Below, piece by piece: positions 1 through 59,452 of a stretch of 59,452 bases of DNA. Location of the stretch: assembly GCA_017622845.1 (NCBI GenBank), contig JAGAQJ010000019.1, positions 1 through 59,452 on the forward strand, read 5' to 3'. The notes beneath the pieces were generated by a model. That model was not told the DNA's origin. It saw only the letters and a program-made list of their open reading frames with translations, and did no database searches. Both the position numbers and the translations under genes were made by a program. Origin of the DNA: Lachnospiraceae bacterium (GTDB lineage: Bacteria; Bacillota; Clostridia; Lachnospirales; Lachnospiraceae). Numbering within the stretch: position 1 is the first letter of the stretch; the number at the start of each line of letters is the position of its first letter.

Positions 1-41
1 GTTGCTATGAGAGTGGTATAATCATCTTGGAACTTCAACAT
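1..41 (-). CDS. Transposase N-terminus, IS1182-like (cut by window edge)
   Basis: Only the first 13 codons are inside the window (MLKFQDDYTTLIA). This opening resembles IS1182-family transposases. A strong ribosome site (AAAGGAGGCACATT before the ATG) supports a real start. The 262 bases between this start and the next gene are AT-rich and hold no ORF or hairpin that I can support; the upstream end of the element should lie there. The family call rests on very few residues. Confidence 0.45.
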   Translation of the reverse strand, partial: MLKFQDDYTTLIA

Positions 42-303
42 AATGTGCCTCCTTTCACAGTGTGTCGTGATTTACAACTATAGGATAGCATATTTTGTTG
101 AAGTTTTTCTATACCGACAATCAACTAGCACAACAGGTTAAATTAACTATCATATTTCTTATAATCCAACTTTATTACTATATATTTCTTCTGCTCACGA
201 ATCCGATGTATTGATAATAGAATAACATGCGGCTAATTACTTTAGGTCATATTAATACTTTAAGTATCACATATCCTCTCATAATGCATTCACAATTGAC
301 GTT

Positions 304-1404
304 TTACCAAACAATATCTCTTGCAAGCTTTTTAGTAAATTTTTTTGCGCCAAGCTTATTAAAATGAGTTACATGATAATAGTCTGAAACTTCACCATAA
401 TAATCTCCAAAATAATCTAAAATCTGAATATCTTGGTCAGTAACACATTCTCTTAAAGTTTCATAAAAATTTTTTTTGAATCTTTGTGGGCAAGCTAAAA
501 CATATTCTTGCATTGCTGGCATAATTACAACAATTGGTTTAATATTTCTCTCCTTTAAGAAAATGAGAAATTCTTTAAAAATATTTTTATTCTCCCAAAC
601 CGTTATTGGATAATTCTTATTAAAATCTGCTTTAGCCTGTTCTCTGCCTGCCTCTGAGTTTAACTCATATGCTTTACGTTTTCTAAATATTTTATAATAA
701 ATTTCTTCTTCTATAATCTTCGACTCCATATCACGAACAAACTTCTCAAATGAACACGCCGTAGCAAGGTTATGTTGTTCTTGGATATAAGGGTAATATC
801 TAATAATTTCCCATGCATTAGTAGATTTGGACATATCATATTCAAAACTGTAATAACACAATCCTATAATATAATGCGTAGTATTTTGCAAAAATGATTC
901 TCTGTCAAGTAATTTCACAATTTGGTAATCATAAAATATATCCTGCCCTCTAAGGGCAAAATTAAACGAACTTTTACCTACTTCTTCATGAAATATGTCT
1001 TCATCAATACCATCATTATGGTATGATATTCCTGATATAAATATTTCCGGTTTTTCTCTCTTTTCTAATATTCTCCATTTTCCTGCAAAAAAATCTGCTC
1101 TATAAATACGATAACGCTCCGACTTAAAAAAGCTGTACTCTAATATTTTGTATGCACTAATTCCCATATGCAGAAGCTGCCTATAAATTTCCTCATAATA
1201 TATAGAACATATAACAATATAGTCATAATCATAAGTACTGATATGCTTTTTTTCTAACACTGGTATACCTTCGAATTCCTTAATAGCTGGGTTATTATCT
1301 AAAACTCCTATAATTACAACTGTATTGCTTATGTATTGTAACGCCTCTTTAGCGGTGTTCCCTGCTCCCCATAATATTATTTTATAAATACCTGTATCCT
1401 GCAT
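304..1404 (-). CDS. SGNH-like protein with N-terminal sugar-acyltransferase-type Rossmann segment
   Basis: A 366-residue soluble protein. The first ~90 residues form a Rossmann-like segment (ILWGAGNTAKEAL near residue 10, then GVLDNNP) of the kind found at the front of PglD-type and polysaccharide-modifying enzymes. The C-terminal third looks like an SGNH/DltD-type hydrolase fold, ending with a D-x-x-H-like block (SDYYHVTHFNKLGAKK). No signal peptide or membrane segment is visible, so it probably acts in the cytoplasm on a glycan precursor. It lies 26 bases after a GT4 glycosyltransferase and is likely the last gene of that operon. The substrate is unknown; the fold assignment is by motif only. 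Confidence 0.55.
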   Translation of the reverse strand: MQDTGIYKIILWGAGNTAKEALQYISNTVVIIGVLDNNPAIKEFEGIPVLEKKHISTYDYDYIVICSIYYEEIYRQLLHMGISAYKILEYSFFKSERYRIYRADFFAGKWRILEKREKPEIFISGISYHNDGIDEDIFHEEVGKSSFNFALRGQDIFYDYQIVKLLDRESFLQNTTHYIIGLCYYSFEYDMSKSTNAWEIIRYYPYIQEQHNLATACSFEKFVRDMESKIIEEEIYYKIFRKRKAYELNSEAGREQAKADFNKNYPITVWENKNIFKEFLIFLKERNIKPIVVIMPAMQEYVLACPQRFKKNFYETLRECVTDQDIQILDYFGDYYGEVSDYYHVTHFNKLGAKKFTKKLARDIVW

Positions 1405-1430
1405 AATTACCTCAATCTTTCAATTAAGTT

Positions 1431-2549
1431 CTATATGATCTTTTTATAGATACACACTAATTTACTTGCATACTTATTTATATCAGTCAATTTAAGGACA
1501 AAATTCTGTGCCAATATTTCCTTTTCATATACTTCTTTCTCATGTTCCATAATATATTGAATCTTATCTGCCAACTCAATAGGATTACCATATGTATATA
1601 AATATCCTCTTTCCTCAGATTTTCCTATTAATTCTAATGTTCCGCCCGAATTACTACCAATTACAATTTTCCCCGACATCATAGCTTCTGCTGTGACTCG
1701 TCCAAAGGCTTCCATCCTTGAACACACCAGAATTAAGTCACTTTGCATTCTCAATTCCTGTAAATTATTTGTAAATGGCTTAAACTCTATAAATTTAGAT
1801 AAATCTCGTTTTTTAACATATTTTTTAAGTCTATTCACATATTCAGGACTTCCATTACCTACAATACATAAATGAACATCTACGCCTCTACCAATAAGTT
1901 CTTCCGCAGCCCGGATAGCATCCCATTGTCCCTTTCCTTCTTGTATAGTTCCCGCAATTAACAATTTTTTTTCCTTATACTTTCCTATGTTAGGTTGTAT
2001 AGGATTAAAATAAAGTGAACTTTCCATTCCGTTATACAGCTTAACGATATTTCCACCGTATTTGTCACTATATTTTCTTTTAATACCTTCCGAAATTGCA
2101 ATACAGCATCTACTCTTTTTAACCAACCATTTCATTAAAAAAGGACAAATCACCTTATATGCGAAATCTTCCTGTAAATACTCTCTAAAATGCCAAACAT
2201 GCGGTATATGCAATATGTTAGCAGCAATTGCCCCCACATTTACTGCCAATGAATTGCTATGCACAATATCTATATTTTCTTCTCGTATCAATTTCATTAT
2301 TGAAATAACAGCTTTCAAATTAACAGACCAGTAATCAATTAAATTATAATTTTCTTCATATACACATTGTCTATATTCAATAATCCGTGTATCAATTCCT
2401 CTTTTATCTAACTCACCTTTAAGATTTCCTTTACAAGGCACAATAACAATGGGATGAACTCCTTTATCACAAATCCTAGTTACTAACTCGAGTAATGATT
2501 TAGGGGCACCATTTAATTGCACATCATGAGAAACGTATAATATATTCAT
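1431..2549 (-). CDS. Glycosyltransferase family 4 (GT-B)
   Basis: 372 residues, the normal length for GT4. The N-terminal acceptor domain starts MNILYVSHDVQLNGAPKSL, with the glycine-containing loop typical of the fold. The C-terminal donor domain carries LLIAGTIQEGKGQWDAI and the E-x7-E-type block SRMEAFGRVTAEAMMSGK that binds the nucleotide-sugar. It should transfer a hexose-type sugar from an NDP-sugar to a lipid-linked glycan on the cytoplasmic face of the membrane. Its neighbours (GT2 enzyme, SGNH protein) point to capsule or cell-wall polysaccharide assembly. Donor and acceptor cannot be read from sequence. Confidence 0.85.
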   Translation of the reverse strand: MNILYVSHDVQLNGAPKSLLELVTRICDKGVHPIVIVPCKGNLKGELDKRGIDTRIIEYRQCVYEENYNLIDYWSVNLKAVISIMKLIREENIDIVHSNSLAVNVGAIAANILHIPHVWHFREYLQEDFAYKVICPFLMKWLVKKSRCCIAISEGIKRKYSDKYGGNIVKLYNGMESSLYFNPIQPNIGKYKEKKLLIAGTIQEGKGQWDAIRAAEELIGRGVDVHLCIVGNGSPEYVNRLKKYVKKRDLSKFIEFKPFTNNLQELRMQSDLILVCSRMEAFGRVTAEAMMSGKIVIGSNSGGTLELIGKSEERGYLYTYGNPIELADKIQYIMEHEKEVYEKEILAQNFVLKLTDINKYASKLVCIYKKII

Positions 2550-2629
2550 AATGAGTCACATCCTTTATCCGAACTTTTAAATTATTAACAAATTTTAGTG
2601 CAAATACTCATTCTGTAATACAAACAAAC

Positions 2630-3799
2630 TCAATATAATCCAGTCAATTTTTTATATATATTAAGTCCTGTACAAGTTTTCCTCATATCAACAGATCTAT
2701 CTTGTAATTTATTTAAAATATAGCACAACTCATCCAGTTTAAAGTCGGAGTTTTCGTACAGCATTTTTTCACCGTAATATCTTCTGCATACAACATCTCT
2801 GTGTGAAATTTTGAGACAATGATATTTAATATCATACTTGAATAGATCAATTTCTAATGTTCCATTACCGGAAAACGAAGGCAAATATACTTTTTTGTCC
2901 TTAAAGATATATCCATAAAATATACCATCAATTCTTCTCAATTCGAATATATTGCAAAGTTCATCTGGAAACATTATTGTTTCTATGTTTCTATCGTCTG
3001 CTCCAATAATATCCATAGCTTTCATTTCTTTGTCAATCGCAACTATGCTCTGAGTTGAACGGAATATAAACCTATAACCTTTTAGTTTGTGATTCATTTG
3101 CTGCTTGTGTACATCATGGTTTCGAAATATATTGAATACGCTATCATATTCGTAAAACCGATAGCTGTCAATCTCCGTCAGAAAAACTCCCTCTTCACCG
3201 CCTGTCGCCATATAAAGACTCTCTGGGGCATCCAAGTTGAAGCAAATACTTTGCATCGTCTGTATATCCAGACAAAATGCTAAATTGCTTTTTTCAACAC
3301 AAAACCATAGCTTATCATTTGACAGTACATATGATAGAATCTTTTTATCTCTGCCGAAAATCTCTTTATTTCCAAACAAATCGACCATTCTATATTCTTG
3401 TATATATCGCTTTGATTTCATATCAAAGACCGTAATCATACCGTCGTAAGAGAATGGCATCATATACAAATAATCCTCCCATATATATGCACCACTATAG
3501 ATAATACATTTACTGTCTCCTAAAAGATAATCTAAGCCATGTCTGACTACTTCTTTTTTCTGTGCATCATATTCTATCAACTGTTTTGAATTTCTTTGCA
3601 TAAAATAATAACTGTTTTTATATTTTAAAATTTTTTGTATCCAGCATAATTTGTATTCTCCAACAGGCTTCAAGTCCGCTATAGTGTCATATGTATCAGT
3701 ATTCAAATCCCAATCCATAAACATCCATGTATCTATATCAACCACTAATAAATGTCCACATTCTATGAATCCTGTCATTGCCGATAAATGCTTATCCAT
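2630..3799 (-). CDS. Unknown protein in the glycan cluster, possibly a beta-propeller
   Basis: 389 residues that I do not recognise. The protein has no signal peptide or membrane helix. It shows repeated short blocks of the form 'aromatic-hydrophobic strand, turn, strand', such as the stretches around LLVVDIDTWMFMDWD, YYFMQRNSKQLIEYD, and MITVFDMKSKRY. This spacing suggests a beta-propeller of 6-7 blades. The last ~60 residues are helical and charged. It sits between two glycosyltransferase genes with 80-base gaps on either side, so it is probably co-transcribed and may scaffold or sense glycan assembly. That role is inference from location only. Confidence 0.6.
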   Translation of the reverse strand: MDKHLSAMTGFIECGHLLVVDIDTWMFMDWDLNTDTYDTIADLKPVGEYKLCWIQKILKYKNSYYFMQRNSKQLIEYDAQKKEVVRHGLDYLLGDSKCIIYSGAYIWEDYLYMMPFSYDGMITVFDMKSKRYIQEYRMVDLFGNKEIFGRDKKILSYVLSNDKLWFCVEKSNLAFCLDIQTMQSICFNLDAPESLYMATGGEEGVFLTEIDSYRFYEYDSVFNIFRNHDVHKQQMNHKLKGYRFIFRSTQSIVAIDKEMKAMDIIGADDRNIETIMFPDELCNIFELRRIDGIFYGYIFKDKKVYLPSFSGNGTLEIDLFKYDIKYHCLKISHRDVVCRRYYGEKMLYENSDFKLDELCYILNKLQDRSVDMRKTCTGLNIYKKLTGLY

Positions 3800-3881
3800 A
3801 TATCCCTCTTATCCTTTAACTGGTTTACCTATTCTTCAATTAGATCATTATCCTTCTGACAATCAAATGTTGGCTTACTTC

Positions 3882-5180
3882 TTATATCATTTTAGTGACA
3901 CCCACCTTAAACAGAAAATTTATAACTTCTTCTCTGTTGCGGTCATTCATACACAACCAAAAACAAGCTTCTTTTTCATTCACCAGTTCACCAAACTCTT
4001 TAATTGCATGTCCCAGTAATTCTGTCTCCAGATTATCCTTCTTAGACACAACAAACCCTGAAAAACAAATATCTCTGTCAAGCAGCATTTGAGCATATTT
4101 CTTGGCCTCCACCCCTGCACCGTATATATAAAACTGCCCACAGTATTCATTCGCCATATGATAAACATCATTCAAATAATCAGTGCAGCGTTTTCTTTGA
4201 GCAATCAGTATTTTCTTATACCATATCCTTGCCTCTTCTCCATGGTCCTTTTCTAATTCTTCTACTCTTTTTTCCAATTCAAAATACGTGAATTTATCCG
4301 GCAATTTCAAATATATCCCCATCCTGCATACAATCAATGCAAATTGTTCAATATGGGAGTGGAATCTATAATTTGTTTCCTTATCAAATTCAGCCATAAA
4401 TTCTAAATAGCGATAAAAATAACCTTGTTTAAGATTAATATTGCTTGCCATACTATAATTCCATGACTCCGCATGCATATAATTTCTTACACTCCACACT
4501 TTATCCATGTAATAAACATCGCCATTATATGCACACCACCATCGTACCGGATCATCCCCGACAGGACACATATAATATGAATTCGGAAGAGTCCTGAAAA
4601 GCTCTGCCTTATGAAAAAATGCACTAGTTGGTACTCCTCCATGATGACAACAAATTAACTCTTCGTCACCAATATATCCTGTATTCATATCCAATATCTG
4701 CGGCATAACATCTTTTGTACACTCATTATATCGAATTGCATTATGAATACACAACATTGTGTGCGGATGACTTTCCATCCATTCAAACTGTCTTTGAAGT
4801 TTACCATCATAAATCCAATAATCATCTCCTTCACACCACGCAATATATTTTCCTCTAAGTATCTTGCACCTATACTTTGTAAACAGTTTTCTTCTATCAG
4901 GATGCTTATATGTATTTCTATGTCCCAAATATGCCCTAATTAAATCAGGATATTTTCTGGCATAGTCTCTTATTATTTCCGCAGTGCCATCAGTAGATGC
5001 GTCATCAAAAATTACTACTTCATACTTAAAATTTGTCTTTTGATTAATAATTCCCTCGAGAGCTTTTACAATATAAGCACTGTGATTATAGGTAATACAA
5101 TAAACAGATACCATAATTTCCCCAGTCATCGGGTCATCCGTTGCGATTTTTTCAATCTTTGCTAATTCATCAAACTCCAT
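3882..5180 (-). CDS. Glycosyltransferase family 2 with C-terminal Rossmann segment
   Basis: 432 residues. The GT-A domain occupies roughly residues 20-260: VSVYCITYNHSAYIVKAL opens it, FDDASTDGT gives the nucleotide-binding DDxS/T motif, and WCEGDDYW is the metal-binding DxD equivalent. The tail (from about residue 350, FYIYGAGVEAKKYAQMLLD) is a second, Rossmann-like module resembling the N-terminal segment of the SGNH-like protein encoded at 304-1404. It therefore probably elongates a surface glycan in the same pathway. It is the first intact gene of the 1404-5180 group. The acceptor sugar is unknown. Confidence 0.82.
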   Translation of the reverse strand: MEFDELAKIEKIATDDPMTGEIMVSVYCITYNHSAYIVKALEGIINQKTNFKYEVVIFDDASTDGTAEIIRDYARKYPDLIRAYLGHRNTYKHPDRRKLFTKYRCKILRGKYIAWCEGDDYWIYDGKLQRQFEWMESHPHTMLCIHNAIRYNECTKDVMPQILDMNTGYIGDEELICCHHGGVPTSAFFHKAELFRTLPNSYYMCPVGDDPVRWWCAYNGDVYYMDKVWSVRNYMHAESWNYSMASNINLKQGYFYRYLEFMAEFDKETNYRFHSHIEQFALIVCRMGIYLKLPDKFTYFELEKRVEELEKDHGEEARIWYKKILIAQRKRCTDYLNDVYHMANEYCGQFYIYGAGVEAKKYAQMLLDRDICFSGFVVSKKDNLETELLGHAIKEFGELVNEKEACFWLCMNDRNREEVINFLFKVGVTKMI

Positions 5181-5225
5181 ATATTTATCCTTCTATTAAC
5201 TCTTTCCTTCTATATTTATCTATTA

Positions 5226-5266
5226 GGCGTTTGATAAACGCCGTAACCCATTGATTTCATTGGGTT
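5226..5266. repeat. Tandem palindromes between glycan genes
   Basis: Two perfect inverted repeats lie side by side: a 7-bp stem GGCGTTT/AAACGCC with a 3-base loop, and a 6-bp stem AACCCA/TGGGTT with a 10-base loop. The second is followed on the plus strand by a T-rich run. No plus-strand gene ends here, so it may be a mobile-element scar or a processing site rather than a terminator. Confidence 0.5.
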
Positions 5267-5278
5267 TTCTTGCTTATT

Positions 5279-5990
5279 CTATACAAATTTTCTCTCCACA
5301 ACTTCTATATCTGCTCCTGCTAAATTAGCAATTTTGCCATCCGTGTAGCCAGAATATAAGCCTTTCTGATCTCTGCTCCTTAAAACGCCATCTGGAACAT
5401 CAAGAAAGATTTCCACATATCGCTTATTGTTTTTTCTGTTCCATTAGGAAATTGCATTATTGTCGTTTTTTCCTTAGACCCCCTAAACCTCTCCGTTTTA
5501 TCTTTGTCAAAATAAGTCATATCTAATACCCTGTCCGCAATTGAAAAGTCAAATGAAAATCTGAAATCTGCATGGTTATAAAACAACACAGGAATTTTCC
5601 ATTTCTTACGCCCGTAATCCAGTACAGGTATGACATCATACATGTGTGTAAACAATAATATTTTTTTATAATCTTGTGAAATATCTAATAATTCCTTTGC
5701 TTTAGAAAAATAATCGCCCTTTAAGCAATATATTTCCCCACCGGAAAGCTCCACACTCTCTTTTATAAACACAACAACATCCTTATAATCCTGATCCATA
5801 AATGCCACAGAATAACGCTTATCCGAGTTCCACCTAATCCAGTTATTTACTAAGACGCCCTCCCACAACACCAGATGCTGTCATTACAATAAGCAGCTGA
5901 TTTTTTTCGGCTCCTGTTTCTTTTAAAATTGTATATTTCTCCCAATCATTGCAATTTCATTTTCCAGTTCCAGACTTGCATAAACACCTG
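5279..5990 (-). pseudogene. Decayed glycan-biosynthesis gene (probable GT-B glycosyltransferase)
   Basis: The longest open stretch (5380-5871) encodes 163 residues, including KKILLFTHMYDVIPVLDYGRK and a histidine-containing PVLFYNHADFRF block of the sort found in GT-B-like enzymes. Reading continues in other frames on both sides. Upstream, 5860-5960 encodes ETGAEKNQLLIVMTASG in a shifted frame. Downstream, 5279-5400 encodes about 40 residues ending in ANLAGADIEVVERKFV before a TAG. At least two frameshifts are therefore needed to join the parts, so the gene is disrupted. It lies between the two halves of the glycan cluster. Confidence 0.65.
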
Positions 5991-6081
5991 TTACATACAA
6001 GGAGTAAAAATATCAAATCAAGGTATTGTTCAGCATTTTTTCAATTACTTTTTACATCAACTGTGCCTTTACTATCAAATT

Positions 6082-6540
6082 CTATTTTATTTTTGTAAAG
6101 TTCATGACAGTATCACTGCTTACACCCATTATATCATCTGGATCTATAAAATTAGACCAAGTCATTTTACCGTTACTTATATCTAAATCCATTATTACAG
6201 TTGCTGTCGCCCACAAAACACTTACATCAAGCTGGAGTGTTTCCCCATTAACATGATATTGTGCTGTAATACCATCACTGCTACCACTAAGATATAAAAA
6301 CTGCCCATCTTTTGTAAATTCATACAATTCACCATTGTCTGTGCACTCCCATCTGCCAACTATTTGTTTCTCTGAACCGCCAGCAAATAGTTTCATGACA
6401 AAAACAGCAATTAAAATAACAATTGCAAAAACTATAACTAATCCAATTTTATTTCCTTTTACATTAGTTACAATCTTATTTGTTTGTCTTACATTTCCCT
6501 TTGCTTGAATTGTATTATTTGATATATCCCCCATAGCCAT
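6082..6540 (-). CDS. Small membrane-anchored protein with extracellular lipocalin-like domain
   Basis: 152 residues. A hydrophilic N-terminus of about 30 residues is followed by one membrane helix (residues ~32-52, IGLVIVFAIVILIAVFVMKL). The outer ~95 residues begin with IVGRWECTDNGELYEFTKDG. This W-x-C-x(n)-G-x-F pattern is seen in small lipocalin/DUF5640-type domains of Firmicutes. The protein probably displays this domain outside the cell. It is separated from the ATP-grasp gene by 190 bases, so it may have its own promoter. Function unknown. Confidence 0.6.
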   Translation of the reverse strand: MAMGDISNNTIQAKGNVRQTNKIVTNVKGNKIGLVIVFAIVILIAVFVMKLFAGGSEKQIVGRWECTDNGELYEFTKDGQFLYLSGSSDGITAQYHVNGETLQLDVSVLWATATVIMDLDISNGKMTWSNFIDPDDIMGVSSDTVMNFTKIK

Positions 6541-6730
6541 CTCTCCTTATTAATTATTTTATGTTCTCTTGCCTTCAAAGCAACAGTTGATGCACTTTAT
6601 TTACAAGTATAACAAGCAATTCATTTATCATAGAAATTAGTTACTTCTTATATTTTTTGTTTTATGTACCTTCTCTTAATATATCTCATCATAAAAGAAA
6701 TCGTGTTTCTACTAAAACATTTAAAAATTA

Positions 6731-7981
6731 TTATTTCAAAATAAACCTATCAAGTATCATGTTATTTCCTTTTACATCCAATACTTGTAAAATATCATAT
6801 ACATCTTTTATTGTATTATTAATTTTTTCTTTGGTAGTTCCTAGTATGTTAATTTCTGCTATCCGCTGATTTACATCTTTGGTATCATCTACCACATCTC
6901 CAACCTTATGTCTATAGGTTACATATTCAACCCCATTTATTTTTAAAAGATTATCAATTGGTGAAATACTTTTTATTTTTCCTTTTTTTATAAATGGAAA
7001 TAAATTTAAAATAATATAATTTTTTAAATAAACTGTATCTTCATCAATCACATTTTGTAAACTTAAAATTTTCCCAGAAAACGAAAATTCTATCATAGCT
7101 TGCATTAAATCTATATTCATCACATTTTTAAAAATTCTGCTTGCTTCAGTCCCCGGAAACCTCAATCCTGGGTCAAAGAAATAAAAGTCATCTTCATCTA
7201 CAAATCCCTGCATAAAAACAGGACTATTTTTTATGCCTATATGCTTAATCATATTTTTAATTTTGTGATTCACTTTTTTTAAAAAAAGATTTGTATATTT
7301 CGATGGTGAAATGCCAGCAATTGCAATATGCTGCATCCCATACTTGTCACTACCATTTATTTGATCTGCTGTCCGTATTAATTTGGGAATACCATCAAGT
7401 ACCAGATAAGTGACTTGAATAATATGCTTTTTCGCCATATATTTTTCAATAATGACCTTACCATTTTTAGAAATCATTTTTGCACCATTGATAGCTCTCA
7501 AAGCTTCTTCTTTGTTATAGCATACACATTGTCCTTTAGAGCCTTGACTGATAGAGGGTTTTATATAAATTGGATATTCTACCACATCTAATGACTGTAA
7601 TTCCTTCTCCGTATATCCTTTAATAGTGTTTACGCCATATTCCAAACATTTCTTTTTAAATAATTCCTTATCTGTAAATATCTTAAATTGCTCGTCTGTT
7701 CCAAAACATGGGCAATTCAATAAACTGCATAATTTTTGATAATATGGTTGGCAAAAATCCAAGTAAGCAGAAAGAACCGCCTTTATATTTTGATTCCTAC
7801 ATATATCAGCAAGCCTATCTACATCTTTTACATCTATATCATAGCTATAATCTGAAATTAACTTAGCTGGAGAATTTTTCACATTATCGACTACTATTGT
7901 TTCTTTCTCCATTTGGTGTGCAGCTTCAACTAATTTACAATGAAGGTTTGCACCACCTAAAATCATAATCTTATCTTTCAT
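6731..7981 (-). CDS. ATP-grasp ligase of the surface-glycan operon
   Basis: 416 residues from the ATG at 7981, chosen because GCGGAG lies just before it; an upstream in-frame start would overlap the preceding gene. The N-terminus (KIMILGGANLHCKLVEAA) is the carbamoyl-phosphate-synthase/biotin-carboxylase-like pre-ATP domain. The ATP-grasp core includes YPIYIKPSISQGSKGQC (phosphate loop and lysine) and FFDPGLRFPGTE near residue 290, the metal-binding block. Such enzymes join a carboxylate to an amine using ATP. Lying 26 bases after an opine-type dehydrogenase, it may activate the carboxylated product of that enzyme or attach an amino acid to a sugar. The substrate is inference. Confidence 0.75.
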   Translation of the reverse strand: MKDKIMILGGANLHCKLVEAAHQMEKETIVVDNVKNSPAKLISDYSYDIDVKDVDRLADICRNQNIKAVLSAYLDFCQPYYQKLCSLLNCPCFGTDEQFKIFTDKELFKKKCLEYGVNTIKGYTEKELQSLDVVEYPIYIKPSISQGSKGQCVCYNKEEALRAINGAKMISKNGKVIIEKYMAKKHIIQVTYLVLDGIPKLIRTADQINGSDKYGMQHIAIAGISPSKYTNLFLKKVNHKIKNMIKHIGIKNSPVFMQGFVDEDDFYFFDPGLRFPGTEASRIFKNVMNIDLMQAMIEFSFSGKILSLQNVIDEDTVYLKNYIILNLFPFIKKGKIKSISPIDNLLKINGVEYVTYRHKVGDVVDDTKDVNQRIAEINILGTTKEKINNTIKDVYDILQVLDVKGNNMILDRFILK

Positions 7982-8007
7982 AGCAAACTCCGCTTTTTCT
8001 TTTATAA

Positions 8008-9039
8008 TTACATATCTAACATACATAACCTTCCATACTTACGATAATCGCAATTCATGATTATATTTGCAAAGGATATTACTTCTGTTGTTACTGGTAC
8101 TTTTATACCTAATTTTAAGGCAGTGTCCTCCATGGGTACTAATCCATATGGCACATCCTCTTCAATATACCGATTACAAACCAAAACAGGCGAAACTATT
8201 TCCTGATAATACTTATTCGTCTGTAAGTGCTCATACAGTCCCTTTCCGTTGGTATCATAATTTCTCATCATCCAATCCACAATTGACTCCAATTCATAAC
8301 CCAACTCATGTGCAATTTCTAACCTTTCTGAATCCAATCTTTCAATTAAACTCGCAATTGTAGGAGTTATACCCTCCGTGTAATATTTAAATACTCTATT
8401 ACTCTCTATGCTCCCAAAATTCAAAAGCATCGGAATTGGATGCAATATCATTCCAATATTTCCAAATGAAGTCTCAATATATGAATTAACTTTTTTATAA
8501 CGCATTCTTAAACATTCTGGCATTTTATTTAAAACCTTATCAAGACTTTCTTCTCTAGTAGAAGCAATTGGAATATCATTTTTTAGGGCATATATCTTAA
8601 CACTATTTTCACCTTCTCGCCTACTGGCAAAAATCGTTGTCTGACATTCTGCAATAATTGGAATTTCATTACAGCCTGCTAGCCTCAAATTATATATAAA
8701 ATCAATAATGCCAAAAGTCTTACCAGGACTCAAAAGTATTGTATAACTACTATCAACATGTTTAGCCAACAAAGCAGCTACCTCTTTATGTGCAGACGCC
8801 GGAGTGGCAACAACTATTGTTTTTTGCAATGCATCTTCTATTTTTGATGATACATGAGAAACGTACACTCTCTTATTCAATACACCGCTACAAACAATTT
8901 CATTTGTTTCCATTATTTTTCTAATATGACCTGCTGTACGATTATATAAATAACATTCCACATTATTTATTTCTAAATAAGCAGCCATTGCAAGACCTTG
9001 ATTTCCTGCCCCGACTATCATAACTTTTGAATTCTCCAT
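8008..9039 (-). CDS. Opine (octopine/nopaline-type) dehydrogenase
   Basis: 343 residues from the ATG at 9039, which has AGGAG in front. The N-terminal Rossmann fold shows VMIVGAGNQGLAMAAYL, and the C-terminal opine-dehydrogenase domain shows the family's conserved N-x(n)-H-P block (SFGNIGMILHPIPMLLN) with the catalytic histidine. The family reductively condenses an amino acid with a 2-oxo acid using NAD(P)H. It sits in a tight operon between an FkbM-type methyltransferase (13-base gap) and an ATP-grasp ligase (26-base gap). This context suggests an N-carboxyalkyl amino acid destined for a surface glycan. The alternative, a secreted opine metallophore, is less likely because no nicotianamine-synthase-like gene or exporter is present. 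Confidence 0.75.
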   Translation of the reverse strand: MENSKVMIVGAGNQGLAMAAYLEINNVECYLYNRTAGHIRKIMETNEIVCSGVLNKRVYVSHVSSKIEDALQKTIVVATPASAHKEVAALLAKHVDSSYTILLSPGKTFGIIDFIYNLRLAGCNEIPIIAECQTTIFASRREGENSVKIYALKNDIPIASTREESLDKVLNKMPECLRMRYKKVNSYIETSFGNIGMILHPIPMLLNFGSIESNRVFKYYTEGITPTIASLIERLDSERLEIAHELGYELESIVDWMMRNYDTNGKGLYEHLQTNKYYQEIVSPVLVCNRYIEEDVPYGLVPMEDTALKLGIKVPVTTEVISFANIIMNCDYRKYGRLCMLDM

Positions 9040-9052
9040 ACTCACTCCTATT

Positions 9053-10156
9053 TTATGGTACTGCATATAGAAACAATCTTGACGGCATAGAACTCTGAAA
9101 TCTGAAATATAATTTATAAGAAGGCTCTATCTCTTTTATATAAAGCGGAATTAGGAATAATTCTTCTTTCATTGTTCCTAAATTTACAATCAAACGTGGT
9201 TTATTTGCAATAATTGTATTCTTTGAACCTTTTATAATTTCTAAAACAGCAGCAGATATTCCTATATATATTGTAGAAATACTTTTTTCATCTATGCAAA
9301 TATTGTCAATTGTATCTACATCTATAAATGAGCTAAAATTATCATCTATTCTGCAACACTTATCCGCGCTATTATTAAAACCCAGCCTAGTCTTCTTATC
9401 ATAACATCCAATTTTTTCTAGTCTTTTTTTCTTCTCATCAATATAACTCAAATTTATACATAATTTATTAAAATTATTATCTTCTGGTTCCAGTCCAATC
9501 ACTTTATTTATCGAATCCGCAGGTGCTGCTTTTAAAAAGCGCTGTATGCTTCCACCTTGATATGCTCCTATATCAAGAAAAGTTTCATTATAAGTTGGTT
9601 CATAAACATCATTACAAAATTCATCTATATCTTTCTTTGAAATATCAACCACATACTGTGGATTTTCAGTAATTCGAGAGTTTACAAATGCGCACAAATT
9701 TTCTCTTGACTCATTATCTTCCAATAATTGATATAACACTTCAAACTGTTTTTCATGCTTTTTAACAAACTTTCTATCAAAAGTTTTATGATGTTCAAAC
9801 GGTCTTGCAATGCAAATAACATTTCTAAAAAAACCCTCGTTGATTAATACTTGCATTTTTCTATAACCCGCCGCATATCCAATTACTAAGTTATACTTCT
9901 TTTGACTTTTTATATTTGAGGTAAACTCCTCAAATTTTTGCACTGGTATGCCCATAAAATTTTCTTTTATATAATACCCATCATCTACCAACGCCAATTC
10001 AAACTTTACTCCTCGGTCCAAGAATTGCTTGTTCACAGCCTCTGCTAAATTTCCTATTCCATATAATACATATTTATCAGTTCTATTTTCTTCAATAAAC
10101 TTATATGGATTTATCACTTTTGGCTTTACTACTATCTTATTCATAAACTCGTGCAT
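9053..10156 (-). CDS. FkbM-type methyltransferase with N-terminal Rossmann segment
   Basis: 367 residues. I place the start at the ATG at 10156 because GGAGGG precedes it at the right spacing; a start 12 codons upstream has no such site. Residues 20-110 form a sugar-acyltransferase-type Rossmann segment (YVLYGIGNLAEAVNKQFLD). The second half is an FkbM-like SAM-dependent domain (ETFLDIGAYQGGSIQRFL, then GLEPEDNNFNKL). FkbM enzymes O-methylate sugars or small molecules. The gene is the second of the 11323-6731 operon. The canonical acidic pocket residues look poorly kept towards the C-terminus, so activity is uncertain. Confidence 0.7.
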   Translation of the reverse strand: MHEFMNKIVVKPKVINPYKFIEENRTDKYVLYGIGNLAEAVNKQFLDRGVKFELALVDDGYYIKENFMGIPVQKFEEFTSNIKSQKKYNLVIGYAAGYRKMQVLINEGFFRNVICIARPFEHHKTFDRKFVKKHEKQFEVLYQLLEDNESRENLCAFVNSRITENPQYVVDISKKDIDEFCNDVYEPTYNETFLDIGAYQGGSIQRFLKAAPADSINKVIGLEPEDNNFNKLCINLSYIDEKKKRLEKIGCYDKKTRLGFNNSADKCCRIDDNFSSFIDVDTIDNICIDEKSISTIYIGISAAVLEIIKGSKNTIIANKPRLIVNLGTMKEELFLIPLYIKEIEPSYKLYFRFQSSMPSRLFLYAVP

Positions 10157-10207
10157 TATATTAACCCTCCATTTTTTACTCATATCATTCATAACATATT
10201 TAAAATT

Positions 10208-11323
10208 TCATTCCTTTCCGCATTTTAACGAAGAAATGACTTTGTACATACTTGATATTCCAAGGTTTTCATAAAATGGTATAACCAGCACCTGCTTTGC
10301 CAGCTTCCTTGCGCACTCCAGTTCCACTCTCTTATACTTATTTTTAAAGCATGCCTGATCTGAAGTAATTGGATAAAAATACTTTCTTGCATAGATGTTA
10401 TTTTCCCGTAATATGCAATACAGCTCATCACGCGTTTTCCCATACTCATCCTCAATCACAATCGGAAAATACGCATAATTATTGGTCGCTTCGCTATTCT
10501 TTTCAAAGATGCGGATGCCTTTCACATCATGTAGTCTCTCTATATAATAGTCATATCTTTTCTTTCGCTCTCTTAATGCTTCATCAATATGCTTCAGATT
10601 GCACAGTCCCATAATCGCTGCAAACTCATTCATCTTTGCGTTTGCCCCGACATCGCAGACAAGCTCCTCGCCACGAATACCGAAGTTCTTCAAGTTGTAC
10701 AGCTTTTCGTAAATCCTATGGTCAGAAAAGGTTACTGCGCCGCCCTCAATCGTATTAAATACCTTTGTCGCATGAAAGCTGAATATAGAAGCATCCCCAT
10801 AACTGCCAATGCCTTTTCCCTTATACTTTACGCCGAAAGCATGCGCTGCATCATAGATAACCTTCAGGTTATATTTGTCTGCTATTCTTTGTATTTCCTC
10901 TATATTACAGACATTCCCATACACATGCACAGGCAGAATCGCCACGGTTTTTTCTGTAATCAAATCCTCTATTTTCGTCTCATCAATTGTGCCGTCACTG
11001 AGTTTTACATCACAGAACACAGGTTTTAACCTGTTTCTCACAATCGCATGAGTTGTAGAAATAAAAGTAAACGGAGTGGTGATAATCTCAGTGCCTTCCG
11101 GAAAATCAAATGACTGGATTGCCAGCTCCAATGCCATATGACCATTTACCATAAGCGACAGCTCCGGTACTTCCAAGTACTCACACAGCCTTGCCTCCAG
11201 TTCCCTATGATATTGTCCCATGTTTGTCAGCCAATGGCTGTCCCACAAGGGTTTAATCGATTCTATGTACTCTTCATATGGAGGCATAGAAGATTGTGTT
11301 ACAAATATTTTCTCTTCCGGCAT
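10208..11323 (-). CDS. DegT/DnrJ/EryC1/StrS-family sugar aminotransferase
   Basis: 371 residues from the ATG at 11323, preceded by AAGGAAG. The PLP-lysine motif is FSFHATKVFNTIEGG around residue 185, and YDAAHAFG is the cofactor-binding aspartate block. This family converts 3- or 4-keto NDP-sugars to amino sugars. It is the first gene of the four-gene operon, 52 bases ahead of the methyltransferase, and its DNA is less AT-rich than the genes that follow. The most likely job is making the amino-sugar to which the downstream enzymes attach a modification. The particular sugar cannot be assigned. Confidence 0.88.
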   Translation of the reverse strand: MPEEKIFVTQSSMPPYEEYIESIKPLWDSHWLTNMGQYHRELEARLCEYLEVPELSLMVNGHMALELAIQSFDFPEGTEIITTPFTFISTTHAIVRNRLKPVFCDVKLSDGTIDETKIEDLITEKTVAILPVHVYGNVCNIEEIQRIADKYNLKVIYDAAHAFGVKYKGKGIGSYGDASIFSFHATKVFNTIEGGAVTFSDHRIYEKLYNLKNFGIRGEELVCDVGANAKMNEFAAIMGLCNLKHIDEALRERKKRYDYYIERLHDVKGIRIFEKNSEATNNYAYFPIVIEDEYGKTRDELYCILRENNIYARKYFYPITSDQACFKNKYKRVELECARKLAKQVLVIPFYENLGISSMYKVISSLKCGKE

Positions 11324-11359
11324 ATTCAAACTTCCTTGTATTGAAATATTATTACGCGC

Positions 11360-11411
11360 AAAAACAGCGCATTATATTCATTAATTGTTCTGAATAAAAC
11401 ACGCTGTTTTT
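11360..11411 (-). terminator. Probable terminator after the toxin-antitoxin remnant
   Basis: A 10-bp perfect stem (AAAAACAGCG/CGCTGTTTTT) with a long AT-rich loop. It lies just downstream of the antitoxin and toxin remnant and upstream of the aminotransferase operon. The loop is long for an intrinsic terminator, so the call is moderate. Confidence 0.4.
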
Positions 11412-11439
11412 ACAACATCTCATATTATCTTTTATAATC

Positions 11440-11493
11440 TCACTGTTTTTCATGAAGCAGCTTCAATAAATCTTCCGGAGTGATCGCCTCTAT
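11440..11493 (-). pseudogene. C-terminal stub of a PIN-type toxin
   Basis: Downstream of the antitoxin, one frame reads IEAITPEDLLKLLHEKQ and then a stop. This I-x-T-P-E-x-(L/F)-L-K-L-L ending is characteristic of small PIN-domain toxins in Firmicutes. No start or catalytic aspartates remain between it and the antitoxin, so the toxin body appears to have been deleted. The identification rests on 17 residues. Confidence 0.4.
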
Positions 11494-11513
11494 CTCTTAT
11501 TGCTCAAAATTTA

Positions 11514-11762
11514 CTAACGCTCCATTCTGGCTTCCTCCAGCTCCTTTTCTTCATCAAAATCTTCCGGCAGATATTGTCTGACTATAGTTCTTGCCGCATC
11601 CAGCCTCAAAAAAGCCTGCCTCCCTGTGTCATCACCGAAATCTTCTGCTTTCATACCTGCCTTAGGAAGCATAAATCTTTGTATCATATCAATAAGAAAG
11701 CTCACATCGTCATCCGATAAACCTTTTATCATTTGAGAAGCCTGTTCCTGCAATACAGACAT
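11514..11762 (-). CDS. Putative orphan antitoxin
   Basis: 82 residues from an ATG with AAGGTGG ahead of it (an upstream GTG adds four residues). It is acidic and helical: SVLQEQASQMIKGLSDDDVS at the front and a highly charged tail ending EEKELEEARMER. This layout is common in small type II antitoxins that are followed by a PIN or RelE toxin. Here the following toxin survives only as a short stub, so the antitoxin would be solitary. The assignment is by context and composition, not by a diagnostic motif. Confidence 0.45.
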   Translation of the reverse strand: MSVLQEQASQMIKGLSDDDVSFLIDMIQRFMLPKAGMKAEDFGDDTGRQAFLRLDAARTIVRQYLPEDFDEEKELEEARMER

Positions 11763-11984
11763 ATCAAGCACCACCTTTCAATTACTTCTTTATGATAGTA
11801 TAACTCTTTCTGCCTGTTTTCTCAATAAAAATATGTCTATAACTTTTTTTGCGTGTTTTATTCAGTTATCAATGTTCATACTTTATTATTTTGCTTTTAC
11901 TCATCATAGATACCCTTCTTTTTGGTGTCCATGTGCACAAAAGCTCCTGATATAAGACAATTACATATATTACATCACTGTTGT

Positions 11985-13370
11985 TTATTGTGCCTGCATT
12001 AAATCTATTAACTCCACATTCTGTATCATCACCGGCTTCCCGGTCTGCTGATACATCTGCACAACGCTGCTTGGGTCCCCATAATATGCATCGCTTAGCA
12101 CCACTGCTCTGTCAACGTCTGCAGTATCATCATAGATGCCCCATCCCTCTTCTTTATAATTTCTGACAAGTTTGTCATATTCTATCCACAGTGTTGGACG
12201 CATGGATTTGATGGTATTGGGTATCAGGGGGTGCGGACGCCACAAAAGGGCTGTCTCAGCCTGATTTTCCCTGAAAATGCCAAAGACATACTTCATTTTC
12301 TCCAGCATTTTCTCATTATGTGTTAAAAGCGCTGATATGCTTGTATTGTAAAAAATAATCTTCTTACGTGTTCCGTCGGGCTTTTCGATAATTTTCTGCC
12401 ATTCTTTTGGAATTTCCACTTCTTCCTTTTTGGTGCTAAGCACCTTATCAAACTTTGGCGAGCCGAGTCCTAAGAACTTTTTTTCAAGCATTTTTTTGTC
12501 TATATGTTCATCGGGCAGCTTATTTGCCTTGGCTGCCTTTATGTACTCGTTAATATAAATCTGCCGCATTTTTTCAGACTGTACGATTACTTTATTGGCA
12601 TTTATCACGCCAGGAAGCCATATGAAATGCTTCATGCCGTCAATCGCCTCCTGATTGTCCGGCTCGATTTCGTTTAGGACAAAATATGGGATATAAATAA
12701 GCTGCTCTGTATATTTCCGAAGATTTCTGCTGAAATATTTTTCAGGCACACATGTAACCATATTCCAGTCATCATACGGATTATGGATATAAACAGCATC
12801 CGGCTGTCTATCTTCAAGGTTATAGGTCCTGTAATCAGTTACTTCAATATCGGCAGGGTACTCGTTCCCCTCATAGTGCATTTCTCCAAGACTGCCATCC
12901 GGTCTGCGGTCATAATACGGTATCGGCACGCAGTATGCGTCGCATTCAGGGTCTTCCTTTGCTGCCAGATATACGCTTTCCAAGCTGTCCCACATTGATG
13001 CTTTATATGGGAAAAACACAATTTCTTTCCGAACAGTGATGTCATTCTGCACACTGTTCGATATTTTTATCAGCTGTCGATACAGTGACTTATATATCTT
13101 ATTGGCATTGGCCTCTTCATTGTTTGTTAAGTTTTCATGAATCTGAAAGACAAGCTCACAATATTCTTCCAGCAGAGATATGGTGCAGAAGCCTTCCCCC
13201 TCTGTCTTTTCTATCAGCGTTCCAAGTGCGATTGCCCCGTCCTGACAGTCCTGCAGCAATAGAACCGCCTTCTGTATTTGCTTTTGTTCAATTGCTTTTT
13301 TAATCTCATTATGTGCCTGATCTAACAGTTTTAAAAAGCTTTGAGCCTGCTCCTTCTGTGCTTTTCTCAT
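11985..13370 (-). CDS. CDP-glycerol glycerophosphotransferase-like enzyme
   Basis: 461 residues from the ATG at 13370 (AGGAAA upstream). A longer in-frame reading into the structured element upstream has no ribosome site and low-quality sequence, so I reject it. After a helical N-terminal ~110 residues, a GT-B-like body contains IVFFPYKASMWDSLE. The C-terminal half has LLWRPHPLIPNTI and SDAYYGDPSSVVQMYQQTGKP, matching the nucleotide-binding and acidic blocks of TagF/CDP-glycerol transferases. It probably polymerises or adds glycerol-phosphate-type units to a wall or capsule polymer. It lies directly downstream of the TnpB-like gene and its RNA element. Confidence 0.7.
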   Translation of the reverse strand: MRKAQKEQAQSFLKLLDQAHNEIKKAIEQKQIQKAVLLLQDCQDGAIALGTLIEKTEGEGFCTISLLEEYCELVFQIHENLTNNEEANANKIYKSLYRQLIKISNSVQNDITVRKEIVFFPYKASMWDSLESVYLAAKEDPECDAYCVPIPYYDRRPDGSLGEMHYEGNEYPADIEVTDYRTYNLEDRQPDAVYIHNPYDDWNMVTCVPEKYFSRNLRKYTEQLIYIPYFVLNEIEPDNQEAIDGMKHFIWLPGVINANKVIVQSEKMRQIYINEYIKAAKANKLPDEHIDKKMLEKKFLGLGSPKFDKVLSTKKEEVEIPKEWQKIIEKPDGTRKKIIFYNTSISALLTHNEKMLEKMKYVFGIFRENQAETALLWRPHPLIPNTIKSMRPTLWIEYDKLVRNYKEEGWGIYDDTADVDRAVVLSDAYYGDPSSVVQMYQQTGKPVMIQNVELIDLMQAQ

Positions 13371-13424
13371 AATGTGTTTCCTTTCGCAGTATTCGCTCTG
13401 CTTATTATTTTTGTTAAATAAGGT

Positions 13425-13537
13425 ATATTGGTCATCATTCGATGATGCAGATGATCTGCTTCGCTCCGCAGTACATCTTGTGTTTTTATCACAAGTTCCC
13501 ACAGTCATGGCATACCCAATACGCGGCGGGCGCCGCC
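13425..13537 (-). ncRNA. Structured RNA element downstream of the TnpB-like gene (omegaRNA-scaffold candidate)
   Basis: Read on the minus strand, a GC-rich hairpin (GGCGG/CCGCC) is followed by a 7-bp closing helix (GTATTGG with CCAATAT) that encloses three perfect hairpins: CTTGTG/CACAAG, CTGC/GCAG and CATCAT/ATGATG. The density and nesting of helices is far above that of nearby intergenic DNA. TnpB and its nuclease-dead relatives use a guide RNA encoded at or just after the 3' end of their gene, which is where this lies (114 bases after the stop). It also sits just ahead of the next gene, so it could instead be a 5' leader of that gene. Confidence 0.55.
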
Positions 13538-13650
13538 TTCTAATGCCGTTTGTAACTTTTCAGTACTATCTTCTTTTTTATATCAAAAGTCTGCTCATAG
13601 TCCTTTCGGTAAAGCTCTCTGCCAGGCAATATTTATCTGCTCTGCAGCGC

Positions 13651-14970
13651 TTATCTATTTTGCTGACTTCTTTGAACTAATCCTCTTTTTTTCGCATTCT
13701 GTGCGGCATTTTGCTTTTGTTCTATCTGATATCCGCATACACTGCAGTAAAAAATGTCTTCCTTTTTCTTTCCGATTGCACCGCATTTACTGCACTCGTT
13801 ACTAATGTCCTTTCCAAATACTTCTACCAGCTCAATGGACTGCTCGGCACATTTCTGTCTTAATCTGCTTTTGATATATCCTCTCTGCCACATGGACACA
13901 GTATGATTAACTGCCTTATCTCCACCATGCTTTCGAGCCTTTGGAAGCTTTGGAATATAGATAACCTTCGGTTTTTCTTCTTTAATAAACCGATTCAGTT
14001 CCATATTGATGTAGCTGTGAAGCTGCTGTGTCATACGGCGCTTTTTTGCCTCGTATTTCTTTCTGCCGGGATTTGTATGAATGTTTGCCATGTACCGTGC
14101 ACGCTGTTCCCTAACCCATTCAGACAATTCTATTTGATATTCTCCAAGCTTTTCTCCGTAGGAATGTCCTGTATCCGTTACAAGCATTGTATGAATGCCG
14201 ACTGCAAGTCCTACTTCGCTGGTATAATCTGTATGCTTCTTTACCTCCACATATAAAGGCACATGAAGCTCTATGCTCCTCTGTTCCGGATAAAGTTTCA
14301 TGTATATCTGACGGTTATAGCTGTTGTTGTCTGTCAGTGGAATAAAAATACGTTTGCGCTTTTCCTTCATCGTAATATAGATTCCATGATTAGCATATCG
14401 GTATGCCCGTTCTGTAAGTGCAAATCCGTTTGCTTCTTCCGAATGCATCTGCACATGACGTTTCCTGACTTGTCTGTTCAGGTAATTATTCAGCTTTGGC
14501 ACTGACACCTTCGCGCAAAGTTCATCATATTGCTTCTGCATCGCTTTATCCAGCCTGACTTCCCGGCGGTTGAGCACCATCTCAAAAGCATTGCCAACCT
14601 TCAGCACAAATCTCAGGTAATGCTTTTCTTCGTCTGTAAATCCTTCATTGGCATTTACCCTTTGAAGCACCTCTGCCTTTATGGTTGTCCACTGACTCTT
14701 AATGCTGCCAAGTGCATCAAACACTGCCAGATTAAAGTAAACAAACGGCAAGGCAAGCTCATCTCTGTAGCCGCTTGCAATCATTTCATTCTGAATCGTA
14801 TAACCCGGATAAAGCTTTGGCAGGCTCTTGATACCTCCGAAACGGCTGAAAACGTAATTTTTTACTTTGTTGTAATCGTCTGCTATCTCCTGCAGTTTTT
14901 CCATATTCTGAGAAGATATGGGTTCCTTATTATACTGATGAATGGTCTTACATATCTTTTCTTCTGCCAT
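13651..14970 (-). CDS. TnpB-family protein lacking all three RuvC catalytic residues
   Basis: 439 residues, in the TnpB size range; the ATG has GAGGG in front. The C-terminal zinc ribbon is intact (C393, C396, C409, C412) and is followed by the family's QNAAQNAKKRGL block. The RuvC residues are not. Where TnpB has VGIDLG, this has VGLAVG (A256). The glutamate of the usual IEDL-type strand is P340 in IYIPKLPKA. The last aspartate (DRDxNAA) is K419 in IEQKQNAA. It should therefore fold and bind RNA/DNA but not cut. Nuclease-dead TnpB relatives (TldR) act as RNA-guided repressors in enterobacteria and enterococci; the same role here is inference. A serine recombinase gene lies upstream. Confidence 0.8.
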   Translation of the reverse strand: MAEEKICKTIHQYNKEPISSQNMEKLQEIADDYNKVKNYVFSRFGGIKSLPKLYPGYTIQNEMIASGYRDELALPFVYFNLAVFDALGSIKSQWTTIKAEVLQRVNANEGFTDEEKHYLRFVLKVGNAFEMVLNRREVRLDKAMQKQYDELCAKVSVPKLNNYLNRQVRKRHVQMHSEEANGFALTERAYRYANHGIYITMKEKRKRIFIPLTDNNSYNRQIYMKLYPEQRSIELHVPLYVEVKKHTDYTSEVGLAVGIHTMLVTDTGHSYGEKLGEYQIELSEWVREQRARYMANIHTNPGRKKYEAKKRRMTQQLHSYINMELNRFIKEEKPKVIYIPKLPKARKHGGDKAVNHTVSMWQRGYIKSRLRQKCAEQSIELVEVFGKDISNECSKCGAIGKKKEDIFYCSVCGYQIEQKQNAAQNAKKRGLVQRSQQNR

Positions 14971-15023
14971 AGTGCACCCTCAACTGCCTTAATAATGCCA
15001 GCCAGCATCCATTTATGGCTTCA

Positions 15024-15188
15024 TTTTAAATAAAGTATAGTTTTTTCAAATTAAAATTTTCTAATAACTGTCAGTCAAATTTCATCAATTAAAGCTTTAT
15101 TTTTTGTTGATTTTTTGTAAATATGGTAGTAAAATAACATAGTAGTTTTGGAAAAAGATTTCATAAAAAAACTATGCTTTATTTAAAA
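15024..15188. repeat. 23-bp inverted repeat pair around a 119-bp segment (candidate invertible promoter)
   Basis: The arms at 15024-15046 and 15166-15188 are reverse complements with one mismatch in 23. The 119 bases between them carry promoter-like sequences facing outwards in both directions: TTGACT-17-TTTAAT towards the TnpB-like gene, and TTGATT-17-TAAAAT (around 15107-15135) towards the small ORF. The nearest gene upstream is a DNA-invertase-type serine recombinase. This is the layout of a phase-variable promoter. The arms are AT-rich, and inversion has not been shown. Confidence 0.55.
15050..15078 (-). promoter_or_regulatory. Promoter for the TnpB-like gene
   Basis: TTGACT at 15073-15078 and TTTAAT at 15050-15055 are separated by 17 bases. 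The predicted start falls inside the left inverted-repeat arm, about 70 bases before the TnpB-like start codon. Confidence 0.5.
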
Positions 15189-15228
15189 CCATAAAATTAT
15201 TGCCAAAGGGCTGTTACTGAATAAAAGC

Positions 15229-15454
15229 TCAGGGTTCTCCGAACCGAAAAAGGCACCGACCATTTCTGACCGATGCCTCATGCATTTCTTCTTTTTCCTC
15301 TATTTCAATTTTATATATTCCGGGTTGAGCAGCAGGCATTCCTATAGCATTCTCAATCGCTCCGGTTAGTATCAATGTTCTGTATTCTGTTTTTGCAAAA
15401 GCTTTATACAACAGCCTCCACAATCGTCTTATTTCCAAGCCGAAGCTTTATCAT
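15229..15454 (-). pseudogene. Small protein coupled to the recombinase, apparently frameshifted
   Basis: An ATG at 15454 overlaps the recombinase stop (ATGA), giving translational coupling. The first 16 codons read MIKLRLGNKTIVEAVV and then stop. One frame away, starting at the same place, the reading continues as LYKAFAKTEYRTLILTGAIE and on to CLFRFGEP at 15229. Joining them needs a single indel near 15412, giving a protein of about 73 residues. Either the gene is broken by one mutation or it uses recoding. I do not recognise the family; its position between recombinase and TnpB-like gene suggests it belongs to the same module. Confidence 0.5.
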
Positions 15455-16047
15455 TTTTCCTTCATTCTCCTTGCCCGATAATAAAACGTCGCTGTTTCCA
15501 AATCACAAAGCTTTGCAGCATCTTCTGCATTGATTTCCTTTGACACCCATTTATCATATGCCATGCGAAAATTAGGTACAGGCTTTTCCGGTCTGCCGAA
15601 TTTTACACCGCGCTTTTTTGCTGCTTCGATCCCTTCCCTCTGCCTTTCTCTGATTGCTTTTCTCTCATTTTCACTCACATAGCTCAAAAGCGTCAGGACA
15701 AGGTCTGCAATCAGGGTTCCCAGTAAGTCCTTGCCTTTTCTTGTATCCAGAATCGGCATATCCAGCACGACAATATCCACGCGCATATCCTTTGTCAGAA
15801 GTCTCCACTGCTCCAAAATCTCCTCATAATTTCTGCCGAGCCGGTCAATGCTCTTTACATACAGCACATCATTTTCTCTTAGTCTTTTCAGCAGCTTTTG
15901 ATACATCGGGCGGTCAAAGTCCTTGCCGGACTGCTTGTCTATGTAGATATTTTCGGGAGATACTCCCACCTCAGCCATTGCAATGACTTGTCTGTCTTCA
16001 TTCTGCTGTTGTGTACTCACGCGCACATATGCATACATATTTCCCAT
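15451..16047 (-). CDS. Serine recombinase of the resolvase/DNA-invertase type
   Basis: 198 residues; the ATG is preceded by AAGGTGG. The catalytic domain starts at the N-terminus (YAYVRVSTQQQNEDRQ, nucleophile Ser11), with SIDRLGRNYEEI carrying the active-site arginines and the long E-helix around residues 100-135. It ends in a GRPEK linker and a short helix-turn-helix (residues ~160-195). The C-terminal position of the helix-turn-helix places it with Hin/Tn3-resolvase-type enzymes and not with IS607 transposases, which carry theirs at the N-terminus. It probably inverts or resolves a nearby segment; the inverted repeats at 15024-15188 are the obvious candidate. Confidence 0.85.
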   Translation of the reverse strand: MGNMYAYVRVSTQQQNEDRQVIAMAEVGVSPENIYIDKQSGKDFDRPMYQKLLKRLRENDVLYVKSIDRLGRNYEEILEQWRLLTKDMRVDIVVLDMPILDTRKGKDLLGTLIADLVLTLLSYVSENERKAIRERQREGIEAAKKRGVKFGRPEKPVPNFRMAYDKWVSKEINAEDAAKLCDLETATFYYRARRMKEK

Positions 16048-16185
16048 AACCTATTCCACCTTTTCTTTCTATATCTCAGGCGAACGCAACATACAGCTCT
16101 CTGATGTTTGTTTTACCTATTCTTCCAATATACTCGACTAATTGCATCAATTCAAACAGGTCTGAGCTGCTTCCTTATTCCATAC

Positions 16186-16227
16186 AAAAAAGCAGACAAT
16201 ATTGTAATGTACAATACCATCTGCTTT
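16186..16227 (-). terminator. Intrinsic terminator of gpmI
   Basis: On the minus strand a stem AGCAGA...TCTGCT, with an inner TATTGT/ACAATA helix, is followed by six T residues. It lies about 80 bases after the gpmI stop. Confidence 0.65.
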
Positions 16228-16235
16228 CCTGCTGC

Positions 16236-16274
16236 CAGTGTACTGACCGCTTATAATTTATGGTCAGTACACTG
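16236..16274. repeat. 13-bp perfect palindrome after gpmI
   Basis: CAGTGTACTGACC and its reverse complement flank a 13-base AT-rich loop. It is followed on the plus strand by a T-rich tract and lies between the gpmI stop and the gpmI terminator. It may be a second terminator or a protein-binding site. The half-site GTCAGTACACT recurs once, at the 3' end of the LRR gene (near 50812). Confidence 0.45.
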
Positions 16275-16305
16275 ATTTTATTTTCTTATTTGTTGTAATA
16301 TTTCC

Positions 16306-17847
16306 TTATTTACGCACGAGCAGCGACTTGCCTGTCATCTCAGCCGGCTGCTGCATTCCCATGGTCTCAATCAGCGTCGGAACGATATCTGCAAGGCATC
16401 CGCCTTCTCTTAAAGTATAGGCAGGGTCATAGTTTACAAGAATAAACGGAACCGGATTGGTGGTATGCGCGGTAAACGGCGCACCTGTCTCATAATCAAC
16501 AAGCTGCTCGGCATTGCCATGGTCCGCACAGATGAACAGTGTTCCATTCACTTCAAGAACTGCCTCTACTGCCTTGCCGACACACTCATCAACAGCTTCC
16601 ACTGCCTTGATAGCAGCCGCCTCTACGCCTGTATGTCCTACCATGTCAGGATTTGCGAAGTTGATGATAATCACATCATATTTGCCGGAACGGATAGCGT
16701 CCGTAAGCTTGTCGCATACGATATAAGCACTCATCTCCGGCTTCAGGTCATACGTCGCAACCTCCTTCGGAGAAGGCACAAGTACTCTGTCCTCACCCTT
16801 GTTTGGCTCCTCTACACCGCCGTTAAAGAAGAACGTAACATGTGCGTACTTCTCCGTCTCAGCGATTCTTGCCTGTGTCATATTGTTGGCTGCAAGCCAC
16901 TCACCAAACGTATTCGTCACTGCAATCTTGTGGAATGCAACAGATTTATTGGGAATCGTGGGGTCATAATCAGAGAAGCACACGAATTTGAGGTCAAGAC
17001 GCTTTCTGTCAAATCCCTTGAAATCATCATCGCAGAATGCCCTGGTAATCTCTCTTGCGCGGTCAGGTCTGAAGTTAAAGAATACAACAGAATCTCCGTC
17101 CTTAATTGTTGCAACAGCCTCACCATTCTCAACTACTACCGTAGGAAGTACAAACTCGTCTGTCTTGTCGTTGTCATAAGACTGCTGGATTGCTGCCGGA
17201 CCGGAAGCTGCCTGCTCTCCCTTGCCCTCTGTCATTGCCTCATAAGCCTTCTGTACGCGGTCATAGTTGTTATCTCTGTCCATTGCATAGTAACGCCCCA
17301 TAACAGAAGCTATCTTACCAACACCGATCTCTGCCATCTTTGCCTCAAGCTCCTCTGCAAAGCCTTTTCCTGATGCCGGAGGTGTATCACGTCCGTCAAG
17401 GAAGCAATGCACATAAACTTCTGACAGACCATTCTTCTTTGCAAGCTCCAATAATCCGTATAAATGTGTATTGTGGCTGTGAACGCCGCCGTCTGACAGA
17501 AGTCCGAACAAATGAAGTGCAGAATTCTTTGCCCTGCAGTTCTCTACTGCCTCCAAGAGTGCCGGATTCTCAAAGAAGGTTCCGTCCTGAATTTCCTTTG
17601 TGATTCTTGTAAGCTCCTGATATACGATTCTTCCTGCACCCATATTCAGATGGCCAACCTCTGAGTTACCCATCTGTCCCTCAGGAAGTCCTACCGCCAT
17701 ACCGCTTGCGTTTCCCTTTACAAACGGGTATTCTTTCATAAGCCTGTCCATCACAGGGGTATTTCCAAGCGCTACGGCATTATGCTCTGTCTTCTCATTT
17801 AATCCATAACCATCAAGAATCATTAAAACTGTCGTCTTCTTGCTCAT
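16306..17847 (-). CDS. gpmI: 2,3-bisphosphoglycerate-independent phosphoglycerate mutase
   Basis: 513 residues, full length for the Mn-dependent, cofactor-independent enzyme that interconverts 3- and 2-phosphoglycerate in glycolysis. The alkaline-phosphatase-type metal site opens with LMILDGYGLNEK. The phosphoserine nucleophile is in MGNSEVGHLNMGAGR near residue 62, and the second metal block CADHGNAEQLVDYETG is near the C-terminus. The inserted phosphotransferase domain spans roughly residues 80-300, with HCFLDGRDTPP and GRYYAMDRDNNYDR. It is transcribed alone, with its own terminator. It is the most conserved housekeeping gene in this part of the window. Confidence 0.97.
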   Translation of the reverse strand: MSKKTTVLMILDGYGLNEKTEHNAVALGNTPVMDRLMKEYPFVKGNASGMAVGLPEGQMGNSEVGHLNMGAGRIVYQELTRITKEIQDGTFFENPALLEAVENCRAKNSALHLFGLLSDGGVHSHNTHLYGLLELAKKNGLSEVYVHCFLDGRDTPPASGKGFAEELEAKMAEIGVGKIASVMGRYYAMDRDNNYDRVQKAYEAMTEGKGEQAASGPAAIQQSYDNDKTDEFVLPTVVVENGEAVATIKDGDSVVFFNFRPDRAREITRAFCDDDFKGFDRKRLDLKFVCFSDYDPTIPNKSVAFHKIAVTNTFGEWLAANNMTQARIAETEKYAHVTFFFNGGVEEPNKGEDRVLVPSPKEVATYDLKPEMSAYIVCDKLTDAIRSGKYDVIIINFANPDMVGHTGVEAAAIKAVEAVDECVGKAVEAVLEVNGTLFICADHGNAEQLVDYETGAPFTAHTTNPVPFILVNYDPAYTLREGGCLADIVPTLIETMGMQQPAEMTGKSLLVRK

Positions 17848-17926
17848 TTCTTATTCTCCTTTTCTATTTCCTTTGATAGAAAAAGTATACACTTTTTTGA
17901 AGCTTTGCGCAACAAATTTCGCGACA

Positions 17927-17939
17927 CAGTTATTCTTTG
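17927..17939. repeat. Left direct repeat flanking the IS30-family element
   Basis: CAGTTATTCTTTG occurs here and, identically, at 19825-19837 immediately outside the other end of the element. It is consistent with a 13-bp target duplication. Confidence 0.6.
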
Positions 17940-19824
17940 TGTTAAATAAAAAAGTAAATTCCACTTTAGGCTGAATTTACTCTTACACTCTGGTAAGATT
18001 CCATGTATGATACATATTACCTCTTATCCGCAGTAGAAATGAGGTAAATATGTCAAAGAAAATAGAAACAAACCAGAAACACATGACCCAGGATAACCGT
18101 GTAGTTATCGAAAAGGGGTTAGATGCTTCCAAGCCCTTGTCTGTCATTGCTGCCGAATTAGGTAAAGATCCTACCACTATCTCTAAGGAGATAAAGAAGC
18201 ACAGGGCTTTTCAAGAACATAACAAATTCAATGAGCCAGCCTTTCGCTGTGCGCTTGCCAAAGACTGTCACAAGAAACATGTTTGCAGTACTGAACTCTT
18301 TTGTAAAAGGGAATGTAAGAGATGTAACAAATGCCATACTTTTTGCAAGGATTATGTTCCATTTGATTACTCATGCCCCAAAACAAAGAAAGCTCCTTAT
18401 GTTTGCAATGGGTGTTCAAAAAAGAGCGGCTGCCGTCTTGATAAGTTTTATTATCGTGCCACACGGGCTCATAAAGAATACAAGACTGTTCTTGTAGAGG
18501 CCAGGGCAGGAATTAATGCTTCCGAAGAAGAAATCAAAGCCCTTGATGATATCATTAGTCCTCTGGTTGAAAATGGTCAGTCAGTCTACACCATCCTTCA
18601 TAATCATCCGGAAATCACACAGTGTGAAAAGACTGTCTACAACTACATCGAGGCCGGGGTATTTTCTGTCGGAAACATAGATCTCCCAAAGAAAGTGACC
18701 TACAAACCCCGCCAATCCCACGGAACTGAAATCGATGATACCGGTGTTTTTGAAGGCCGCACCTATAAAGACTTTCTGGATTATCTGAGGGAATATCCTG
18801 ATACAAAGATAACTGAGATGGATACAGTGGCTGGTCCGGAAGGAAGCAGCAAAGTCCTCTTAACTCTTCATTTTTGTAATGCAGATTTCATGATGGCTTA
18901 CCTTCTTGACTCCAAAGAATCAATCGGCGTCGAAAAAACTTTTGACAGGATCAACAGAGCGATTGGCACTCCTCTTTTTTGTAAAACAATGCCTCTGATA
19001 ATCACCGACAGAGGCGGTGAATTCAAGCACCCGGAAACTCTGGAATGCGGAATCGACAACATACTGAGAACAAGCATCTGCTACTGTGATCCAATGGCTT
19101 CCTGGCAGAAACCACACTGTGAAAAAAACCATGAGTATATCAGAAAAATCTGTCCAAAAACTATCACTACTTTTGACAGATTAAATCAGGACGATGTAAA
19201 TCTTATGATGAGTCACATCAATAGTTCCTGCCGCGAGAGTCTTGGTGGCTTAACCCCATTCGCTCTTGCAAAAATGATGCTGCCAAAACAATTACTGGAT
19301 TTCTTCGGCTTAAAAGAAATACCTGCGGACGAAGTTATACTTACGCCCGCACTACTCAAGGGTAAAACCGAAGTAAACGCGTAACACGCGAGCATGGGAA
19401 GCTGGTATTTCATGTGTTTACATTAGGGATATCTGTGCCAGGCTGGCACAACGTGCCAACAGGCTTTGTACCTGATCCTGTCCCAACAGGGTCAGGTGCG
19501 GAGCCTGTTCCCAAGCCTGTTACAGCATAGATATGGGTTCCTGATGTCAACACTTTAATTATCCTGCGACAAATGCTCCCAGACAATAAAAATCTGCGGA
19601 TATGAGCTACCATAGTTTTGCTTTCAGGCAGGTGGAATTCAGTCTTACAGTATCCAATTCCAGTTGCCGGCGACCGCATACTCTTTTTTAGAATACATAT
19701 GTCTCAGAATAACTAAATTCAACTATAAAGGGTCTGACAACATATGTCAAACCCTAATAAAACTGAATTTAGTCTTCAGTATGGAATTTAAGTTTACAAG
19801 TGGAATTTAACTTTTCATTCAACC
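17940..19824 (+). mobile_element. Complete IS30-family insertion sequence
   Basis: The 1885-bp element has imperfect terminal inverted repeats of about 27 bp; both ends share AAATTCCACTT at their inner side. It contains one transposase gene and is bounded by identical 13-bp direct repeats. About 440 bases follow the transposase stop. This tail has no ORF of note but several hairpins, including CCTGA-t-CCTGT/ACAGG-g-TCAGG near 19480. It also has repeated GGAATTT/GAATTTA-type motifs near the right end. The intact gene and matching duplications suggest a fairly recent insertion. Confidence 0.8.
18050..19384 (+). CDS. IS30-family transposase
   Basis: 444 residues. An N-terminal helix-turn-helix (LSVIAAELGKDPTTISKEIK) binds the terminal repeats. 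A cysteine-rich segment follows at residues ~62-135 (CHKKHVC, CKRECKRCNKC, CNGCSKKSGC), probably a zinc-binding insert. The DDE integrase core has TEMDTVAGPEG, ITDRGGEF and the C-terminal EKNHEYIRKICPK glutamate block. The gene reads away from the upstream gpmI. It is intact, without frameshift. Confidence 0.92.
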   Translation: MSKKIETNQKHMTQDNRVVIEKGLDASKPLSVIAAELGKDPTTISKEIKKHRAFQEHNKFNEPAFRCALAKDCHKKHVCSTELFCKRECKRCNKCHTFCKDYVPFDYSCPKTKKAPYVCNGCSKKSGCRLDKFYYRATRAHKEYKTVLVEARAGINASEEEIKALDDIISPLVENGQSVYTILHNHPEITQCEKTVYNYIEAGVFSVGNIDLPKKVTYKPRQSHGTEIDDTGVFEGRTYKDFLDYLREYPDTKITEMDTVAGPEGSSKVLLTLHFCNADFMMAYLLDSKESIGVEKTFDRINRAIGTPLFCKTMPLIITDRGGEFKHPETLECGIDNILRTSICYCDPMASWQKPHCEKNHEYIRKICPKTITTFDRLNQDDVNLMMSHINSSCRESLGGLTPFALAKMMLPKQLLDFFGLKEIPADEVILTPALLKGKTEVNA

Positions 19825-19837
19825 CAGTTATTCTTTG
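19825..19837. repeat. Right direct repeat flanking the IS30-family element
   Basis: Identical to the 13 bases at 17927-17939. The next bases outward (GTAACAGTTCAGCC, 19841-19855) match the core of the dispersed repeat family seen at 33261, 45678 and 48418. Confidence 0.6.
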
Positions 19838-19955
19838 ATTGTAACAGTTCAGCCTTTTGCATTTCTACCCGGACGAAAACGGCAGATAATATCCCTCCGG
19901 CTGCCATTGGTTTCGAACAGGAATATAAACTGAGGGTAAAAAAAGTAAAAACCAG

Positions 19956-19984
19956 TTGACAACCTGCTGAAATAAGAGTATGGT
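19956..19984 (+). promoter_or_regulatory. Promoter of the ABC exporter operon
   Basis: TTGACA at 19956-19961 and TATGGT at 19979-19984 are separated by exactly 17 bases. The predicted start near 19991 leaves a leader of about 260 bases before the first transporter codon. Confidence 0.7.
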
Positions 19985-20053
19985 GGATAAGTAACCGTTT
20001 ACTGCATATATTTGGAAATGCAAATAGATGCCGCGCAGAAAGGAGGTAATATT

Positions 20054-20140
20054 ATGTTTCATAAATTTGAAATCAAAGCACACAGCAATTTCATTATTAT
20101 ATTTAACAGTAAAATTATCTCCGGGGCATATTGTATTTGA
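20054..20140 (+). CDS. Leader peptide ahead of the ABC exporter
   Basis: A 28-residue ORF (MFHKFEIKAHSNF, then a hydrophobic run and ISGAYCI) with a very strong ribosome site, AGGAGGTAATATT. It ends 31 bases before a perfect intrinsic terminator, which itself stands just before the transporter genes. This resembles BmrB, the leader peptide that controls the Bacillus bmrCD heterodimeric exporter by ribosome-mediated attenuation. The natural reading is that antibiotic-stalled ribosomes on this ORF prevent terminator formation. The peptide sequence itself is not one I recognise. Confidence 0.65.
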   Translation: MFHKFEIKAHSNFIIIFNSKIISGAYCI

Positions 20141-20170
20141 TTGATCGTACAATGATACTGTAATCCGCTG

Positions 20171-20203
20171 ACCTCATGGGTGATTTTACCATGAGGTTTT
20201 TTT
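20171..20203 (+). terminator. Attenuator-type intrinsic terminator
   Basis: A perfect 9-bp stem ACCTCATGG/CCATGAGGT with a 9-base loop, followed by seven T residues. It lies 48 bases before the first exporter start codon and downstream of the leader peptide and promoter, so it would stop transcription before the operon unless bypassed. Confidence 0.8.
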
Positions 20204-20250
20204 GTACCCTTTTACAGAAACCCGGAGACGATGAAGGAGGGAAATATTTC

Positions 20251-22029
20251 ATGAGGAAAAAACTATCGACTTATATCCGGGAGTACAGATGGTCTTATCT
20301 GTTTGCTATTGCATCGCTGATCATCAGTGTCTCCCTTGACATGCTGGCTCCAATTCTAACCATGCATATCATAGATGATGTCATTTTAGGCGGCAATATT
20401 ACAGTCCTGCCTTATCTGCTCGGCGGTATCTTAATTGTAGGAGTCGGCCGCTGCATTTTTCAATACACCAAGGAGTACACTTTTGACAAGGTTGGTTCTG
20501 CCATCGCCTCAGACATGCGCAAAAACCTGTTTGACCACATACAAAGCCTGAGCAGCAGCTTCTTTGACAAGACAAATACCGGAGAGCTTATGGCACGTGT
20601 AAAGGACGATATTGACAGAATTTGGAATACGCTGTCCTATGTAAGCATGCTGATTATAGAGGTGATCTTTCACACCTGTGTGGTGCTTTTCTGTATGTAC
20701 AGACTCCACGCGGCACTCGCCGTCCTCCCGACCATCGCTATGATCCTGTCAGCTTTTATCGCTGTCAGCATGGAACGTCACCTCGGCTCCATCTATGAAG
20801 ATATCAGTGAGGAAAACGCAGTGCTGAACACTGTAGCGGAGGAAAACATTGCCGGAGTCCGCACAGTAAAGGCATTTGCAAGGGAAAAATTTGAAATCCA
20901 AAAGTTTTTGTCACACAATCAGCGCTACTATGAATTAAATATGAAGCAGTCCAAGGTGTTTGTCCGCTATTACCCTTATCTGCAGATTATCACAAAGCTT
21001 CTGCCCATGCTGATGCTTCTGCTCGGCGGACGCCTTGTAATGGAAGGCACGATTACTTTGGGTGTGCTCGGAGCTTTTCTTGAGTACTCCAATAATATCA
21101 TTTGGCCTATGGAAATGCTGGGATGGCTTTCTAATGATTTTTCGGCAGGCATTGCTTCCAACAAGAAGCTTGTCAAAATCTATGAACAAAAACCTGTCAT
21201 CACAGAGGTAGAATCCCCTGTTATTTTGGATAGTGTGCAGGGCAGAATCGAATTTTCACATGTCTCCTTCCACAAAGAAGATATGCACGAAATTCTGCAC
21301 GATATCACCTTTGAAGCAGCTCCCGGCTCTACCATCGGCATCATGGGTGCGACAGGCGCCGGCAAAACTTCGGTAGTGCAATTGCTGCAAAGACTGTATG
21401 ATGCCACAGACGGGCATATCCTTCTTGACGGCATTGATATCAGGCAGTTGTCTTTAAAACAGCTCCGCAGCAGCATTTCATTGGTCATGCAGGATGTATT
21501 TCTCTTTTCTGACACCATCAATGAAAATGTGAAGCTTGGCAAGAAGGAATATATTGATGAAGCAATCGTAAGGAAAGCCTCCAAGGACGCTCAGGCAAGC
21601 AGCTTTATTGAACGAATGCCTGATGCATACGAAACCGTTATCGGTGAACGCGGCGTCGGTCTTTCCGGCGGTCAGAAACAGCGCATCAGCATTGCCAGAG
21701 CCTTAGCAAAACATACGCCGGTTCTGATTATGGACGATTCCACCTCTGCTCTTGATATGGAAACTGAACATGAAATCCAAAGAACCTTGAACGCACTGCC
21801 TGATACTACGAAGCTCATTATTGCACACCGAATCAGCGCGGTACGCCATGCGGACCAGATTCTTGTTTTGGAAAACGGAGCTATTGCAGAACGCGGTACG
21901 CATGACGAGCTTCTTGCCAGGAAAGGACTCTATTACGCAACCTATGTGTCACAGTACGGTAATCCGTCCGACACTCTTATCGCAGATGCTATGCTTGAGA
22001 AAGGAGGTACCTGCCACAATGGCAATTAA
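20251..22029 (+). CDS. Heterodimeric ABC exporter subunit with degenerate Walker B (BmrC-like)
   Basis: 592 residues from the ATG at 20251, which has AAGGAGGGAAAT in front. Six membrane helices lie in the first ~310 residues, then the nucleotide-binding domain: Walker A GATGAGKTSV, signature LSGGQKQR, Walker B VLIMDDSTSALD, and IAHRISA. The catalytic glutamate after Walker B is aspartate, the hallmark of the degenerate site in heterodimeric exporters such as BmrCD and TM287/288. It overlaps the next subunit by 11 bases. The pair should export drugs or amphipathic peptides from the cytoplasm. Expression is probably controlled by the upstream leader and terminator. Confidence 0.92.
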   Translation: MRKKLSTYIREYRWSYLFAIASLIISVSLDMLAPILTMHIIDDVILGGNITVLPYLLGGILIVGVGRCIFQYTKEYTFDKVGSAIASDMRKNLFDHIQSLSSSFFDKTNTGELMARVKDDIDRIWNTLSYVSMLIIEVIFHTCVVLFCMYRLHAALAVLPTIAMILSAFIAVSMERHLGSIYEDISEENAVLNTVAEENIAGVRTVKAFAREKFEIQKFLSHNQRYYELNMKQSKVFVRYYPYLQIITKLLPMLMLLLGGRLVMEGTITLGVLGAFLEYSNNIIWPMEMLGWLSNDFSAGIASNKKLVKIYEQKPVITEVESPVILDSVQGRIEFSHVSFHKEDMHEILHDITFEAAPGSTIGIMGATGAGKTSVVQLLQRLYDATDGHILLDGIDIRQLSLKQLRSSISLVMQDVFLFSDTINENVKLGKKEYIDEAIVRKASKDAQASSFIERMPDAYETVIGERGVGLSGGQKQRISIARALAKHTPVLIMDDSTSALDMETEHEIQRTLNALPDTTKLIIAHRISAVRHADQILVLENGAIAERGTHDELLARKGLYYATYVSQYGNPSDTLIADAMLEKGGTCHNGN

Positions 22030-23797
22030 TTCTTATAAACAAGATGAAAATATAAATGAAGTAAGTAAAATAAAAACTTTAGGCAGATTATTTGCTTATC
22101 TGCTCCAACACAAGCTGTCTATCTTTGCTGTACTGCTGATTATGGCATACTGTGTATGTGTGAGCCTGATTAATCCGCTTATTATCGAATCAGCCATCGA
22201 CAATCATATCTCAAAAGGAGATTACGCAGGGCTGTACCGGCTTGCGGCGATTGCACTTGTCTTAAATGCAATCCTTATCCTGCTTGTAAAAGCGCGCATG
22301 TACATCATGGCAAAGGTTTGTAATCAGGTGCTTGTCACGATACGCCAACAGCTTTACACGCATATTCAGACACTTGATTTCAAGTTCTTTGACAGCAGAC
22401 CTACCGGAAAAATCCTTGCGCGTATCATCGGTGATATCAATTCACTAAAGGATGTGCTTTCCAACAGTGTCACCACTTTGATTCCCGACTTTATCACGGT
22501 CTGTTCTGTTGTCGGAATTATGTTTGCCAAAAATGCAAGACTTGCCGCTGCCGCACTAATCAGCATACCGCTCATGGTTATCGGCGTATGGTTTATTCAG
22601 GTACGCTCACACAAATGCTGGCAGATATTCCGGAAAAAATCCTCCAACCTCAATGCGTTTGTACATGAGGATTTATCGGGCATACGGATTATTCAGAGCT
22701 TTACAGCCGAAGAAGAAACCAGGGATACATTTCACACTCTTGTAAAGGAACACCGAAGTTCCTTTATGGACGCTGTAAAATATGCTGATGCATTTGGTTC
22801 TGTCGTGGATTTCTGCTGGGGACTTGGAAATGTGTCTTTGTGGTTTACAGGCATTATGATTTTGGGGGTTGATCAGGTATCTATCGGCACGCTTGTTGCG
22901 TTTGGCACTTATATTTCTATGTTCTGGCAGCCGATTATGAATCTGAGCAATTTCTATAACCAGTTGATTACCAATATCTCCGGAGCCGAACGAATCTTTG
23001 AGATTCTTGACACCAACGCCGGGATTGAAGACGCCGAAGGAGTTTCACAGATGCCAGAGATTACCGGAGCTGTCGATTTTGAGCATGTAAGCTTCTCCTA
23101 TGATGAAAACACTCAGGTATTGAAAGATGTAAGCTTCCATATTAATCCCGGCGAGACGATTGCACTTGTCGGTCCTACCGGTGCCGGAAAAACTACAATC
23201 GTAAACCTAATCAGCCGCTTCTATGATATTCAGGAAGGCGTAATTAAGATTGACGGACATGACATCAAAGGAGTCAGCATAGAAAGCTTAAGACAGCAGA
23301 TGGGAATCATGACGCAGGACAATTTCCTGTTTACGGGAACAATCCGTGACAATATTGCATATGGAAAGCTGGACGCCACTGATGAAGAAATTATTGCGGC
23401 GGCAAAAGCGGTACATGCCCATGAATTTATCACAAAGCTTCCCGACGGCTATAACACAAGGCTGGAGGAACGCGGCGGCGGACTGTCTGTCGGTCAGAAG
23501 CAGCTCCTTGCTTTTGCACGAACAATGGTAAGCATGCCAAAAATTTTGATATTGGATGAGGCAACTTCAAGTATTGACACGAAAACAGAGCTCTTGGTTC
23601 AGGATGGAATTGAGGCTCTTTTGAAAGGCCGTACTTCCTTTGTCATTGCACACCGTCTTTCTACGATTCAGAAAGCAGACCGCATCTTTGTCATTGACAA
23701 TGGCGGTATCGTGGAGGAGGGCAGCGCTAAAGAGCTGATGGCAAAACACGGCGCATACTACAGGCTGTACACGGCTCAACTGCAGGATGTGGTATAA
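22019..23797 (+). CDS. Heterodimeric ABC exporter subunit with consensus Walker B (BmrD-like)
   Basis: 592 residues from the ATG at 22019 (AAAGGAGGTACCTGCCACA upstream), inside the end of the first subunit. A longer reading frame upstream is an artefact of the overlap. The membrane domain spans residues ~25-325; the ATPase domain has GPTGAGKTTI, LSVGQKQL, ILILDEATSSID and IAHRLST. The Walker B glutamate is present, but the signature is LSVGQ instead of LSGGQ. That altered signature would face the partner's altered Walker B, so the dimer has one active and one degenerate ATP site. Confidence 0.93.
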   Translation: MAINSYKQDENINEVSKIKTLGRLFAYLLQHKLSIFAVLLIMAYCVCVSLINPLIIESAIDNHISKGDYAGLYRLAAIALVLNAILILLVKARMYIMAKVCNQVLVTIRQQLYTHIQTLDFKFFDSRPTGKILARIIGDINSLKDVLSNSVTTLIPDFITVCSVVGIMFAKNARLAAAALISIPLMVIGVWFIQVRSHKCWQIFRKKSSNLNAFVHEDLSGIRIIQSFTAEEETRDTFHTLVKEHRSSFMDAVKYADAFGSVVDFCWGLGNVSLWFTGIMILGVDQVSIGTLVAFGTYISMFWQPIMNLSNFYNQLITNISGAERIFEILDTNAGIEDAEGVSQMPEITGAVDFEHVSFSYDENTQVLKDVSFHINPGETIALVGPTGAGKTTIVNLISRFYDIQEGVIKIDGHDIKGVSIESLRQQMGIMTQDNFLFTGTIRDNIAYGKLDATDEEIIAAAKAVHAHEFITKLPDGYNTRLEERGGGLSVGQKQLLAFARTMVSMPKILILDEATSSIDTKTELLVQDGIEALLKGRTSFVIAHRLSTIQKADRIFVIDNGGIVEEGSAKELMAKHGAYYRLYTAQLQDVV

Positions 23798-23818
23798 ACA
23801 ATCGGGCAGGCTCGTGCG

Positions 23819-23860
23819 CATAAAGTAAAAACAGGCATAACTGCCTGTTTTTACTTTATG
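23819..23860. terminator. Bidirectional terminator between exporter and serine hydrolase
   Basis: A perfect 19-bp stem with a 4-base loop, with A- and T-runs inside the arms so that it can work in both directions. It separates the convergent exporter operon and serine-hydrolase gene, and the hydrolase stop codon lies inside it. Confidence 0.85.
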
Positions 23861-25052
23861 ATTCATCTCTTTCAATTGCAGCCGCCAAAACATTTCTAAG
23901 CTTTCTCGTCAATGTAAAGGTGCCTGAATCCTTGAGCTGTATCATCATCAAAAAGGTCGTGTCATCCTTTGGCATATTGGCAAAATATGGTCCAAGCCAG
24001 CCATCCCAGCCGTACTCACCCATTGAGCCATTGATAATTGCCAGTGAAGGGTCTGTCATCACACGCATCAGATTGCCATAGCTAAAGCCTGCAAGGTTTT
24101 CCCATCCCATCATCATTGCCTGCTGATGCGGATAAAGATGACAGCCTGTCATATATTCCACTGTCGATGGCGACAGATAAGCTCTCCCTTTGTAGGTACC
24201 TTTATTGAGAAGCATTTGTGCAAAGCATCTGTAATCATCAATTGTAGACACCAGCCCTGCACCGCCTGATTCATAGCGAACATCAGCGTCCATATGGTTG
24301 CAGATTCCCAAATGGTTGCCGTGATATTCTATCAAACCGTCCGGTGTTGACTCATATACCTTTGTAAGCCGCTCTCTTTTTGATGCTTCCAGCCGGAAAT
24401 CCGTATCCTTCATGCCAAGCGGTTCAAAAAACTCCTTCTTCAAAAATGTTCCAAAAGGCATTCCTGAAGCCGATTCAATCACAGCTCCAAGGATATCCGC
24501 ACTCAATCCGTACCGCCAGCTCTCTCCCGGCTGAAATGCAAGTCTTCCTTCACCAAGTCTTGAAGCTGCCTCCATCGTTGTCATCGGATTATCCGAATAC
24601 AGTCTCCTGTCAAGCTCGTCAAAAACTGATGCCGCATCACGGCTTGCCGGATCGGGATCACAGTTATAAGGAAGCCCTGATGTCATAGACAGGCAGTCCT
24701 TGATCGTCACCTGCCTGTTTGCAGGTACTTCGCCTGCTTCTGCAGCCACCTTCATATCCGCAAAGGTTGGTATATACTTAGACACAGGATCATAAAGGTC
24801 TATCACTCCCCGCTCCATCAAAAGCATTACTGCCGCAGAGGTGACTGGTTTTGTCATGGAATACAGCCTGAAAATACTGTCTCTTGTTATTTTCTTTTTA
24901 TTTGCAATATCCGCATAGCCTGCCTCTGCATAGTATTGTTCCTCACCCTTGTGCAGCACGCAAAGATTACCGCCTGCAATCTGACCGCGCTGAACGCTTT
25001 CCTCTAATATTTCCCCCAGTCTCCCTAGTTTTTTCTGATTCATTTTACTCAT
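23856..25052 (-). CDS. Serine beta-lactamase-fold hydrolase
   Basis: 398 residues from the ATG at 25052. A TTG four codons upstream is better placed relative to AGGAAA and may be the true start. The S-x-x-K nucleophile is in FRLYSMTKPVTSAA near residue 70; WRYGLSADILGAVIE gives the tyrosine block, followed by the usual large C-terminal half with GWDGWLGPYF. No signal peptide is seen, so this is likely a cytoplasmic esterase or peptidase of the class C/EstB type and not an antibiotic-resistance beta-lactamase. It converges on the exporter operon, sharing its terminator. Confidence 0.85.
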   Translation of the reverse strand: MSKMNQKKLGRLGEILEESVQRGQIAGGNLCVLHKGEEQYYAEAGYADIANKKKITRDSIFRLYSMTKPVTSAAVMLLMERGVIDLYDPVSKYIPTFADMKVAAEAGEVPANRQVTIKDCLSMTSGLPYNCDPDPASRDAASVFDELDRRLYSDNPMTTMEAASRLGEGRLAFQPGESWRYGLSADILGAVIESASGMPFGTFLKKEFFEPLGMKDTDFRLEASKRERLTKVYESTPDGLIEYHGNHLGICNHMDADVRYESGGAGLVSTIDDYRCFAQMLLNKGTYKGRAYLSPSTVEYMTGCHLYPHQQAMMMGWENLAGFSYGNLMRVMTDPSLAIINGSMGEYGWDGWLGPYFANMPKDDTTFLMMIQLKDSGTFTLTRKLRNVLAAAIERDES

Positions 25053-25184
25053 AACCTGCACCAACCGTATTTCCTTTCCGTATTTTTATCCAACGCTCTT
25101 TTTCCTCGCCGTCCCTGCTGCCGCATCTTTGTAACCATTCAGAAAAGCATGCGCTGTTACTGCCCTGATTTCGTTTATGTAAGT

Positions 25185-26975
25185 CTATGTATAGAGAAAA
25201 TGATACATTTTCTGGAATAGCTCCTCCACATCGACAGGCTTTGCAATGTGCGCATTCATTCCTGCATTAAATGCTTTTTCCACATCCTGGGCAAAGGCAT
25301 TGGCAGTCATTGCAATGATAGGAATCGTCATGGAATCATGCCTGTCCATACACCGTATGGTTCTTGTGGCGGTGTAACCATCCATACCAGGCATCTGAAT
25401 ATCCATAAAGATTAAATCAAAGTGCCCCTCCTTAGATTTGCTGATGATATCAATCGCTTCCTCCGCATCCCACGCACAGGTTACATGTGCATGCGTGCGC
25501 TCAAGAATCGCCTTGATAATCTCCATATTCACCTCATTGTCCTCTACCACAAGCAGATTCTTACCTGTCGCATCAAGCACAAAAAGACCATCCTTTTCCC
25601 TGACAAAGTTTTTCTGTATTTCCTTGTCCTTCTTAAAACGCATCTGAACATAAAATTTTGAGCCGACACCCACTTCGCTTTCAATACGCAGTTCAGCATC
25701 CATGGCATCAATGATTTTCTTGGTGATATTCATACCGATACCGCTGCCCTCAACCCGCTGTACAAACCTGTCCTCTGCACGCTCAAAAGGCATAAATATA
25801 TGATTCTCAATAAATTCCTGCGTCATTCCCACGCCTGTATCTGTTATCTCAAACCCATACTCGGCACACTCCGCATCAGCGCTCTCAATTTCCTTAATAC
25901 TGACATCAACCCTTCCAAAAGCCTCTGTATATTTAATGCCATTGCTGATAATATTCATAAGCACCTGCCTAAGCCGCACGGAATCACCAAGCAGATTCGT
26001 ATGTTCAATGTCGCATTTTATCGTGAGCTCTACCTTTCGGCTTCTTGCCATCTGCGTAAGCACAACCTGAATATTGTCAATCAGCTCTGTCAGGCTGAAC
26101 TGATATTCTTTAAGCTTAAGCTCCTGCATCTCAATCTCAGACATGTCAAGGATATTGTTGAGCAGGTTGAGAAGCTGTGTGGAAGAAGCTGTAATTTTAT
26201 TCAGACAATCCTGAACCTTTTCTTTATCATCAATATTGAACCGGGCAATATCCGTCATTCCGACAATCGCATTCATCGGTGTTCTGATATCATGCGACAT
26301 ATTCGTCAGAAAGCTTGTCTTGGCAGCATTTGCCTTCTGAGCATTTTGTTTCTCCTGCTCCGCCTCTACGATTGCTCCCTCAATCCGTTCTGTCTGTTTC
26401 TTCTGTACATATTTCTGATATTTCAGTATCATTCCGATAGAACATGCCACGGCAAAAATCGCAACCAGATTGTCCTGATAGTAATACAATTCATTATCGA
26501 TGTCTTTAAAAATATCCTGATGAAAATAACCGTAAACAAACAAAAAACTATCCATTGCAACCGTAAGCAGCATCATGATTTTAAAGTAAATACCGCTTGG
26601 TATAATACACACAAGTATCAGTCCGAATACCAGCCAGACCGGCATGCCTGATTTGACACCGCCGCCTTCCGCTACCAGAAACATAAAGGGAAACATTACA
26701 AAGTTAATCGGCGCTATGACTAATACCGAAAAAATCCTTATCATTTTGGGATACAGATTCGCAAGTATTGACAGCACAATGAGATACATCCATAACGCAG
26801 CCATCATCAAAAGTCCCGTTGTCTCATAGTGCATAATATATTCCGTAACCAGAATACAGGTAAGCGCTATAATTCCTATTGAAATAACAGAGTTATAAAT
26901 CAGCAATTCAGAATCAATATCATTGATATATGCTTTGATATAATGATTGATGTTATCCTTTAATTTCTGCAACAT
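25185..26975 (-). CDS. Membrane hybrid histidine kinase with receiver domain
   Basis: 596 residues. Six or so membrane helices fill the first ~190 residues, with no separate extracellular domain. A coiled coil (EGAIVEAEQEKQNAQ) leads to the HisKA block FLTNMSHDIRTPMNAI (phospho-His near residue 230). The ATPase domain has MNIISNGIKYTEA, EITDTGVGMT and GSGIGMNITKKI. A receiver domain follows, with LLVVEDNEVNME and LIFMDIQMPGMDGYTA (phospho-Asp), and AMTANAFA, then AKPVDVEEL. No response regulator gene is next to it, so its output is unknown. The gene is 15 bases downstream of the CmpB-like gene and may be co-transcribed with it. Confidence 0.93.
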   Translation of the reverse strand: MLQKLKDNINHYIKAYINDIDSELLIYNSVISIGIIALTCILVTEYIMHYETTGLLMMAALWMYLIVLSILANLYPKMIRIFSVLVIAPINFVMFPFMFLVAEGGGVKSGMPVWLVFGLILVCIIPSGIYFKIMMLLTVAMDSFLFVYGYFHQDIFKDIDNELYYYQDNLVAIFAVACSIGMILKYQKYVQKKQTERIEGAIVEAEQEKQNAQKANAAKTSFLTNMSHDIRTPMNAIVGMTDIARFNIDDKEKVQDCLNKITASSTQLLNLLNNILDMSEIEMQELKLKEYQFSLTELIDNIQVVLTQMARSRKVELTIKCDIEHTNLLGDSVRLRQVLMNIISNGIKYTEAFGRVDVSIKEIESADAECAEYGFEITDTGVGMTQEFIENHIFMPFERAEDRFVQRVEGSGIGMNITKKIIDAMDAELRIESEVGVGSKFYVQMRFKKDKEIQKNFVREKDGLFVLDATGKNLLVVEDNEVNMEIIKAILERTHAHVTCAWDAEEAIDIISKSKEGHFDLIFMDIQMPGMDGYTATRTIRCMDRHDSMTIPIIAMTANAFAQDVEKAFNAGMNAHIAKPVDVEELFQKMYHFLYT

Positions 26976-26990
26976 TTACATCCCACCAAT

Positions 26991-27851
26991 TTATTTTTTT
27001 GTATCCTCTCCTGTCAGCTCCACAAATCTCGAAAATGCTTCTTCATGCATCTTTGAAATCGCATGCGGATTACGCTTCAGCAATGACCTCATGCGTCCAT
27101 ACTCTTTTCGCTCACGCGGACCATTGAGTTTTTCCATCAAAGCGGCTTTTGAATTTTTGCCGCTCTCGCCAAGCTTATCGTACATTTCTTTTCCGGTTTC
27201 CAGCGCAGAGTTCAGCTTTCGTAAACCTGCCTCTGATTTCTCCTTGATTCCGCCGCCGTAAAAGGCTGACGCAACCTCAAAGTGCTTCTGGAAATGCCGG
27301 AATTCCTCGCTGCTCTGCTCAAGGTTCATAAGCACCTCCTTGAGATTAATTGCCTCCCGGACGCTTTCCGCCACATCAACCGATAGATATGCCGTGAGTA
27401 TAAATACAATGACCTCCAAAAGATTACTGTTCATATTGAGTGCCAGCCGTTCGACCGGCTTATGTCCATATAAAGTCAAAATAACGGAGAATGCTCCCCA
27501 TGCCAATGACGAAGTCAGGCAGATATGTCCGTTTAGATTAAAAGGCTGTCCGCTGTAATCCCAATATCTTACATGAAACAGCCTTTCCATGGCCGCACCG
27601 GTAAAGTATTCCAGTATCGTAGCGCTCACCATGCCGACGATAAATACCAATCCTGCATTTGTCCGGAAAGGCAGCGTAAAAATCAAAACAACAATGGCTC
27701 CTGAACCATATATCGGCAGAAACGGTCCTCTCAAAAATCCTCTGTTGACCCATCTCGCCTTGAGCACGGAAACATAGCAGGTTTCCCATACCCACCCCAA
27801 AAAACAGTAGAAATAGAAAAAGAAAAGCCATGTAGAGAATGTATATATCAT
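26991..27851 (-). CDS. CmpB-like (DUF1113) membrane protein
   Basis: 286 residues. The first ~170 residues hold five to six membrane helices, starting FSTWLFFFYFYCFLGWVWET and including RGFLRGPFLPIYGSGA and RYWDYSGQPFNLNGHICL, the conserved block of the 'ABC transporter permease CmpB' family (Pfam ABC_trans_CmpB). The cytoplasmic tail of about 110 residues is helical and charged. Despite the family name there is no ATPase next to it, and the function of these proteins is not established. It precedes the hybrid histidine kinase by 15 bases. Confidence 0.8.
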   Translation of the reverse strand: MIYTFSTWLFFFYFYCFLGWVWETCYVSVLKARWVNRGFLRGPFLPIYGSGAIVVLIFTLPFRTNAGLVFIVGMVSATILEYFTGAAMERLFHVRYWDYSGQPFNLNGHICLTSSLAWGAFSVILTLYGHKPVERLALNMNSNLLEVIVFILTAYLSVDVAESVREAINLKEVLMNLEQSSEEFRHFQKHFEVASAFYGGGIKEKSEAGLRKLNSALETGKEMYDKLGESGKNSKAALMEKLNGPRERKEYGRMRSLLKRNPHAISKMHEEAFSRFVELTGEDTKK

Positions 27852-27933
27852 TGATATCCCTCCAGATATTTTCAGATTTCATAATCATGATAATCCTATT
27901 GTATCGTTTATTGTGCAAATTTCCAACCCTATT

Positions 27934-28590
27934 TTAAAATAAATTGCAGCAGTTCTCTGCAATGCAGAGCAGGAGCATTCCGTTCTTTACCTCAATGACT
28001 GCATCTGTGCCTGCAAATTCATTGCTTATCCCAATCGGAAATTCCTGCTTCAATGTGACATCATCGAGAACATATTTCAATCCTGTCTCCGAGACGCCAT
28101 ACGCATCACCGCCAAAGGCAAAAACAGAAAGCCTTCTTCCTTTCTCATAGTCACCTGCACGAAAAAGTATTTTCTCATTCCTGATAAGGAGCAGTCTTTC
28201 CATATCGCCTATAATCGTTCCTCTCGCACCACGGTTCATCAGATACAAAAGGCATTGGATATTGGCAATGGTGTGGTCAAGCCTTCCTCCAAGTGCACCA
28301 TACAGTTCAAAGGATTCATATCCGGAGGCAAGTCCTTCTTTGACAGCAGCAAGCATATCGGTATCATCTTTTTCCACCGGAAGCTTTTTTACGGGAAATT
28401 GCCCAAGTATTTCCGCCTCTCTTATGGAATCCATGTCTCCCAATACCATATCGGGATGAACCCCTGCTTTCAATAAATAATCCATGCCTCCGTCAGCAGC
28501 AATGCACAAATCCTCACTGTCCCATACCAATTGTTCTTTCAGCTTTTGTATGCTGCACTCTCCAGCCCCGACTATAACACATTTTTTCAC
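27934..28590 (-). CDS. Thiamine pyrophosphokinase
   Basis: 218 residues, the usual bacterial length. The catalytic domain shows CIAADGGMDYLLKAGVHPDM and VLGDMDS, then PVEKDDTDMLAAVK, the ATP/Mg-binding aspartates. GALGGRLDHTIANIQCL is the second family motif, followed by the beta-sandwich thiamine-binding domain with a PIGISNEFAG block near the end. It transfers pyrophosphate from ATP to thiamine to make the cofactor TPP. No TPP riboswitch is seen upstream. It is likely cotranscribed with the CmpB-like gene 82 bases downstream. Confidence 0.93.
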   Translation of the reverse strand: MKKCVIVGAGECSIQKLKEQLVWDSEDLCIAADGGMDYLLKAGVHPDMVLGDMDSIREAEILGQFPVKKLPVEKDDTDMLAAVKEGLASGYESFELYGALGGRLDHTIANIQCLLYLMNRGARGTIIGDMERLLLIRNEKILFRAGDYEKGRRLSVFAFGGDAYGVSETGLKYVLDDVTLKQEFPIGISNEFAGTDAVIEVKNGMLLLCIAENCCNLF

Positions 28591-28681
28591 TCTTCATCAT
28601 CCCTGTTTCCATAAGTTTTCTATATTTTCCGGGCAAGTATTCTTTCACATTATAACATACAAAGAGAAATTACGCAAAATA

Positions 28682-28707
28682 TCCGCCAAAGCATCTGCCC
28701 CGGCGGA
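28682..28707 (-). terminator. Possible terminator after the chemoreceptor
   Basis: A 6-bp stem TCCGCC/GGCGGA followed by TATTTT on the minus strand, 40 bases after the chemoreceptor stop. The stem is short. Confidence 0.45.
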
Positions 28708-28746
28708 CATTCTATGGATAGAAACCATTCTCTACTGCAGCAGCCA

Positions 28747-30480
28747 CTAAAAATTCTTGAAAATGTCCGTCTCTTTTTGAAGCGCTGCAGCGATCTGCTG
28801 GTTTTCGTTCATTCTGCTGCTGATATTCTCCATATCCTCAACAAGTACCTGTGTGCTCTCTGCTGCTCCCGTTACACCTCTGGCGCCTTCCTCAATTGCA
28901 TCCGTAATGGTTCCGATTGATGCCGCAATCTCGTCAACTGCCTTCTTAAGGTCGTCAGTTTTTACAGCAAACTCATTCATGACATTTTCAATGTAAGCAG
29001 CGTTTTCTTTGTACTGTTCTCCGCTGCTTACAAAGTTCTCAAACTCAGGAAGAATAGAATCTGTCATATATACAACAAGATCATTGGAATGACCTGCAAG
29101 ATTGTGAACAGCATTGGTGACAACCTTATTAATTTCCTGAATGCGGTTTGCCGTTGCACGGCTGGAATCCGCAAGCTGCCGAATCTCATCCGCCACTACT
29201 GCAAACCCCTTTCCTGCTTCTCCTGCCCTTGCAGCCTCAATCGATGCATTCAGCGCCAGAAGATTTGTCTGGCTTGAAATATTCAGAATATCATTTGTCA
29301 GTCCATTCACCTGCTCTACGCTCTTGCTGTCCTCTATCGCCTGATTCAGCACAGACAGGATTTCCTGTACCTTCGTACTCGTCTCCTGCATATTTGCCTT
29401 GGCATCAGATTCCATCTTGTCGGCATTTTCCTTCATCTGCTTTGAATAGCTGTTAAGATTGCCTGACTTGTCTGCAATTACCTCAGCCTCGCTGCGGACG
29501 GAATCCGCACTCTGATTGATAATGGCAGCGGAATGTCCGACCTCCTGCATGGTAGCCGACAATTCCTCCGTAACTGCCGATAAGTCTGATGCACTGTCGT
29601 TTGATGTTCTTACACTCTGCTGAACTTCACTTACTACCTCCTCAAGCTTTCTGGAATTTTCAATAATCATCTTCATGATACTTTGAAGCTTTCCCATAAA
29701 GGTATTGATGCCCTTCTCCAAATCAGCAATCTCATCATTGGATAAGATGCTGATTCTTTTCGTCAGGTCGCCCTGCCCCTGATCAATCCCCTTGATAATA
29801 TCATTAATCTCACGGTTCGCAATGCCCAGCTTACGGATAATCAATATAAATACACTGTATAATGTTATCAGCAGCGCTGCAACGCACAATACCACAATCA
29901 CACCGTTTTTCAGCACTGCTTTCTTGTATTCCTCTGTCAGGTCTATACTTGCCTGCTCAGCATTTTCCCTTACACTCTGCATCATCAGCCCGACCTGCTG
30001 CAGCATCTCATCGCTGTACTGCTTGATCAGTCCGTTTGCAAGCGCAAATGCAGCTTCTTTGTCGTCATTTCCGCTGTATGCCATTAGATTTGCAATCTCA
30101 TATTTCATCGCTTCATAATTGGATACTATCGCATCATATCCTGAAGCATCAACTGCAGCAAGACTATCCTTGTACTCTGACAAATAATTATCAAGAAGCT
30201 CTTCTTCGGCACGAACCTCTTCAACCGTCGCGATCAGCGTATCAAGATCTGTTGCAATGATATGCGAAAGCGCCTTCTTATGAATCTCCTGCAGCTCTTT
30301 CTGAATATCGCTAAACAGCGTAATATCAACCATATGCCTTTCTGATATGGTAACTGCCGTTGTATTTACGTTTCTAATGTTCATGATTGCTGCAACATTT
30401 GAGAAGACTGCCAGTACCCCAAGAATAAAAACAGGAACTAAAATAATTACTTTTATGCTTAACCGCCTCTTGTTTTTCAT
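28747..30480 (-). CDS. Methyl-accepting chemotaxis protein
   Basis: 577 residues from the ATG at 30480 (GGGGGTGCGGA upstream). TM1 is at residues ~8-30. A helical ligand-binding region of ~155 residues (four-helix-bundle type) follows, TM2 is at ~190-213, then HAMP and the signalling hairpin with [20 protein letters not shown] at the tip. The C-terminus has no CheR-binding pentapeptide. The start codon follows the stop codon region of the solute-binding-protein gene by 11 bases, so the two are translationally coupled. That pairing suggests the receptor senses the ligand-loaded binding protein. Confidence 0.94.
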
Positions 30481-30491
30481 TCCGCACCCCC

Positions 30492-31784
30492 TTACTGCAC
30501 TACTGAAGCACAAATTCCTTCCACAAGCTTATCCACCAGCTCCTGCAGCTGTATATTATCCGGATTTCCGTTTATAATCGTATTGACAAAATTTGTGCAC
30601 GCATCCCAATAGCTGTTTCCCACTCGCTGAAGCGTTCCGTACTGTGACTGGTCAATCACGGCTGCAATTGCAGGAACCTTGCCGACTGCATCTGAAGCAG
30701 CTGCATTTTTATTAGAAGGTCCCTGACTTCTCTCCTCGAAGCGGAGTGTCTGGTTTTCCTCATTGGTAATCCAGTCCGCGAGCTTATGCGCCCATTCCGG
30801 ATGTGCGGAATATGTATTTACGCCGAACATTTTATACCCCTTGAAGGAGGACATCTGTATCTGCTGTCCATTACAGGTATAGGTAGGAAGCTTACATGCC
30901 CCATAACCACTTCCCCATGCCTCCTGTATACTCACTGCATTCCATACGCCGCTGATACCGGCAATACAATCACCTGATTTTGCCGCCTCTACAAAATCGC
31001 TGTCAGGCTGTGCTATAAATCCGGGATTTGCCGTAATATCTAAAAGCGCCTGCGCGACATCAACCCCTTTGATGCTTCCTTCTGAGGAATTCCACGTACA
31101 ATAGTTGGTGACGCCATCGTCATTGATTCCAAACTCAAGCCCTGTATTTCCATAAAAAGAATACAAATACCAGCCGGAAGTCAGTTCCATTGATATCTTC
31201 TTGCCGTTTTCCGCCGCCACTGCCATAATTCCGTCCAATGTCTGAACATCGGCTTCAGACAGGTATTCTTTATTGTAATACAGGAAATATCCGTTATCAG
31301 CAGAATACGGATACGCATACAGCGTGCCGTTATAGGAAGCTGCATTAACTGCATCTTCCAGGTTTGCCGCTTTAACCTCCTCCTGATTGACTACAGGAGA
31401 AAGCGCTCCGCCTGCAATCAAACTATACAGCTGATCATCCGGCATGGAAAAAATATCTGCCGCATTATGAACATCTCCCAAAACATTTTTTCTGGTATCC
31501 GCATCACCCGATACCTCAATCGTAATATCAAAATCAGCCTGTCCTGCATACTTTTGTTCAAAACTGTCAATCATCTTCTGCAGATTCTCAATATTTGCTT
31601 CCTCTACCCAGATGCGCAGCGCTACTTTTTCCGGTTCCGTCTGTTTGCTCTCATCTTCTTGCCCCATGTTCCCGGCTGCCGCTTCTGTACCTGCGGTATC
31701 ACCAACACCTGTATTCCCACAGCCTGCAAGCATTACAGGCAATAAAGAAACGGACAATAAAGCAGTCAATAATTTTCTCTTCAC
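30492..31784 (-). CDS. Extracellular sugar-type solute-binding lipoprotein
   Basis: 430 residues from the GTG at 31784, chosen because AGGGAG precedes it and because it places a clean signal peptide ([18 protein letters not shown]) right before the lipobox LAGC. Upstream in-frame starts have no ribosome site. The mature protein is an ABC-type family 1 (maltose/multiple-sugar) binding protein: [40 protein letters not shown] and [14 protein letters not shown]. It is anchored outside the membrane. No permease or ATPase genes are nearby; its partner is the chemoreceptor encoded 11 bases downstream. It may act mainly as a chemotaxis sensor. Confidence 0.92.
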
Positions 31785-31870
31785 AGCATTTCTCCCTTTC
31801 TTAAAAAAATCATCAATTTTTGTAAGCATTTTTCTTTTCACAGTTTGGTGTAACTGAACTACTATCTTTT

Positions 31871-31899
31871 ATAATATACCATCCGTTTCTTTTTTTCAA
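31871..31899 (-). promoter_or_regulatory. Promoter of the binding-protein/chemoreceptor operon
   Basis: TTGAAA (31894-31899) and TATTAT (31871-31876) with 17 bases between. A small hairpin, CAGTT/AACTG, lies in the leader. Confidence 0.6.
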
Positions 31900-31953
31900 T
31901 CTTATTTTAAGCATTTTAAAGTATTATTGCACAATAGCAGGCATATTTTTTAC

Positions 31954-33168
31954 TCAATTATAGGTTCTTTTATCAATGACCGTCACCTTTCTGCCGTCAA
32001 AATATCTTTTTTTTCCCTGTTTTGCCACAATAGTATTAGGCATTATTCCTATTATGTCTCGTACTGCCCCCGCCACTCTGCGCTTTACAGCTTCCTCCTC
32101 ATCCGCGGGCAATGTCCCGTCAGGCTCATCAGGCCCGATCAATACCTCCACTGTGTCAAGATGATGCTCTCTTTTCACAGATACCCGGTAAACGGCCCTG
32201 ATATCTTCAAGCTGCATAAGAGCCGTTTCAAGCTGACCCGAAGACACCTGCTTTCCCCTGATAAAAAGCTGCTGCTGTGTTCTGCCGGAAATGCGTTCCA
32301 GCCTCGCAGTCGTTCTTCCGCACCTGCATCTGTTATGGCTGATGCTTGTAATGTCTGCTGTTCTGCACCTAATCAACGGTATTCTCTCATTACAGAGCGA
32401 TGTCAGTACCAATTCTCCTTTTTGTCCGTCAGGTACAGCCCTTTGTGTCCTCGGATCAATCACCTCGGGAATATAATAATCCTCCTGAACATGCATTCCA
32501 TTCTGAAACCGGCATTCACCCGCCGTTCCAAATTCAGCGAACTCTCCCAGTCCGTATATATCATATATCCGAATCCCAAGTTTTGTCTGAAGCTGCTTTC
32601 TTGCCGATTCCTGCCACGGCTCTGCACTGCATATTGCAGTCTTTAATTGAAGCTGTTCCAGAAGTCCATACTCTTCAGCCATCCTCGCAATCCGCATCAG
32701 ATACGCAGGCGTACACATTACTGCTGTAACACCGGACTCTTTCATCATCGCTGCCAGCTTTGACGAATTGCTTATCGAAAACGGTACAGCAGCAGCCCCC
32801 GTCTTTTCTGCTCCGCTGCAAATGCCGGGAGCGCCCGCGGACAAGCCGTAAGGATACGCTGCCAGTATCTTATCCCTTCCCGACAATCCTGACATGCAGA
32901 TTGTCCTTGCAGCACATTCACTCCAAACATCAGCAGTATGTGTATCAAAAGAGCAGAAATTTTCCAAATCCTCCCTTGTGGTGAATGGCAGCTTGTCCAA
33001 ATCTTCAAGCCCATGGATGTCTCCGGGTTCAATCCCCTGCTGCTGCATCTTTTTCCGGTAATATTCCGTGCCATAATACATGTGCTTTACAAGCTTGACC
33101 AGCCGTCTTCCCTGCAGGTCAATTAATTCATCTCTGCTTATGCATTCCCTTGATTCATTCCATATCAT
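31954..33168 (-). CDS. PaaK-like adenylate-forming ligase missing the phosphate-binding loop
   Basis: 404 residues from the ATG at 33168 (GGAGGGAACTGCT upstream). The fold follows phenylacetate-CoA ligase: LVKHMYYGTEYYRKKMQ, LPFTTREDLENF, YPYGLSAGAPGICSGAEKTG, then IYDIYGLGEFAEFGTAGEC (the YGxxE block) and LIRCRTADITSI with the C-terminal domain. Between TREDLENF and the YPYGLS block, the ~20-residue stretch that normally holds SSGTTGKPT is absent, and no similar glycine loop replaces it. Activation of a carboxylate with ATP may therefore be lost or altered. It is divergent from the diguanylate cyclase gene. Confidence 0.8.
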   Translation of the reverse strand: MIWNESRECISRDELIDLQGRRLVKLVKHMYYGTEYYRKKMQQQGIEPGDIHGLEDLDKLPFTTREDLENFCSFDTHTADVWSECAARTICMSGLSGRDKILAAYPYGLSAGAPGICSGAEKTGAAAVPFSISNSSKLAAMMKESGVTAVMCTPAYLMRIARMAEEYGLLEQLQLKTAICSAEPWQESARKQLQTKLGIRIYDIYGLGEFAEFGTAGECRFQNGMHVQEDYYIPEVIDPRTQRAVPDGQKGELVLTSLCNERIPLIRCRTADITSISHNRCRCGRTTARLERISGRTQQQLFIRGKQVSSGQLETALMQLEDIRAVYRVSVKREHHLDTVEVLIGPDEPDGTLPADEEEAVKRRVAGAVRDIIGIMPNTIVAKQGKKRYFDGRKVTVIDKRTYN

Positions 33169-33260
33169 AGCAGTTCCCTCCGAACGATGCATTATAGTTC
33201 TATATTATCCACCATCTATCACCCCATTGCAAGCTATAATTTGATATTAACAGCAACTTA

Positions 33261-33333
33261 TGTAACAATTCAGCTTCCGGCTTCCTGTTACAGGACTCAG
33301 GGCATGCAGAACCGCTTCGTGGCGCCTTGAATC
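33261..33333 (-). repeat. Dispersed structured repeat, copy A
   Basis: On the minus strand this can form GATTCAAGGC with GCCCTGAGTC (9 of 10 pairs), enclosing CCACGAAGCGGTTCTGCATG, then a second helix GTAACA/TGTTAC. About 53 of 62 positions match the copy at 48418-48482. The 365-base gap it lies in also contains the diguanylate cyclase promoter and nothing else I can support. Confidence 0.6.
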
Positions 33334-33442
33334 TTATATCATTATTTTGCATGGCAAAACATTGCATAATTTTAAATTGTGTGTATATTTTGCTGTATTT
33401 TACGGTTGTTTTTTGTTCAATGTTCTATTTTGCAAATTTTAA

Positions 33443-33472
33443 ATGACATATCTCTCATAATCATGCTATAAT
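33443..33472 (+). promoter_or_regulatory. Promoter of the diguanylate cyclase gene
   Basis: ATGACA at 33443-33448 and TATAAT at 33467-33472 with an 18-base spacer. A small hairpin (ACGTT/AACGT) follows at the predicted start of transcription. Confidence 0.55.
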
Positions 33473-33557
33473 ATAAACGTTATAAAAACGTGTGAAGTTC
33501 TATCATCCTTTATGAATTTGTGTCACATTATCAATAAAACAAGGAGTGTTACCACAA

Positions 33558-35180
33558 ATGAAGATTTCTGTAAATAAGAAAAATTTTATATTATACACCT
33601 TGCTTGTTGTATTCATTTTCTTATTTTTATTATACATCTTTTTTTATGACAGAGCCACGGATGCCCGTCAGCAGCAGTCAGCATACTCCGTGCTGAAATG
33701 GGAAGATTATAATAAGCATACCAGCATTACCAAGACGGTTGTTTCAGGTACTTTAAATGCAGATGACAGTGTAGGGAACGTTCTTGCATTTTATTCCATT
33801 CATCAGAGCATCGAGGTTTATGTCGGCAGCATCCTCATCTATCAATATCCTGTTCAGAACAATAATCCTTTTTCGGAATCTCCCGGTTACTGCTGGCATT
33901 TTGTTAAGCTTCCTTATAAAACAAACAATGTCAAAATCGTTTTTCAGAGTCCATACCGGTTATACCTGAACCGCATACCGGATTTTTACATAGGAAATGC
34001 TCTTTCCATTTCTTCCTATATTGTTACATCCAATGTCCTGCCATTTTTGATATGCATTATCATGTTCGTGCTCGGCATCGTTATGATTGCATATCATCTG
34101 ATGGTATCGCGCAATGTTCAGACCAAGGGAAAGCTGTTTAAGCTGGGAATATTTTCTCTGTTTTTATCCATATGGTCCGTTAATGAATGCAGCGTGATGA
34201 CTCTGATTATGAAAAATAATTTAGCGACCTCTTATATTTCTTTTCTTTCACTGATGATGCTTCCTTATCCGTTTGCCATGTTTGTCCAGACCTTTTATGA
34301 GGATGACAGCAAAATCTGGAACGCCTTCGCTGAAATCAATATTGTGCAGATTGCCGTCTGCATACTGCTTCAGCTTGTCGGAATAGCAGATTTAAGAGAT
34401 ACGCTCTGGACAACGCATGTTATGATGGGAGCGCTAGTTATCATTATTTTCGTCCAGTCCTACAAGCTCCTGAAAAACGGCAGGCAGTCCCGTACGATCA
34501 AGATTCATATTTTCTGTATTATCATCTGTGCAGCTTCTTTAGTTTTAGACATTATAGGATATTACACCGGTTCATGGGAGAGCAATACATTCGGACGCCT
34601 TGGCTTCCTTACATACATTATGGTGCTCGGTATCTCTTCTACCAGAGAATCAGCCTCCCTGATGAAAATGGGACAGGAGGCAAACGCATATCAGACGCTT
34701 GCTTATACAGACCAGATGACAGGTCTGCGCAACCGCACTTGTTTTAATATCGATTTTGCAAAATTGTCGGAGAAACCTGATGATATCTGCGTGATTGACT
34801 TTGACCTCAATAATCTTAAGTATACCAATGATACTTTCGGCCACAGCGTCGGCGACATCTATATTAAGAATTGTGCTACAATAATTTATGAAATATTTAA
34901 CGGCATTGGTACCTGTTACCGCGTCGGCGGCGACGAGTTTGTAGCTCTGATTGAAAACTCCTCTGCCATCGACCTGACACATTATCTGGCAATGCTAGAG
35001 TCCAGCGTAGATGCATCAAACCGCGCAAATAAGCAGAACAAAAACCTGAAAATGCAGATTGCTTACGGCTGCGCCATTTATTCATCAGACGTTGACAAAA
35101 ATCTCGAGGATACCTACAACCGGGCAGATAAGATTATGTACAGGGATAAAAAGGCAAAGAAAAGCACGTTTACAAAATAG
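33558..35180 (+). CDS. Membrane diguanylate cyclase (GGDEF)
   Basis: 540 residues from the ATG at 33558, 11 bases after AAGGAG. A membrane helix at residues ~9-30 is followed by an extracytoplasmic beta-rich segment of ~120 residues, then seven membrane helices (~155-370), a 7TM-DISM-like layout. The cytoplasmic GGDEF domain begins YQTLAYTDQMTGLRNRTCF and has the active-site CYRVGGDEFVAL. The inhibitory RxxD motif normally five residues before GGDEF is absent, so product inhibition is probably weak. It should make cyclic di-GMP in response to an extracellular signal. A strong terminator follows. Confidence 0.92.
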   Translation: MKISVNKKNFILYTLLVVFIFLFLLYIFFYDRATDARQQQSAYSVLKWEDYNKHTSITKTVVSGTLNADDSVGNVLAFYSIHQSIEVYVGSILIYQYPVQNNNPFSESPGYCWHFVKLPYKTNNVKIVFQSPYRLYLNRIPDFYIGNALSISSYIVTSNVLPFLICIIMFVLGIVMIAYHLMVSRNVQTKGKLFKLGIFSLFLSIWSVNECSVMTLIMKNNLATSYISFLSLMMLPYPFAMFVQTFYEDDSKIWNAFAEINIVQIAVCILLQLVGIADLRDTLWTTHVMMGALVIIIFVQSYKLLKNGRQSRTIKIHIFCIIICAASLVLDIIGYYTGSWESNTFGRLGFLTYIMVLGISSTRESASLMKMGQEANAYQTLAYTDQMTGLRNRTCFNIDFAKLSEKPDDICVIDFDLNNLKYTNDTFGHSVGDIYIKNCATIIYEIFNGIGTCYRVGGDEFVALIENSSAIDLTHYLAMLESSVDASNRANKQNKNLKMQIAYGCAIYSSDVDKNLEDTYNRADKIMYRDKKAKKSTFTK

Positions 35181-35200
35181 CAGTCAATACATTAGAATAC

Positions 35201-35241
35201 AACAAAAGAAGCAGCTTATATTACTTGCTGCTTCTTTTGTT
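35201..35241 (+). terminator. Intrinsic terminator of the diguanylate cyclase gene
   Basis: A perfect 15-bp stem (AACAAAAGAAGCAGC and its complement) with an 11-base loop and a TTTTGG tail. The A-run on the left could also serve the convergent gene. Confidence 0.85.
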
Positions 35242-35280
35242 TTGGAATTATTTTTAGGATTATTTAGGAGCGTTTTTATA

Positions 35281-36018
35281 TCAAATATACCAACTGCTGC
35301 TATTGCTGTAATTATTATAATAGCCGGTATTGTAATTGGAATTGCTTGTCCCGTATTTGCTGTAGGTAGAGGTCGCGCCATAAAGTTTATTTAACACGGT
35401 AAGGCTGTTTGATGCAGCGCTTTCGACAGCTTCCATCTTAGCACTGATCTTGTCCGCAAAGCTTCCTTCCTTCGCAAATAAGGCTTTCACCTTTTCTAAA
35501 TCAGCATTCGCCAGCGTCTCTTTGTCAATGGTAAGCTCTCCTGTTTTGGATACGGTGATACCGATTTCCTTAAGCGCTGTCGTATTTGCTGCAGTAATAT
35601 TGTCAAGAGAACGCTGAAACGCCAGATTTGCTGAACCGCCTATATCGTCCAGGGCACTGTATACGAGATTATAGTCTGTCACAAAGCTTTTAACATTTGC
35701 GATAAGATTTTCGCTGTCATTCTCTTGTGCCTTTTTTCCTGTCTCGTCATCTGTATAAGACATTTTGCCAATTGAAATCATTTCTGCAGTGCCAGTCTGT
35801 ATATCATTGGCAGATTTCTCCATCTTCTCATACATAGCAATCTGCTTGGATGCCTGTGTTCCATAGGAAGATGCTGTGGAAGCCGTTTTATTTGCTGAGC
35901 TTGTATTGGTGCCTGCTGTCGAAGTTTTACTGCTCAATACCCTTTTGCTGCGGCTTCTTATCGCACTTCTTAAATTTCTTGCTCTTAGTAGTGAATTTCT
36001 TGAACTATAAATATTCAT
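35281..36018 (-). CDS. FliD C-terminal-like protein under a flagellar promoter
   Basis: 245 residues. A basic N-terminus (SLLRARNLRSAIRSRSKR) precedes a Ser/Thr/Ala-rich linker. Residues ~90-215 resemble the C-terminal region of the flagellar cap FliD: LIANVKSFVTDYNLVYSAL, then ALKEIGITVSKTGELTIDKE and KVKALFAKEGSFADKIS. The tail is Tyr/Asn/Ser-rich low-complexity sequence. It is far too short to be FliD and lacks the N-terminal coiled coil. A sigma-28-type promoter 170 bases upstream supports late-flagellar expression. It may be a secreted filament-associated or FliD-derived accessory protein; the function is unknown. Confidence 0.65.
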   Translation of the reverse strand: MNIYSSRNSLLRARNLRSAIRSRSKRVLSSKTSTAGTNTSSANKTASTASSYGTQASKQIAMYEKMEKSANDIQTGTAEMISIGKMSYTDDETGKKAQENDSENLIANVKSFVTDYNLVYSALDDIGGSANLAFQRSLDNITAANTTALKEIGITVSKTGELTIDKETLANADLEKVKALFAKEGSFADKISAKMEAVESAASNSLTVLNKLYGATSTYSKYGTSNSNYNTGYYNNYSNSSSWYI

Positions 36019-36135
36019 TCAGCTTCTATCCTTTCCAATATATACTATATACAAACTTTTCTCTTTCATTCAAACAGTAAACTGAGGAGCTTGAGTTCTT
36101 TCAGCCTTTACGCTTTCTTAGTCAGCAGCAAATGC

Positions 36136-36158
36136 AGCCCACTAGGCTGAACTGTAAC
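36136..36158 (+). repeat. Dispersed repeat core (AGCC hairpin plus GGCTGAACTGTAAC)
   Basis: AGCC-CACTA-GGCT forms a small hairpin running directly into GGCTGAAC-T-GTAAC, the core shared with copies at 33261, 45678, 48418 and others. It lies in the 304-base gap between cobC and the FliD-like gene, which otherwise holds only the flagellar promoter. Confidence 0.45.
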
Positions 36159-36185
36159 ACAAAGTCATTTTTGTTTACGTAATAT

Positions 36186-36212
36186 ATATCGGTAGTATTT
36201 CTGAAATGTTAA
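36186..36212 (-). promoter_or_regulatory. Sigma-28 (FliA)-type promoter
   Basis: TTAACATT, 11 bases, then ACCGATAT on the minus strand, against the consensus TAAAGTTT-N11-GCCGATAA. The -10 core CCGATA is exact, and the spacing is the specific 11 bases of this sigma factor. Confidence 0.6.
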
Positions 36213-36322
36213 TAGCAAAACAAGGTATTTTTATCTATTTTCAGGAAATTTCGGAAATTATATGCAATTTCCACGCAATTTATTCTTGATTCCTTTATCC
36301 TTTATTTCTATTGAGGTCGTTG

Positions 36323-36856
36323 TTATAACTGCAGTTCCAACCACTCTCCATTTTGAAGCTGCCAGCGATAATATTCTCCCTTGGGCGTGCCGTACTTTTC
36401 CATGATTGCCATAATCGTGCCGCCGTGTACCACAAATGCTGCTGTTTCCGCATTCAATGTCTGCAGCTGCTTCAGGCATTCCTCAAAAGCATTCTGGCAG
36501 CGGATGGTAAAAGCACTCTTTCCTTCTCCCTCAGGAAAAGCACTCTCCCCACCGCTTTCAAGCCAACGAATATAGTCCGGATTATCTTTCAATTCCTCAT
36601 AATTTTTGTTTTCAAACAGTCCGAAATCCATTTCCCGCAGTCCGTCGCAAAGTATCATTTTCTGCCTTCCATATATTTGCTTCGCTGTCTGAATACACCG
36701 CTTCAAGGGACTTACATAAATAACCTCCGCCTCAGGGTATGTGCGTTCGGCAAGCTGTCTGATTCCCTCCTCACACAGGGGCTCGTCTGTTTTTCCAATA
36801 TATCTTTTCTGCGCATTTCCCTGGGTCATGCCATGGCGTATTAAATATATTTTCAT
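36323..36856 (-). CDS. cobC: Alpha-ribazole phosphatase / histidine phosphatase
   Basis: 177 residues. The phosphoglycerate-mutase-fold active site is at the very start: MKIYLIRHGMTQGNAQKRY (catalytic His, Arg), with YVSPLKRCIQTA and REMDFGLFENKNYEEL, and the second histidine in FVVHGGTIMA. CobC removes the 5'-phosphate from alpha-ribazole-phosphate or from cobalamin-5'-phosphate. It is the last gene of the cob operon (about 120 bases after the cobU-like gene), which is the main reason for choosing this function over a generic phosphatase. Confidence 0.85.
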   Translation of the reverse strand: MKIYLIRHGMTQGNAQKRYIGKTDEPLCEEGIRQLAERTYPEAEVIYVSPLKRCIQTAKQIYGRQKMILCDGLREMDFGLFENKNYEELKDNPDYIRWLESGGESAFPEGEGKSAFTIRCQNAFEECLKQLQTLNAETAAFVVHGGTIMAIMEKYGTPKGEYYRWQLQNGEWLELQL

Positions 36857-36978
36857 ATTTCCAGCTGTATTTCTCCTTTCTTTTCCGGAGTATTTTTAAA
36901 TCATTTTCCGGCAAGGCAGCGCTAATTTTTATACCCTGGTCATATCTGCTCTTGTAAACTGAAGGCAGAATGTCGCTT

Positions 36979-37464
36979 TCACGATTCCTGAATCACCTGA
37001 CCAATGCCGCTTATCACACGTATGACCCGGTCTGCCTTTTCTGCCAGAAAACAGCCTGTATATCCCACTGCTTCGCGGTATAATCGGTCCGCCTTCTCAA
37101 CAGGAACAATACCGCAGCCAACTTCATCCATTGTAATAATAAGGTCCGGTCTTTGCCGGAGCAGCCGCTCCAATATATCTGTGACAGATTTTCCGATAAT
37201 TTTATAGGATTCATCTGTCTTTTCTGCAGCGCTGACTGCATTTAGGCCGGACTCTGCATTTGCAATTATATTCTTAATAAGCTCATGCACATTTAGGATA
37301 CAGCCTGCTTGGGCGCCCTTTGTCATAAGGAACTCCTCTATATCCGAAAGCTCTGCATTTTTGTCAATATCGCAGCAGTTGCATACCATGCTGTCATCCA
37401 TATGAAAATTTGCCTTTATATAATGATACTTTCCCTGATAAGCCCCGCCTGTCACAAATATCAT
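36979..37464 (-). CDS. CobU paralogue with degenerate nucleotide loop
   Basis: 161 residues. The front, MIFVTGGAYQGKYHYIKANF, aligns with the CobU P-loop (GGxRSGKS) but the Ser/Thr after the lysine is Tyr, and the HRxxRP guanylylation histidine block is missing. The rear is the opposite: DLIITMDEVGCGIVPVEKAD and AEKADRVIRVISGIGQVI match the canonical CobU C-terminus (NEVGxGIVP...ADxVxxVxxGxP) very well. The complete CobU-type protein encoded 0.9 kb upstream has the reverse pattern. This one is probably a partner or regulatory subunit of adenosylcobinamide kinase/guanylyltransferase. Confidence 0.65.
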   Translation of the reverse strand: MIFVTGGAYQGKYHYIKANFHMDDSMVCNCCDIDKNAELSDIEEFLMTKGAQAGCILNVHELIKNIIANAESGLNAVSAAEKTDESYKIIGKSVTDILERLLRQRPDLIITMDEVGCGIVPVEKADRLYREAVGYTGCFLAEKADRVIRVISGIGQVIQES

Positions 37465-37578
37465 GCTAATCTCCCATTCTTAAATTTGTACACAAACACA
37501 GATTCTCTCTGTATAAAAAACGTCATATATATAATGTATTTTCACACTCAACACGCTATCTTTCCATAAAATAGTAAT

Positions 37579-38391
37579 CTACGCACCGATTCCCAAAGCA
37601 TATCCGCCAAGCACTACGATATATAGAAGAACCTGTTCACACACCTGCAGATACCAGCCTGCCAAGTCTCCTGTAATGCCTCCAAACTGTTTTTGGGACA
37701 TTTTATAATAATACCAAAAAACTGCTGCAAGCGCGATAAGCATTGCTATTCCTATCACTTGATGCAGCGCAGTCAGAATGCCAAATGTTGCAAGCAAATA
37801 TATCAGCAGTCCTGTCCTGACAACGATTTTTGCACTCATTTTCTTAAAGCCTGCCAGAGAACTTTTTTCAGCGCCTTTCCCTGTAGCGCTTGGAAATGTG
37901 ACTGCCGCCAATCCACTTGTGATTCTTGACAGGATATAAATAAATGACACGCATGTCATAATATTCATTTTGTTACCGCTTCCTGCTAAACTGCTATGTA
38001 TCTCACTATATGCACCTACATTCAGCACCAGATACACACCAGTCCATATCACGGCAAATGCCCCTACATGTGAATCCTTTAATATCGTAAACTTTTTCTC
38101 CTGACTCCCATAGGAGGACAATGCATCTGTCGTATCCAGAAAGCCATCCATGTGAAAGCCTCCTGTAACAAAAAAAGGAATTGCCGATGCTACCGATGCA
38201 TAAAAAAGGTTTCCAATGCCAAGTTTCTCACATAATATATACCATCCCATCTCCAAAATTCCTATCACAACTCCTATCAGCGGAAAACCCAGAAATACAT
38301 ACCGCATATCCTTTTCCGTATACATAAGCTGGGGCATGGGGACTCTGGAATACATGGAAAATGCAAGACAAATGGTCTTAAGCACACTCAT
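37579..38391 (-). CDS. cobS: Adenosylcobinamide-GDP ribazoletransferase (cobalamin synthase)
   Basis: 270 residues with six to seven membrane helices, an integral membrane enzyme. Conserved blocks include MYSRVPMP near the start, FPLIGVVIGILE, and the active-site FVTGGFHMDGFLDTTDALSS, with catalytic acidic residues, followed by KDSHVGAFAV. It joins adenosylcobinamide-GDP to alpha-ribazole-phosphate to finish the nucleotide loop. It overlaps the end of cobU by 4 bases, so the two are coupled. Confidence 0.95.
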   Translation of the reverse strand: MSVLKTICLAFSMYSRVPMPQLMYTEKDMRYVFLGFPLIGVVIGILEMGWYILCEKLGIGNLFYASVASAIPFFVTGGFHMDGFLDTTDALSSYGSQEKKFTILKDSHVGAFAVIWTGVYLVLNVGAYSEIHSSLAGSGNKMNIMTCVSFIYILSRITSGLAAVTFPSATGKGAEKSSLAGFKKMSAKIVVRTGLLIYLLATFGILTALHQVIGIAMLIALAAVFWYYYKMSQKQFGGITGDLAGWYLQVCEQVLLYIVVLGGYALGIGA

Positions 38392-38927
38392 GCTTTGCTG
38401 CCTCCTTTTATAAATACCGGAATCCCATACACAACCTCTATGACCTCATCGGCAAGCACTGCAAGCGCTTGATTTATCTCCCCCAACAGCCTGATATAAG
38501 CAAGCGTCTGCGTATCATACTGCATCGTGTCGGAAAAGACTTCGTTCGTAACTGCCACAAAATTTTCCGAGCAGTCTAAAAGATGTTGGATTCCTTGTAT
38601 GATTCTTGTTTTTAACATTGCGGCTGACTGCGGCTCCTGCCTTGCAAACATTTCATTTGCTGCCAGATTGGACATACACTCAAGCAGTATATTTTTTCCT
38701 TTGGGTATCTCTGCTGTCTCCATATCCAAATAAATTTCCCTTGTCTCAAAGCGCCTCTGTGCTCTTTGCCTTCTGTGCTTTTCTACCCTGGCTCTGCCCT
38801 CATCGCCATAGGGCTGCATGGTTGCAATATAAATTGCCGACTCACTCTTTGGTGTCAGCTCCATAATTCTTTTTTCTGCATATTCAGATTTGCCGCTGGC
38901 ACTTGCCCCTGTCACTACAATAAACAT
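38388..38927 (-). CDS. cobU: Adenosylcobinamide kinase/guanylyltransferase
   Basis: 179 residues. The P-loop is intact (IVVTGASASGKSEYAEKR), followed by AIYIATMQPYGDEGRARVEKH with the RxxRxxxH-type block that carries the guanylylated histidine. VTNEVFSDTMQYDTQTLAYI replaces the usual NEVGxGIVP segment, so the C-terminal half is divergent. It phosphorylates adenosylcobinamide and adds GMP. It lies between cobT (59-base gap) and cobS (4-base overlap). Together with the second CobU-like protein at 36979-37464 it may form a split or hetero-oligomeric enzyme. Confidence 0.85.
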   Translation of the reverse strand: MFIVVTGASASGKSEYAEKRIMELTPKSESAIYIATMQPYGDEGRARVEKHRRQRAQRRFETREIYLDMETAEIPKGKNILLECMSNLAANEMFARQEPQSAAMLKTRIIQGIQHLLDCSENFVAVTNEVFSDTMQYDTQTLAYIRLLGEINQALAVLADEVIEVVYGIPVFIKGGSKA

Positions 38928-38986
38928 CTTTCCTCCAAAATTAAGGCTTTTTATCTGCTTCCACGCGATATATCAGCGTCATATCA

Positions 38987-40051
38987 TCAGGACTGCGGTG
39001 TATACGGTTCAAGCTCAATCTCACGAAACGTATGTGCTGTTCCATACTCCGCCATGATAATATCGAGAAGCGGAAACAAAAGTACTGCACCAGTTCCCTC
39101 TCCAAGGCACATATCCGCATGCAGCACTGCACTCTTTTCCATTGCCTCCAACAGCAGCGCTCCTGCCGGTTCTTTTGAAACATGCGACGCAAATATGTAA
39201 GGCGCACACTCCGGTATCATGCGCATCGCTGTCAGTCCTGCAACAACGGATATTACGCCGTCCATAATAATTGGTATCCGGTGAACCATTCCTCCGATAC
39301 AGGTTCCTGCCATCGCTGCAATATCAAAGCCTCCAAGCTTTTGCAGCACATCGAAGGCGTCCTTTTTATCAGGTCTGTTAACTTCCACAGCCTTCCTGAT
39401 CACATTGATTTTTCTTGCCAGTGCACTATCGGAAAGTCCCGCGCCTCTCCCTGTCAGCTCCCCGGCTGGCCTGTCAAGCAGAACACTCGCCATCGCGCTT
39501 GAGGTTGTCGTATTTCCGATTCCCATCTCGCCAATCGCAATCATCTGATAGTCTTTCTCCTTCAGTTCCCCGACGAGTTCGATTCCTACTCGAAGCGCTT
39601 TCAGGCATTGTTCCGCACTCATGGCGGCTCCTTCTGCAATATTACCGGTTCCATATGCTATTTTTTTATTCAGAAGCTTCGGATGGCATACATCTTCCTT
39701 GATGCCGATATCAACAGGGTACACCTGTGCCCCTGCTTTCTGCGCCATAATGTTAATGTTTGCCCTTCCTTCCGCCATGCTCTCTGCCACCATTGCAGTG
39801 ACACTGCTGTCAGACTGGCTAATCCCCTCGGACACCACACCGTTATCTGCGCAGTAAGTCAAAACAGCTTTATTTTTCAGATGAAAGATATGTGTGCCAT
39901 AGATGCCTGCAAGCTGTATGACTGCCGTCTCAAATTTACCGAGGCTGTTCAGCGGCTTTGCGACATTGTCCCACTGCTCTTTTGCCAACTCCATTGCTGT
40001 TGTATCGGGGTAATTTACCTGTAGCTTTAGTTCTTTATATAAATCTGTCAT
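38987..40051 (-). CDS. cobT: Nicotinate-nucleotide--dimethylbenzimidazole phosphoribosyltransferase
   Basis: 354 residues, the standard CobT length. Conserved features: TYCADNGVVSEGISQSDSSV near residue 90, IAIGEMGIGNTTTSSAMA, TGRGAGLSD, GGFDIAAMAGT, and the catalytic glutamate block CLGEGTGAVLLFPLLD near the C-terminus. It transfers ribose-phosphate from nicotinate mononucleotide to the lower-ligand base to give alpha-ribazole-phosphate. It is the second gene of the operon. No lower-ligand synthesis genes (bluB, bza) are seen, so the base may be salvaged. Confidence 0.96.
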   Translation of the reverse strand: MTDLYKELKLQVNYPDTTAMELAKEQWDNVAKPLNSLGKFETAVIQLAGIYGTHIFHLKNKAVLTYCADNGVVSEGISQSDSSVTAMVAESMAEGRANINIMAQKAGAQVYPVDIGIKEDVCHPKLLNKKIAYGTGNIAEGAAMSAEQCLKALRVGIELVGELKEKDYQMIAIGEMGIGNTTTSSAMASVLLDRPAGELTGRGAGLSDSALARKINVIRKAVEVNRPDKKDAFDVLQKLGGFDIAAMAGTCIGGMVHRIPIIMDGVISVVAGLTAMRMIPECAPYIFASHVSKEPAGALLLEAMEKSAVLHADMCLGEGTGAVLLFPLLDIIMAEYGTAHTFREIELEPYTPQS

Positions 40052-40156
40052 GTTTTATCATTCCTTTCGCATTACGCAAGGCGTATACAAAACGATATTG
40101 AACCATATTGATTCCCTGCTGCAGCAAGCTTCCGCTTTCTCAAGGGTAGCTGCAAA

Positions 40157-40693
40157 TCAATACTCTATTCCCGGTCTTGCGTGCACTCCCTTTTCGTAGG
40201 GGTGACGTACGCATGCCATTTCCGTAATATAATCAGCCTGGTCAAGAAGCTCCTGTGCCGGATTCCTGCCTGTAAGCACCAGCTCTGTCTTGTACTGCTT
40301 TGCCATGTTTATAAGTGTTATAACTTTTTCCTTGTCAATCAATTCATTCTGATATGCGGATAAAAGCTCATCCAATATCACGAGCTGATACCTGCCTTCC
40401 TGTACTGCTTTTATCAGTCTGTCAAGTTCCTTATCGTTAACTTCTTTTAAGTGTGCTTTCTCATCCGGTGTCATCTTCCATGTAAAACCATATGAATTTT
40501 TCACCGCGACAAGCTCTATATTTTCAATCGTCTGCAGTATTTTTAGCTCTGATGAAGTGCCTGTTTTCATAAACTGCGCAAAGCAGACCTCCAGACCTGC
40601 ACCTGCTGCCCTGACTGCAAGCCCTACTGCTGCAGTTGTTTTTCCTTTGCCGTCTCCGTGATAAATATGAATCAATCCTGTCTGCATATTCAT
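40157..40693 (-). CDS. cobO: Corrinoid adenosyltransferase
   Basis: 178 residues from the ATG at 40693; ATGs at 40705 and 40687 are also possible because AAGGAAGAA lies between them. The ATP-binding loop is unusual for P-loops but typical of CobA/CobO: IHIYHGDGKGKTTAAVGLA. FAQFMKTGTSSEL, VILDELLSAYQ and LVLTGRNPAQEL complete the family pattern. It transfers the 5'-deoxyadenosyl group from ATP to cob(I)yrinic acid diamide or cobinamide. It heads the operon of lower-pathway genes. Its promoter must lie in the 45 bases up to the flotillin terminator; there is no room for a cobalamin riboswitch. Confidence 0.95.
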   Translation of the reverse strand: MNMQTGLIHIYHGDGKGKTTAAVGLAVRAAGAGLEVCFAQFMKTGTSSELKILQTIENIELVAVKNSYGFTWKMTPDEKAHLKEVNDKELDRLIKAVQEGRYQLVILDELLSAYQNELIDKEKVITLINMAKQYKTELVLTGRNPAQELLDQADYITEMACVRHPYEKGVHARPGIEY

Positions 40694-40749
40694 TTCTTCC
40701 TTCATTTATCATTCATTATATCTTTGCACACAAATATATTCTATCAAAA

Positions 40750-40789
40750 AAACCGATTGTCTTCAATGTTAAATGAAAACAATCGGTTT
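40750..40789 (-). terminator. Intrinsic terminator of the flotillin gene
   Basis: An 11-bp perfect stem AAACCGATTGT/ACAATCGGTTT with an 18-base loop and a run of seven T on the minus strand. It insulates the flotillin gene from the cob operon. Confidence 0.8.
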
Positions 40790-40803
40790 ATGTTTTATGC
40801 TTA

Positions 40804-42336
40804 TTACAACTCCGTCTTTTGCTCCGGTGTCGGCTGATTAATGGTCAGATTAACTCCATCAAGACCGTTTACGGTAATATTTCTATTCACTTTGGCATCA
40901 TAGGATTCTGCATTGATGATACTTGCAAGATCAATTCCTGTTGTCTCCTTCATGGACTCAAAAAGCTTTGTCATGACAGCCGGAACATTTCCTGCCACCT
41001 GATCGACGCCATTTGAACTGCCGTCTCCTCCAATAATCGTAATCTTATCAATCTGTGCTAACGGCTCAGCAATCTTTCCTGCTATATCCGGAAGTACCTT
41101 AATCATCATCTCAGCAACCGCTGCCTTGTTATACTTGGCATAGGCTTCTGCCTTTTTCTCCATCGCTTCTGCCTCCGCAAGACCTTTTGCCTGTATTGCC
41201 TCCGCTTCGGCAACACCTTTTGCTCTCACTGCTGCTGCCTCTGCTTCACCAAACGCCCTGATACCTTGCGCCTCCTGCTCTTTTGAATATCTGTCTGCCT
41301 CTGCCTGCGCCTTCTTTGCTTCTGCTTCTCTCTGTGCCTCAAACTGCTGCGCTTCTGCTTCCTTCTGCCTCTGGTAAAGAGCTGCATCTGCCTTCTGCTG
41401 TGCTGCATATTTCTCAGCTTCCGCTTGTTTCTTTACCTCTGCCTCAAGAGCGCGCTCCTTAACGGCTACCTGCTTCTGTTTTAACTCAATCTCACGTTCC
41501 TGCTTTGCAATGTCCGCATTTGCAGTGGTAATCTCGATTGTCTTACGCTGCTCCTCTTTCTGGATTTCGTAAGCGGCATCTGCCATAGCCTTCTTGGTGT
41601 CTGCCACCATCTGAAGCTCTGATTTTTTGATGGCAAGCTCGTTCTGCTTCTTTGCTGTCTCTGTCTGCGCTGCTACTGCCGCGTCATTTGACTCCTTGTC
41701 TGCTGATGCCTGCGCAACCTTGATATCTCTCTCGCTCTCAGCTCTTGCGATAGCGGCTGCCTTCTTAATCTTTACGATATTGTCAATACCAAGATTTTCA
41801 ATGACATCATTTCCGTCAACAAAATTCTGCACATTGAAGCTTATGATATCAAGTCCCATCGCTGCAAGGTCAGGCTCCGCATTCTCCTTTACAAGGTTTG
41901 CAAACTTCTGGCGGTCTGAAACCATTTCCTCAAGTCTCATGCGTCCTACGATTTCACGCACATTCCCCTCAAGAACCTCTCTTGCCACACCTGCTATGTA
42001 CTCCGTGTTCTTGTTCAGGAAGTTCTCTGCCGCAAGTCTGAGCTTGTCAGGCTGATTGCTAATCTTGACATTTACGGTAGCATCCACATTGATATTGATA
42101 TAATCTGCTGTAGGTACAGCATTACTTGTCTTGACATCAATCGGAATCAGTCTGAGATTCAGCTTATCCAATCTCTCGAAAAACGGAATTCTGATGCTTG
42201 CCTTTCCAATGACAACCTTTGACTTTTTCTTGATACCTGAAATAATAAATGCCATATCAGGCGGTGCTTTCACATATCCTATGCAAAACAGTATGATAAA
42301 GATAATTACAGCAACTCCAATAATGATTCCTGCCAT
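40804..42336 (-). CDS. Flotillin-family membrane scaffold protein
   Basis: 510 residues. One N-terminal membrane helix or hairpin (GIIIGVAVIIFIILFCIGYV) precedes the SPFH/band-7 domain (residues ~25-210: INVDATVNVKIS, VAREVLEGNVREIVGRM, LDIISFNVQNFVDG). The long flotillin coiled coil, rich in A, E and K (residues ~215-430, with KAAAIARAESERDIKVAQ), follows. Then comes a conserved tail with IGGDGSSNGVDQVAGNVPA. Flotillins organise functional membrane microdomains. The gene is monocistronic, with its own promoter and terminator. An NfeD-type partner gene is not adjacent. Confidence 0.93.
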   Translation of the reverse strand: MAGIIIGVAVIIFIILFCIGYVKAPPDMAFIISGIKKKSKVVIGKASIRIPFFERLDKLNLRLIPIDVKTSNAVPTADYININVDATVNVKISNQPDKLRLAAENFLNKNTEYIAGVAREVLEGNVREIVGRMRLEEMVSDRQKFANLVKENAEPDLAAMGLDIISFNVQNFVDGNDVIENLGIDNIVKIKKAAAIARAESERDIKVAQASADKESNDAAVAAQTETAKKQNELAIKKSELQMVADTKKAMADAAYEIQKEEQRKTIEITTANADIAKQEREIELKQKQVAVKERALEAEVKKQAEAEKYAAQQKADAALYQRQKEAEAQQFEAQREAEAKKAQAEADRYSKEQEAQGIRAFGEAEAAAVRAKGVAEAEAIQAKGLAEAEAMEKKAEAYAKYNKAAVAEMMIKVLPDIAGKIAEPLAQIDKITIIGGDGSSNGVDQVAGNVPAVMTKLFESMKETTGIDLASIINAESYDAKVNRNITVNGLDGVNLTINQPTPEQKTEL

Positions 42337-42427
42337 TTTGTTTTCCTCTCTTTTGTTATGATTTATAAACAGATATATAAATGCTCCACACTTTCACATC
42401 GCCTATTTATATTTGTTTACAGTTCAA

Positions 42428-42456
42428 AGTATAGCATAGATTGTAATTTATGTCAC
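42428..42456 (-). promoter_or_regulatory. Promoter of the flotillin gene
   Basis: GTGACA (42451-42456), 17 bases, TATACT (42428-42433) on the minus strand, about 92 bases before the start codon. Confidence 0.6.
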
Positions 42457-42482
42457 TTTGTTTATACACTTTTGAAATCACA

Positions 42483-42968
42483 TTACACTTTCGCCCGAAA
42501 GCCGGCGCTTTTTATTTCCGGTGTCCAGAATATACTGTTGTATTTTGCCTGTTGCTCTATCTCGTATACACTTGTAGTCCTTATAACCGAGCGGCTTGTC
42601 ATTTTACTGCACAATTGTGTTTGCTCATTTAATTCATCTGTGACATAGATTTCTGTACTGATGTTATTGTAATTGTTCATGTGACAGGTACAATCCATAA
42701 GAAATCCTCCAGTAGCAATAATGATATCTTGTAAGCTTTTCATGCAGTACGGCAGCAGATTTAAATTTTCCTCCAGCCATTGTCCAATCTTTTTGTCCTT
42801 CGTCGCCCTATAGTAAAGCCTTGGACTGATATCTACCTGATATTCGTCTGTCTTCATACATTCAAAGCTTTTTCGAATATATTTTTCATACTCTGACGGA
42901 TTTTTGTATTTGACCTGTAGCTCTTCGTTCTTTTCTTTTTTTATGCTCTGCATATATTCCGGTTCCAT
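42483..42968 (-). CDS. Unknown 161-residue protein
   Basis: I do not recognise this protein. It is soluble and mixed in charge. The first half is Lys/Glu-rich (SIKKEKNEELQVKYKNPSEY); the middle has LPYCMKSLQDIIIATGGF and a CTCHMNNYNN segment. The C-terminus is Thr/Ser-rich. There is no strong ribosome site at the ATG; a start five codons in (preceded by CCGGAATAT) is possible. It follows the gene at 43053-43631 by 84 bases with a hairpin in between, so the two may be co-transcribed. It could be a flagellum- or envelope-related protein, but nothing in the sequence shows that. Confidence 0.5.
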   Translation of the reverse strand: MEPEYMQSIKKEKNEELQVKYKNPSEYEKYIRKSFECMKTDEYQVDISPRLYYRATKDKKIGQWLEENLNLLPYCMKSLQDIIIATGGFLMDCTCHMNNYNNISTEIYVTDELNEQTQLCSKMTSRSVIRTTSVYEIEQQAKYNSIFWTPEIKSAGFRAKV

Positions 42969-42977
42969 ATCAATAAC

Positions 42978-43005
42978 TTATCGAAAGATATGTTGCTTTC
43001 GATAA
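42978..43005. other. 10-bp perfect hairpin between two unknown genes
   Basis: TTATCGAAAG and its complement with an 8-base loop. There is no T-run after it on the minus strand, so it could be an mRNA-stability or processing element and not a terminator. Confidence 0.4.
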
Positions 43006-43052
43006 AAACGTGTTCTTTGTACCACAATTCCCTTATCTGTTCTGTAAAAATT

Positions 43053-43631
43053 TTATGCTTTCATATCAATTGGAATGTACTGCCTCTCAAGATACTCCTT
43101 TGTAAGCTTTTCCTGCTCCACAACTTCCGGCAGCTCCTCCTCATATTCAGCATTTTCAAGGGGAGCTTCATCGTCTGACAACTCATCAATCGTTTCCTGC
43201 AAAGTCTCCTCATCCAGCGTATCTTGAAGCATCTCTGTGAGCATACCGCCATCTTCGATACCAAGCGCCTCTTTTACGAGTTCTTCTTTTCTCTCCTCGG
43301 CTGTCTTTGGTTCAAGTTCCTTAGCCGCCTCAGCAATCTTTTCGCCGCGCTCTTGTGCTTCGTCCATACAATGCATCATCTGTTCCTGATTGTACTGCTT
43401 TTTTACTGCTGCAATCTGGTCTTCATAAGTATGGAAAAGTTCTAGCTTCTGCGCAATCTCATCAAGGCTTCCGCATTGCATATTTTTAAGCCCAGCTTTT
43501 TTAGTCTCAAAAAAATCAATCTGTGATTGTGCCTTCTGCTGCCTTTCTGCTTTTTCCTCTGTGCTCTTTAAACCGCTTCCAAAATGTTGTGAAAGTACGG
43601 AAAAAGAACTGTTATTTCGTAAAATCTTCAT
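43053..43631 (-). CDS. Unknown acidic coiled-coil protein
   Basis: 192 residues from the ATG at 43631 (AAGGAAAG upstream). It is almost entirely helical, Glu/Lys/Gln-rich: STEEKAERQQKAQSQIDFF near the front, a central ~55-residue helix (YEDQIAAVKKQYNQEQM), and an acidic tail with LTEMLQDTLDEETLQETIDE. There is no membrane segment, signal peptide or recognised domain. A plausible role is a structural or adaptor protein. It is the first of two unknown genes. Confidence 0.55.
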   Translation of the reverse strand: MKILRNNSSFSVLSQHFGSGLKSTEEKAERQQKAQSQIDFFETKKAGLKNMQCGSLDEIAQKLELFHTYEDQIAAVKKQYNQEQMMHCMDEAQERGEKIAEAAKELEPKTAEERKEELVKEALGIEDGGMLTEMLQDTLDEETLQETIDELSDDEAPLENAEYEEELPEVVEQEKLTKEYLERQYIPIDMKA

Positions 43632-43794
43632 ATGTTCAACTTTCCTTTCTTCTATCATGATATGCTATTATATCTGCCACTCTCGTCATCCTTCAACTAT
43701 ACATTTTATATCGGCATATGCGGCTGATTTCATCATAGTTATGGTAAAAATCAAAAAGCAGGTTCGCCACTTTATGGGTCTTAGTGTTCCATTG

Positions 43795-44178
43795 TTAAAC
43801 AGTAAGCTCAATTTGATTTCCTTCAACAGCTACAATACAGCTCTCATAATATCCATCGCCTGTTGTTCTGGGACCGCTAATGACTTCATATCCGTCTTCT
43901 CTCATCTGCTCTGTCAATAAATCAACCTTTTCTTTGCTTCCCACGCTAAATGCAATATGTATATATCCGGTTCTTTGAAAGGATTTTTCCGCATCAACCA
44001 TATCAGGTTTCTTCATAATCTCAAGTCTTGCGCCATTATCAAATGTCAAAAAATATGATTGAAGGCCAGTCTTTGGGTTATGGTACAAATTATTTGATAC
44101 AGCGCCCATATACCGCTCAAAAAACTGCCTTGCACCCTCTAAATCATTCACATACATAGCGATATGTTCTATCTTCAT
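43795..44178 (-). CDS. VOC/glyoxalase-fold protein
   Basis: 127 residues, one VOC module. The metal-site pattern is His (MKIEHIAMYVNDLEGARQFF), Glu (GARLEIMKKP), His (GYIHIAFSVGSKE), Glu (NQIELTV), with the two beta-alpha-beta-beta-beta halves in order. The family includes glyoxalase I, fosfomycin-resistance enzymes and dioxygenases; this one is closest in layout to lactoylglutathione-lyase-like proteins of Firmicutes. Substrate unknown. It is probably transcribed alone. Confidence 0.85.
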   Translation of the reverse strand: MKIEHIAMYVNDLEGARQFFERYMGAVSNNLYHNPKTGLQSYFLTFDNGARLEIMKKPDMVDAEKSFQRTGYIHIAFSVGSKEKVDLLTEQMREDGYEVISGPRTTGDGYYESCIVAVEGNQIELTV

Positions 44179-44342
44179 ACAAATATCATTTCCCTTTCTT
44201 CTTTACTACTTATCAACTTCATTATTCACAAGATACTGATTCTGGATGTTCTCCCTTGTTAAAAAGATTTCATGCTGTGCTGCTTTGTCTGCGACGCATA
44301 AATACTCCTTTGCCACAAAGAACAGAATTTTCACAAAACTTC

Positions 44343-44375
44343 AAAAGGAATGCCCGTTTTGCGGACATTCCTTTT
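44343..44375 (-). terminator. Intrinsic terminator of galK
   Basis: AAAAGGAATG and CATTCCTTTT form the stem, with inner G/C pairs around a CAAAA loop, 25 bases after the galK stop. Confidence 0.75.
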
Positions 44376-44398
44376 CATCTGCCTGAATAATATCAATC

Positions 44399-45631
44399 TT
44401 AGATTCTGACTGCACCGACTGCCCTGATGTTCATCGGATATACATTGCTCTCGCCTACATACTTGGAAATATAGCTTACATAATTTCCTTCCTCTGCAAG
44501 CGGCACTAAGCACATAATAACACCTGCAAATCCGCCGCCGTGTACGCGGCATACGCCATCACCGATTCCCTTTAAGAACAGCTCTGTCAACCCAAGCGTA
44601 AGTGTGATTTTCTGCTCGCTGCAGTTCTGTAACGAATAGCAGTTCTGCAGCAATTCCCATGAAGATGTTCCTGACTCACTGACAAGCTTCAATATTTTAT
44701 CAATATCGTCTTTTTCAATTGCGGCAGCCATCTCATCAACCCTTCTGTTCTCCTCAAAGAAATGGATAGCCCGAAGCACTGCTCTGTCATTTGGAATCTC
44801 ATTTACATGAGCGAGCAGGTTATCAAGATTTGTTTCACACAAAAGGTTAACGCCAAGAACCTTTGCAGCCTCCTTCATTTCATTTGGAATGCTGGAATAT
44901 TCCTCGCTTAAATCCGCATGACCTTTTCCTGTATTAACGATAACAAGACGGTATCCCTTGCTCTCAAAAGAAAAATCAAGCGGCTTGTACTCAGGCTGGC
45001 TGCCGTTAGAAAAATCAAACAATACAGGTCCGCCTACTGCACATGCCATCTGATCCATCATGCCTGATGCCTTATTCCAAAATACATTCTCAGAATATTT
45101 GCCGATCTTGGCGTAATCTGCACAAGTCATAGCGCCATCATTGAAGAAATGATTTACAATCGTGCATACCAGCATTTCAAAAGATGCAGAGGAGCTTACG
45201 CCGGCTGCTGCAATGACATTGGTAGACACATATGCGTCAAAACCGCCGACCTTGAAGCCAAACTTCTGAGCACCCTCCATCATGCCTGCCAGAAGTGCGT
45301 CTGTGCCGCTTACCTTCGGAACGCTGTCAAGCTTTGTAATATCCACAACGATTTCCTTGTCATAGCCTTCGCTTGTGATATGTATTTCATTGCTGTTATT
45401 TGGATAGGCTGCACCAATCGTATCAAGGTCAATGCTTCCCGCAATAACCTTACCGCCATTGTGGTCTGTGTGATTGCCGATAATCTCTGTTCTTCCGGGT
45501 GCGGAGAAGAATTCAGCCTCATCATGACCATACTTTTTCCTGAAATTCTCTGCAAGCGCACTGAAACGCTCTGCACTCTTTACGCTTTCTCCATAAACCT
45601 TTTCCAATCTCTCATTGCTTGGGATATTCAT
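44399..45631 (-). CDS. galK: Galactokinase
   Basis: 410 residues; the ATG has TAGGAGGAATACAAA in front. GHMP-kinase features: the galactokinase signature region FFSAPGRTEIIGNHTDHNGG near residue 42, the ATP loop NVIAAAGVSSSASFE, GMMDQMACAVGG, and RVHGGGFAGVIMC at the C-terminus. It phosphorylates galactose at C1 in the Leloir pathway. No galT, galE or transporter is adjacent; the divergent AraC-type gene may regulate it. The length is slightly longer than that of E. coli GalK. Confidence 0.95.
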   Translation of the reverse strand: MNIPSNERLEKVYGESVKSAERFSALAENFRKKYGHDEAEFFSAPGRTEIIGNHTDHNGGKVIAGSIDLDTIGAAYPNNSNEIHITSEGYDKEIVVDITKLDSVPKVSGTDALLAGMMEGAQKFGFKVGGFDAYVSTNVIAAAGVSSSASFEMLVCTIVNHFFNDGAMTCADYAKIGKYSENVFWNKASGMMDQMACAVGGPVLFDFSNGSQPEYKPLDFSFESKGYRLVIVNTGKGHADLSEEYSSIPNEMKEAAKVLGVNLLCETNLDNLLAHVNEIPNDRAVLRAIHFFEENRRVDEMAAAIEKDDIDKILKLVSESGTSSWELLQNCYSLQNCSEQKITLTLGLTELFLKGIGDGVCRVHGGGFAGVIMCLVPLAEEGNYVSYISKYVGESNVYPMNIRAVGAVRI

Positions 45632-45677
45632 TTTGTATTCCTCCTATAATATATTATTGTTGTAAAAGCCTCTGGCT

Positions 45678-45703
45678 TGTTACCGTTCAGCCTTCCTGTA
45701 ACC
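45678..45703 (-). repeat. Dispersed structured repeat, copy D (partial)
   Basis: On the minus strand GTTAC-AGGAAGGCTGAACG-GTAAC forms a stem-loop whose loop (GGAAGGCTGAAC) matches the loops of the other copies. A terminator-like hairpin AAGCC-AGA-GGCTT follows at 45665-45677. It lies in the leader region of galK. Confidence 0.5.
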
Positions 45704-45843
45704 AAATCCAGCCCATTTTTGAAATTCGCTTGCAGATGAGGACTGGATTTGCCGTCTTTTTCCGCTTGCCCCTGTTGTTCATTCATATTATACACCATAA
45801 TGAAGTAAAATCCTTAAAAATTTAGCGCGTTATGGGTAAAATA

Positions 45844-45873
45844 TTGCGTTGTTATTTTGTATTATGCTATAAT
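45844..45873 (+). promoter_or_regulatory. Promoter of the AraC-family gene
   Basis: TTGCGT at 45844-45849 and TATAAT at 45868-45873 with an 18-base spacer; AAGGAGATAAGCTT precedes the start codon at 45918. Confidence 0.5.
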
Positions 45874-45917
45874 TTAAGCAAAATTTTGATGTAACAAGTC
45901 AGTAAGGAGATAAGCTT

Positions 45918-46808
45918 ATGCAGATTGTAACAAATCAATTTCAGAAGGAAATAAAGCAGCATGGAAGTGATGGTTTTCCATTTTTGGTAAGTCATGAACG
46001 GCTTTCTAAATATGAAGCCGGCTCTTTTCTGTGGCACTGGCACCCTGAGATTGAGATTACTTTTATAGAAAGCGGTCAAATGCTATACAAGGTCAATCAG
46101 CTTGCATTCCATCTCAAAACGGGAGACATGCTTTTTGGCAATGCAAATACGCTCCATGCCGGAGAGATGAAAAACCAGCAGGATTGTGAATATATCTCCA
46201 TCACTTTTTCTCCAAGATTAATCTATGGTTTTTATCAAAGCAGTATTTGCCTGAAATACGTAGAGCCGCTCACACAGGACCTTTCCCTGTCTGCAATTCA
46301 TCTCGACTATACTCAGGAGTGGCACACTGTTTTTGCTGCGCTTATCAAAGAGATGATAGCACTCTATGAAAATCAGCAGAATTTTTATGAGCTGGAAATC
46401 AGTATCCGGCTGCAGTCCCTATGGAAACTGATTTTAGAGCATTACACTCCTGCGAATAATGCTTCCGCACATGACAAACGGGACTATGACCGTATCAGAG
46501 AAATCATGAACTATGTTGAACAGCATTTTCATGAAAAAATAACACTGGAAGATATCTCTGCCCACCTCCACCTGTGCGAAAGTGAATGCAGCAGACTTTT
46601 CAAACGGTATATGAACCTGTCCTTATTTTCTTTTCTTCAGGAATACAGAGTAGAACGAAGCCTGGAATATCTTGCTGACAGAAATGAGACTGTCAGTGGC
46701 GCCGCAGAAAAATGCGGCTTTGCCGACTCCAATTACTATGCTAAAGTATTTGCCAAAATAAAAGGCATCAGTCCAAGCGCTTACCGTAAAAAGCTTATGG
46801 TCCAATGA
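45918..46808 (+). CDS. AraC-family transcriptional regulator with cupin domain
   Basis: 296 residues. The N-terminal cupin (residues ~25-110) carries FLWHWHPEIEITFIESGQM and ends with GNANTLHAGEM, a sugar-sensing arrangement. The C-terminal pair of helix-turn-helix motifs is at residues ~195-292 (YVEQHFHEKITLEDISAHL and AAEKCGFADSNYYAKVFAKI, then GISPSAYRK). It probably activates carbohydrate genes. It is divergent from galK, so galactose or a galactoside response is possible but unproven. Its 3' end overlaps the convergent ATP-grasp gene by 14 bases. Confidence 0.92.
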   Translation: MQIVTNQFQKEIKQHGSDGFPFLVSHERLSKYEAGSFLWHWHPEIEITFIESGQMLYKVNQLAFHLKTGDMLFGNANTLHAGEMKNQQDCEYISITFSPRLIYGFYQSSICLKYVEPLTQDLSLSAIHLDYTQEWHTVFAALIKEMIALYENQQNFYELEISIRLQSLWKLILEHYTPANNASAHDKRDYDRIREIMNYVEQHFHEKITLEDISAHLHLCESECSRLFKRYMNLSLFSFLQEYRVERSLEYLADRNETVSGAAEKCGFADSNYYAKVFAKIKGISPSAYRKKLMVQ

Positions 46809-47577
46809 ACGAATAAGCTTCCTGACTTCTAAAATCGAACTCGTCCTTCCGTCCAAGTAATTGTGACCATCGGGCTGAAATTAACTTTGCATACAAAATA
46901 TTTTGCAACCCGTAATTTCCCAGTGCATAGCCATCATTCATTTCCAGAAAGATTGTCTGCTCTTTCCCATCTTTCTCAATAACAGCAAAATCAAGACTAC
47001 AACCCATCGGACGGTTTGATATTGTTCGAAATGCTTCCACTGCGTTATCTACAACCTCTGCATCATAATGATAGTGGTAGTCCCCTTTATATGGACGGAT
47101 ATCTGCTAATTCATCATATATGATAAAGCCTCTCCATTCTCTTTTAATATTCATTATCTCGCTGCATATTACCTCATAGTCTTCATAACAACTGCCGCAT
47201 CCAATCAAATCTTTCGGTCCGTTTACAACAAGACCTGTAAACGCTTTGTCCTTAACAGGCTTAACAAAAATTCCCCATTTTTCAGGGTGTGAATTTATAG
47301 AATTTATACGGTCCGTCCAAATCTTTCGTCCCATAAATGGACGAAGTTTTTCCGGATAATCCTCACAAATGGGTTTTACACCAAATTTGTGCATAATTGT
47401 CTGAGTCTGCTCAATGTAATCCAGCACAATATCTTCTTGGGTCACATCATCATATATCTCATCTATCGCATGATATTTCTTTATTTCCGCTCCCATTTCT
47501 CTAAAACCCGAAACTGCATGATAAATATTATTTGAATGATATTCTCCATTTTCACGTATTTTTGCATATATCACCAT
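46795..47577 (-). CDS. ATP-grasp protein of the R2K type
   Basis: 260 residues. The pattern fits the R2K ATP-grasp clade (DUF4343): a Lys-containing WGIFVKPVKDKAFTGLVVNG, an Arg block IKREWRGFIIYDELADIRPY, and the metal-binding VFLE-type sequence TIFLEMNDGYALGNYGL. R2K enzymes are predicted to modify peptides or nucleic-acid-linked substrates. Its start lies inside the end of the upstream esterase gene (26-base overlap), so the two are translationally coupled and probably act on the same substrate, which is unknown. Confidence 0.75.
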   Translation of the reverse strand: MVIYAKIRENGEYHSNNIYHAVSGFREMGAEIKKYHAIDEIYDDVTQEDIVLDYIEQTQTIMHKFGVKPICEDYPEKLRPFMGRKIWTDRINSINSHPEKWGIFVKPVKDKAFTGLVVNGPKDLIGCGSCYEDYEVICSEIMNIKREWRGFIIYDELADIRPYKGDYHYHYDAEVVDNAVEAFRTISNRPMGCSLDFAVIEKDGKEQTIFLEMNDGYALGNYGLQNILYAKLISARWSQLLGRKDEFDFRSQEAYSFIGP

Positions 47578-48331
47578 ATGAACGCTCCATTTCCATATAT
47601 CTGTCTGTCACCCAAACAATGCCTTTTATCACACGCATCTCCGGTTCTGAAAAATGTCCGCCCCTGTTCCACTCAAGCGTGCAAATAATGTTTTCGCGCT
47701 TTTCGTTCAAAAATGCAGAAAGCGCTCTTGTATTGTCCCCCACTGCTGCCATGCGTTTATTTTTCGTCTTCTCTTCCTTGTCGCCAAGACTAAGATAAAG
47801 ATAACGCAGACCTTTCCTGTCAAATGCCGGCTGCCTTCTGTCTATGTAATCAAGCCAGCCGTCATACCACAGCGAACCCGAGCAGCACACCGCCCCTGTA
47901 AACAAATCACACTCACAATATGCCCAAAGGCTGAAAAGACCTGCGAGGGAATATCCCACCGTAAAGCGCGACACCTCCGCTGCCCCTTTTGTATAGAAAG
48001 AATCCTCTGCTTCAATATAGGGAATGCAATCGTCAACAAGCCACTTTAAGGTTTTGTCCGCTCCTCCGCCAAAGCCTTCTGTTCCAAAAACAGGAGCCGC
48101 TTTCCAAGGGGAAAAATCATCATTCCAGTTGTCTGCCTCATATGCCACCAGTAAAAAAGGGCGATTTTCCAGATGTTGTTTCAAATATGACACTACTGTC
48201 ATAATGGATTCCGTATTTTCCTTCATAATTCCCCAGTAAAATACAGGCAGACGTTCCTGATTCCTGACATTTCCTGAAATATAACATGTTTTGTGATTAA
48301 TTTCTATCATAAGTAAGTCATTCGTTGTCAT
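47552..48331 (-). CDS. Alpha/beta-hydrolase (esterase-type)
   Basis: 259 residues. The nucleophile elbow is GYSLAG (near residue 127, in SRFTVGYSLAGLFSLWAY), preceded by the acid/turn block and followed by a histidine in WNRGGHFSEPE near residue 228. The order Ser-Asp-His fits an esterase-D/Fes-like fold. No signal peptide, so cytoplasmic. It overlaps the ATP-grasp gene at its 3' end. The pairing of hydrolase and ligase suggests opposing or sequential steps on an ester- or amide-linked compound. Confidence 0.8.
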   Translation of the reverse strand: MTTNDLLMIEINHKTCYISGNVRNQERLPVFYWGIMKENTESIMTVVSYLKQHLENRPFLLVAYEADNWNDDFSPWKAAPVFGTEGFGGGADKTLKWLVDDCIPYIEAEDSFYTKGAAEVSRFTVGYSLAGLFSLWAYCECDLFTGAVCCSGSLWYDGWLDYIDRRQPAFDRKGLRYLYLSLGDKEEKTKNKRMAAVGDNTRALSAFLNEKRENIICTLEWNRGGHFSEPEMRVIKGIVWVTDRYMEMERSYGDICKNT

Positions 48332-48417
48332 AGCAAATTAATGTTCCCCTTATCATAAATAGGAAGCCTTGTAAAATAAACTGCTCCGAGAGAACTTCAT
48401 TCTGCAGATATCCGCAC

Positions 48418-48482
48418 GGCACCACGAAGTGGTTCTGCATGTCTTGAGTCCTGTAGCAGAAAGCCGAAGGCTGAACGGTTAC
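48418..48482 (+). repeat. Dispersed structured repeat, copy B
   Basis: Starts GGCACCACGAAGTGGTTCTG: the hairpin ACCAC-GAA-GTGGT, then AGCC-GAA-GGCT, then the core GGCTGAAC-G-GTTAC, which pairs with GTAGC upstream. About 53 of 62 positions match copy A at 33261-33333. The 409-base gap 48332-48740 holds this repeat and the small RNA unit. Confidence 0.6.
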
Positions 48483-48515
48483 TAATCATTTCGAATACAA
48501 GTTTAATTATAGTAA

Positions 48516-48640
48516 AGTGATAAAAAGGCTCACTAGAAAATACATTGTATACTCTAGTGAACCTTTTTATTCAATAAGCTCAAATCTAGTTTAATGCACG
48601 CACCGCCCTAGTAAAAACCTCTAACGATTTTTGTTCTATA
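48516..48640 (-). ncRNA. Small RNA next to the Abi_2 gene (AbiF-RNA-like)
   Basis: A stand-alone transcription unit of about 125 bases: perfect promoter upstream, no ORF, and an 18-bp terminator-type stem at its 3' end (TCTAGTGA...TCACTAGA at 48520-48570, with A- and T-runs in the arms). The body contains GTTAGAGGTTTTTACTAGG and GCGGTGCGTGCATTAAACTAG. Conserved small RNAs are known beside AbiF/Abi_2 genes; this occupies such a position, 100 bases after the abi stop. I infer membership in that group from position and architecture only. Confidence 0.6.
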
Positions 48641-48646
48641 AATGAT

Positions 48647-48675
48647 ATATTACTCTTTCCCAATGCTTTTGTCAA
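48647..48675 (-). promoter_or_regulatory. Promoter of the small RNA next to the Abi_2 gene
   Basis: TTGACA (48670-48675), exactly 17 bases, TAATAT (48647-48652) on the minus strand, after the abi gene and before a strong terminator stem, with no ORF between. Confidence 0.75.
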
Positions 48676-48740
48676 CTGCCTGCTATAAAAAATTTGTATG
48701 CTTGGGATTTCTATTCTTTTTATTTATATACTTTATTATA

Positions 48741-49682
48741 CTACAGATAAACAAATATGCTTCCTTTATATAAGGATTTTTTTTCAAAGTAAGATTTATT
48801 CTTTTTTATTCTTCCATCCTCGTCGCAAAATAGATGACAAATTTCTTCCATTTTTTTATTTCTAATGCTTTTTGTTGCTGATATTTTCATTACATCGTTA
48901 TAAATAAAAAGTAATGTTACAAAGTCATGAATAACCGGATTTTTCATCATAGCATCCCTGCTATCCAATTCTCGAAATTCAGGTATTTTTCCGAGTATAT
49001 TTGCCAGCTTTTTTGTTTTACTGAACTTTTTAAGACTATTAGGTTTCCTCAGCGTACTTAGAATGCAATTATTATGTGCTGCCGCATTTCTTATAAACTT
49101 TATAGATTTTAAATAATCGGAATAGTTGAATGATGGATACATTTGATAATATAATTCGTACAATTCTATAAAATTTCCAAAGGAAAGCAATTCCGCAATA
49201 TTCCATACAGCTAATTTATTCGGTTCTTTATACTCATTCAAATGCTTCTCCGCCAAATCCGAACAGAATGAATACTTATCTGCTTTACTTTGAATATCCG
49301 CCCCTGCATTTGGATGATATTGTAGAAATAGCTTTACTATATTATACCCATCTTCTTTCGGATTATCACTCAAATCATTCATTAATCGTACTTTTAAATA
49401 ATGTTCTACATCTAAAGACAATTCCAGGATAATTTTTCTAATATACATATCAAGTTTTGATAGTTCTACAAGATATGCAAAATCTAAATTGTAATACTTT
49501 TTCGTTTGTGCATTCATATTGTAATTCCTTGCGTAAGATTTTAACTTAAAATAGTAATTATTGTATTTTAAAAACTTCTTTGCATCTTCTTTTGAATACA
49601 ATTCGAACTGTATATTCTTGTCTGCCATGTCCTGAATTTGTTCTTCTACAGTCAGCTTCAATTTTTCATTTTGTTCATTCAT
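48741..49682 (-). CDS. Abi_2-family (AbiD/AbiF) HEPN abortive-infection protein
   Basis: 313 residues. The Abi_2 family pattern is present: LTVEEQIQDMADKNIQF and YSKEDAKKFLKYNNYYFKLK at the N-terminus, YIRKIILELSLDVEHYLKVR in the middle. The HEPN ribonuclease motif R-x4-H appears as FIRNAAAHNNCIL near residue 200. Such proteins block phage multiplication by cleaving RNA after infection. No phage or prophage genes are adjacent. A small RNA unit follows the gene and may hold the toxin inactive, as known for AbiF systems. The AT content is higher than in neighbouring genes, consistent with transfer. Confidence 0.88.
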   Translation of the reverse strand: MNEQNEKLKLTVEEQIQDMADKNIQFELYSKEDAKKFLKYNNYYFKLKSYARNYNMNAQTKKYYNLDFAYLVELSKLDMYIRKIILELSLDVEHYLKVRLMNDLSDNPKEDGYNIVKLFLQYHPNAGADIQSKADKYSFCSDLAEKHLNEYKEPNKLAVWNIAELLSFGNFIELYELYYQMYPSFNYSDYLKSIKFIRNAAAHNNCILSTLRKPNSLKKFSKTKKLANILGKIPEFRELDSRDAMMKNPVIHDFVTLLFIYNDVMKISATKSIRNKKMEEICHLFCDEDGRIKKNKSYFEKKSLYKGSIFVYL

Positions 49683-49727
49683 CTATTATCCTCGATTCGT
49701 ATATATTATGCATCTGTTTTTAAATTA

Positions 49728-49778
49728 TTAAGCGCCAACCAGTACACTAGCGATACAATACAACAACTGATTGCGCTT
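49728..49778 (-). terminator. Possible terminator after the P-loop gene
   Basis: TAAGCGC and GCGCTTA pair with an inner CAGT/ACTG helix, followed by ATAATTTAAA on the minus strand. The T-run is weak. It overlaps the stop of the upstream gene. Confidence 0.35.
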
Positions 49779-50442
49779 ATTCTAAGTTAAAATGCCTTTC
49801 TAAAATTTCCAATGTCTGTTCCAGTGTGCGTTTATCGTCTCTTACCAACGTAAAAAATCCTGACTCTTCAAATTCATGATACTTTTCCTCACTGTTAATC
49901 CTCGCTAAACATTCCCTATAGTTTTTCATAGTTTGTTCCGGATTTTCTGCTTTTTGTATCTGTTCCAAAATAAACAGTTTTTCCTCATCTTCACGGTCAA
50001 AAAATCTCTCAATTGACATACTTTGAGGCGCCAGCATAATAGCAACATGATGAAAATCAGATATTTCTTTGAGCTTCTTTGTTGAAATATTTGTATCCAC
50101 AAAGATTCTTTTCCCACAATCCGCCAACTGAATCAACCGAATTATCTCTAAATCAGAAGCTTCCTCACTACAGCCTGCAATCCAACGCTCATATTCTTCC
50201 GGTGTCCGGTTTACAAATTCCTGCCAATCTTTCATAGTATTAAAATAGGACAGGTTTGGCTGACTTTCCGCATCAATCGCACTCATAAAGATATCATGAT
50301 AATTTTCATGACAGCAAATTCCGTCATACTTCTCTGCCAGCATTTTGACCATTGTTGATTTTCCTGCATAAGCAGTTCCGTTTATGAAATAAATATTGTG
50401 AAAAATATATTTCAAAATGTTGCTCTTTATCGTAATATTCAA
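49777..50442 (-). CDS. P-loop NTPase/kinase-like protein
   Basis: 221 residues. A Walker A motif FINGTAYAGKSTMVKMLAEK is at residue ~20, and IFVDTNIS around residue 113 is Walker-B-like. The remainder is helical, with a lid-like CSEEASDLEIIRL region. It resembles small-molecule kinases of the uridine-kinase/shikimate-kinase fold; the substrate is unknown. It lies 94 bases upstream of the Abi_2 gene and is transcribed the same way. It could be an accessory NTPase of that locus or an unrelated housekeeping kinase. Confidence 0.7.
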   Translation of the reverse strand: MNITIKSNILKYIFHNIYFINGTAYAGKSTMVKMLAEKYDGICCHENYHDIFMSAIDAESQPNLSYFNTMKDWQEFVNRTPEEYERWIAGCSEEASDLEIIRLIQLADCGKRIFVDTNISTKKLKEISDFHHVAIMLAPQSMSIERFFDREDEEKLFILEQIQKAENPEQTMKNYRECLARINSEEKYHEFEESGFFTLVRDDKRTLEQTLEILERHFNLE

Positions 50443-50523
50443 TTTAACTTATCCTCCCCTATAAATCGAAAATAATATTTCCATCATATAAATAATGTTT
50501 GGGCAGCAAATGAACATGCAAAT

Positions 50524-50775
50524 TTATCGGCGTATCATGATTCCTTTCATGTACGGTGTCTCATTATGTGTTTCATACACAATAGCCTTTTCTTTTTCAG
50601 TACACCCAATCAATATCTTTATCTCAGAGTCCTTTTTCATCAAATTGACAGTACACATTATTGCATCTATTCTTTTTTCAGCTGTTCCTACCCATACATC
50701 TATTCCTGCATTGTCCATTGAAGTGGTATTTTTCAAATATCCAAAATCAATTGGGGATTGTATAAAATTGCTCAT
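50524..50775 (-). CDS. Short hypothetical protein
   Basis: 83 residues with no recognised domain: FIQSPIDFGYLKNTTSMDN, then an alternating beta-type segment EIKILIGCTEKEKAIVYE. There is no clear ribosome site before the ATG, and the start is poorly supported. It may be a fragment. The composition is protein-like (few rare residues, balanced charge), so it is kept with low confidence. Confidence 0.35.
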   Translation of the reverse strand: MSNFIQSPIDFGYLKNTTSMDNAGIDVWVGTAEKRIDAIMCTVNLMKKDSEIKILIGCTEKEKAIVYETHNETPYMKGIMIRR

Positions 50776-50809
50776 CTGTTTATCGAAGGAAATTTGATGG
50801 TAATAATGG

Positions 50810-53800
50810 TCAGTACACTAACTCCGCATTACAATGCAAAAATGCGGTCTCTGCAATTCTTTCTACTGTAGAGGGAATTTCGATGCGCTCCAAGGCTGTG
50901 CAGCGATAAAATGCTCTGTCAGGAATCTCTTTTAAGCCCTCTGGTAATCGAATGTGTTTCAGAGAACAGCAGTTTTCAAAAGCCCGCTCACCCAGCTCTT
51001 TTAAACTATCAAGGTCATCAATTGATTCCAAACGAATGCATCCTGAAAACGCTCTTGCTCCTATTTTCTCCACGGAAGCAGCATTTTCAACATGCCTCAG
51101 CCATTTGCATTGGTACAACGCCTCCTCATCTATCATGTTTACCTCACCATTCAGTTTCAAATCTGTTAAAAGATTACTGTCCTTAAAAACACCTTTTCCG
51201 ATGACAGAAATGCCTGACGGCAGTTGTAACCGCTCAATGTTTCCTGTCGATTCTATCAATCTGTCCTCCTGCATTTTGAAACAGTTGTAGCACTCTCTTG
51301 CAATTCTTTGTATAACAGGCGGTAACTTGTCAAGATTTTTCAGCGAGCCAAGTGTGTAGGTTGTATGGTCTGCAAGTGTAATACTGTGTAAATAGATACA
51401 GTTTCTAAATGCAAATTCTTCAATCTCCACACGCTTTGTAAACCGGACGGACGTCAATTCCAAATTATTTGCAAATGCCCAGCCGGATATCCGCCCGACT
51501 TCCTCCGGTATCACAACTTCCCCCTTACAGCAAAAGGCATCGAGCAAAATTCCTTTTTCGATGACAAACGGATTTCGTCTGCGCCGCTGTCTAAGCCACT
51601 CTGTCTTGTCGAAGGCTCTGGCTCCGATATATTGAACGCTGTCTGCAAGCAGAACCTCCCGCAGTCCCTCTCTGTCCCGAAAAACCTCTCTTGCTACTGC
51701 CGTAATTCCATTTGGTATCGTAACCTTAGACGCATAACCGCTGTAGGCAGTCAGTTCGTTTCTGACATTCGTGTCATATACACTGCACGCGCTGGCATAT
51801 ATTTTCTTTACCCATACCGGAAGTTCGCTATTGGAAAAACTCAAGTATCCGTCAAGCAGATACCTGGTTTCGTCACATTGCATCAATGCCAATCCGGTAC
51901 AGCCGCGAAATGCACTCGACTTCATATCCGGCTCAACAATACTTTCCTTATCTATACGGTCATCTGAATCTGTTTTCTTATCTGCAATTGTATTCTCATC
52001 TAAAACTGCATTCTCGTCTATAATTGTTTTCTTATCTGCGCTTGTCTCCTCATTTAATTTACTATATATGCAGATTTGCGTCAGGCTGCCGCAATCCTCA
52101 AAGCAAAAATCACCAAGCTTCACCCTTCCATAAAATGTAAGTGACCACAAACTCTCACACATAGAAAAAGCACGCTCGTCAGCAAAAATATTCTGATAAA
52201 GAGAAACGCTTGTCATGGCATCACAATATTGAAATGCATTCTTTCCGATATAGCTTACGCCCTGAAAACCCATACCTTTCAGCATTTTACACCCTTGAAA
52301 CGCTTCTTTTTCAATGCACTCCAGACCATGCATTTCTAATGTTTCAAGACATTCACACCATGCAAAGCTTCGTTTGGGCAGACACCTTGCCGTTCCTTCC
52401 AGCTCTGTCAGCCTGATGCATTTTTCAAAACAGCTTTCCTGCAAAGTAATCTCATGCTTTGGAAACGTCACCTTCCGCAAATTTTTACAGCCATAAAATG
52501 CCGCTTCTCCGATTTCCTCAAGACTCTCCGGAAGCAGTACTGTTTCTATGGACTTATTCATGAAATATGAGAATGCCTCTATCCTTTTTGTTCCCTCCGG
52601 GATTACCAGATTTATGACATTTGTGTCATTTTTTAAGGGCATTTTCTCGAATATTGCAGTTCTTTTGTTCTCAGTTTTGATTTCATATTCAGGTATCTTT
52701 TTTAATTGATGGCATTTTTGAAAGACAAGTCTTCCATAGCTCTCGATATCCGGCGGAAGGGAGACTGATTCCAATGCTTCACACGCATAAAATGCCATAT
52801 CTCCCAGATGCACAAGCGTATCGGGCAAGGTCACGCTTCTTAATCTGCGGCAGCCGTAAAATGCCATGTCCTCAACCTCTATAAGCGTATCAGACAAGGC
52901 TATTTCCTGCAATGCTTTACAACGCTTAAAACAGGATTTCGGAATGCTTCTTACTGCCTGCGGCAGCCGTACGCGTATCAGCTTCACACAGTTTTCAAAG
53001 GCAGAAGCCTCCATACTGCATATGCTGTCCGGCAGTTCTATAGACTGCATTACCACACAGTCTGCAAAAGCTTCCTGTTCTATAGCCTTCACACCATACG
53101 GCAGCTCTATCCTGTCAATGTTTTCGTTTCCTGCAAATGCACGCTGTCCAATTACTGTTACACCCTTTGGAACGACTACTTTATTTTCACACCCTCTGTA
53201 TTTTAAGAGCATGCCGCCGCTGATTACAAAATTGGCAAGCAACTGGCTGTGTATCTGCCGGACAAGCTTCGGCGTATCGTCTCCTGCCATTGCCTCAAGA
53301 CCTGAAAGCTCATAGATTCTGCCATCCGAAAGCACCACTTGCTTTAGCGCGGAGCAGTTTAAGAAAGCGTCGTCTTCAAGCTCCACATCATCTGATAAAA
53401 ACACAACCTGCTCAAGGCTCATACATGCCCGAAACGCTCTTGCACCAATGCGCACAAGACTTTTAGGAAATACAACAGACTGTATGCCGCGTTTGTCAAA
53501 AAAGCAGCTCTTGCCGATGGCTGTGATGCCTTCCGGCAGCTCCACATGCTTGACGTTATTGCGGTATTCTGTCAGCACGCCGTCCTCGATTTCAAGAATC
53601 AGATTAATGTCCCTTACGATTGCCTCTACGACAGGAGACACTGTTTCTTTTCCGGAAAGAATATCTACCACCCGTTCAAGCTTATGGCAGCTTTCTTTCC
53701 CATTTTCTTTGATATAAATACGGGAAATATTGTGGCAGCCTGTAAAACATTCGTTGATACTGCTGCAATCTAAAGCTCCGTTTACATAAATCTCCCTGAG

Positions 53801-54196
53801 TGCGGCATCATTTAAAAAGGTCTGCTTTCCGAAACGCTTTACCCCTTTCATCTTTACAGTTTCCAGCTTATCACAGTACAAAAAGACACAATTTCCAAGC
53901 TCCTCGATCGTTTCCGGCAGCTCGATATGTGTCAGATGATGGCATCTGTGGAAGGCATAATCGCCTATTTTAATAAGCCCTTTGGGCAGAAGAATTTCCT
54001 CAAGCTGGCGGCATCCCTTAAATGCATGCTCATCTATCGCTTGTACAGACCCCGGCAGATTTATTTTCTTAATGGATGCACACCCCTTAAATGCACCCTT
54101 TCCAATGCGCACGACGCCGTCTGGAACTGTCACTTCGTTTTCCGTGGATGTACATGAAACAACGATATTATTTTCGATTATCAGCTTATCCTGCAT
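50810..54196 (-). CDS. Very large BspA-type leucine-rich-repeat protein
   Basis: 1128 residues from the ATG at 54196, five bases after the stop of the dihydrouridine synthase (GGGGGA upstream). Over 25 LRR_5/BspA-type repeats of about 23 residues run through it, for example IGKGAFKGCASIKKINLPGS and IGDYAFHRCHHLTHIELPET. An acidic, Asp/Lys-rich non-repeat insert lies near residue 740. There is no signal peptide, no membrane helix and no cell-wall anchor, so unlike many BspA-like adhesins it appears to be cytoplasmic. It probably mediates protein-protein binding. The partner is unknown. Confidence 0.88.
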   Translation of the reverse strand: MQDKLIIENNIVVSCTSTENEVTVPDGVVRIGKGAFKGCASIKKINLPGSVQAIDEHAFKGCRQLEEILLPKGLIKIGDYAFHRCHHLTHIELPETIEELGNCVFLYCDKLETVKMKGVKRFGKQTFLNDAALREIYVNGALDCSSINECFTGCHNISRIYIKENGKESCHKLERVVDILSGKETVSPVVEAIVRDINLILEIEDGVLTEYRNNVKHVELPEGITAIGKSCFFDKRGIQSVVFPKSLVRIGARAFRACMSLEQVVFLSDDVELEDDAFLNCSALKQVVLSDGRIYELSGLEAMAGDDTPKLVRQIHSQLLANFVISGGMLLKYRGCENKVVVPKGVTVIGQRAFAGNENIDRIELPYGVKAIEQEAFADCVVMQSIELPDSICSMEASAFENCVKLIRVRLPQAVRSIPKSCFKRCKALQEIALSDTLIEVEDMAFYGCRRLRSVTLPDTLVHLGDMAFYACEALESVSLPPDIESYGRLVFQKCHQLKKIPEYEIKTENKRTAIFEKMPLKNDTNVINLVIPEGTKRIEAFSYFMNKSIETVLLPESLEEIGEAAFYGCKNLRKVTFPKHEITLQESCFEKCIRLTELEGTARCLPKRSFAWCECLETLEMHGLECIEKEAFQGCKMLKGMGFQGVSYIGKNAFQYCDAMTSVSLYQNIFADERAFSMCESLWSLTFYGRVKLGDFCFEDCGSLTQICIYSKLNEETSADKKTIIDENAVLDENTIADKKTDSDDRIDKESIVEPDMKSSAFRGCTGLALMQCDETRYLLDGYLSFSNSELPVWVKKIYASACSVYDTNVRNELTAYSGYASKVTIPNGITAVAREVFRDREGLREVLLADSVQYIGARAFDKTEWLRQRRRRNPFVIEKGILLDAFCCKGEVVIPEEVGRISGWAFANNLELTSVRFTKRVEIEEFAFRNCIYLHSITLADHTTYTLGSLKNLDKLPPVIQRIARECYNCFKMQEDRLIESTGNIERLQLPSGISVIGKGVFKDSNLLTDLKLNGEVNMIDEEALYQCKWLRHVENAASVEKIGARAFSGCIRLESIDDLDSLKELGERAFENCCSLKHIRLPEGLKEIPDRAFYRCTALERIEIPSTVERIAETAFLHCNAELVY

Positions 54197-54200
54197 CTTT

Positions 54201-55166
54201 TCACAAATCCCCCTTTCCCGGGACAACCTCAAATGCCTCGTAAAGCAGTCCTTTCAATTCTTCAATGGAACCGCATTGATATAATTTCTGCTTGTACTGC
54301 TTTGTCCCCGGCTGCTTCCGCATAAGATAAGAAGCAAGCTTCCGGATATATTCCAGCGTAAAGCTTTCATCATAATATGCTTCTGTTAATGTAAGCTGTT
54401 GTATCAATATCTCATACCTGCTTTTTGTTACAGGTTTTCCCGTAAGCTCGCTGAAAATATAAGGATGTTCAAGCCCATACCGCCCTATCATCACTCCGTC
54501 TGCGCCTGTTTCCTGCATCATTTTGTCAGCCTCCGCAACAGAGAAAATACCGCCGTTTGCTATAACCGGAATATCCACCACTGCCTTTGCTTCCGCAATC
54601 TGGTCATAGAGCGGCGTTCCTGTATACATCATGCTCCGCGTTCTTCCATGGATAGATATCATATCGGCTCCTGCATCTTCGCACATTTTTGCAAATTCTG
54701 CCGCAATCCGATGACTGCTCTCCACTCCTACACGGCATTTTACGGAAACTGCTTTTCCGCTTTTTTTGCATAGTCGAATGATATTTCCGGCACGCTTCAA
54801 ATCCTTTAATAAGGCGCTTCCCTCACCGCTTTTTAATACATTCGGCACAGGACAGCCCATGTTGATATCAATGAGTCCGAATTGCGATAATTCCTCACTG
54901 CATGCAATTTTCTGCATCACTGCCGGGTCGCCTCCTAATAGCTGTACTGCCTTTCTGTGCTCATCATCTGTCGTAAAAAGGAGACGGCTTGTCGCCTTAT
55001 CCTTATATTTTAATGCGTTGGCGCTCACCATCTCTGTAAAACACAGTCCTGCTCCCATTTCCTGACACAGTATGCGGAACGGATAGCAGGTATATCCTGC
55101 AAGCGGAGCCATCAGCACATTGCTTGGAAGAATGAATTTGCCGACTTTGAGTTGTTTGATTTCCAT
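54201..55166 (-). CDS. tRNA-dihydrouridine synthase
   Basis: 321 residues, a flavin-dependent TIM barrel. Family blocks: VLMAPLAGYTCYPFRILCQE (substrate/FMN), GLIDINMGCPVPNVLKSGEGSAL with the catalytic cysteine, VKCRVGVESS, SIHGRTRSMMYTG, and IANGGIFSVAEADKM / GVMIGRYGLEHPY (FMN phosphate). It reduces specific uridines in the tRNA D-loop. It belongs to the DusB-like group of Firmicutes. The LRR gene starts five bases after its stop, so they are co-transcribed. Confidence 0.93.
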   Translation of the reverse strand: MEIKQLKVGKFILPSNVLMAPLAGYTCYPFRILCQEMGAGLCFTEMVSANALKYKDKATSRLLFTTDDEHRKAVQLLGGDPAVMQKIACSEELSQFGLIDINMGCPVPNVLKSGEGSALLKDLKRAGNIIRLCKKSGKAVSVKCRVGVESSHRIAAEFAKMCEDAGADMISIHGRTRSMMYTGTPLYDQIAEAKAVVDIPVIANGGIFSVAEADKMMQETGADGVMIGRYGLEHPYIFSELTGKPVTKSRYEILIQQLTLTEAYYDESFTLEYIRKLASYLMRKQPGTKQYKQKLYQCGSIEELKGLLYEAFEVVPGKGDL

Positions 55167-55211
55167 ACTTTCACTTTCCTCTGTTTTAGTGTACTGTCTG
55201 ACTGATAAGTA

Positions 55212-56432
55212 TTATTTTAAATAGATTTCAACTAATTTTTTGACCTCCTGCATCAGCTTGGGAATATACAATCCCATAGGACACTGTCTGATGCATTCAG
55301 GATTGGTACACTGATTGCAGGCGGCAGCGCTTTCTCTGATGCCTAAGTCCAGTTTTTTCAACGCCCAATTATCCTTTCCCATGAAAAAATAATTGTACTG
55401 GCGGAAAACCGTATGAATTTCCGTACCATATGGACACCTGCATCTTTGACAGCGGTCACATGGAATCGGCTGAAAATGCTTTCTCAGTTCGGCAATTACC
55501 TTATCCCATGCCATGCAGTCTGCATTTGCGTGTTCCCTTAAGAATGTTTTGTCTGTTTCATCACAGGTTCCTATTCCAGACGAAATGCGGAGATTAGCAT
55601 TAGATAAAAATGCTTTGTCTGCTTCCTCATTAGGTTCTATTCCAGAAGAAATGTGAAGATAAGCCCCAGATAACAATGCCTTGTCCGCCTCCTCATAGGT
55701 TCCTATCCCGATAAGTGCTGTAGATATTGGATAAGAAAGCACGCCTGCAATTAATTCTTTCTCTTGAAAAAACTTTGGCAGAAGCCCTGCTGCATACACC
55801 TTGTTGATTACAAGACCTTTTTTGGAAAAAAGCGGTTCCGTCCTGATGCGCTCCAGCATTCCGCGCTCCAAAATGTTGCCGCTTCCCTGCAGCACATCGA
55901 CTCTCTCATCCGCGGCGCCTCTGTAAAGGATATCATAATAGTGGGAAGCGATACCTGTAAACCGTATTTTTCCTTCCTGTTTCAGCTCTGCAAGCGCATC
56001 TAATGCGCCGTGTTTTCCAAACACAGCGTCTGCATTTTCATAATCGACCTGATGCACAAAATAAATGTCGGGCTGCTCCCCAAGATTTTGAATGGAAATT
56101 TCCACTGCATGATACATCTCACTGCCATCAAAAAATCTTGCTTTGTCAGCAATAATCAGCGGTCTTTCTTCCAAGGCTTTAAGCTGCTGCCTTTTTAAAA
56201 ACTTTGCAAATTTTCCAAGCTTGATTTCCGCGTCGCCATACTCCGGCACAATTGCCGTATCAAAAAAATTGCAGCCTTTATTCCATGCATAGAACATAAG
56301 CTGTATTGCCTCATCGTCCTCCAAATTATAATAATTCGGAAGCACAGGGACGCTCCCCTTTAAGATGGGAATCGTGCCAAAGCCAAGCTCTGACACCACA
56401 AGTCCTGTACTTCCGAGTGGTCTGTATCTCAT
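55212..56432 (-). CDS. Aldo/keto reductase with C-terminal 4Fe-4S domain
   Basis: 406 residues from the ATG at 56432 (GGACAGTAT upstream), giving the usual start MRYRPLGSTGLVVSELGFG. A longer reading runs through the repeat at 56442-56510 and is rejected. The TIM-barrel part has NFFDTAIVPEYGDAEIKLGK and DIYFVHQVD. The C-terminus carries ferredoxin-type clusters, CDRCQRCRCPYG and CNQCTNPECIRQCPMG. Enzymes of this kind act on small carbonyl compounds with electrons from Fe-S centres. An insertion of about 66 residues of three imperfect 22-residue repeats interrupts the barrel after residue ~240. It may or may not be co-transcribed with the dihydrouridine synthase. Confidence 0.85.
   Translation of the reverse strand: MRYRPLGSTGLVVSELGFGTIPILKGSVPVLPNYYNLEDDEAIQLMFYAWNKGCNFFDTAIVPEYGDAEIKLGKFAKFLKRQQLKALEERPLIIADKARFFDGSEMYHAVEISIQNLGEQPDIYFVHQVDYENADAVFGKHGALDALAELKQEGKIRFTGIASHYYDILYRGAADERVDVLQGSGNILERGMLERIRTEPLFSKKGLVINKVYAAGLLPKFFQEKELIAGVLSYPISTALIGIGTYEEADKALLSGAYLHISSGIEPNEEADKAFLSNANLRISSGIGTCDETDKTFLREHANADCMAWDKVIAELRKHFQPIPCDRCQRCRCPYGTEIHTVFRQYNYFFMGKDNWALKKLDLGIRESAAACNQCTNPECIRQCPMGLYIPKLMQEVKKLVEIYLK
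55509..55706 (-). repeat. Three tandem 66-bp units inside the aldo/keto reductase gene
   Basis: Units at 55641-55706, 55575-55640 and ~55509-55574, each coding for about 22 residues. The first two read IGTYEEADKALLSGAYLHIS and IEPNEEADKAFLSNANLRIS; the third is shorter and diverged (IGTCDETDKTFLREHANAD). Because the unit is a multiple of three, the reading frame is kept. Confidence 0.85.
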
Positions 56433-56441
56433 ATACTGTCC

Positions 56442-56510
56442 GTAACTATTCAGTCCCTTCATAGTTACAAGCATCAAGCCATGCAAAACCACTTCTTGGC
56501 GGCTTGATGC
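56442..56510 (-). repeat. Dispersed structured repeat, copy C
   Basis: GCATCAAGCC and GGCTTGATGC (10-bp perfect helix) enclose CCAAGAAGTGGTTTTGCAT. A second perfect helix, GTAACTAT/ATAGTTAC, follows, holding GAAGGGACTGAA. Compared with copies A and B the helices are kept while their bases differ. It lies directly before the aldo/keto reductase start. Confidence 0.65.
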
Positions 56511-56587
56511 ATCTCAACCATTACATTATTTCATACACTCTGCAGCAAGTGCGTAGTGCTGTACTGAACAGTTACCCCTCCTTTATA

Positions 56588-56914
56588 TTACCAGTCTCTC
56601 GCACCAAGAGCATCTTCTACATCAATTGGAATATCGAAATAAGTAAGAATCTCCATTACATCTGCTGCAATACTATCTCTTGCCACTGTTTCGATTTCAC
56701 TGTCATTTTTCTCAAATTCCTCCTGAAGGTCATTGACAGCAATTGTCATTTCATCAAATTTCTCTTGAATCTGTGCGGTATCTTTCACACCTGTCTCTAA
56801 AAAAGCAATTACCTTTTCCAGCTCAGCTTTAATTTTGTCTACCAAAAAATCCGGATAATAGCCATCACAATACATATCTTCCCAAAAATGATACTCTGTA
56901 TAAAACTTTTTCAT
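56588..56914 (-). CDS. DUF5713-family protein
   Basis: 108 residues, all helical and acidic. The N-terminal block FWEDMYCDGYYPDFLVDKIK and the C-terminal ILTYFDIPIDVEDALGARDW are characteristic of DUF5713 proteins of Firmicutes, which are single-domain and of unknown role. There is no membrane segment. It is probably transcribed on its own, between the CoA-transferase and the aldo/keto reductase. Confidence 0.75.
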   Translation of the reverse strand: MKKFYTEYHFWEDMYCDGYYPDFLVDKIKAELEKVIAFLETGVKDTAQIQEKFDEMTIAVNDLQEEFEKNDSEIETVARDSIAADVMEILTYFDIPIDVEDALGARDW

Positions 56915-57022
56915 TTTCCACCTTCCTCATTATCTTCTTTCTTCCGAATACCCTCAAAACCATTCCGTCCTGCTAACTGCTGCACAATACCCAATTAATT
57001 TTCCCATTTTCGCACCGGAATT

Positions 57023-58366
57023 TTAATACTTATTTGACCGTCTCCATATTTTTCGTTTCTCGGCTTCCTGAATCAGCGTTTCCCTGAAATCAGGGTGTGC
57101 AATGGAAATCAGCCTTTCTGCCCTTTCCCATGTGGAACGGCCTTCCAGATTAACCGCACCGTATTCCGTTGCCAGAAAATACACCTGACTGCGCGGCGAA
57201 GTGATGATATCTCCGTCAAACTGCGGACGGATACGCGAATGAAAAACACCATTTTTATCCTTGTAAACAGAACTCATACAGATAAAAGCCTTTCCGCCTC
57301 TTGATGCTGATGCCCCTACCAGAAAATCAAGCTGCCCGCCTGTACCGCTAATCTGTCTGGAACCGGAGCTTTCTGCTGCCACCTGTCCGTACAAATCCAC
57401 TGATACACAGCTATTAATGGACACCATATTGTCAATCTGGGCAATAATACTTGGTCTGTTGACATATTCCAGCGGATATGCTGCAATACCATGATTGTCG
57501 TCAACCCATTCGTAAAGCTCAGCGGAGCCTATCGCACAGCCAAACACACCTTTTCCCCTGTCAATACTCTTTCTTTTATTGGTAAGCTTCCCGGACTTGT
57601 ACAGACTCAGGTACGCATCAGAGCAAAGCTCAGTATGCATTCCTAAATCCTTGAGGTCTGATTCTGCAATCAGCTCTCCTAAGGCATTCGGCATACTGCC
57701 GATTCCTAACTGCAGGGTAGCTCCGTCCACGATATAGGGCAGGATATTCTGAGCGATTTTCCTGTCTGTTTCGGTTGGCACTATGGCTTTATTGTTTGCA
57801 AACGGTTCATGGGAACCCTCAACGATGTAATCCACATCGGAGATGTGAATGCATTCATCATAGCCGCCATGAACCTTGGGGAGATTTTCATTGACCTCAA
57901 CAATTACGGTATCCGCCATACGTGTGATAGGCGCTGCCACACCCGTATTGACAGAAAAGTTAAAGTAGCCATGCTTATCCATCGGCGAGACACTGACCAT
58001 AACAACATTTACTTTGAGAAAATACTCATAATAAGCAGCGTTATTGTGAAAGACCATCGGAATGTAATAGCAGAGTCCCTTGTCACATAGTTTACGCTCA
58101 TAGGATGAGCAGTGCCAGCTATGGTAAATAAAATGCTCCTGGCTCTCATCACACTCTGCGGCCTCAATCGGGCCTGCTATCAGATTGCCGCGTATCTTCA
58201 CATCATAAAGCTCATCTTTTCTCTTTGCCAATGCTTTATCCAATAACTCCGGCTTTCCAAGACAACTGGTATAATCTATCCAGTCTCCGCTTTTTACCAC
58301 CTTTACCGCTTCATCAGGGGTGGTAAGCTTTGCTCTGTATTCTGCATTAAAGCGGTCTGACATCAT
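57023..58366 (-). CDS. Acyl-CoA:acetate CoA-transferase (butyryl-CoA:acetate type)
   Basis: 447 residues, matching the length of gut butyryl-CoA:acetate CoA-transferases. It begins YRAKLTTPDEAVKVVKSGDW. The CoA-binding/catalytic region is DLGMHTELCSDAYL, with the glutamate that forms the CoA thioester intermediate. GGQLDFLVGASASRGGKAFI and YGAVNLEGRSTWERAERLIS are strong family blocks. It moves CoA from an acyl-CoA to acetate at the end of fermentation. Sequence from memory suggests a paralogue and not the main But enzyme, so the acyl group (butyryl, propionyl or 4-hydroxybutyryl) is open. Confidence 0.85.
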   Translation of the reverse strand: MMSDRFNAEYRAKLTTPDEAVKVVKSGDWIDYTSCLGKPELLDKALAKRKDELYDVKIRGNLIAGPIEAAECDESQEHFIYHSWHCSSYERKLCDKGLCYYIPMVFHNNAAYYEYFLKVNVVMVSVSPMDKHGYFNFSVNTGVAAPITRMADTVIVEVNENLPKVHGGYDECIHISDVDYIVEGSHEPFANNKAIVPTETDRKIAQNILPYIVDGATLQLGIGSMPNALGELIAESDLKDLGMHTELCSDAYLSLYKSGKLTNKRKSIDRGKGVFGCAIGSAELYEWVDDNHGIAAYPLEYVNRPSIIAQIDNMVSINSCVSVDLYGQVAAESSGSRQISGTGGQLDFLVGASASRGGKAFICMSSVYKDKNGVFHSRIRPQFDGDIITSPRSQVYFLATEYGAVNLEGRSTWERAERLISIAHPDFRETLIQEAEKRKIWRRSNKY

Positions 58367-58411
58367 ATCACGCTCCCAACATTCACTTTATCTCTCATCA
58401 GCAATGTCATA

Positions 58412-59140
58412 TTAAATAATGTGATACTCCTTATAAAGTTCCTGACGGTATTCTTTATCATTCGTTGCCTTGAGAATATCATCTATTCGATTTTCTGCAC
58501 CTAACAGTTTTATTAGCTTGGCTAACTTTTCTTCGCCTTTTTCTATGCCTTTTTCTATACCTTTTTCAACATTTTCTCTATCTCTCATCAATAAAGTCAT
58601 ATACTCATGCCTCCATTTCCTGTTTTTCTTTGCTTCCTTTACTGCTTCCTCTAATTTGTCAGCAAAAGAATCTTGGGGCTTCTTTCCTGCCACATAATCT
58701 AAAAATGCCTTCAGTTCCTTGCTGACATCATCTTGTGTTCCATTTGCATTGAGAAATATCTTTGCCGTACCATCTCCCAGTAATATGCTGTTATCTTCTT
58801 TACAAATATTCTCAAAAGTATAGATGTGTCTTTCCTTGCCGAATATATCAAATGGACAGATAAAAATGATAAAGCTCTTGTTTAACTCTTTATAATACTG
58901 CCCTTTATCAATAAGCTGTAAATCAATCATTCCCTGATAGTAACGGCTTCTCTCTGGTAATTCCTTTGTATCGCTCACCTGCATTTCAATATCATAAACG
59001 ATATTCTTGTTATCCTTTATATACACATCCAGCCTGATGCTTCTTGCATCTATATCCGGTTTAATTGCCTTTTGCAATTCAGGATATTCAATATGGTCTA
59101 TATTCAGCTTCAGAAAGTTTTTGTTATATCTTAAACTATT
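58412..59140 (-). pseudogene. Rpn/PD-(D/E)XK nuclease gene, 5'-truncated
   Basis: The frame is open from just after a TAA at 59141 to the stop, but contains no ATG with a ribosome site; the first possible starts are TTG or CTG codons. What remains covers NFLKLNIDHIEYPEL and the catalytic D...E-x-Q block (LDVYIKDNKNIVYDIEMQ), the Rpn core, and a lysine-rich tail with repeated EKGIEKGIEKGEEK. Intact members carry a further ~60 residues at the N-terminus. The deletion or insertion boundary is near 59141, beside the IS630 start. Confidence 0.65.
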
Positions 59141-59323
59141 TTATTTAAGTTTTATTTAAAATCTGCCGATATTTTACGACATTTACACATTTTATTTTGG
59201 CTTACTGATTTTCTGTTGCCAAAGTGTTGCCATAAGCTAGTATAAAATAAATTAAATAACTGCCATATATCTTTTTGGAATAATGTGTGGTAAAATAGTG
59301 TCATCTAAGAAGGGATGAACGTT

Positions 59324-59452
59324 ATGAAAAAACATATCTTGCTTTGTCAGATGAAGACAAAAATTACCTTAAATCATTATCCAAAAAGAGAACTATTCAG
59401 GCACAAGCCGTAGACCGTGCCAGAATTCTGTTATATAAAGCCGATGGACTGA
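59324..59452 (+). pseudogene. IS630-family transposase start with early frameshift (cut by window edge)
   Basis: An ATG at 59324 with AAGAAGGGA upstream opens a frame that gives only MKKHILLCQ. One frame over, starting three codons in, reads YLALSDEDKNYLKSLSKK and continues RTIQAQAVDRARILLYKADG, the N-terminal helix-turn-helix region of IS630 transposases. The shift falls in a run of six A; seven would restore a single frame. It may be a mutation, a sequencing error or recoding. The window ends at codon ~43. Confidence 0.65.

Follow-up and report, generated by a model that had tools for sequence, protein, structure and literature searches.

Results

Genes and features at the locus

The window, by which we mean the whole stretch of 59,452 nucleotides analysed, carries on its minus strand a recombinase gene, a gene for a TnpB-family protein, a structured RNA and a surface-glycan operon, read in that order. 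The recombinase (15451..16047) has the invertase-type layout of a serine recombinase, with residues 5-148 of its 198 forming a Resolvase domain, as the first-pass annotation had supposed. In IS607 TnpA an N-terminal DNA-binding domain precedes the catalytic domain; here the catalytic domain already occupies residues 5-148, and the protein scores 26.3 bits with the IS607 model, whose cut-off is 110. Between the recombinase and TnpB genes lie the two arms of a putative promoter inverton (15024..15046 and 15166..15188), which are 23 nt long, 96% complementary and 119 nt apart. A 69-aa ORF in the same interval (15229..15438, minus strand), previously described as a small coupled ORF, holds a terminator-like hairpin at 15250-15279, matches only itself among 34 loci and finds no match in two further searches. 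It is probably not a gene and probably lies outside the cassette.

The TnpB-family gene (13651..14970, minus strand) is followed on the same strand by the RNA, with a 5' domain at 13553..13650 and a conserved core at 13416..13552, and then by the operon. Its first gene (11985..13370, minus strand) is CDP-glycerol glycerophosphotransferase-like by its homologue at locus L031 only, with no Pfam match of its own. The likely start is the ATG at 13370 (MRKAQK...), at a distance of 45 nt from the RNA; an ORF that begins at 13508, as called, overlaps with it. The genes that follow (304..11329, minus strand) encode a DegT aminotransferase, an octopine-dehydrogenase-like protein, an ATP-grasp protein, two glycosyltransferases and a C2185-like protein (DltD just below the cut-off), and two of the eight genes scanned there gave no match.

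A TnpB clade predicted to be nuclease-dead

The 439-aa protein matches the Pfam model Cas12f1-like_TNB at 1.2e-8, above the cut-off, and the NCBIfam model guided_TnpB at 9.9e-12, below it. Alignment with L033, a 25%-identical relative from Desulfovirgula that keeps the motifs GIDLG, YEDL and ADAD, places A256, P340 and K419 of the window protein in the columns of the catalytic D, E and D. The zinc ribbon (C393/C396/C409/C412) is intact, so that the earlier reading of a TnpB-family protein with all three RuvC acids replaced is confirmed. The same acids are lost throughout the clade: no D or E occurs at the three columns in 61 aligned rows, which represent 60 loci with L015 counted as two pieces, L033 set aside as the outgroup and L146 left out of the reading. 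All three columns are covered by 58 rows, and the four zinc cysteines are present in 58 of 58. The replacing residues are S, H, A or Y at column 256, P, T, A or V at column 340 and mostly K or A at column 419.

Genomes with a homologue of the protein number 18 of 397 in the family, 28 of 38 in the genus (a survey that examined 36 of 51 listed places) and 9 of 344 in the order. The 59 further loci have mostly full-length frames with about 32-65% identity to the window protein, and truncated or interrupted copies occur at L015, L030, L059, L061 and L094 and at others in the genus survey. In its own genome the window gene is single-copy, bar one weak, fragmentary match (E 2.3e-4). Among other families of the order, two genomes carry a dead TnpB together with the RNA (L147, L148 and L151), L150 keeps GID, ED and DRD and has no RNA, and L149 has acids at both columns covered and again no RNA. 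Viral contigs and plasmids yielded no close relative, nor did phages, where the only match was Thermus phage TMA at 25% identity. These comparisons support a deep clade of TnpB proteins that is predicted to be nuclease-dead and in which the reading frames have for the most part stayed intact.

A structured RNA behind the TnpB-family gene

The ancestral mode of TnpB relies on an RNA that carries its guide at the 3' end, and some TnpBs prefer TTAT-like target-adjacent motifs. Nearly all of the relatives collected first share conserved sequence 3' of the TnpB stop codon. In the window the RNA core reaches 120.1 bits with model R1, whose training set included the window copy, and ends in CCAATATACCTTATTT. 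Its 5' domain, CAGATAAAT...TTTACCGAAAGGACT...TGATATAAAAA, was recognised by eye in relatives, RNA loci that lack TnpB included. An A/T-rich stretch (13396..13415, minus strand) abuts the 3' end and is the candidate guide if the RNA works in the manner of TnpB. The structured element noted earlier beside the gene is thus real, and it is bigger than first described.

An alignment of 17 sequences gives 22 consensus pairs, 15 of them with compensatory changes (a raw count, taken against no shuffled background). We propose a pseudoknot, GTATTGG:CCAATAT in the window, which pairs the segment preceding GTATGCC with the segment preceding the TTAT end and which takes forms such as TTGG/CCAA, TCGG/CCGA, CTGG/CCAG, TCGCG/CGCGA and ACAG/CTGT across the loci. 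Segments from the same locus form 4.71 Watson-Crick pairs versus 3.70 when swapped between loci (0 of 5000 permutations, kinship ignored). This test used 62 of 63 loci, the pattern being absent from L054, or 58 after removal of duplicates, and it retains four loci (L045, L051, L116 and L121) at which the pattern probably picked a wrong segment. The window RNA has no Rfam match at the gathering score, and a search of five loci at E up to 1 returned only two sub-threshold matches. On sequence evidence the predicted helices covary, and no Rfam family accounts for the RNA at threshold.

With the covariance model the RNA is detected in 63 of 68 sources (E 0.02), and L037, L056 and L058 are among those in which it is absent. 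Whether the RNA regularly stands beside TnpB was a check proposed with the first-pass annotation, and the outcome is favourable: of the 34 genus loci, 33 have it there by the model and the 34th (L114) by eye, and the model also finds it at L057. The copy at L135 was matched only in the model search of the genus loci. Within the family, the genomes that carry the RNA and those that carry the protein are identical, 18 of 397. The presence of the RNA in those 18 is partly by construction, because the 17 training sequences come largely from them; what is telling for a coupling of RNA and protein is its absence from the other 379 genomes, together with the extra copies that have no TnpB. Three such copies (L091-L093) stand in genome G283 behind inverted repeats without an adjoining TnpB; the TnpB copies of this genome are a full-length one without the RNA (L037), which speaks against the reading preferred below, and a broken one. 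Elsewhere the RNA is kept next to a truncated or broken TnpB (L059, L061 and L094). If the protein uses RNAs that lie at a distance from its gene, it would act in trans.

Genes downstream of the RNA

At 53 of 63 RNA loci the first ORF of at least 90 aa on the strand of the RNA starts no more than 200 nt from the RNA end. The first gene downstream belongs to one glycan-gene family at 39 of 63 loci by script, and at 40 of 63 when the window, which the script missed, is included. The surface-glycan enzyme reported next to the RNA is supported, by homology as far as the first gene of the window is concerned. This family is a single-linkage cluster in which the second domain of fused proteins provides the match for some members, and its name comes from the one member of three that has a Pfam match, the window member having none. 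At 5 of 63 loci the first downstream genes are a secreted-looking pair of surface proteins. L045 and L094 have no co-directional surface operon after the RNA, which we count against the reading preferred below.

A putative promoter switch

A promoter-like match, TTGATT-17-TAAAAT, lies within the inverted-repeat element of the window (15107..15135, plus strand). Because this sole sigma-70-like match inside the element points away from TnpB, the earlier claim of a good promoter for the gene is unsupported; if the match is a promoter, the element would be in the OFF orientation. Such matches number 2 in the region against 1.9 expected from shuffles, and sequences similar to the window match recur in the invertons of L038, L039 and L091. 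The window thus has the inverted repeats and the adjoining recombinase of an inverton, with the promoter given by a consensus match.

Strong inverted repeats (score of at least 15) lie upstream at 22 of 52 loci and in 0 of 312 shuffles, although some of the 22 are closely related; the remaining 11 of the 63 RNA loci have no clear gene start or too little upstream sequence. A strong repeat is missing at 30 of the 52, again a point against the preferred reading. In 22 elements examined, promoter-like matches face the operon in 7 and point away in 13, some doing both, and 5 have none (raw counts without a shuffle background). Opposite orientations are seen in relatives, not in the window: the elements of L091 and L093 are identical at 61 of 101 positions as they stand and at 86 of 101 after one is inverted, and the promoter match of L110 faces the operon while those of L111 and L113 point away, an opposition that is also apparent by eye.

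Whether the recombinase is always present was another check proposed earlier. Around the 63 RNAs we recognised a tyrosine recombinase at 21 loci, a serine recombinase at 9 and none at 33, so that its type is not constant. Sequence 5' of co-directional tyrosine recombinases shows no clear excess of inverted repeats (14 of 15 loci searched, L097 being too short), which likewise counts against the preferred reading. Most likely the recombinase flips a promoter in front of the cassette, and we infer that the element of the window itself is invertible.

Searches for guide targets

Genome-wide searches in five genomes, each with one guide of 20-22 nt and up to 3 mismatches, found no convincing target; each returned the self match and 0-2 hits with three mismatches. 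The one extra hit in an own genome came from L138 (3 mismatches in 22), 5' of a gene that by eye resembles polyphosphate kinase; we regard it as chance. No convincing target emerged from a guide scan of the collected loci either. Guide seeds match their own locus barely better than after swapping, for example 7.66 versus 7.47 nt upstream (60 of 63 loci, 50 for upstream regions). Upstream matches of at least 11 nt occur in 6 of 58 same-genome pairs versus 3.1% of 3848 cross-genome pairs, a weak excess, and eight guide-match pairs that we inspected revealed no consistent site. A/T makes up 83-94% at positions 2-7 after the end of the RNA across 63 loci, which is odd for free guides. In some loci the stretch behind the RNA folds into a hairpin, a strong one in a subset, and a crude scan found terminator-like sites within 700 nt behind the RNA at only 7 of 63 loci. 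A published TldR functioned with guides down to 6 nt in length (PMC13418256), and the lack of a long target therefore does not refute RNA-guided targeting by the dead TnpB, which is as yet unproven.

Discussion

The position of a predicted nuclease-dead TnpB and its RNA between a likely promoter switch and a surface-sugar operon suggests that the pair probably regulates the cell coat rather than cutting DNA. We put at about 50% the probability that RNA and protein form a domesticated regulator of the TldR kind which controls phase-variable surface operons through RNA-guided DNA binding. Among the features expected of a TldR, a TnpB-family protein, RuvC acids lost with the protein otherwise intact and an association with genes other than those of transposons are found here. 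The structured RNA is a candidate for the guide RNA that a TldR has beside its gene, and the search of five genomes for the expected guide target next to a TAM gave nothing convincing, although short seeds may have escaped it. Comparison of loci lends further support in the clade-wide loss of the acids, the apparent covariation of the RNA, the coupling of RNA and protein, their position and the opposite orientations of the elements. In the mechanism we propose, the site-specific recombinase would flip a small promoter element ahead of the surface operon; with the promoter facing the operon, the gene for the dead TnpB, the structured RNA and the glycan genes would share one transcript. The protein may then bind the RNA, whose 3' end behind ...TTAT would serve as a short guide, and the complex, a non-cutting RNA-guided DNA-binding repressor like TldR, would silence its target in the DNA only where the switch is ON; a surface locus in competition with the operon is a plausible target. 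The earlier proposal of an RNA-guided regulator of surface genes thus stands in part: a dead TnpB, an RNA, frequent glycan operons and a link to DNA inversion speak for it, while the guidance by RNA, and with it the role of the conserved sequence as a guide RNA, is presumptive.

It is possible, though we lean against it, that the RNA belongs to the 5' leader of switchable operons and that the dead TnpB binds the nascent transcript, in cis or in trans, controlling elongation, termination, processing or translation with no DNA guide involved. The protein would then be the partner of leader RNAs at several switchable operons, coupling DNA inversion to control of the coat by RNA and protein without silencing of DNA. 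Such a role would suit the closeness of RNA end and downstream start at 53 of 63 loci, the three RNAs of G283 directly behind inverted repeats, the persistence of the RNA beside broken or truncated TnpB genes, the five genomes searched in vain for a guide target and the strong hairpins after the RNA in a subset. It fits less well with the few terminator-like sites (7 of 63) with L045 and L094, where the RNA is present without a co-directional operon, and with the 3'-guide mode of ancestral TnpB, which the published TldR keeps (PMC13418256). An improbable variant takes TTAT as the target-adjacent motif as well, so that the complex would bind its own DNA behind the RNA and dampen its own operon. 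The RNA does end in TTAT or a close variant (CTAT, GTAT) in the sequences read, and every candidate guide perfectly matches its own locus, but such a self match is trivial.

Two further explanations were weighed. That the protein still cuts with another set of acids is very unlikely. The candidates are E332, kept in all 60 of the 60 rows that cover it, and D248, which is D in 55 of 59; yet D248 is shared with L033, which has an intact triad, E332 stands eight residues ahead of the lost Glu, and position 419 has no conserved acid replacement. We judged this from the alignment because the AlphaFold model of the TnpB (4 sequences; mean pLDDT 48.4) is too poor to judge by. Still harder to believe is a decaying transposon copy or a neutral hitchhiker. 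The truncated or interrupted copies at L015, L030, L059, L061 and L094 would agree with decay, but the 59 further loci are mostly full-length, without a single catalytic acid and with the four cysteines in every covering row; the RNA and the neighbourhood are conserved; and neither viral contigs, plasmids nor phages, the distant Thermus phage TMA protein apart, hold a close relative.

The regulator that we favour resembles several known systems. Active TnpB of the IS200/IS605 and IS607 types shares with it the C-terminal TNB/zinc-ribbon region and the general architecture, whereas here the acids are lost, the recombinase lacks the layout of IS607 TnpA and the RNA lies 3' of the ORF and ahead of operons. 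In the phase-variable capsule loci of Bacteroides, promoter inversion heads several polysaccharide operons; the inversion at operon heads is shared, and what the leader encodes here is a dead TnpB together with its structured RNA. The EAR element and LoaP antitermination are likewise cases of an RNA or a factor heading polysaccharide operons, a position that the RNA described here, itself without an Rfam match, has in common with them.

The first-pass annotation placed the described TldRs in enterobacteria and enterococci. Their range is wider, since csrA-tldR loci are reported from Oscillibacter and Flavonifractor. These are the closest published case: they are chromosomal, with hin upstream, promoter inversions of about 120 bp and an adjacent gRNA, they occur at several loci per genome, their guides predict fliC targets, and the surface structure under control involves flagellin (PMC13418256). 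The likeness extends to a chromosomal dead TnpB, an adjacent RNA, putative promoter inversion, several loci in a genome and a surface structure, and the difference lies in csrA, flagellin and predicted fliC targets there as against glycan operons and no guide target found here. Simple patterns for csrA and flagellin matched none of 67 loci other than the window. The fliC-associated TldR of phages (PMC13418256) also has a dead RuvC, an RNA beside its gene and a link to a surface structure; it is prophage-borne with flagellin as its target, unlike the present protein with no close viral relative. A literature search whose reach did not extend to the founding TldR paper or the 2023 TnpB classification found no paper that joins TldR, TnpB and polysaccharide.

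If our reading is true, the known roles of domesticated TnpB would reach beyond flagellin to capsule-like surface operons, here of probable Lachnospiraceae, an RNA family unmatched in Rfam would be added, and promoter inversion, a dead RNA-guided protein and a structured RNA would be joined in one module. The three RNAs of G283 that stand without TnpB make the choice between a guide RNA and a leader RNA directly testable.

Genes and hairpins following the conserved RNA

In five of the homologous loci from other genomes (L036, L038, L039, L041 and L049), the conserved structured RNA that lies 3' of the nuclease-dead TnpB gene is followed by a pair of secreted-looking proteins of about 175-180 aa and 340-370 aa, which stand in place of the surface-glycan gene. 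The pair gives weak matches to FliL, and a Pfam search with the pair from L041 returned no match. Two loci at corresponding sites of two genomes (L045 and L094) carry the RNA and TnpB with no co-directional operon, and the TnpB beside the RNA is full in L045 and truncated in L094.

Hairpins are also found directly 3' of the RNA. In L032, a near-perfect and very long hairpin (about 1750-1815; -59 kcal/mol over 114 nt) follows it immediately. The loci of one subgroup (L106-L113) have ATCCA in common right past the RNA end, and hairpins come next.

Other genes around the cassette

The gene adjoining the cassette in L038 (7343-8806) looks by eye like an AAA ATPase, and its placement in the TnpB cluster is probably a chaining artefact. 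In the window, an ORF of 86 aa (11514-11774) gives the impression of an antitoxin; Pfam and NCBIfam searches with it returned no match. Two genes away from the serine recombinase (15451-16047, reverse strand) lies an IS30-type transposase gene (18050-19384), which scores 77.3 bits against the NCBIfam IS30-type transposase model, slightly below the cut-off of 80.
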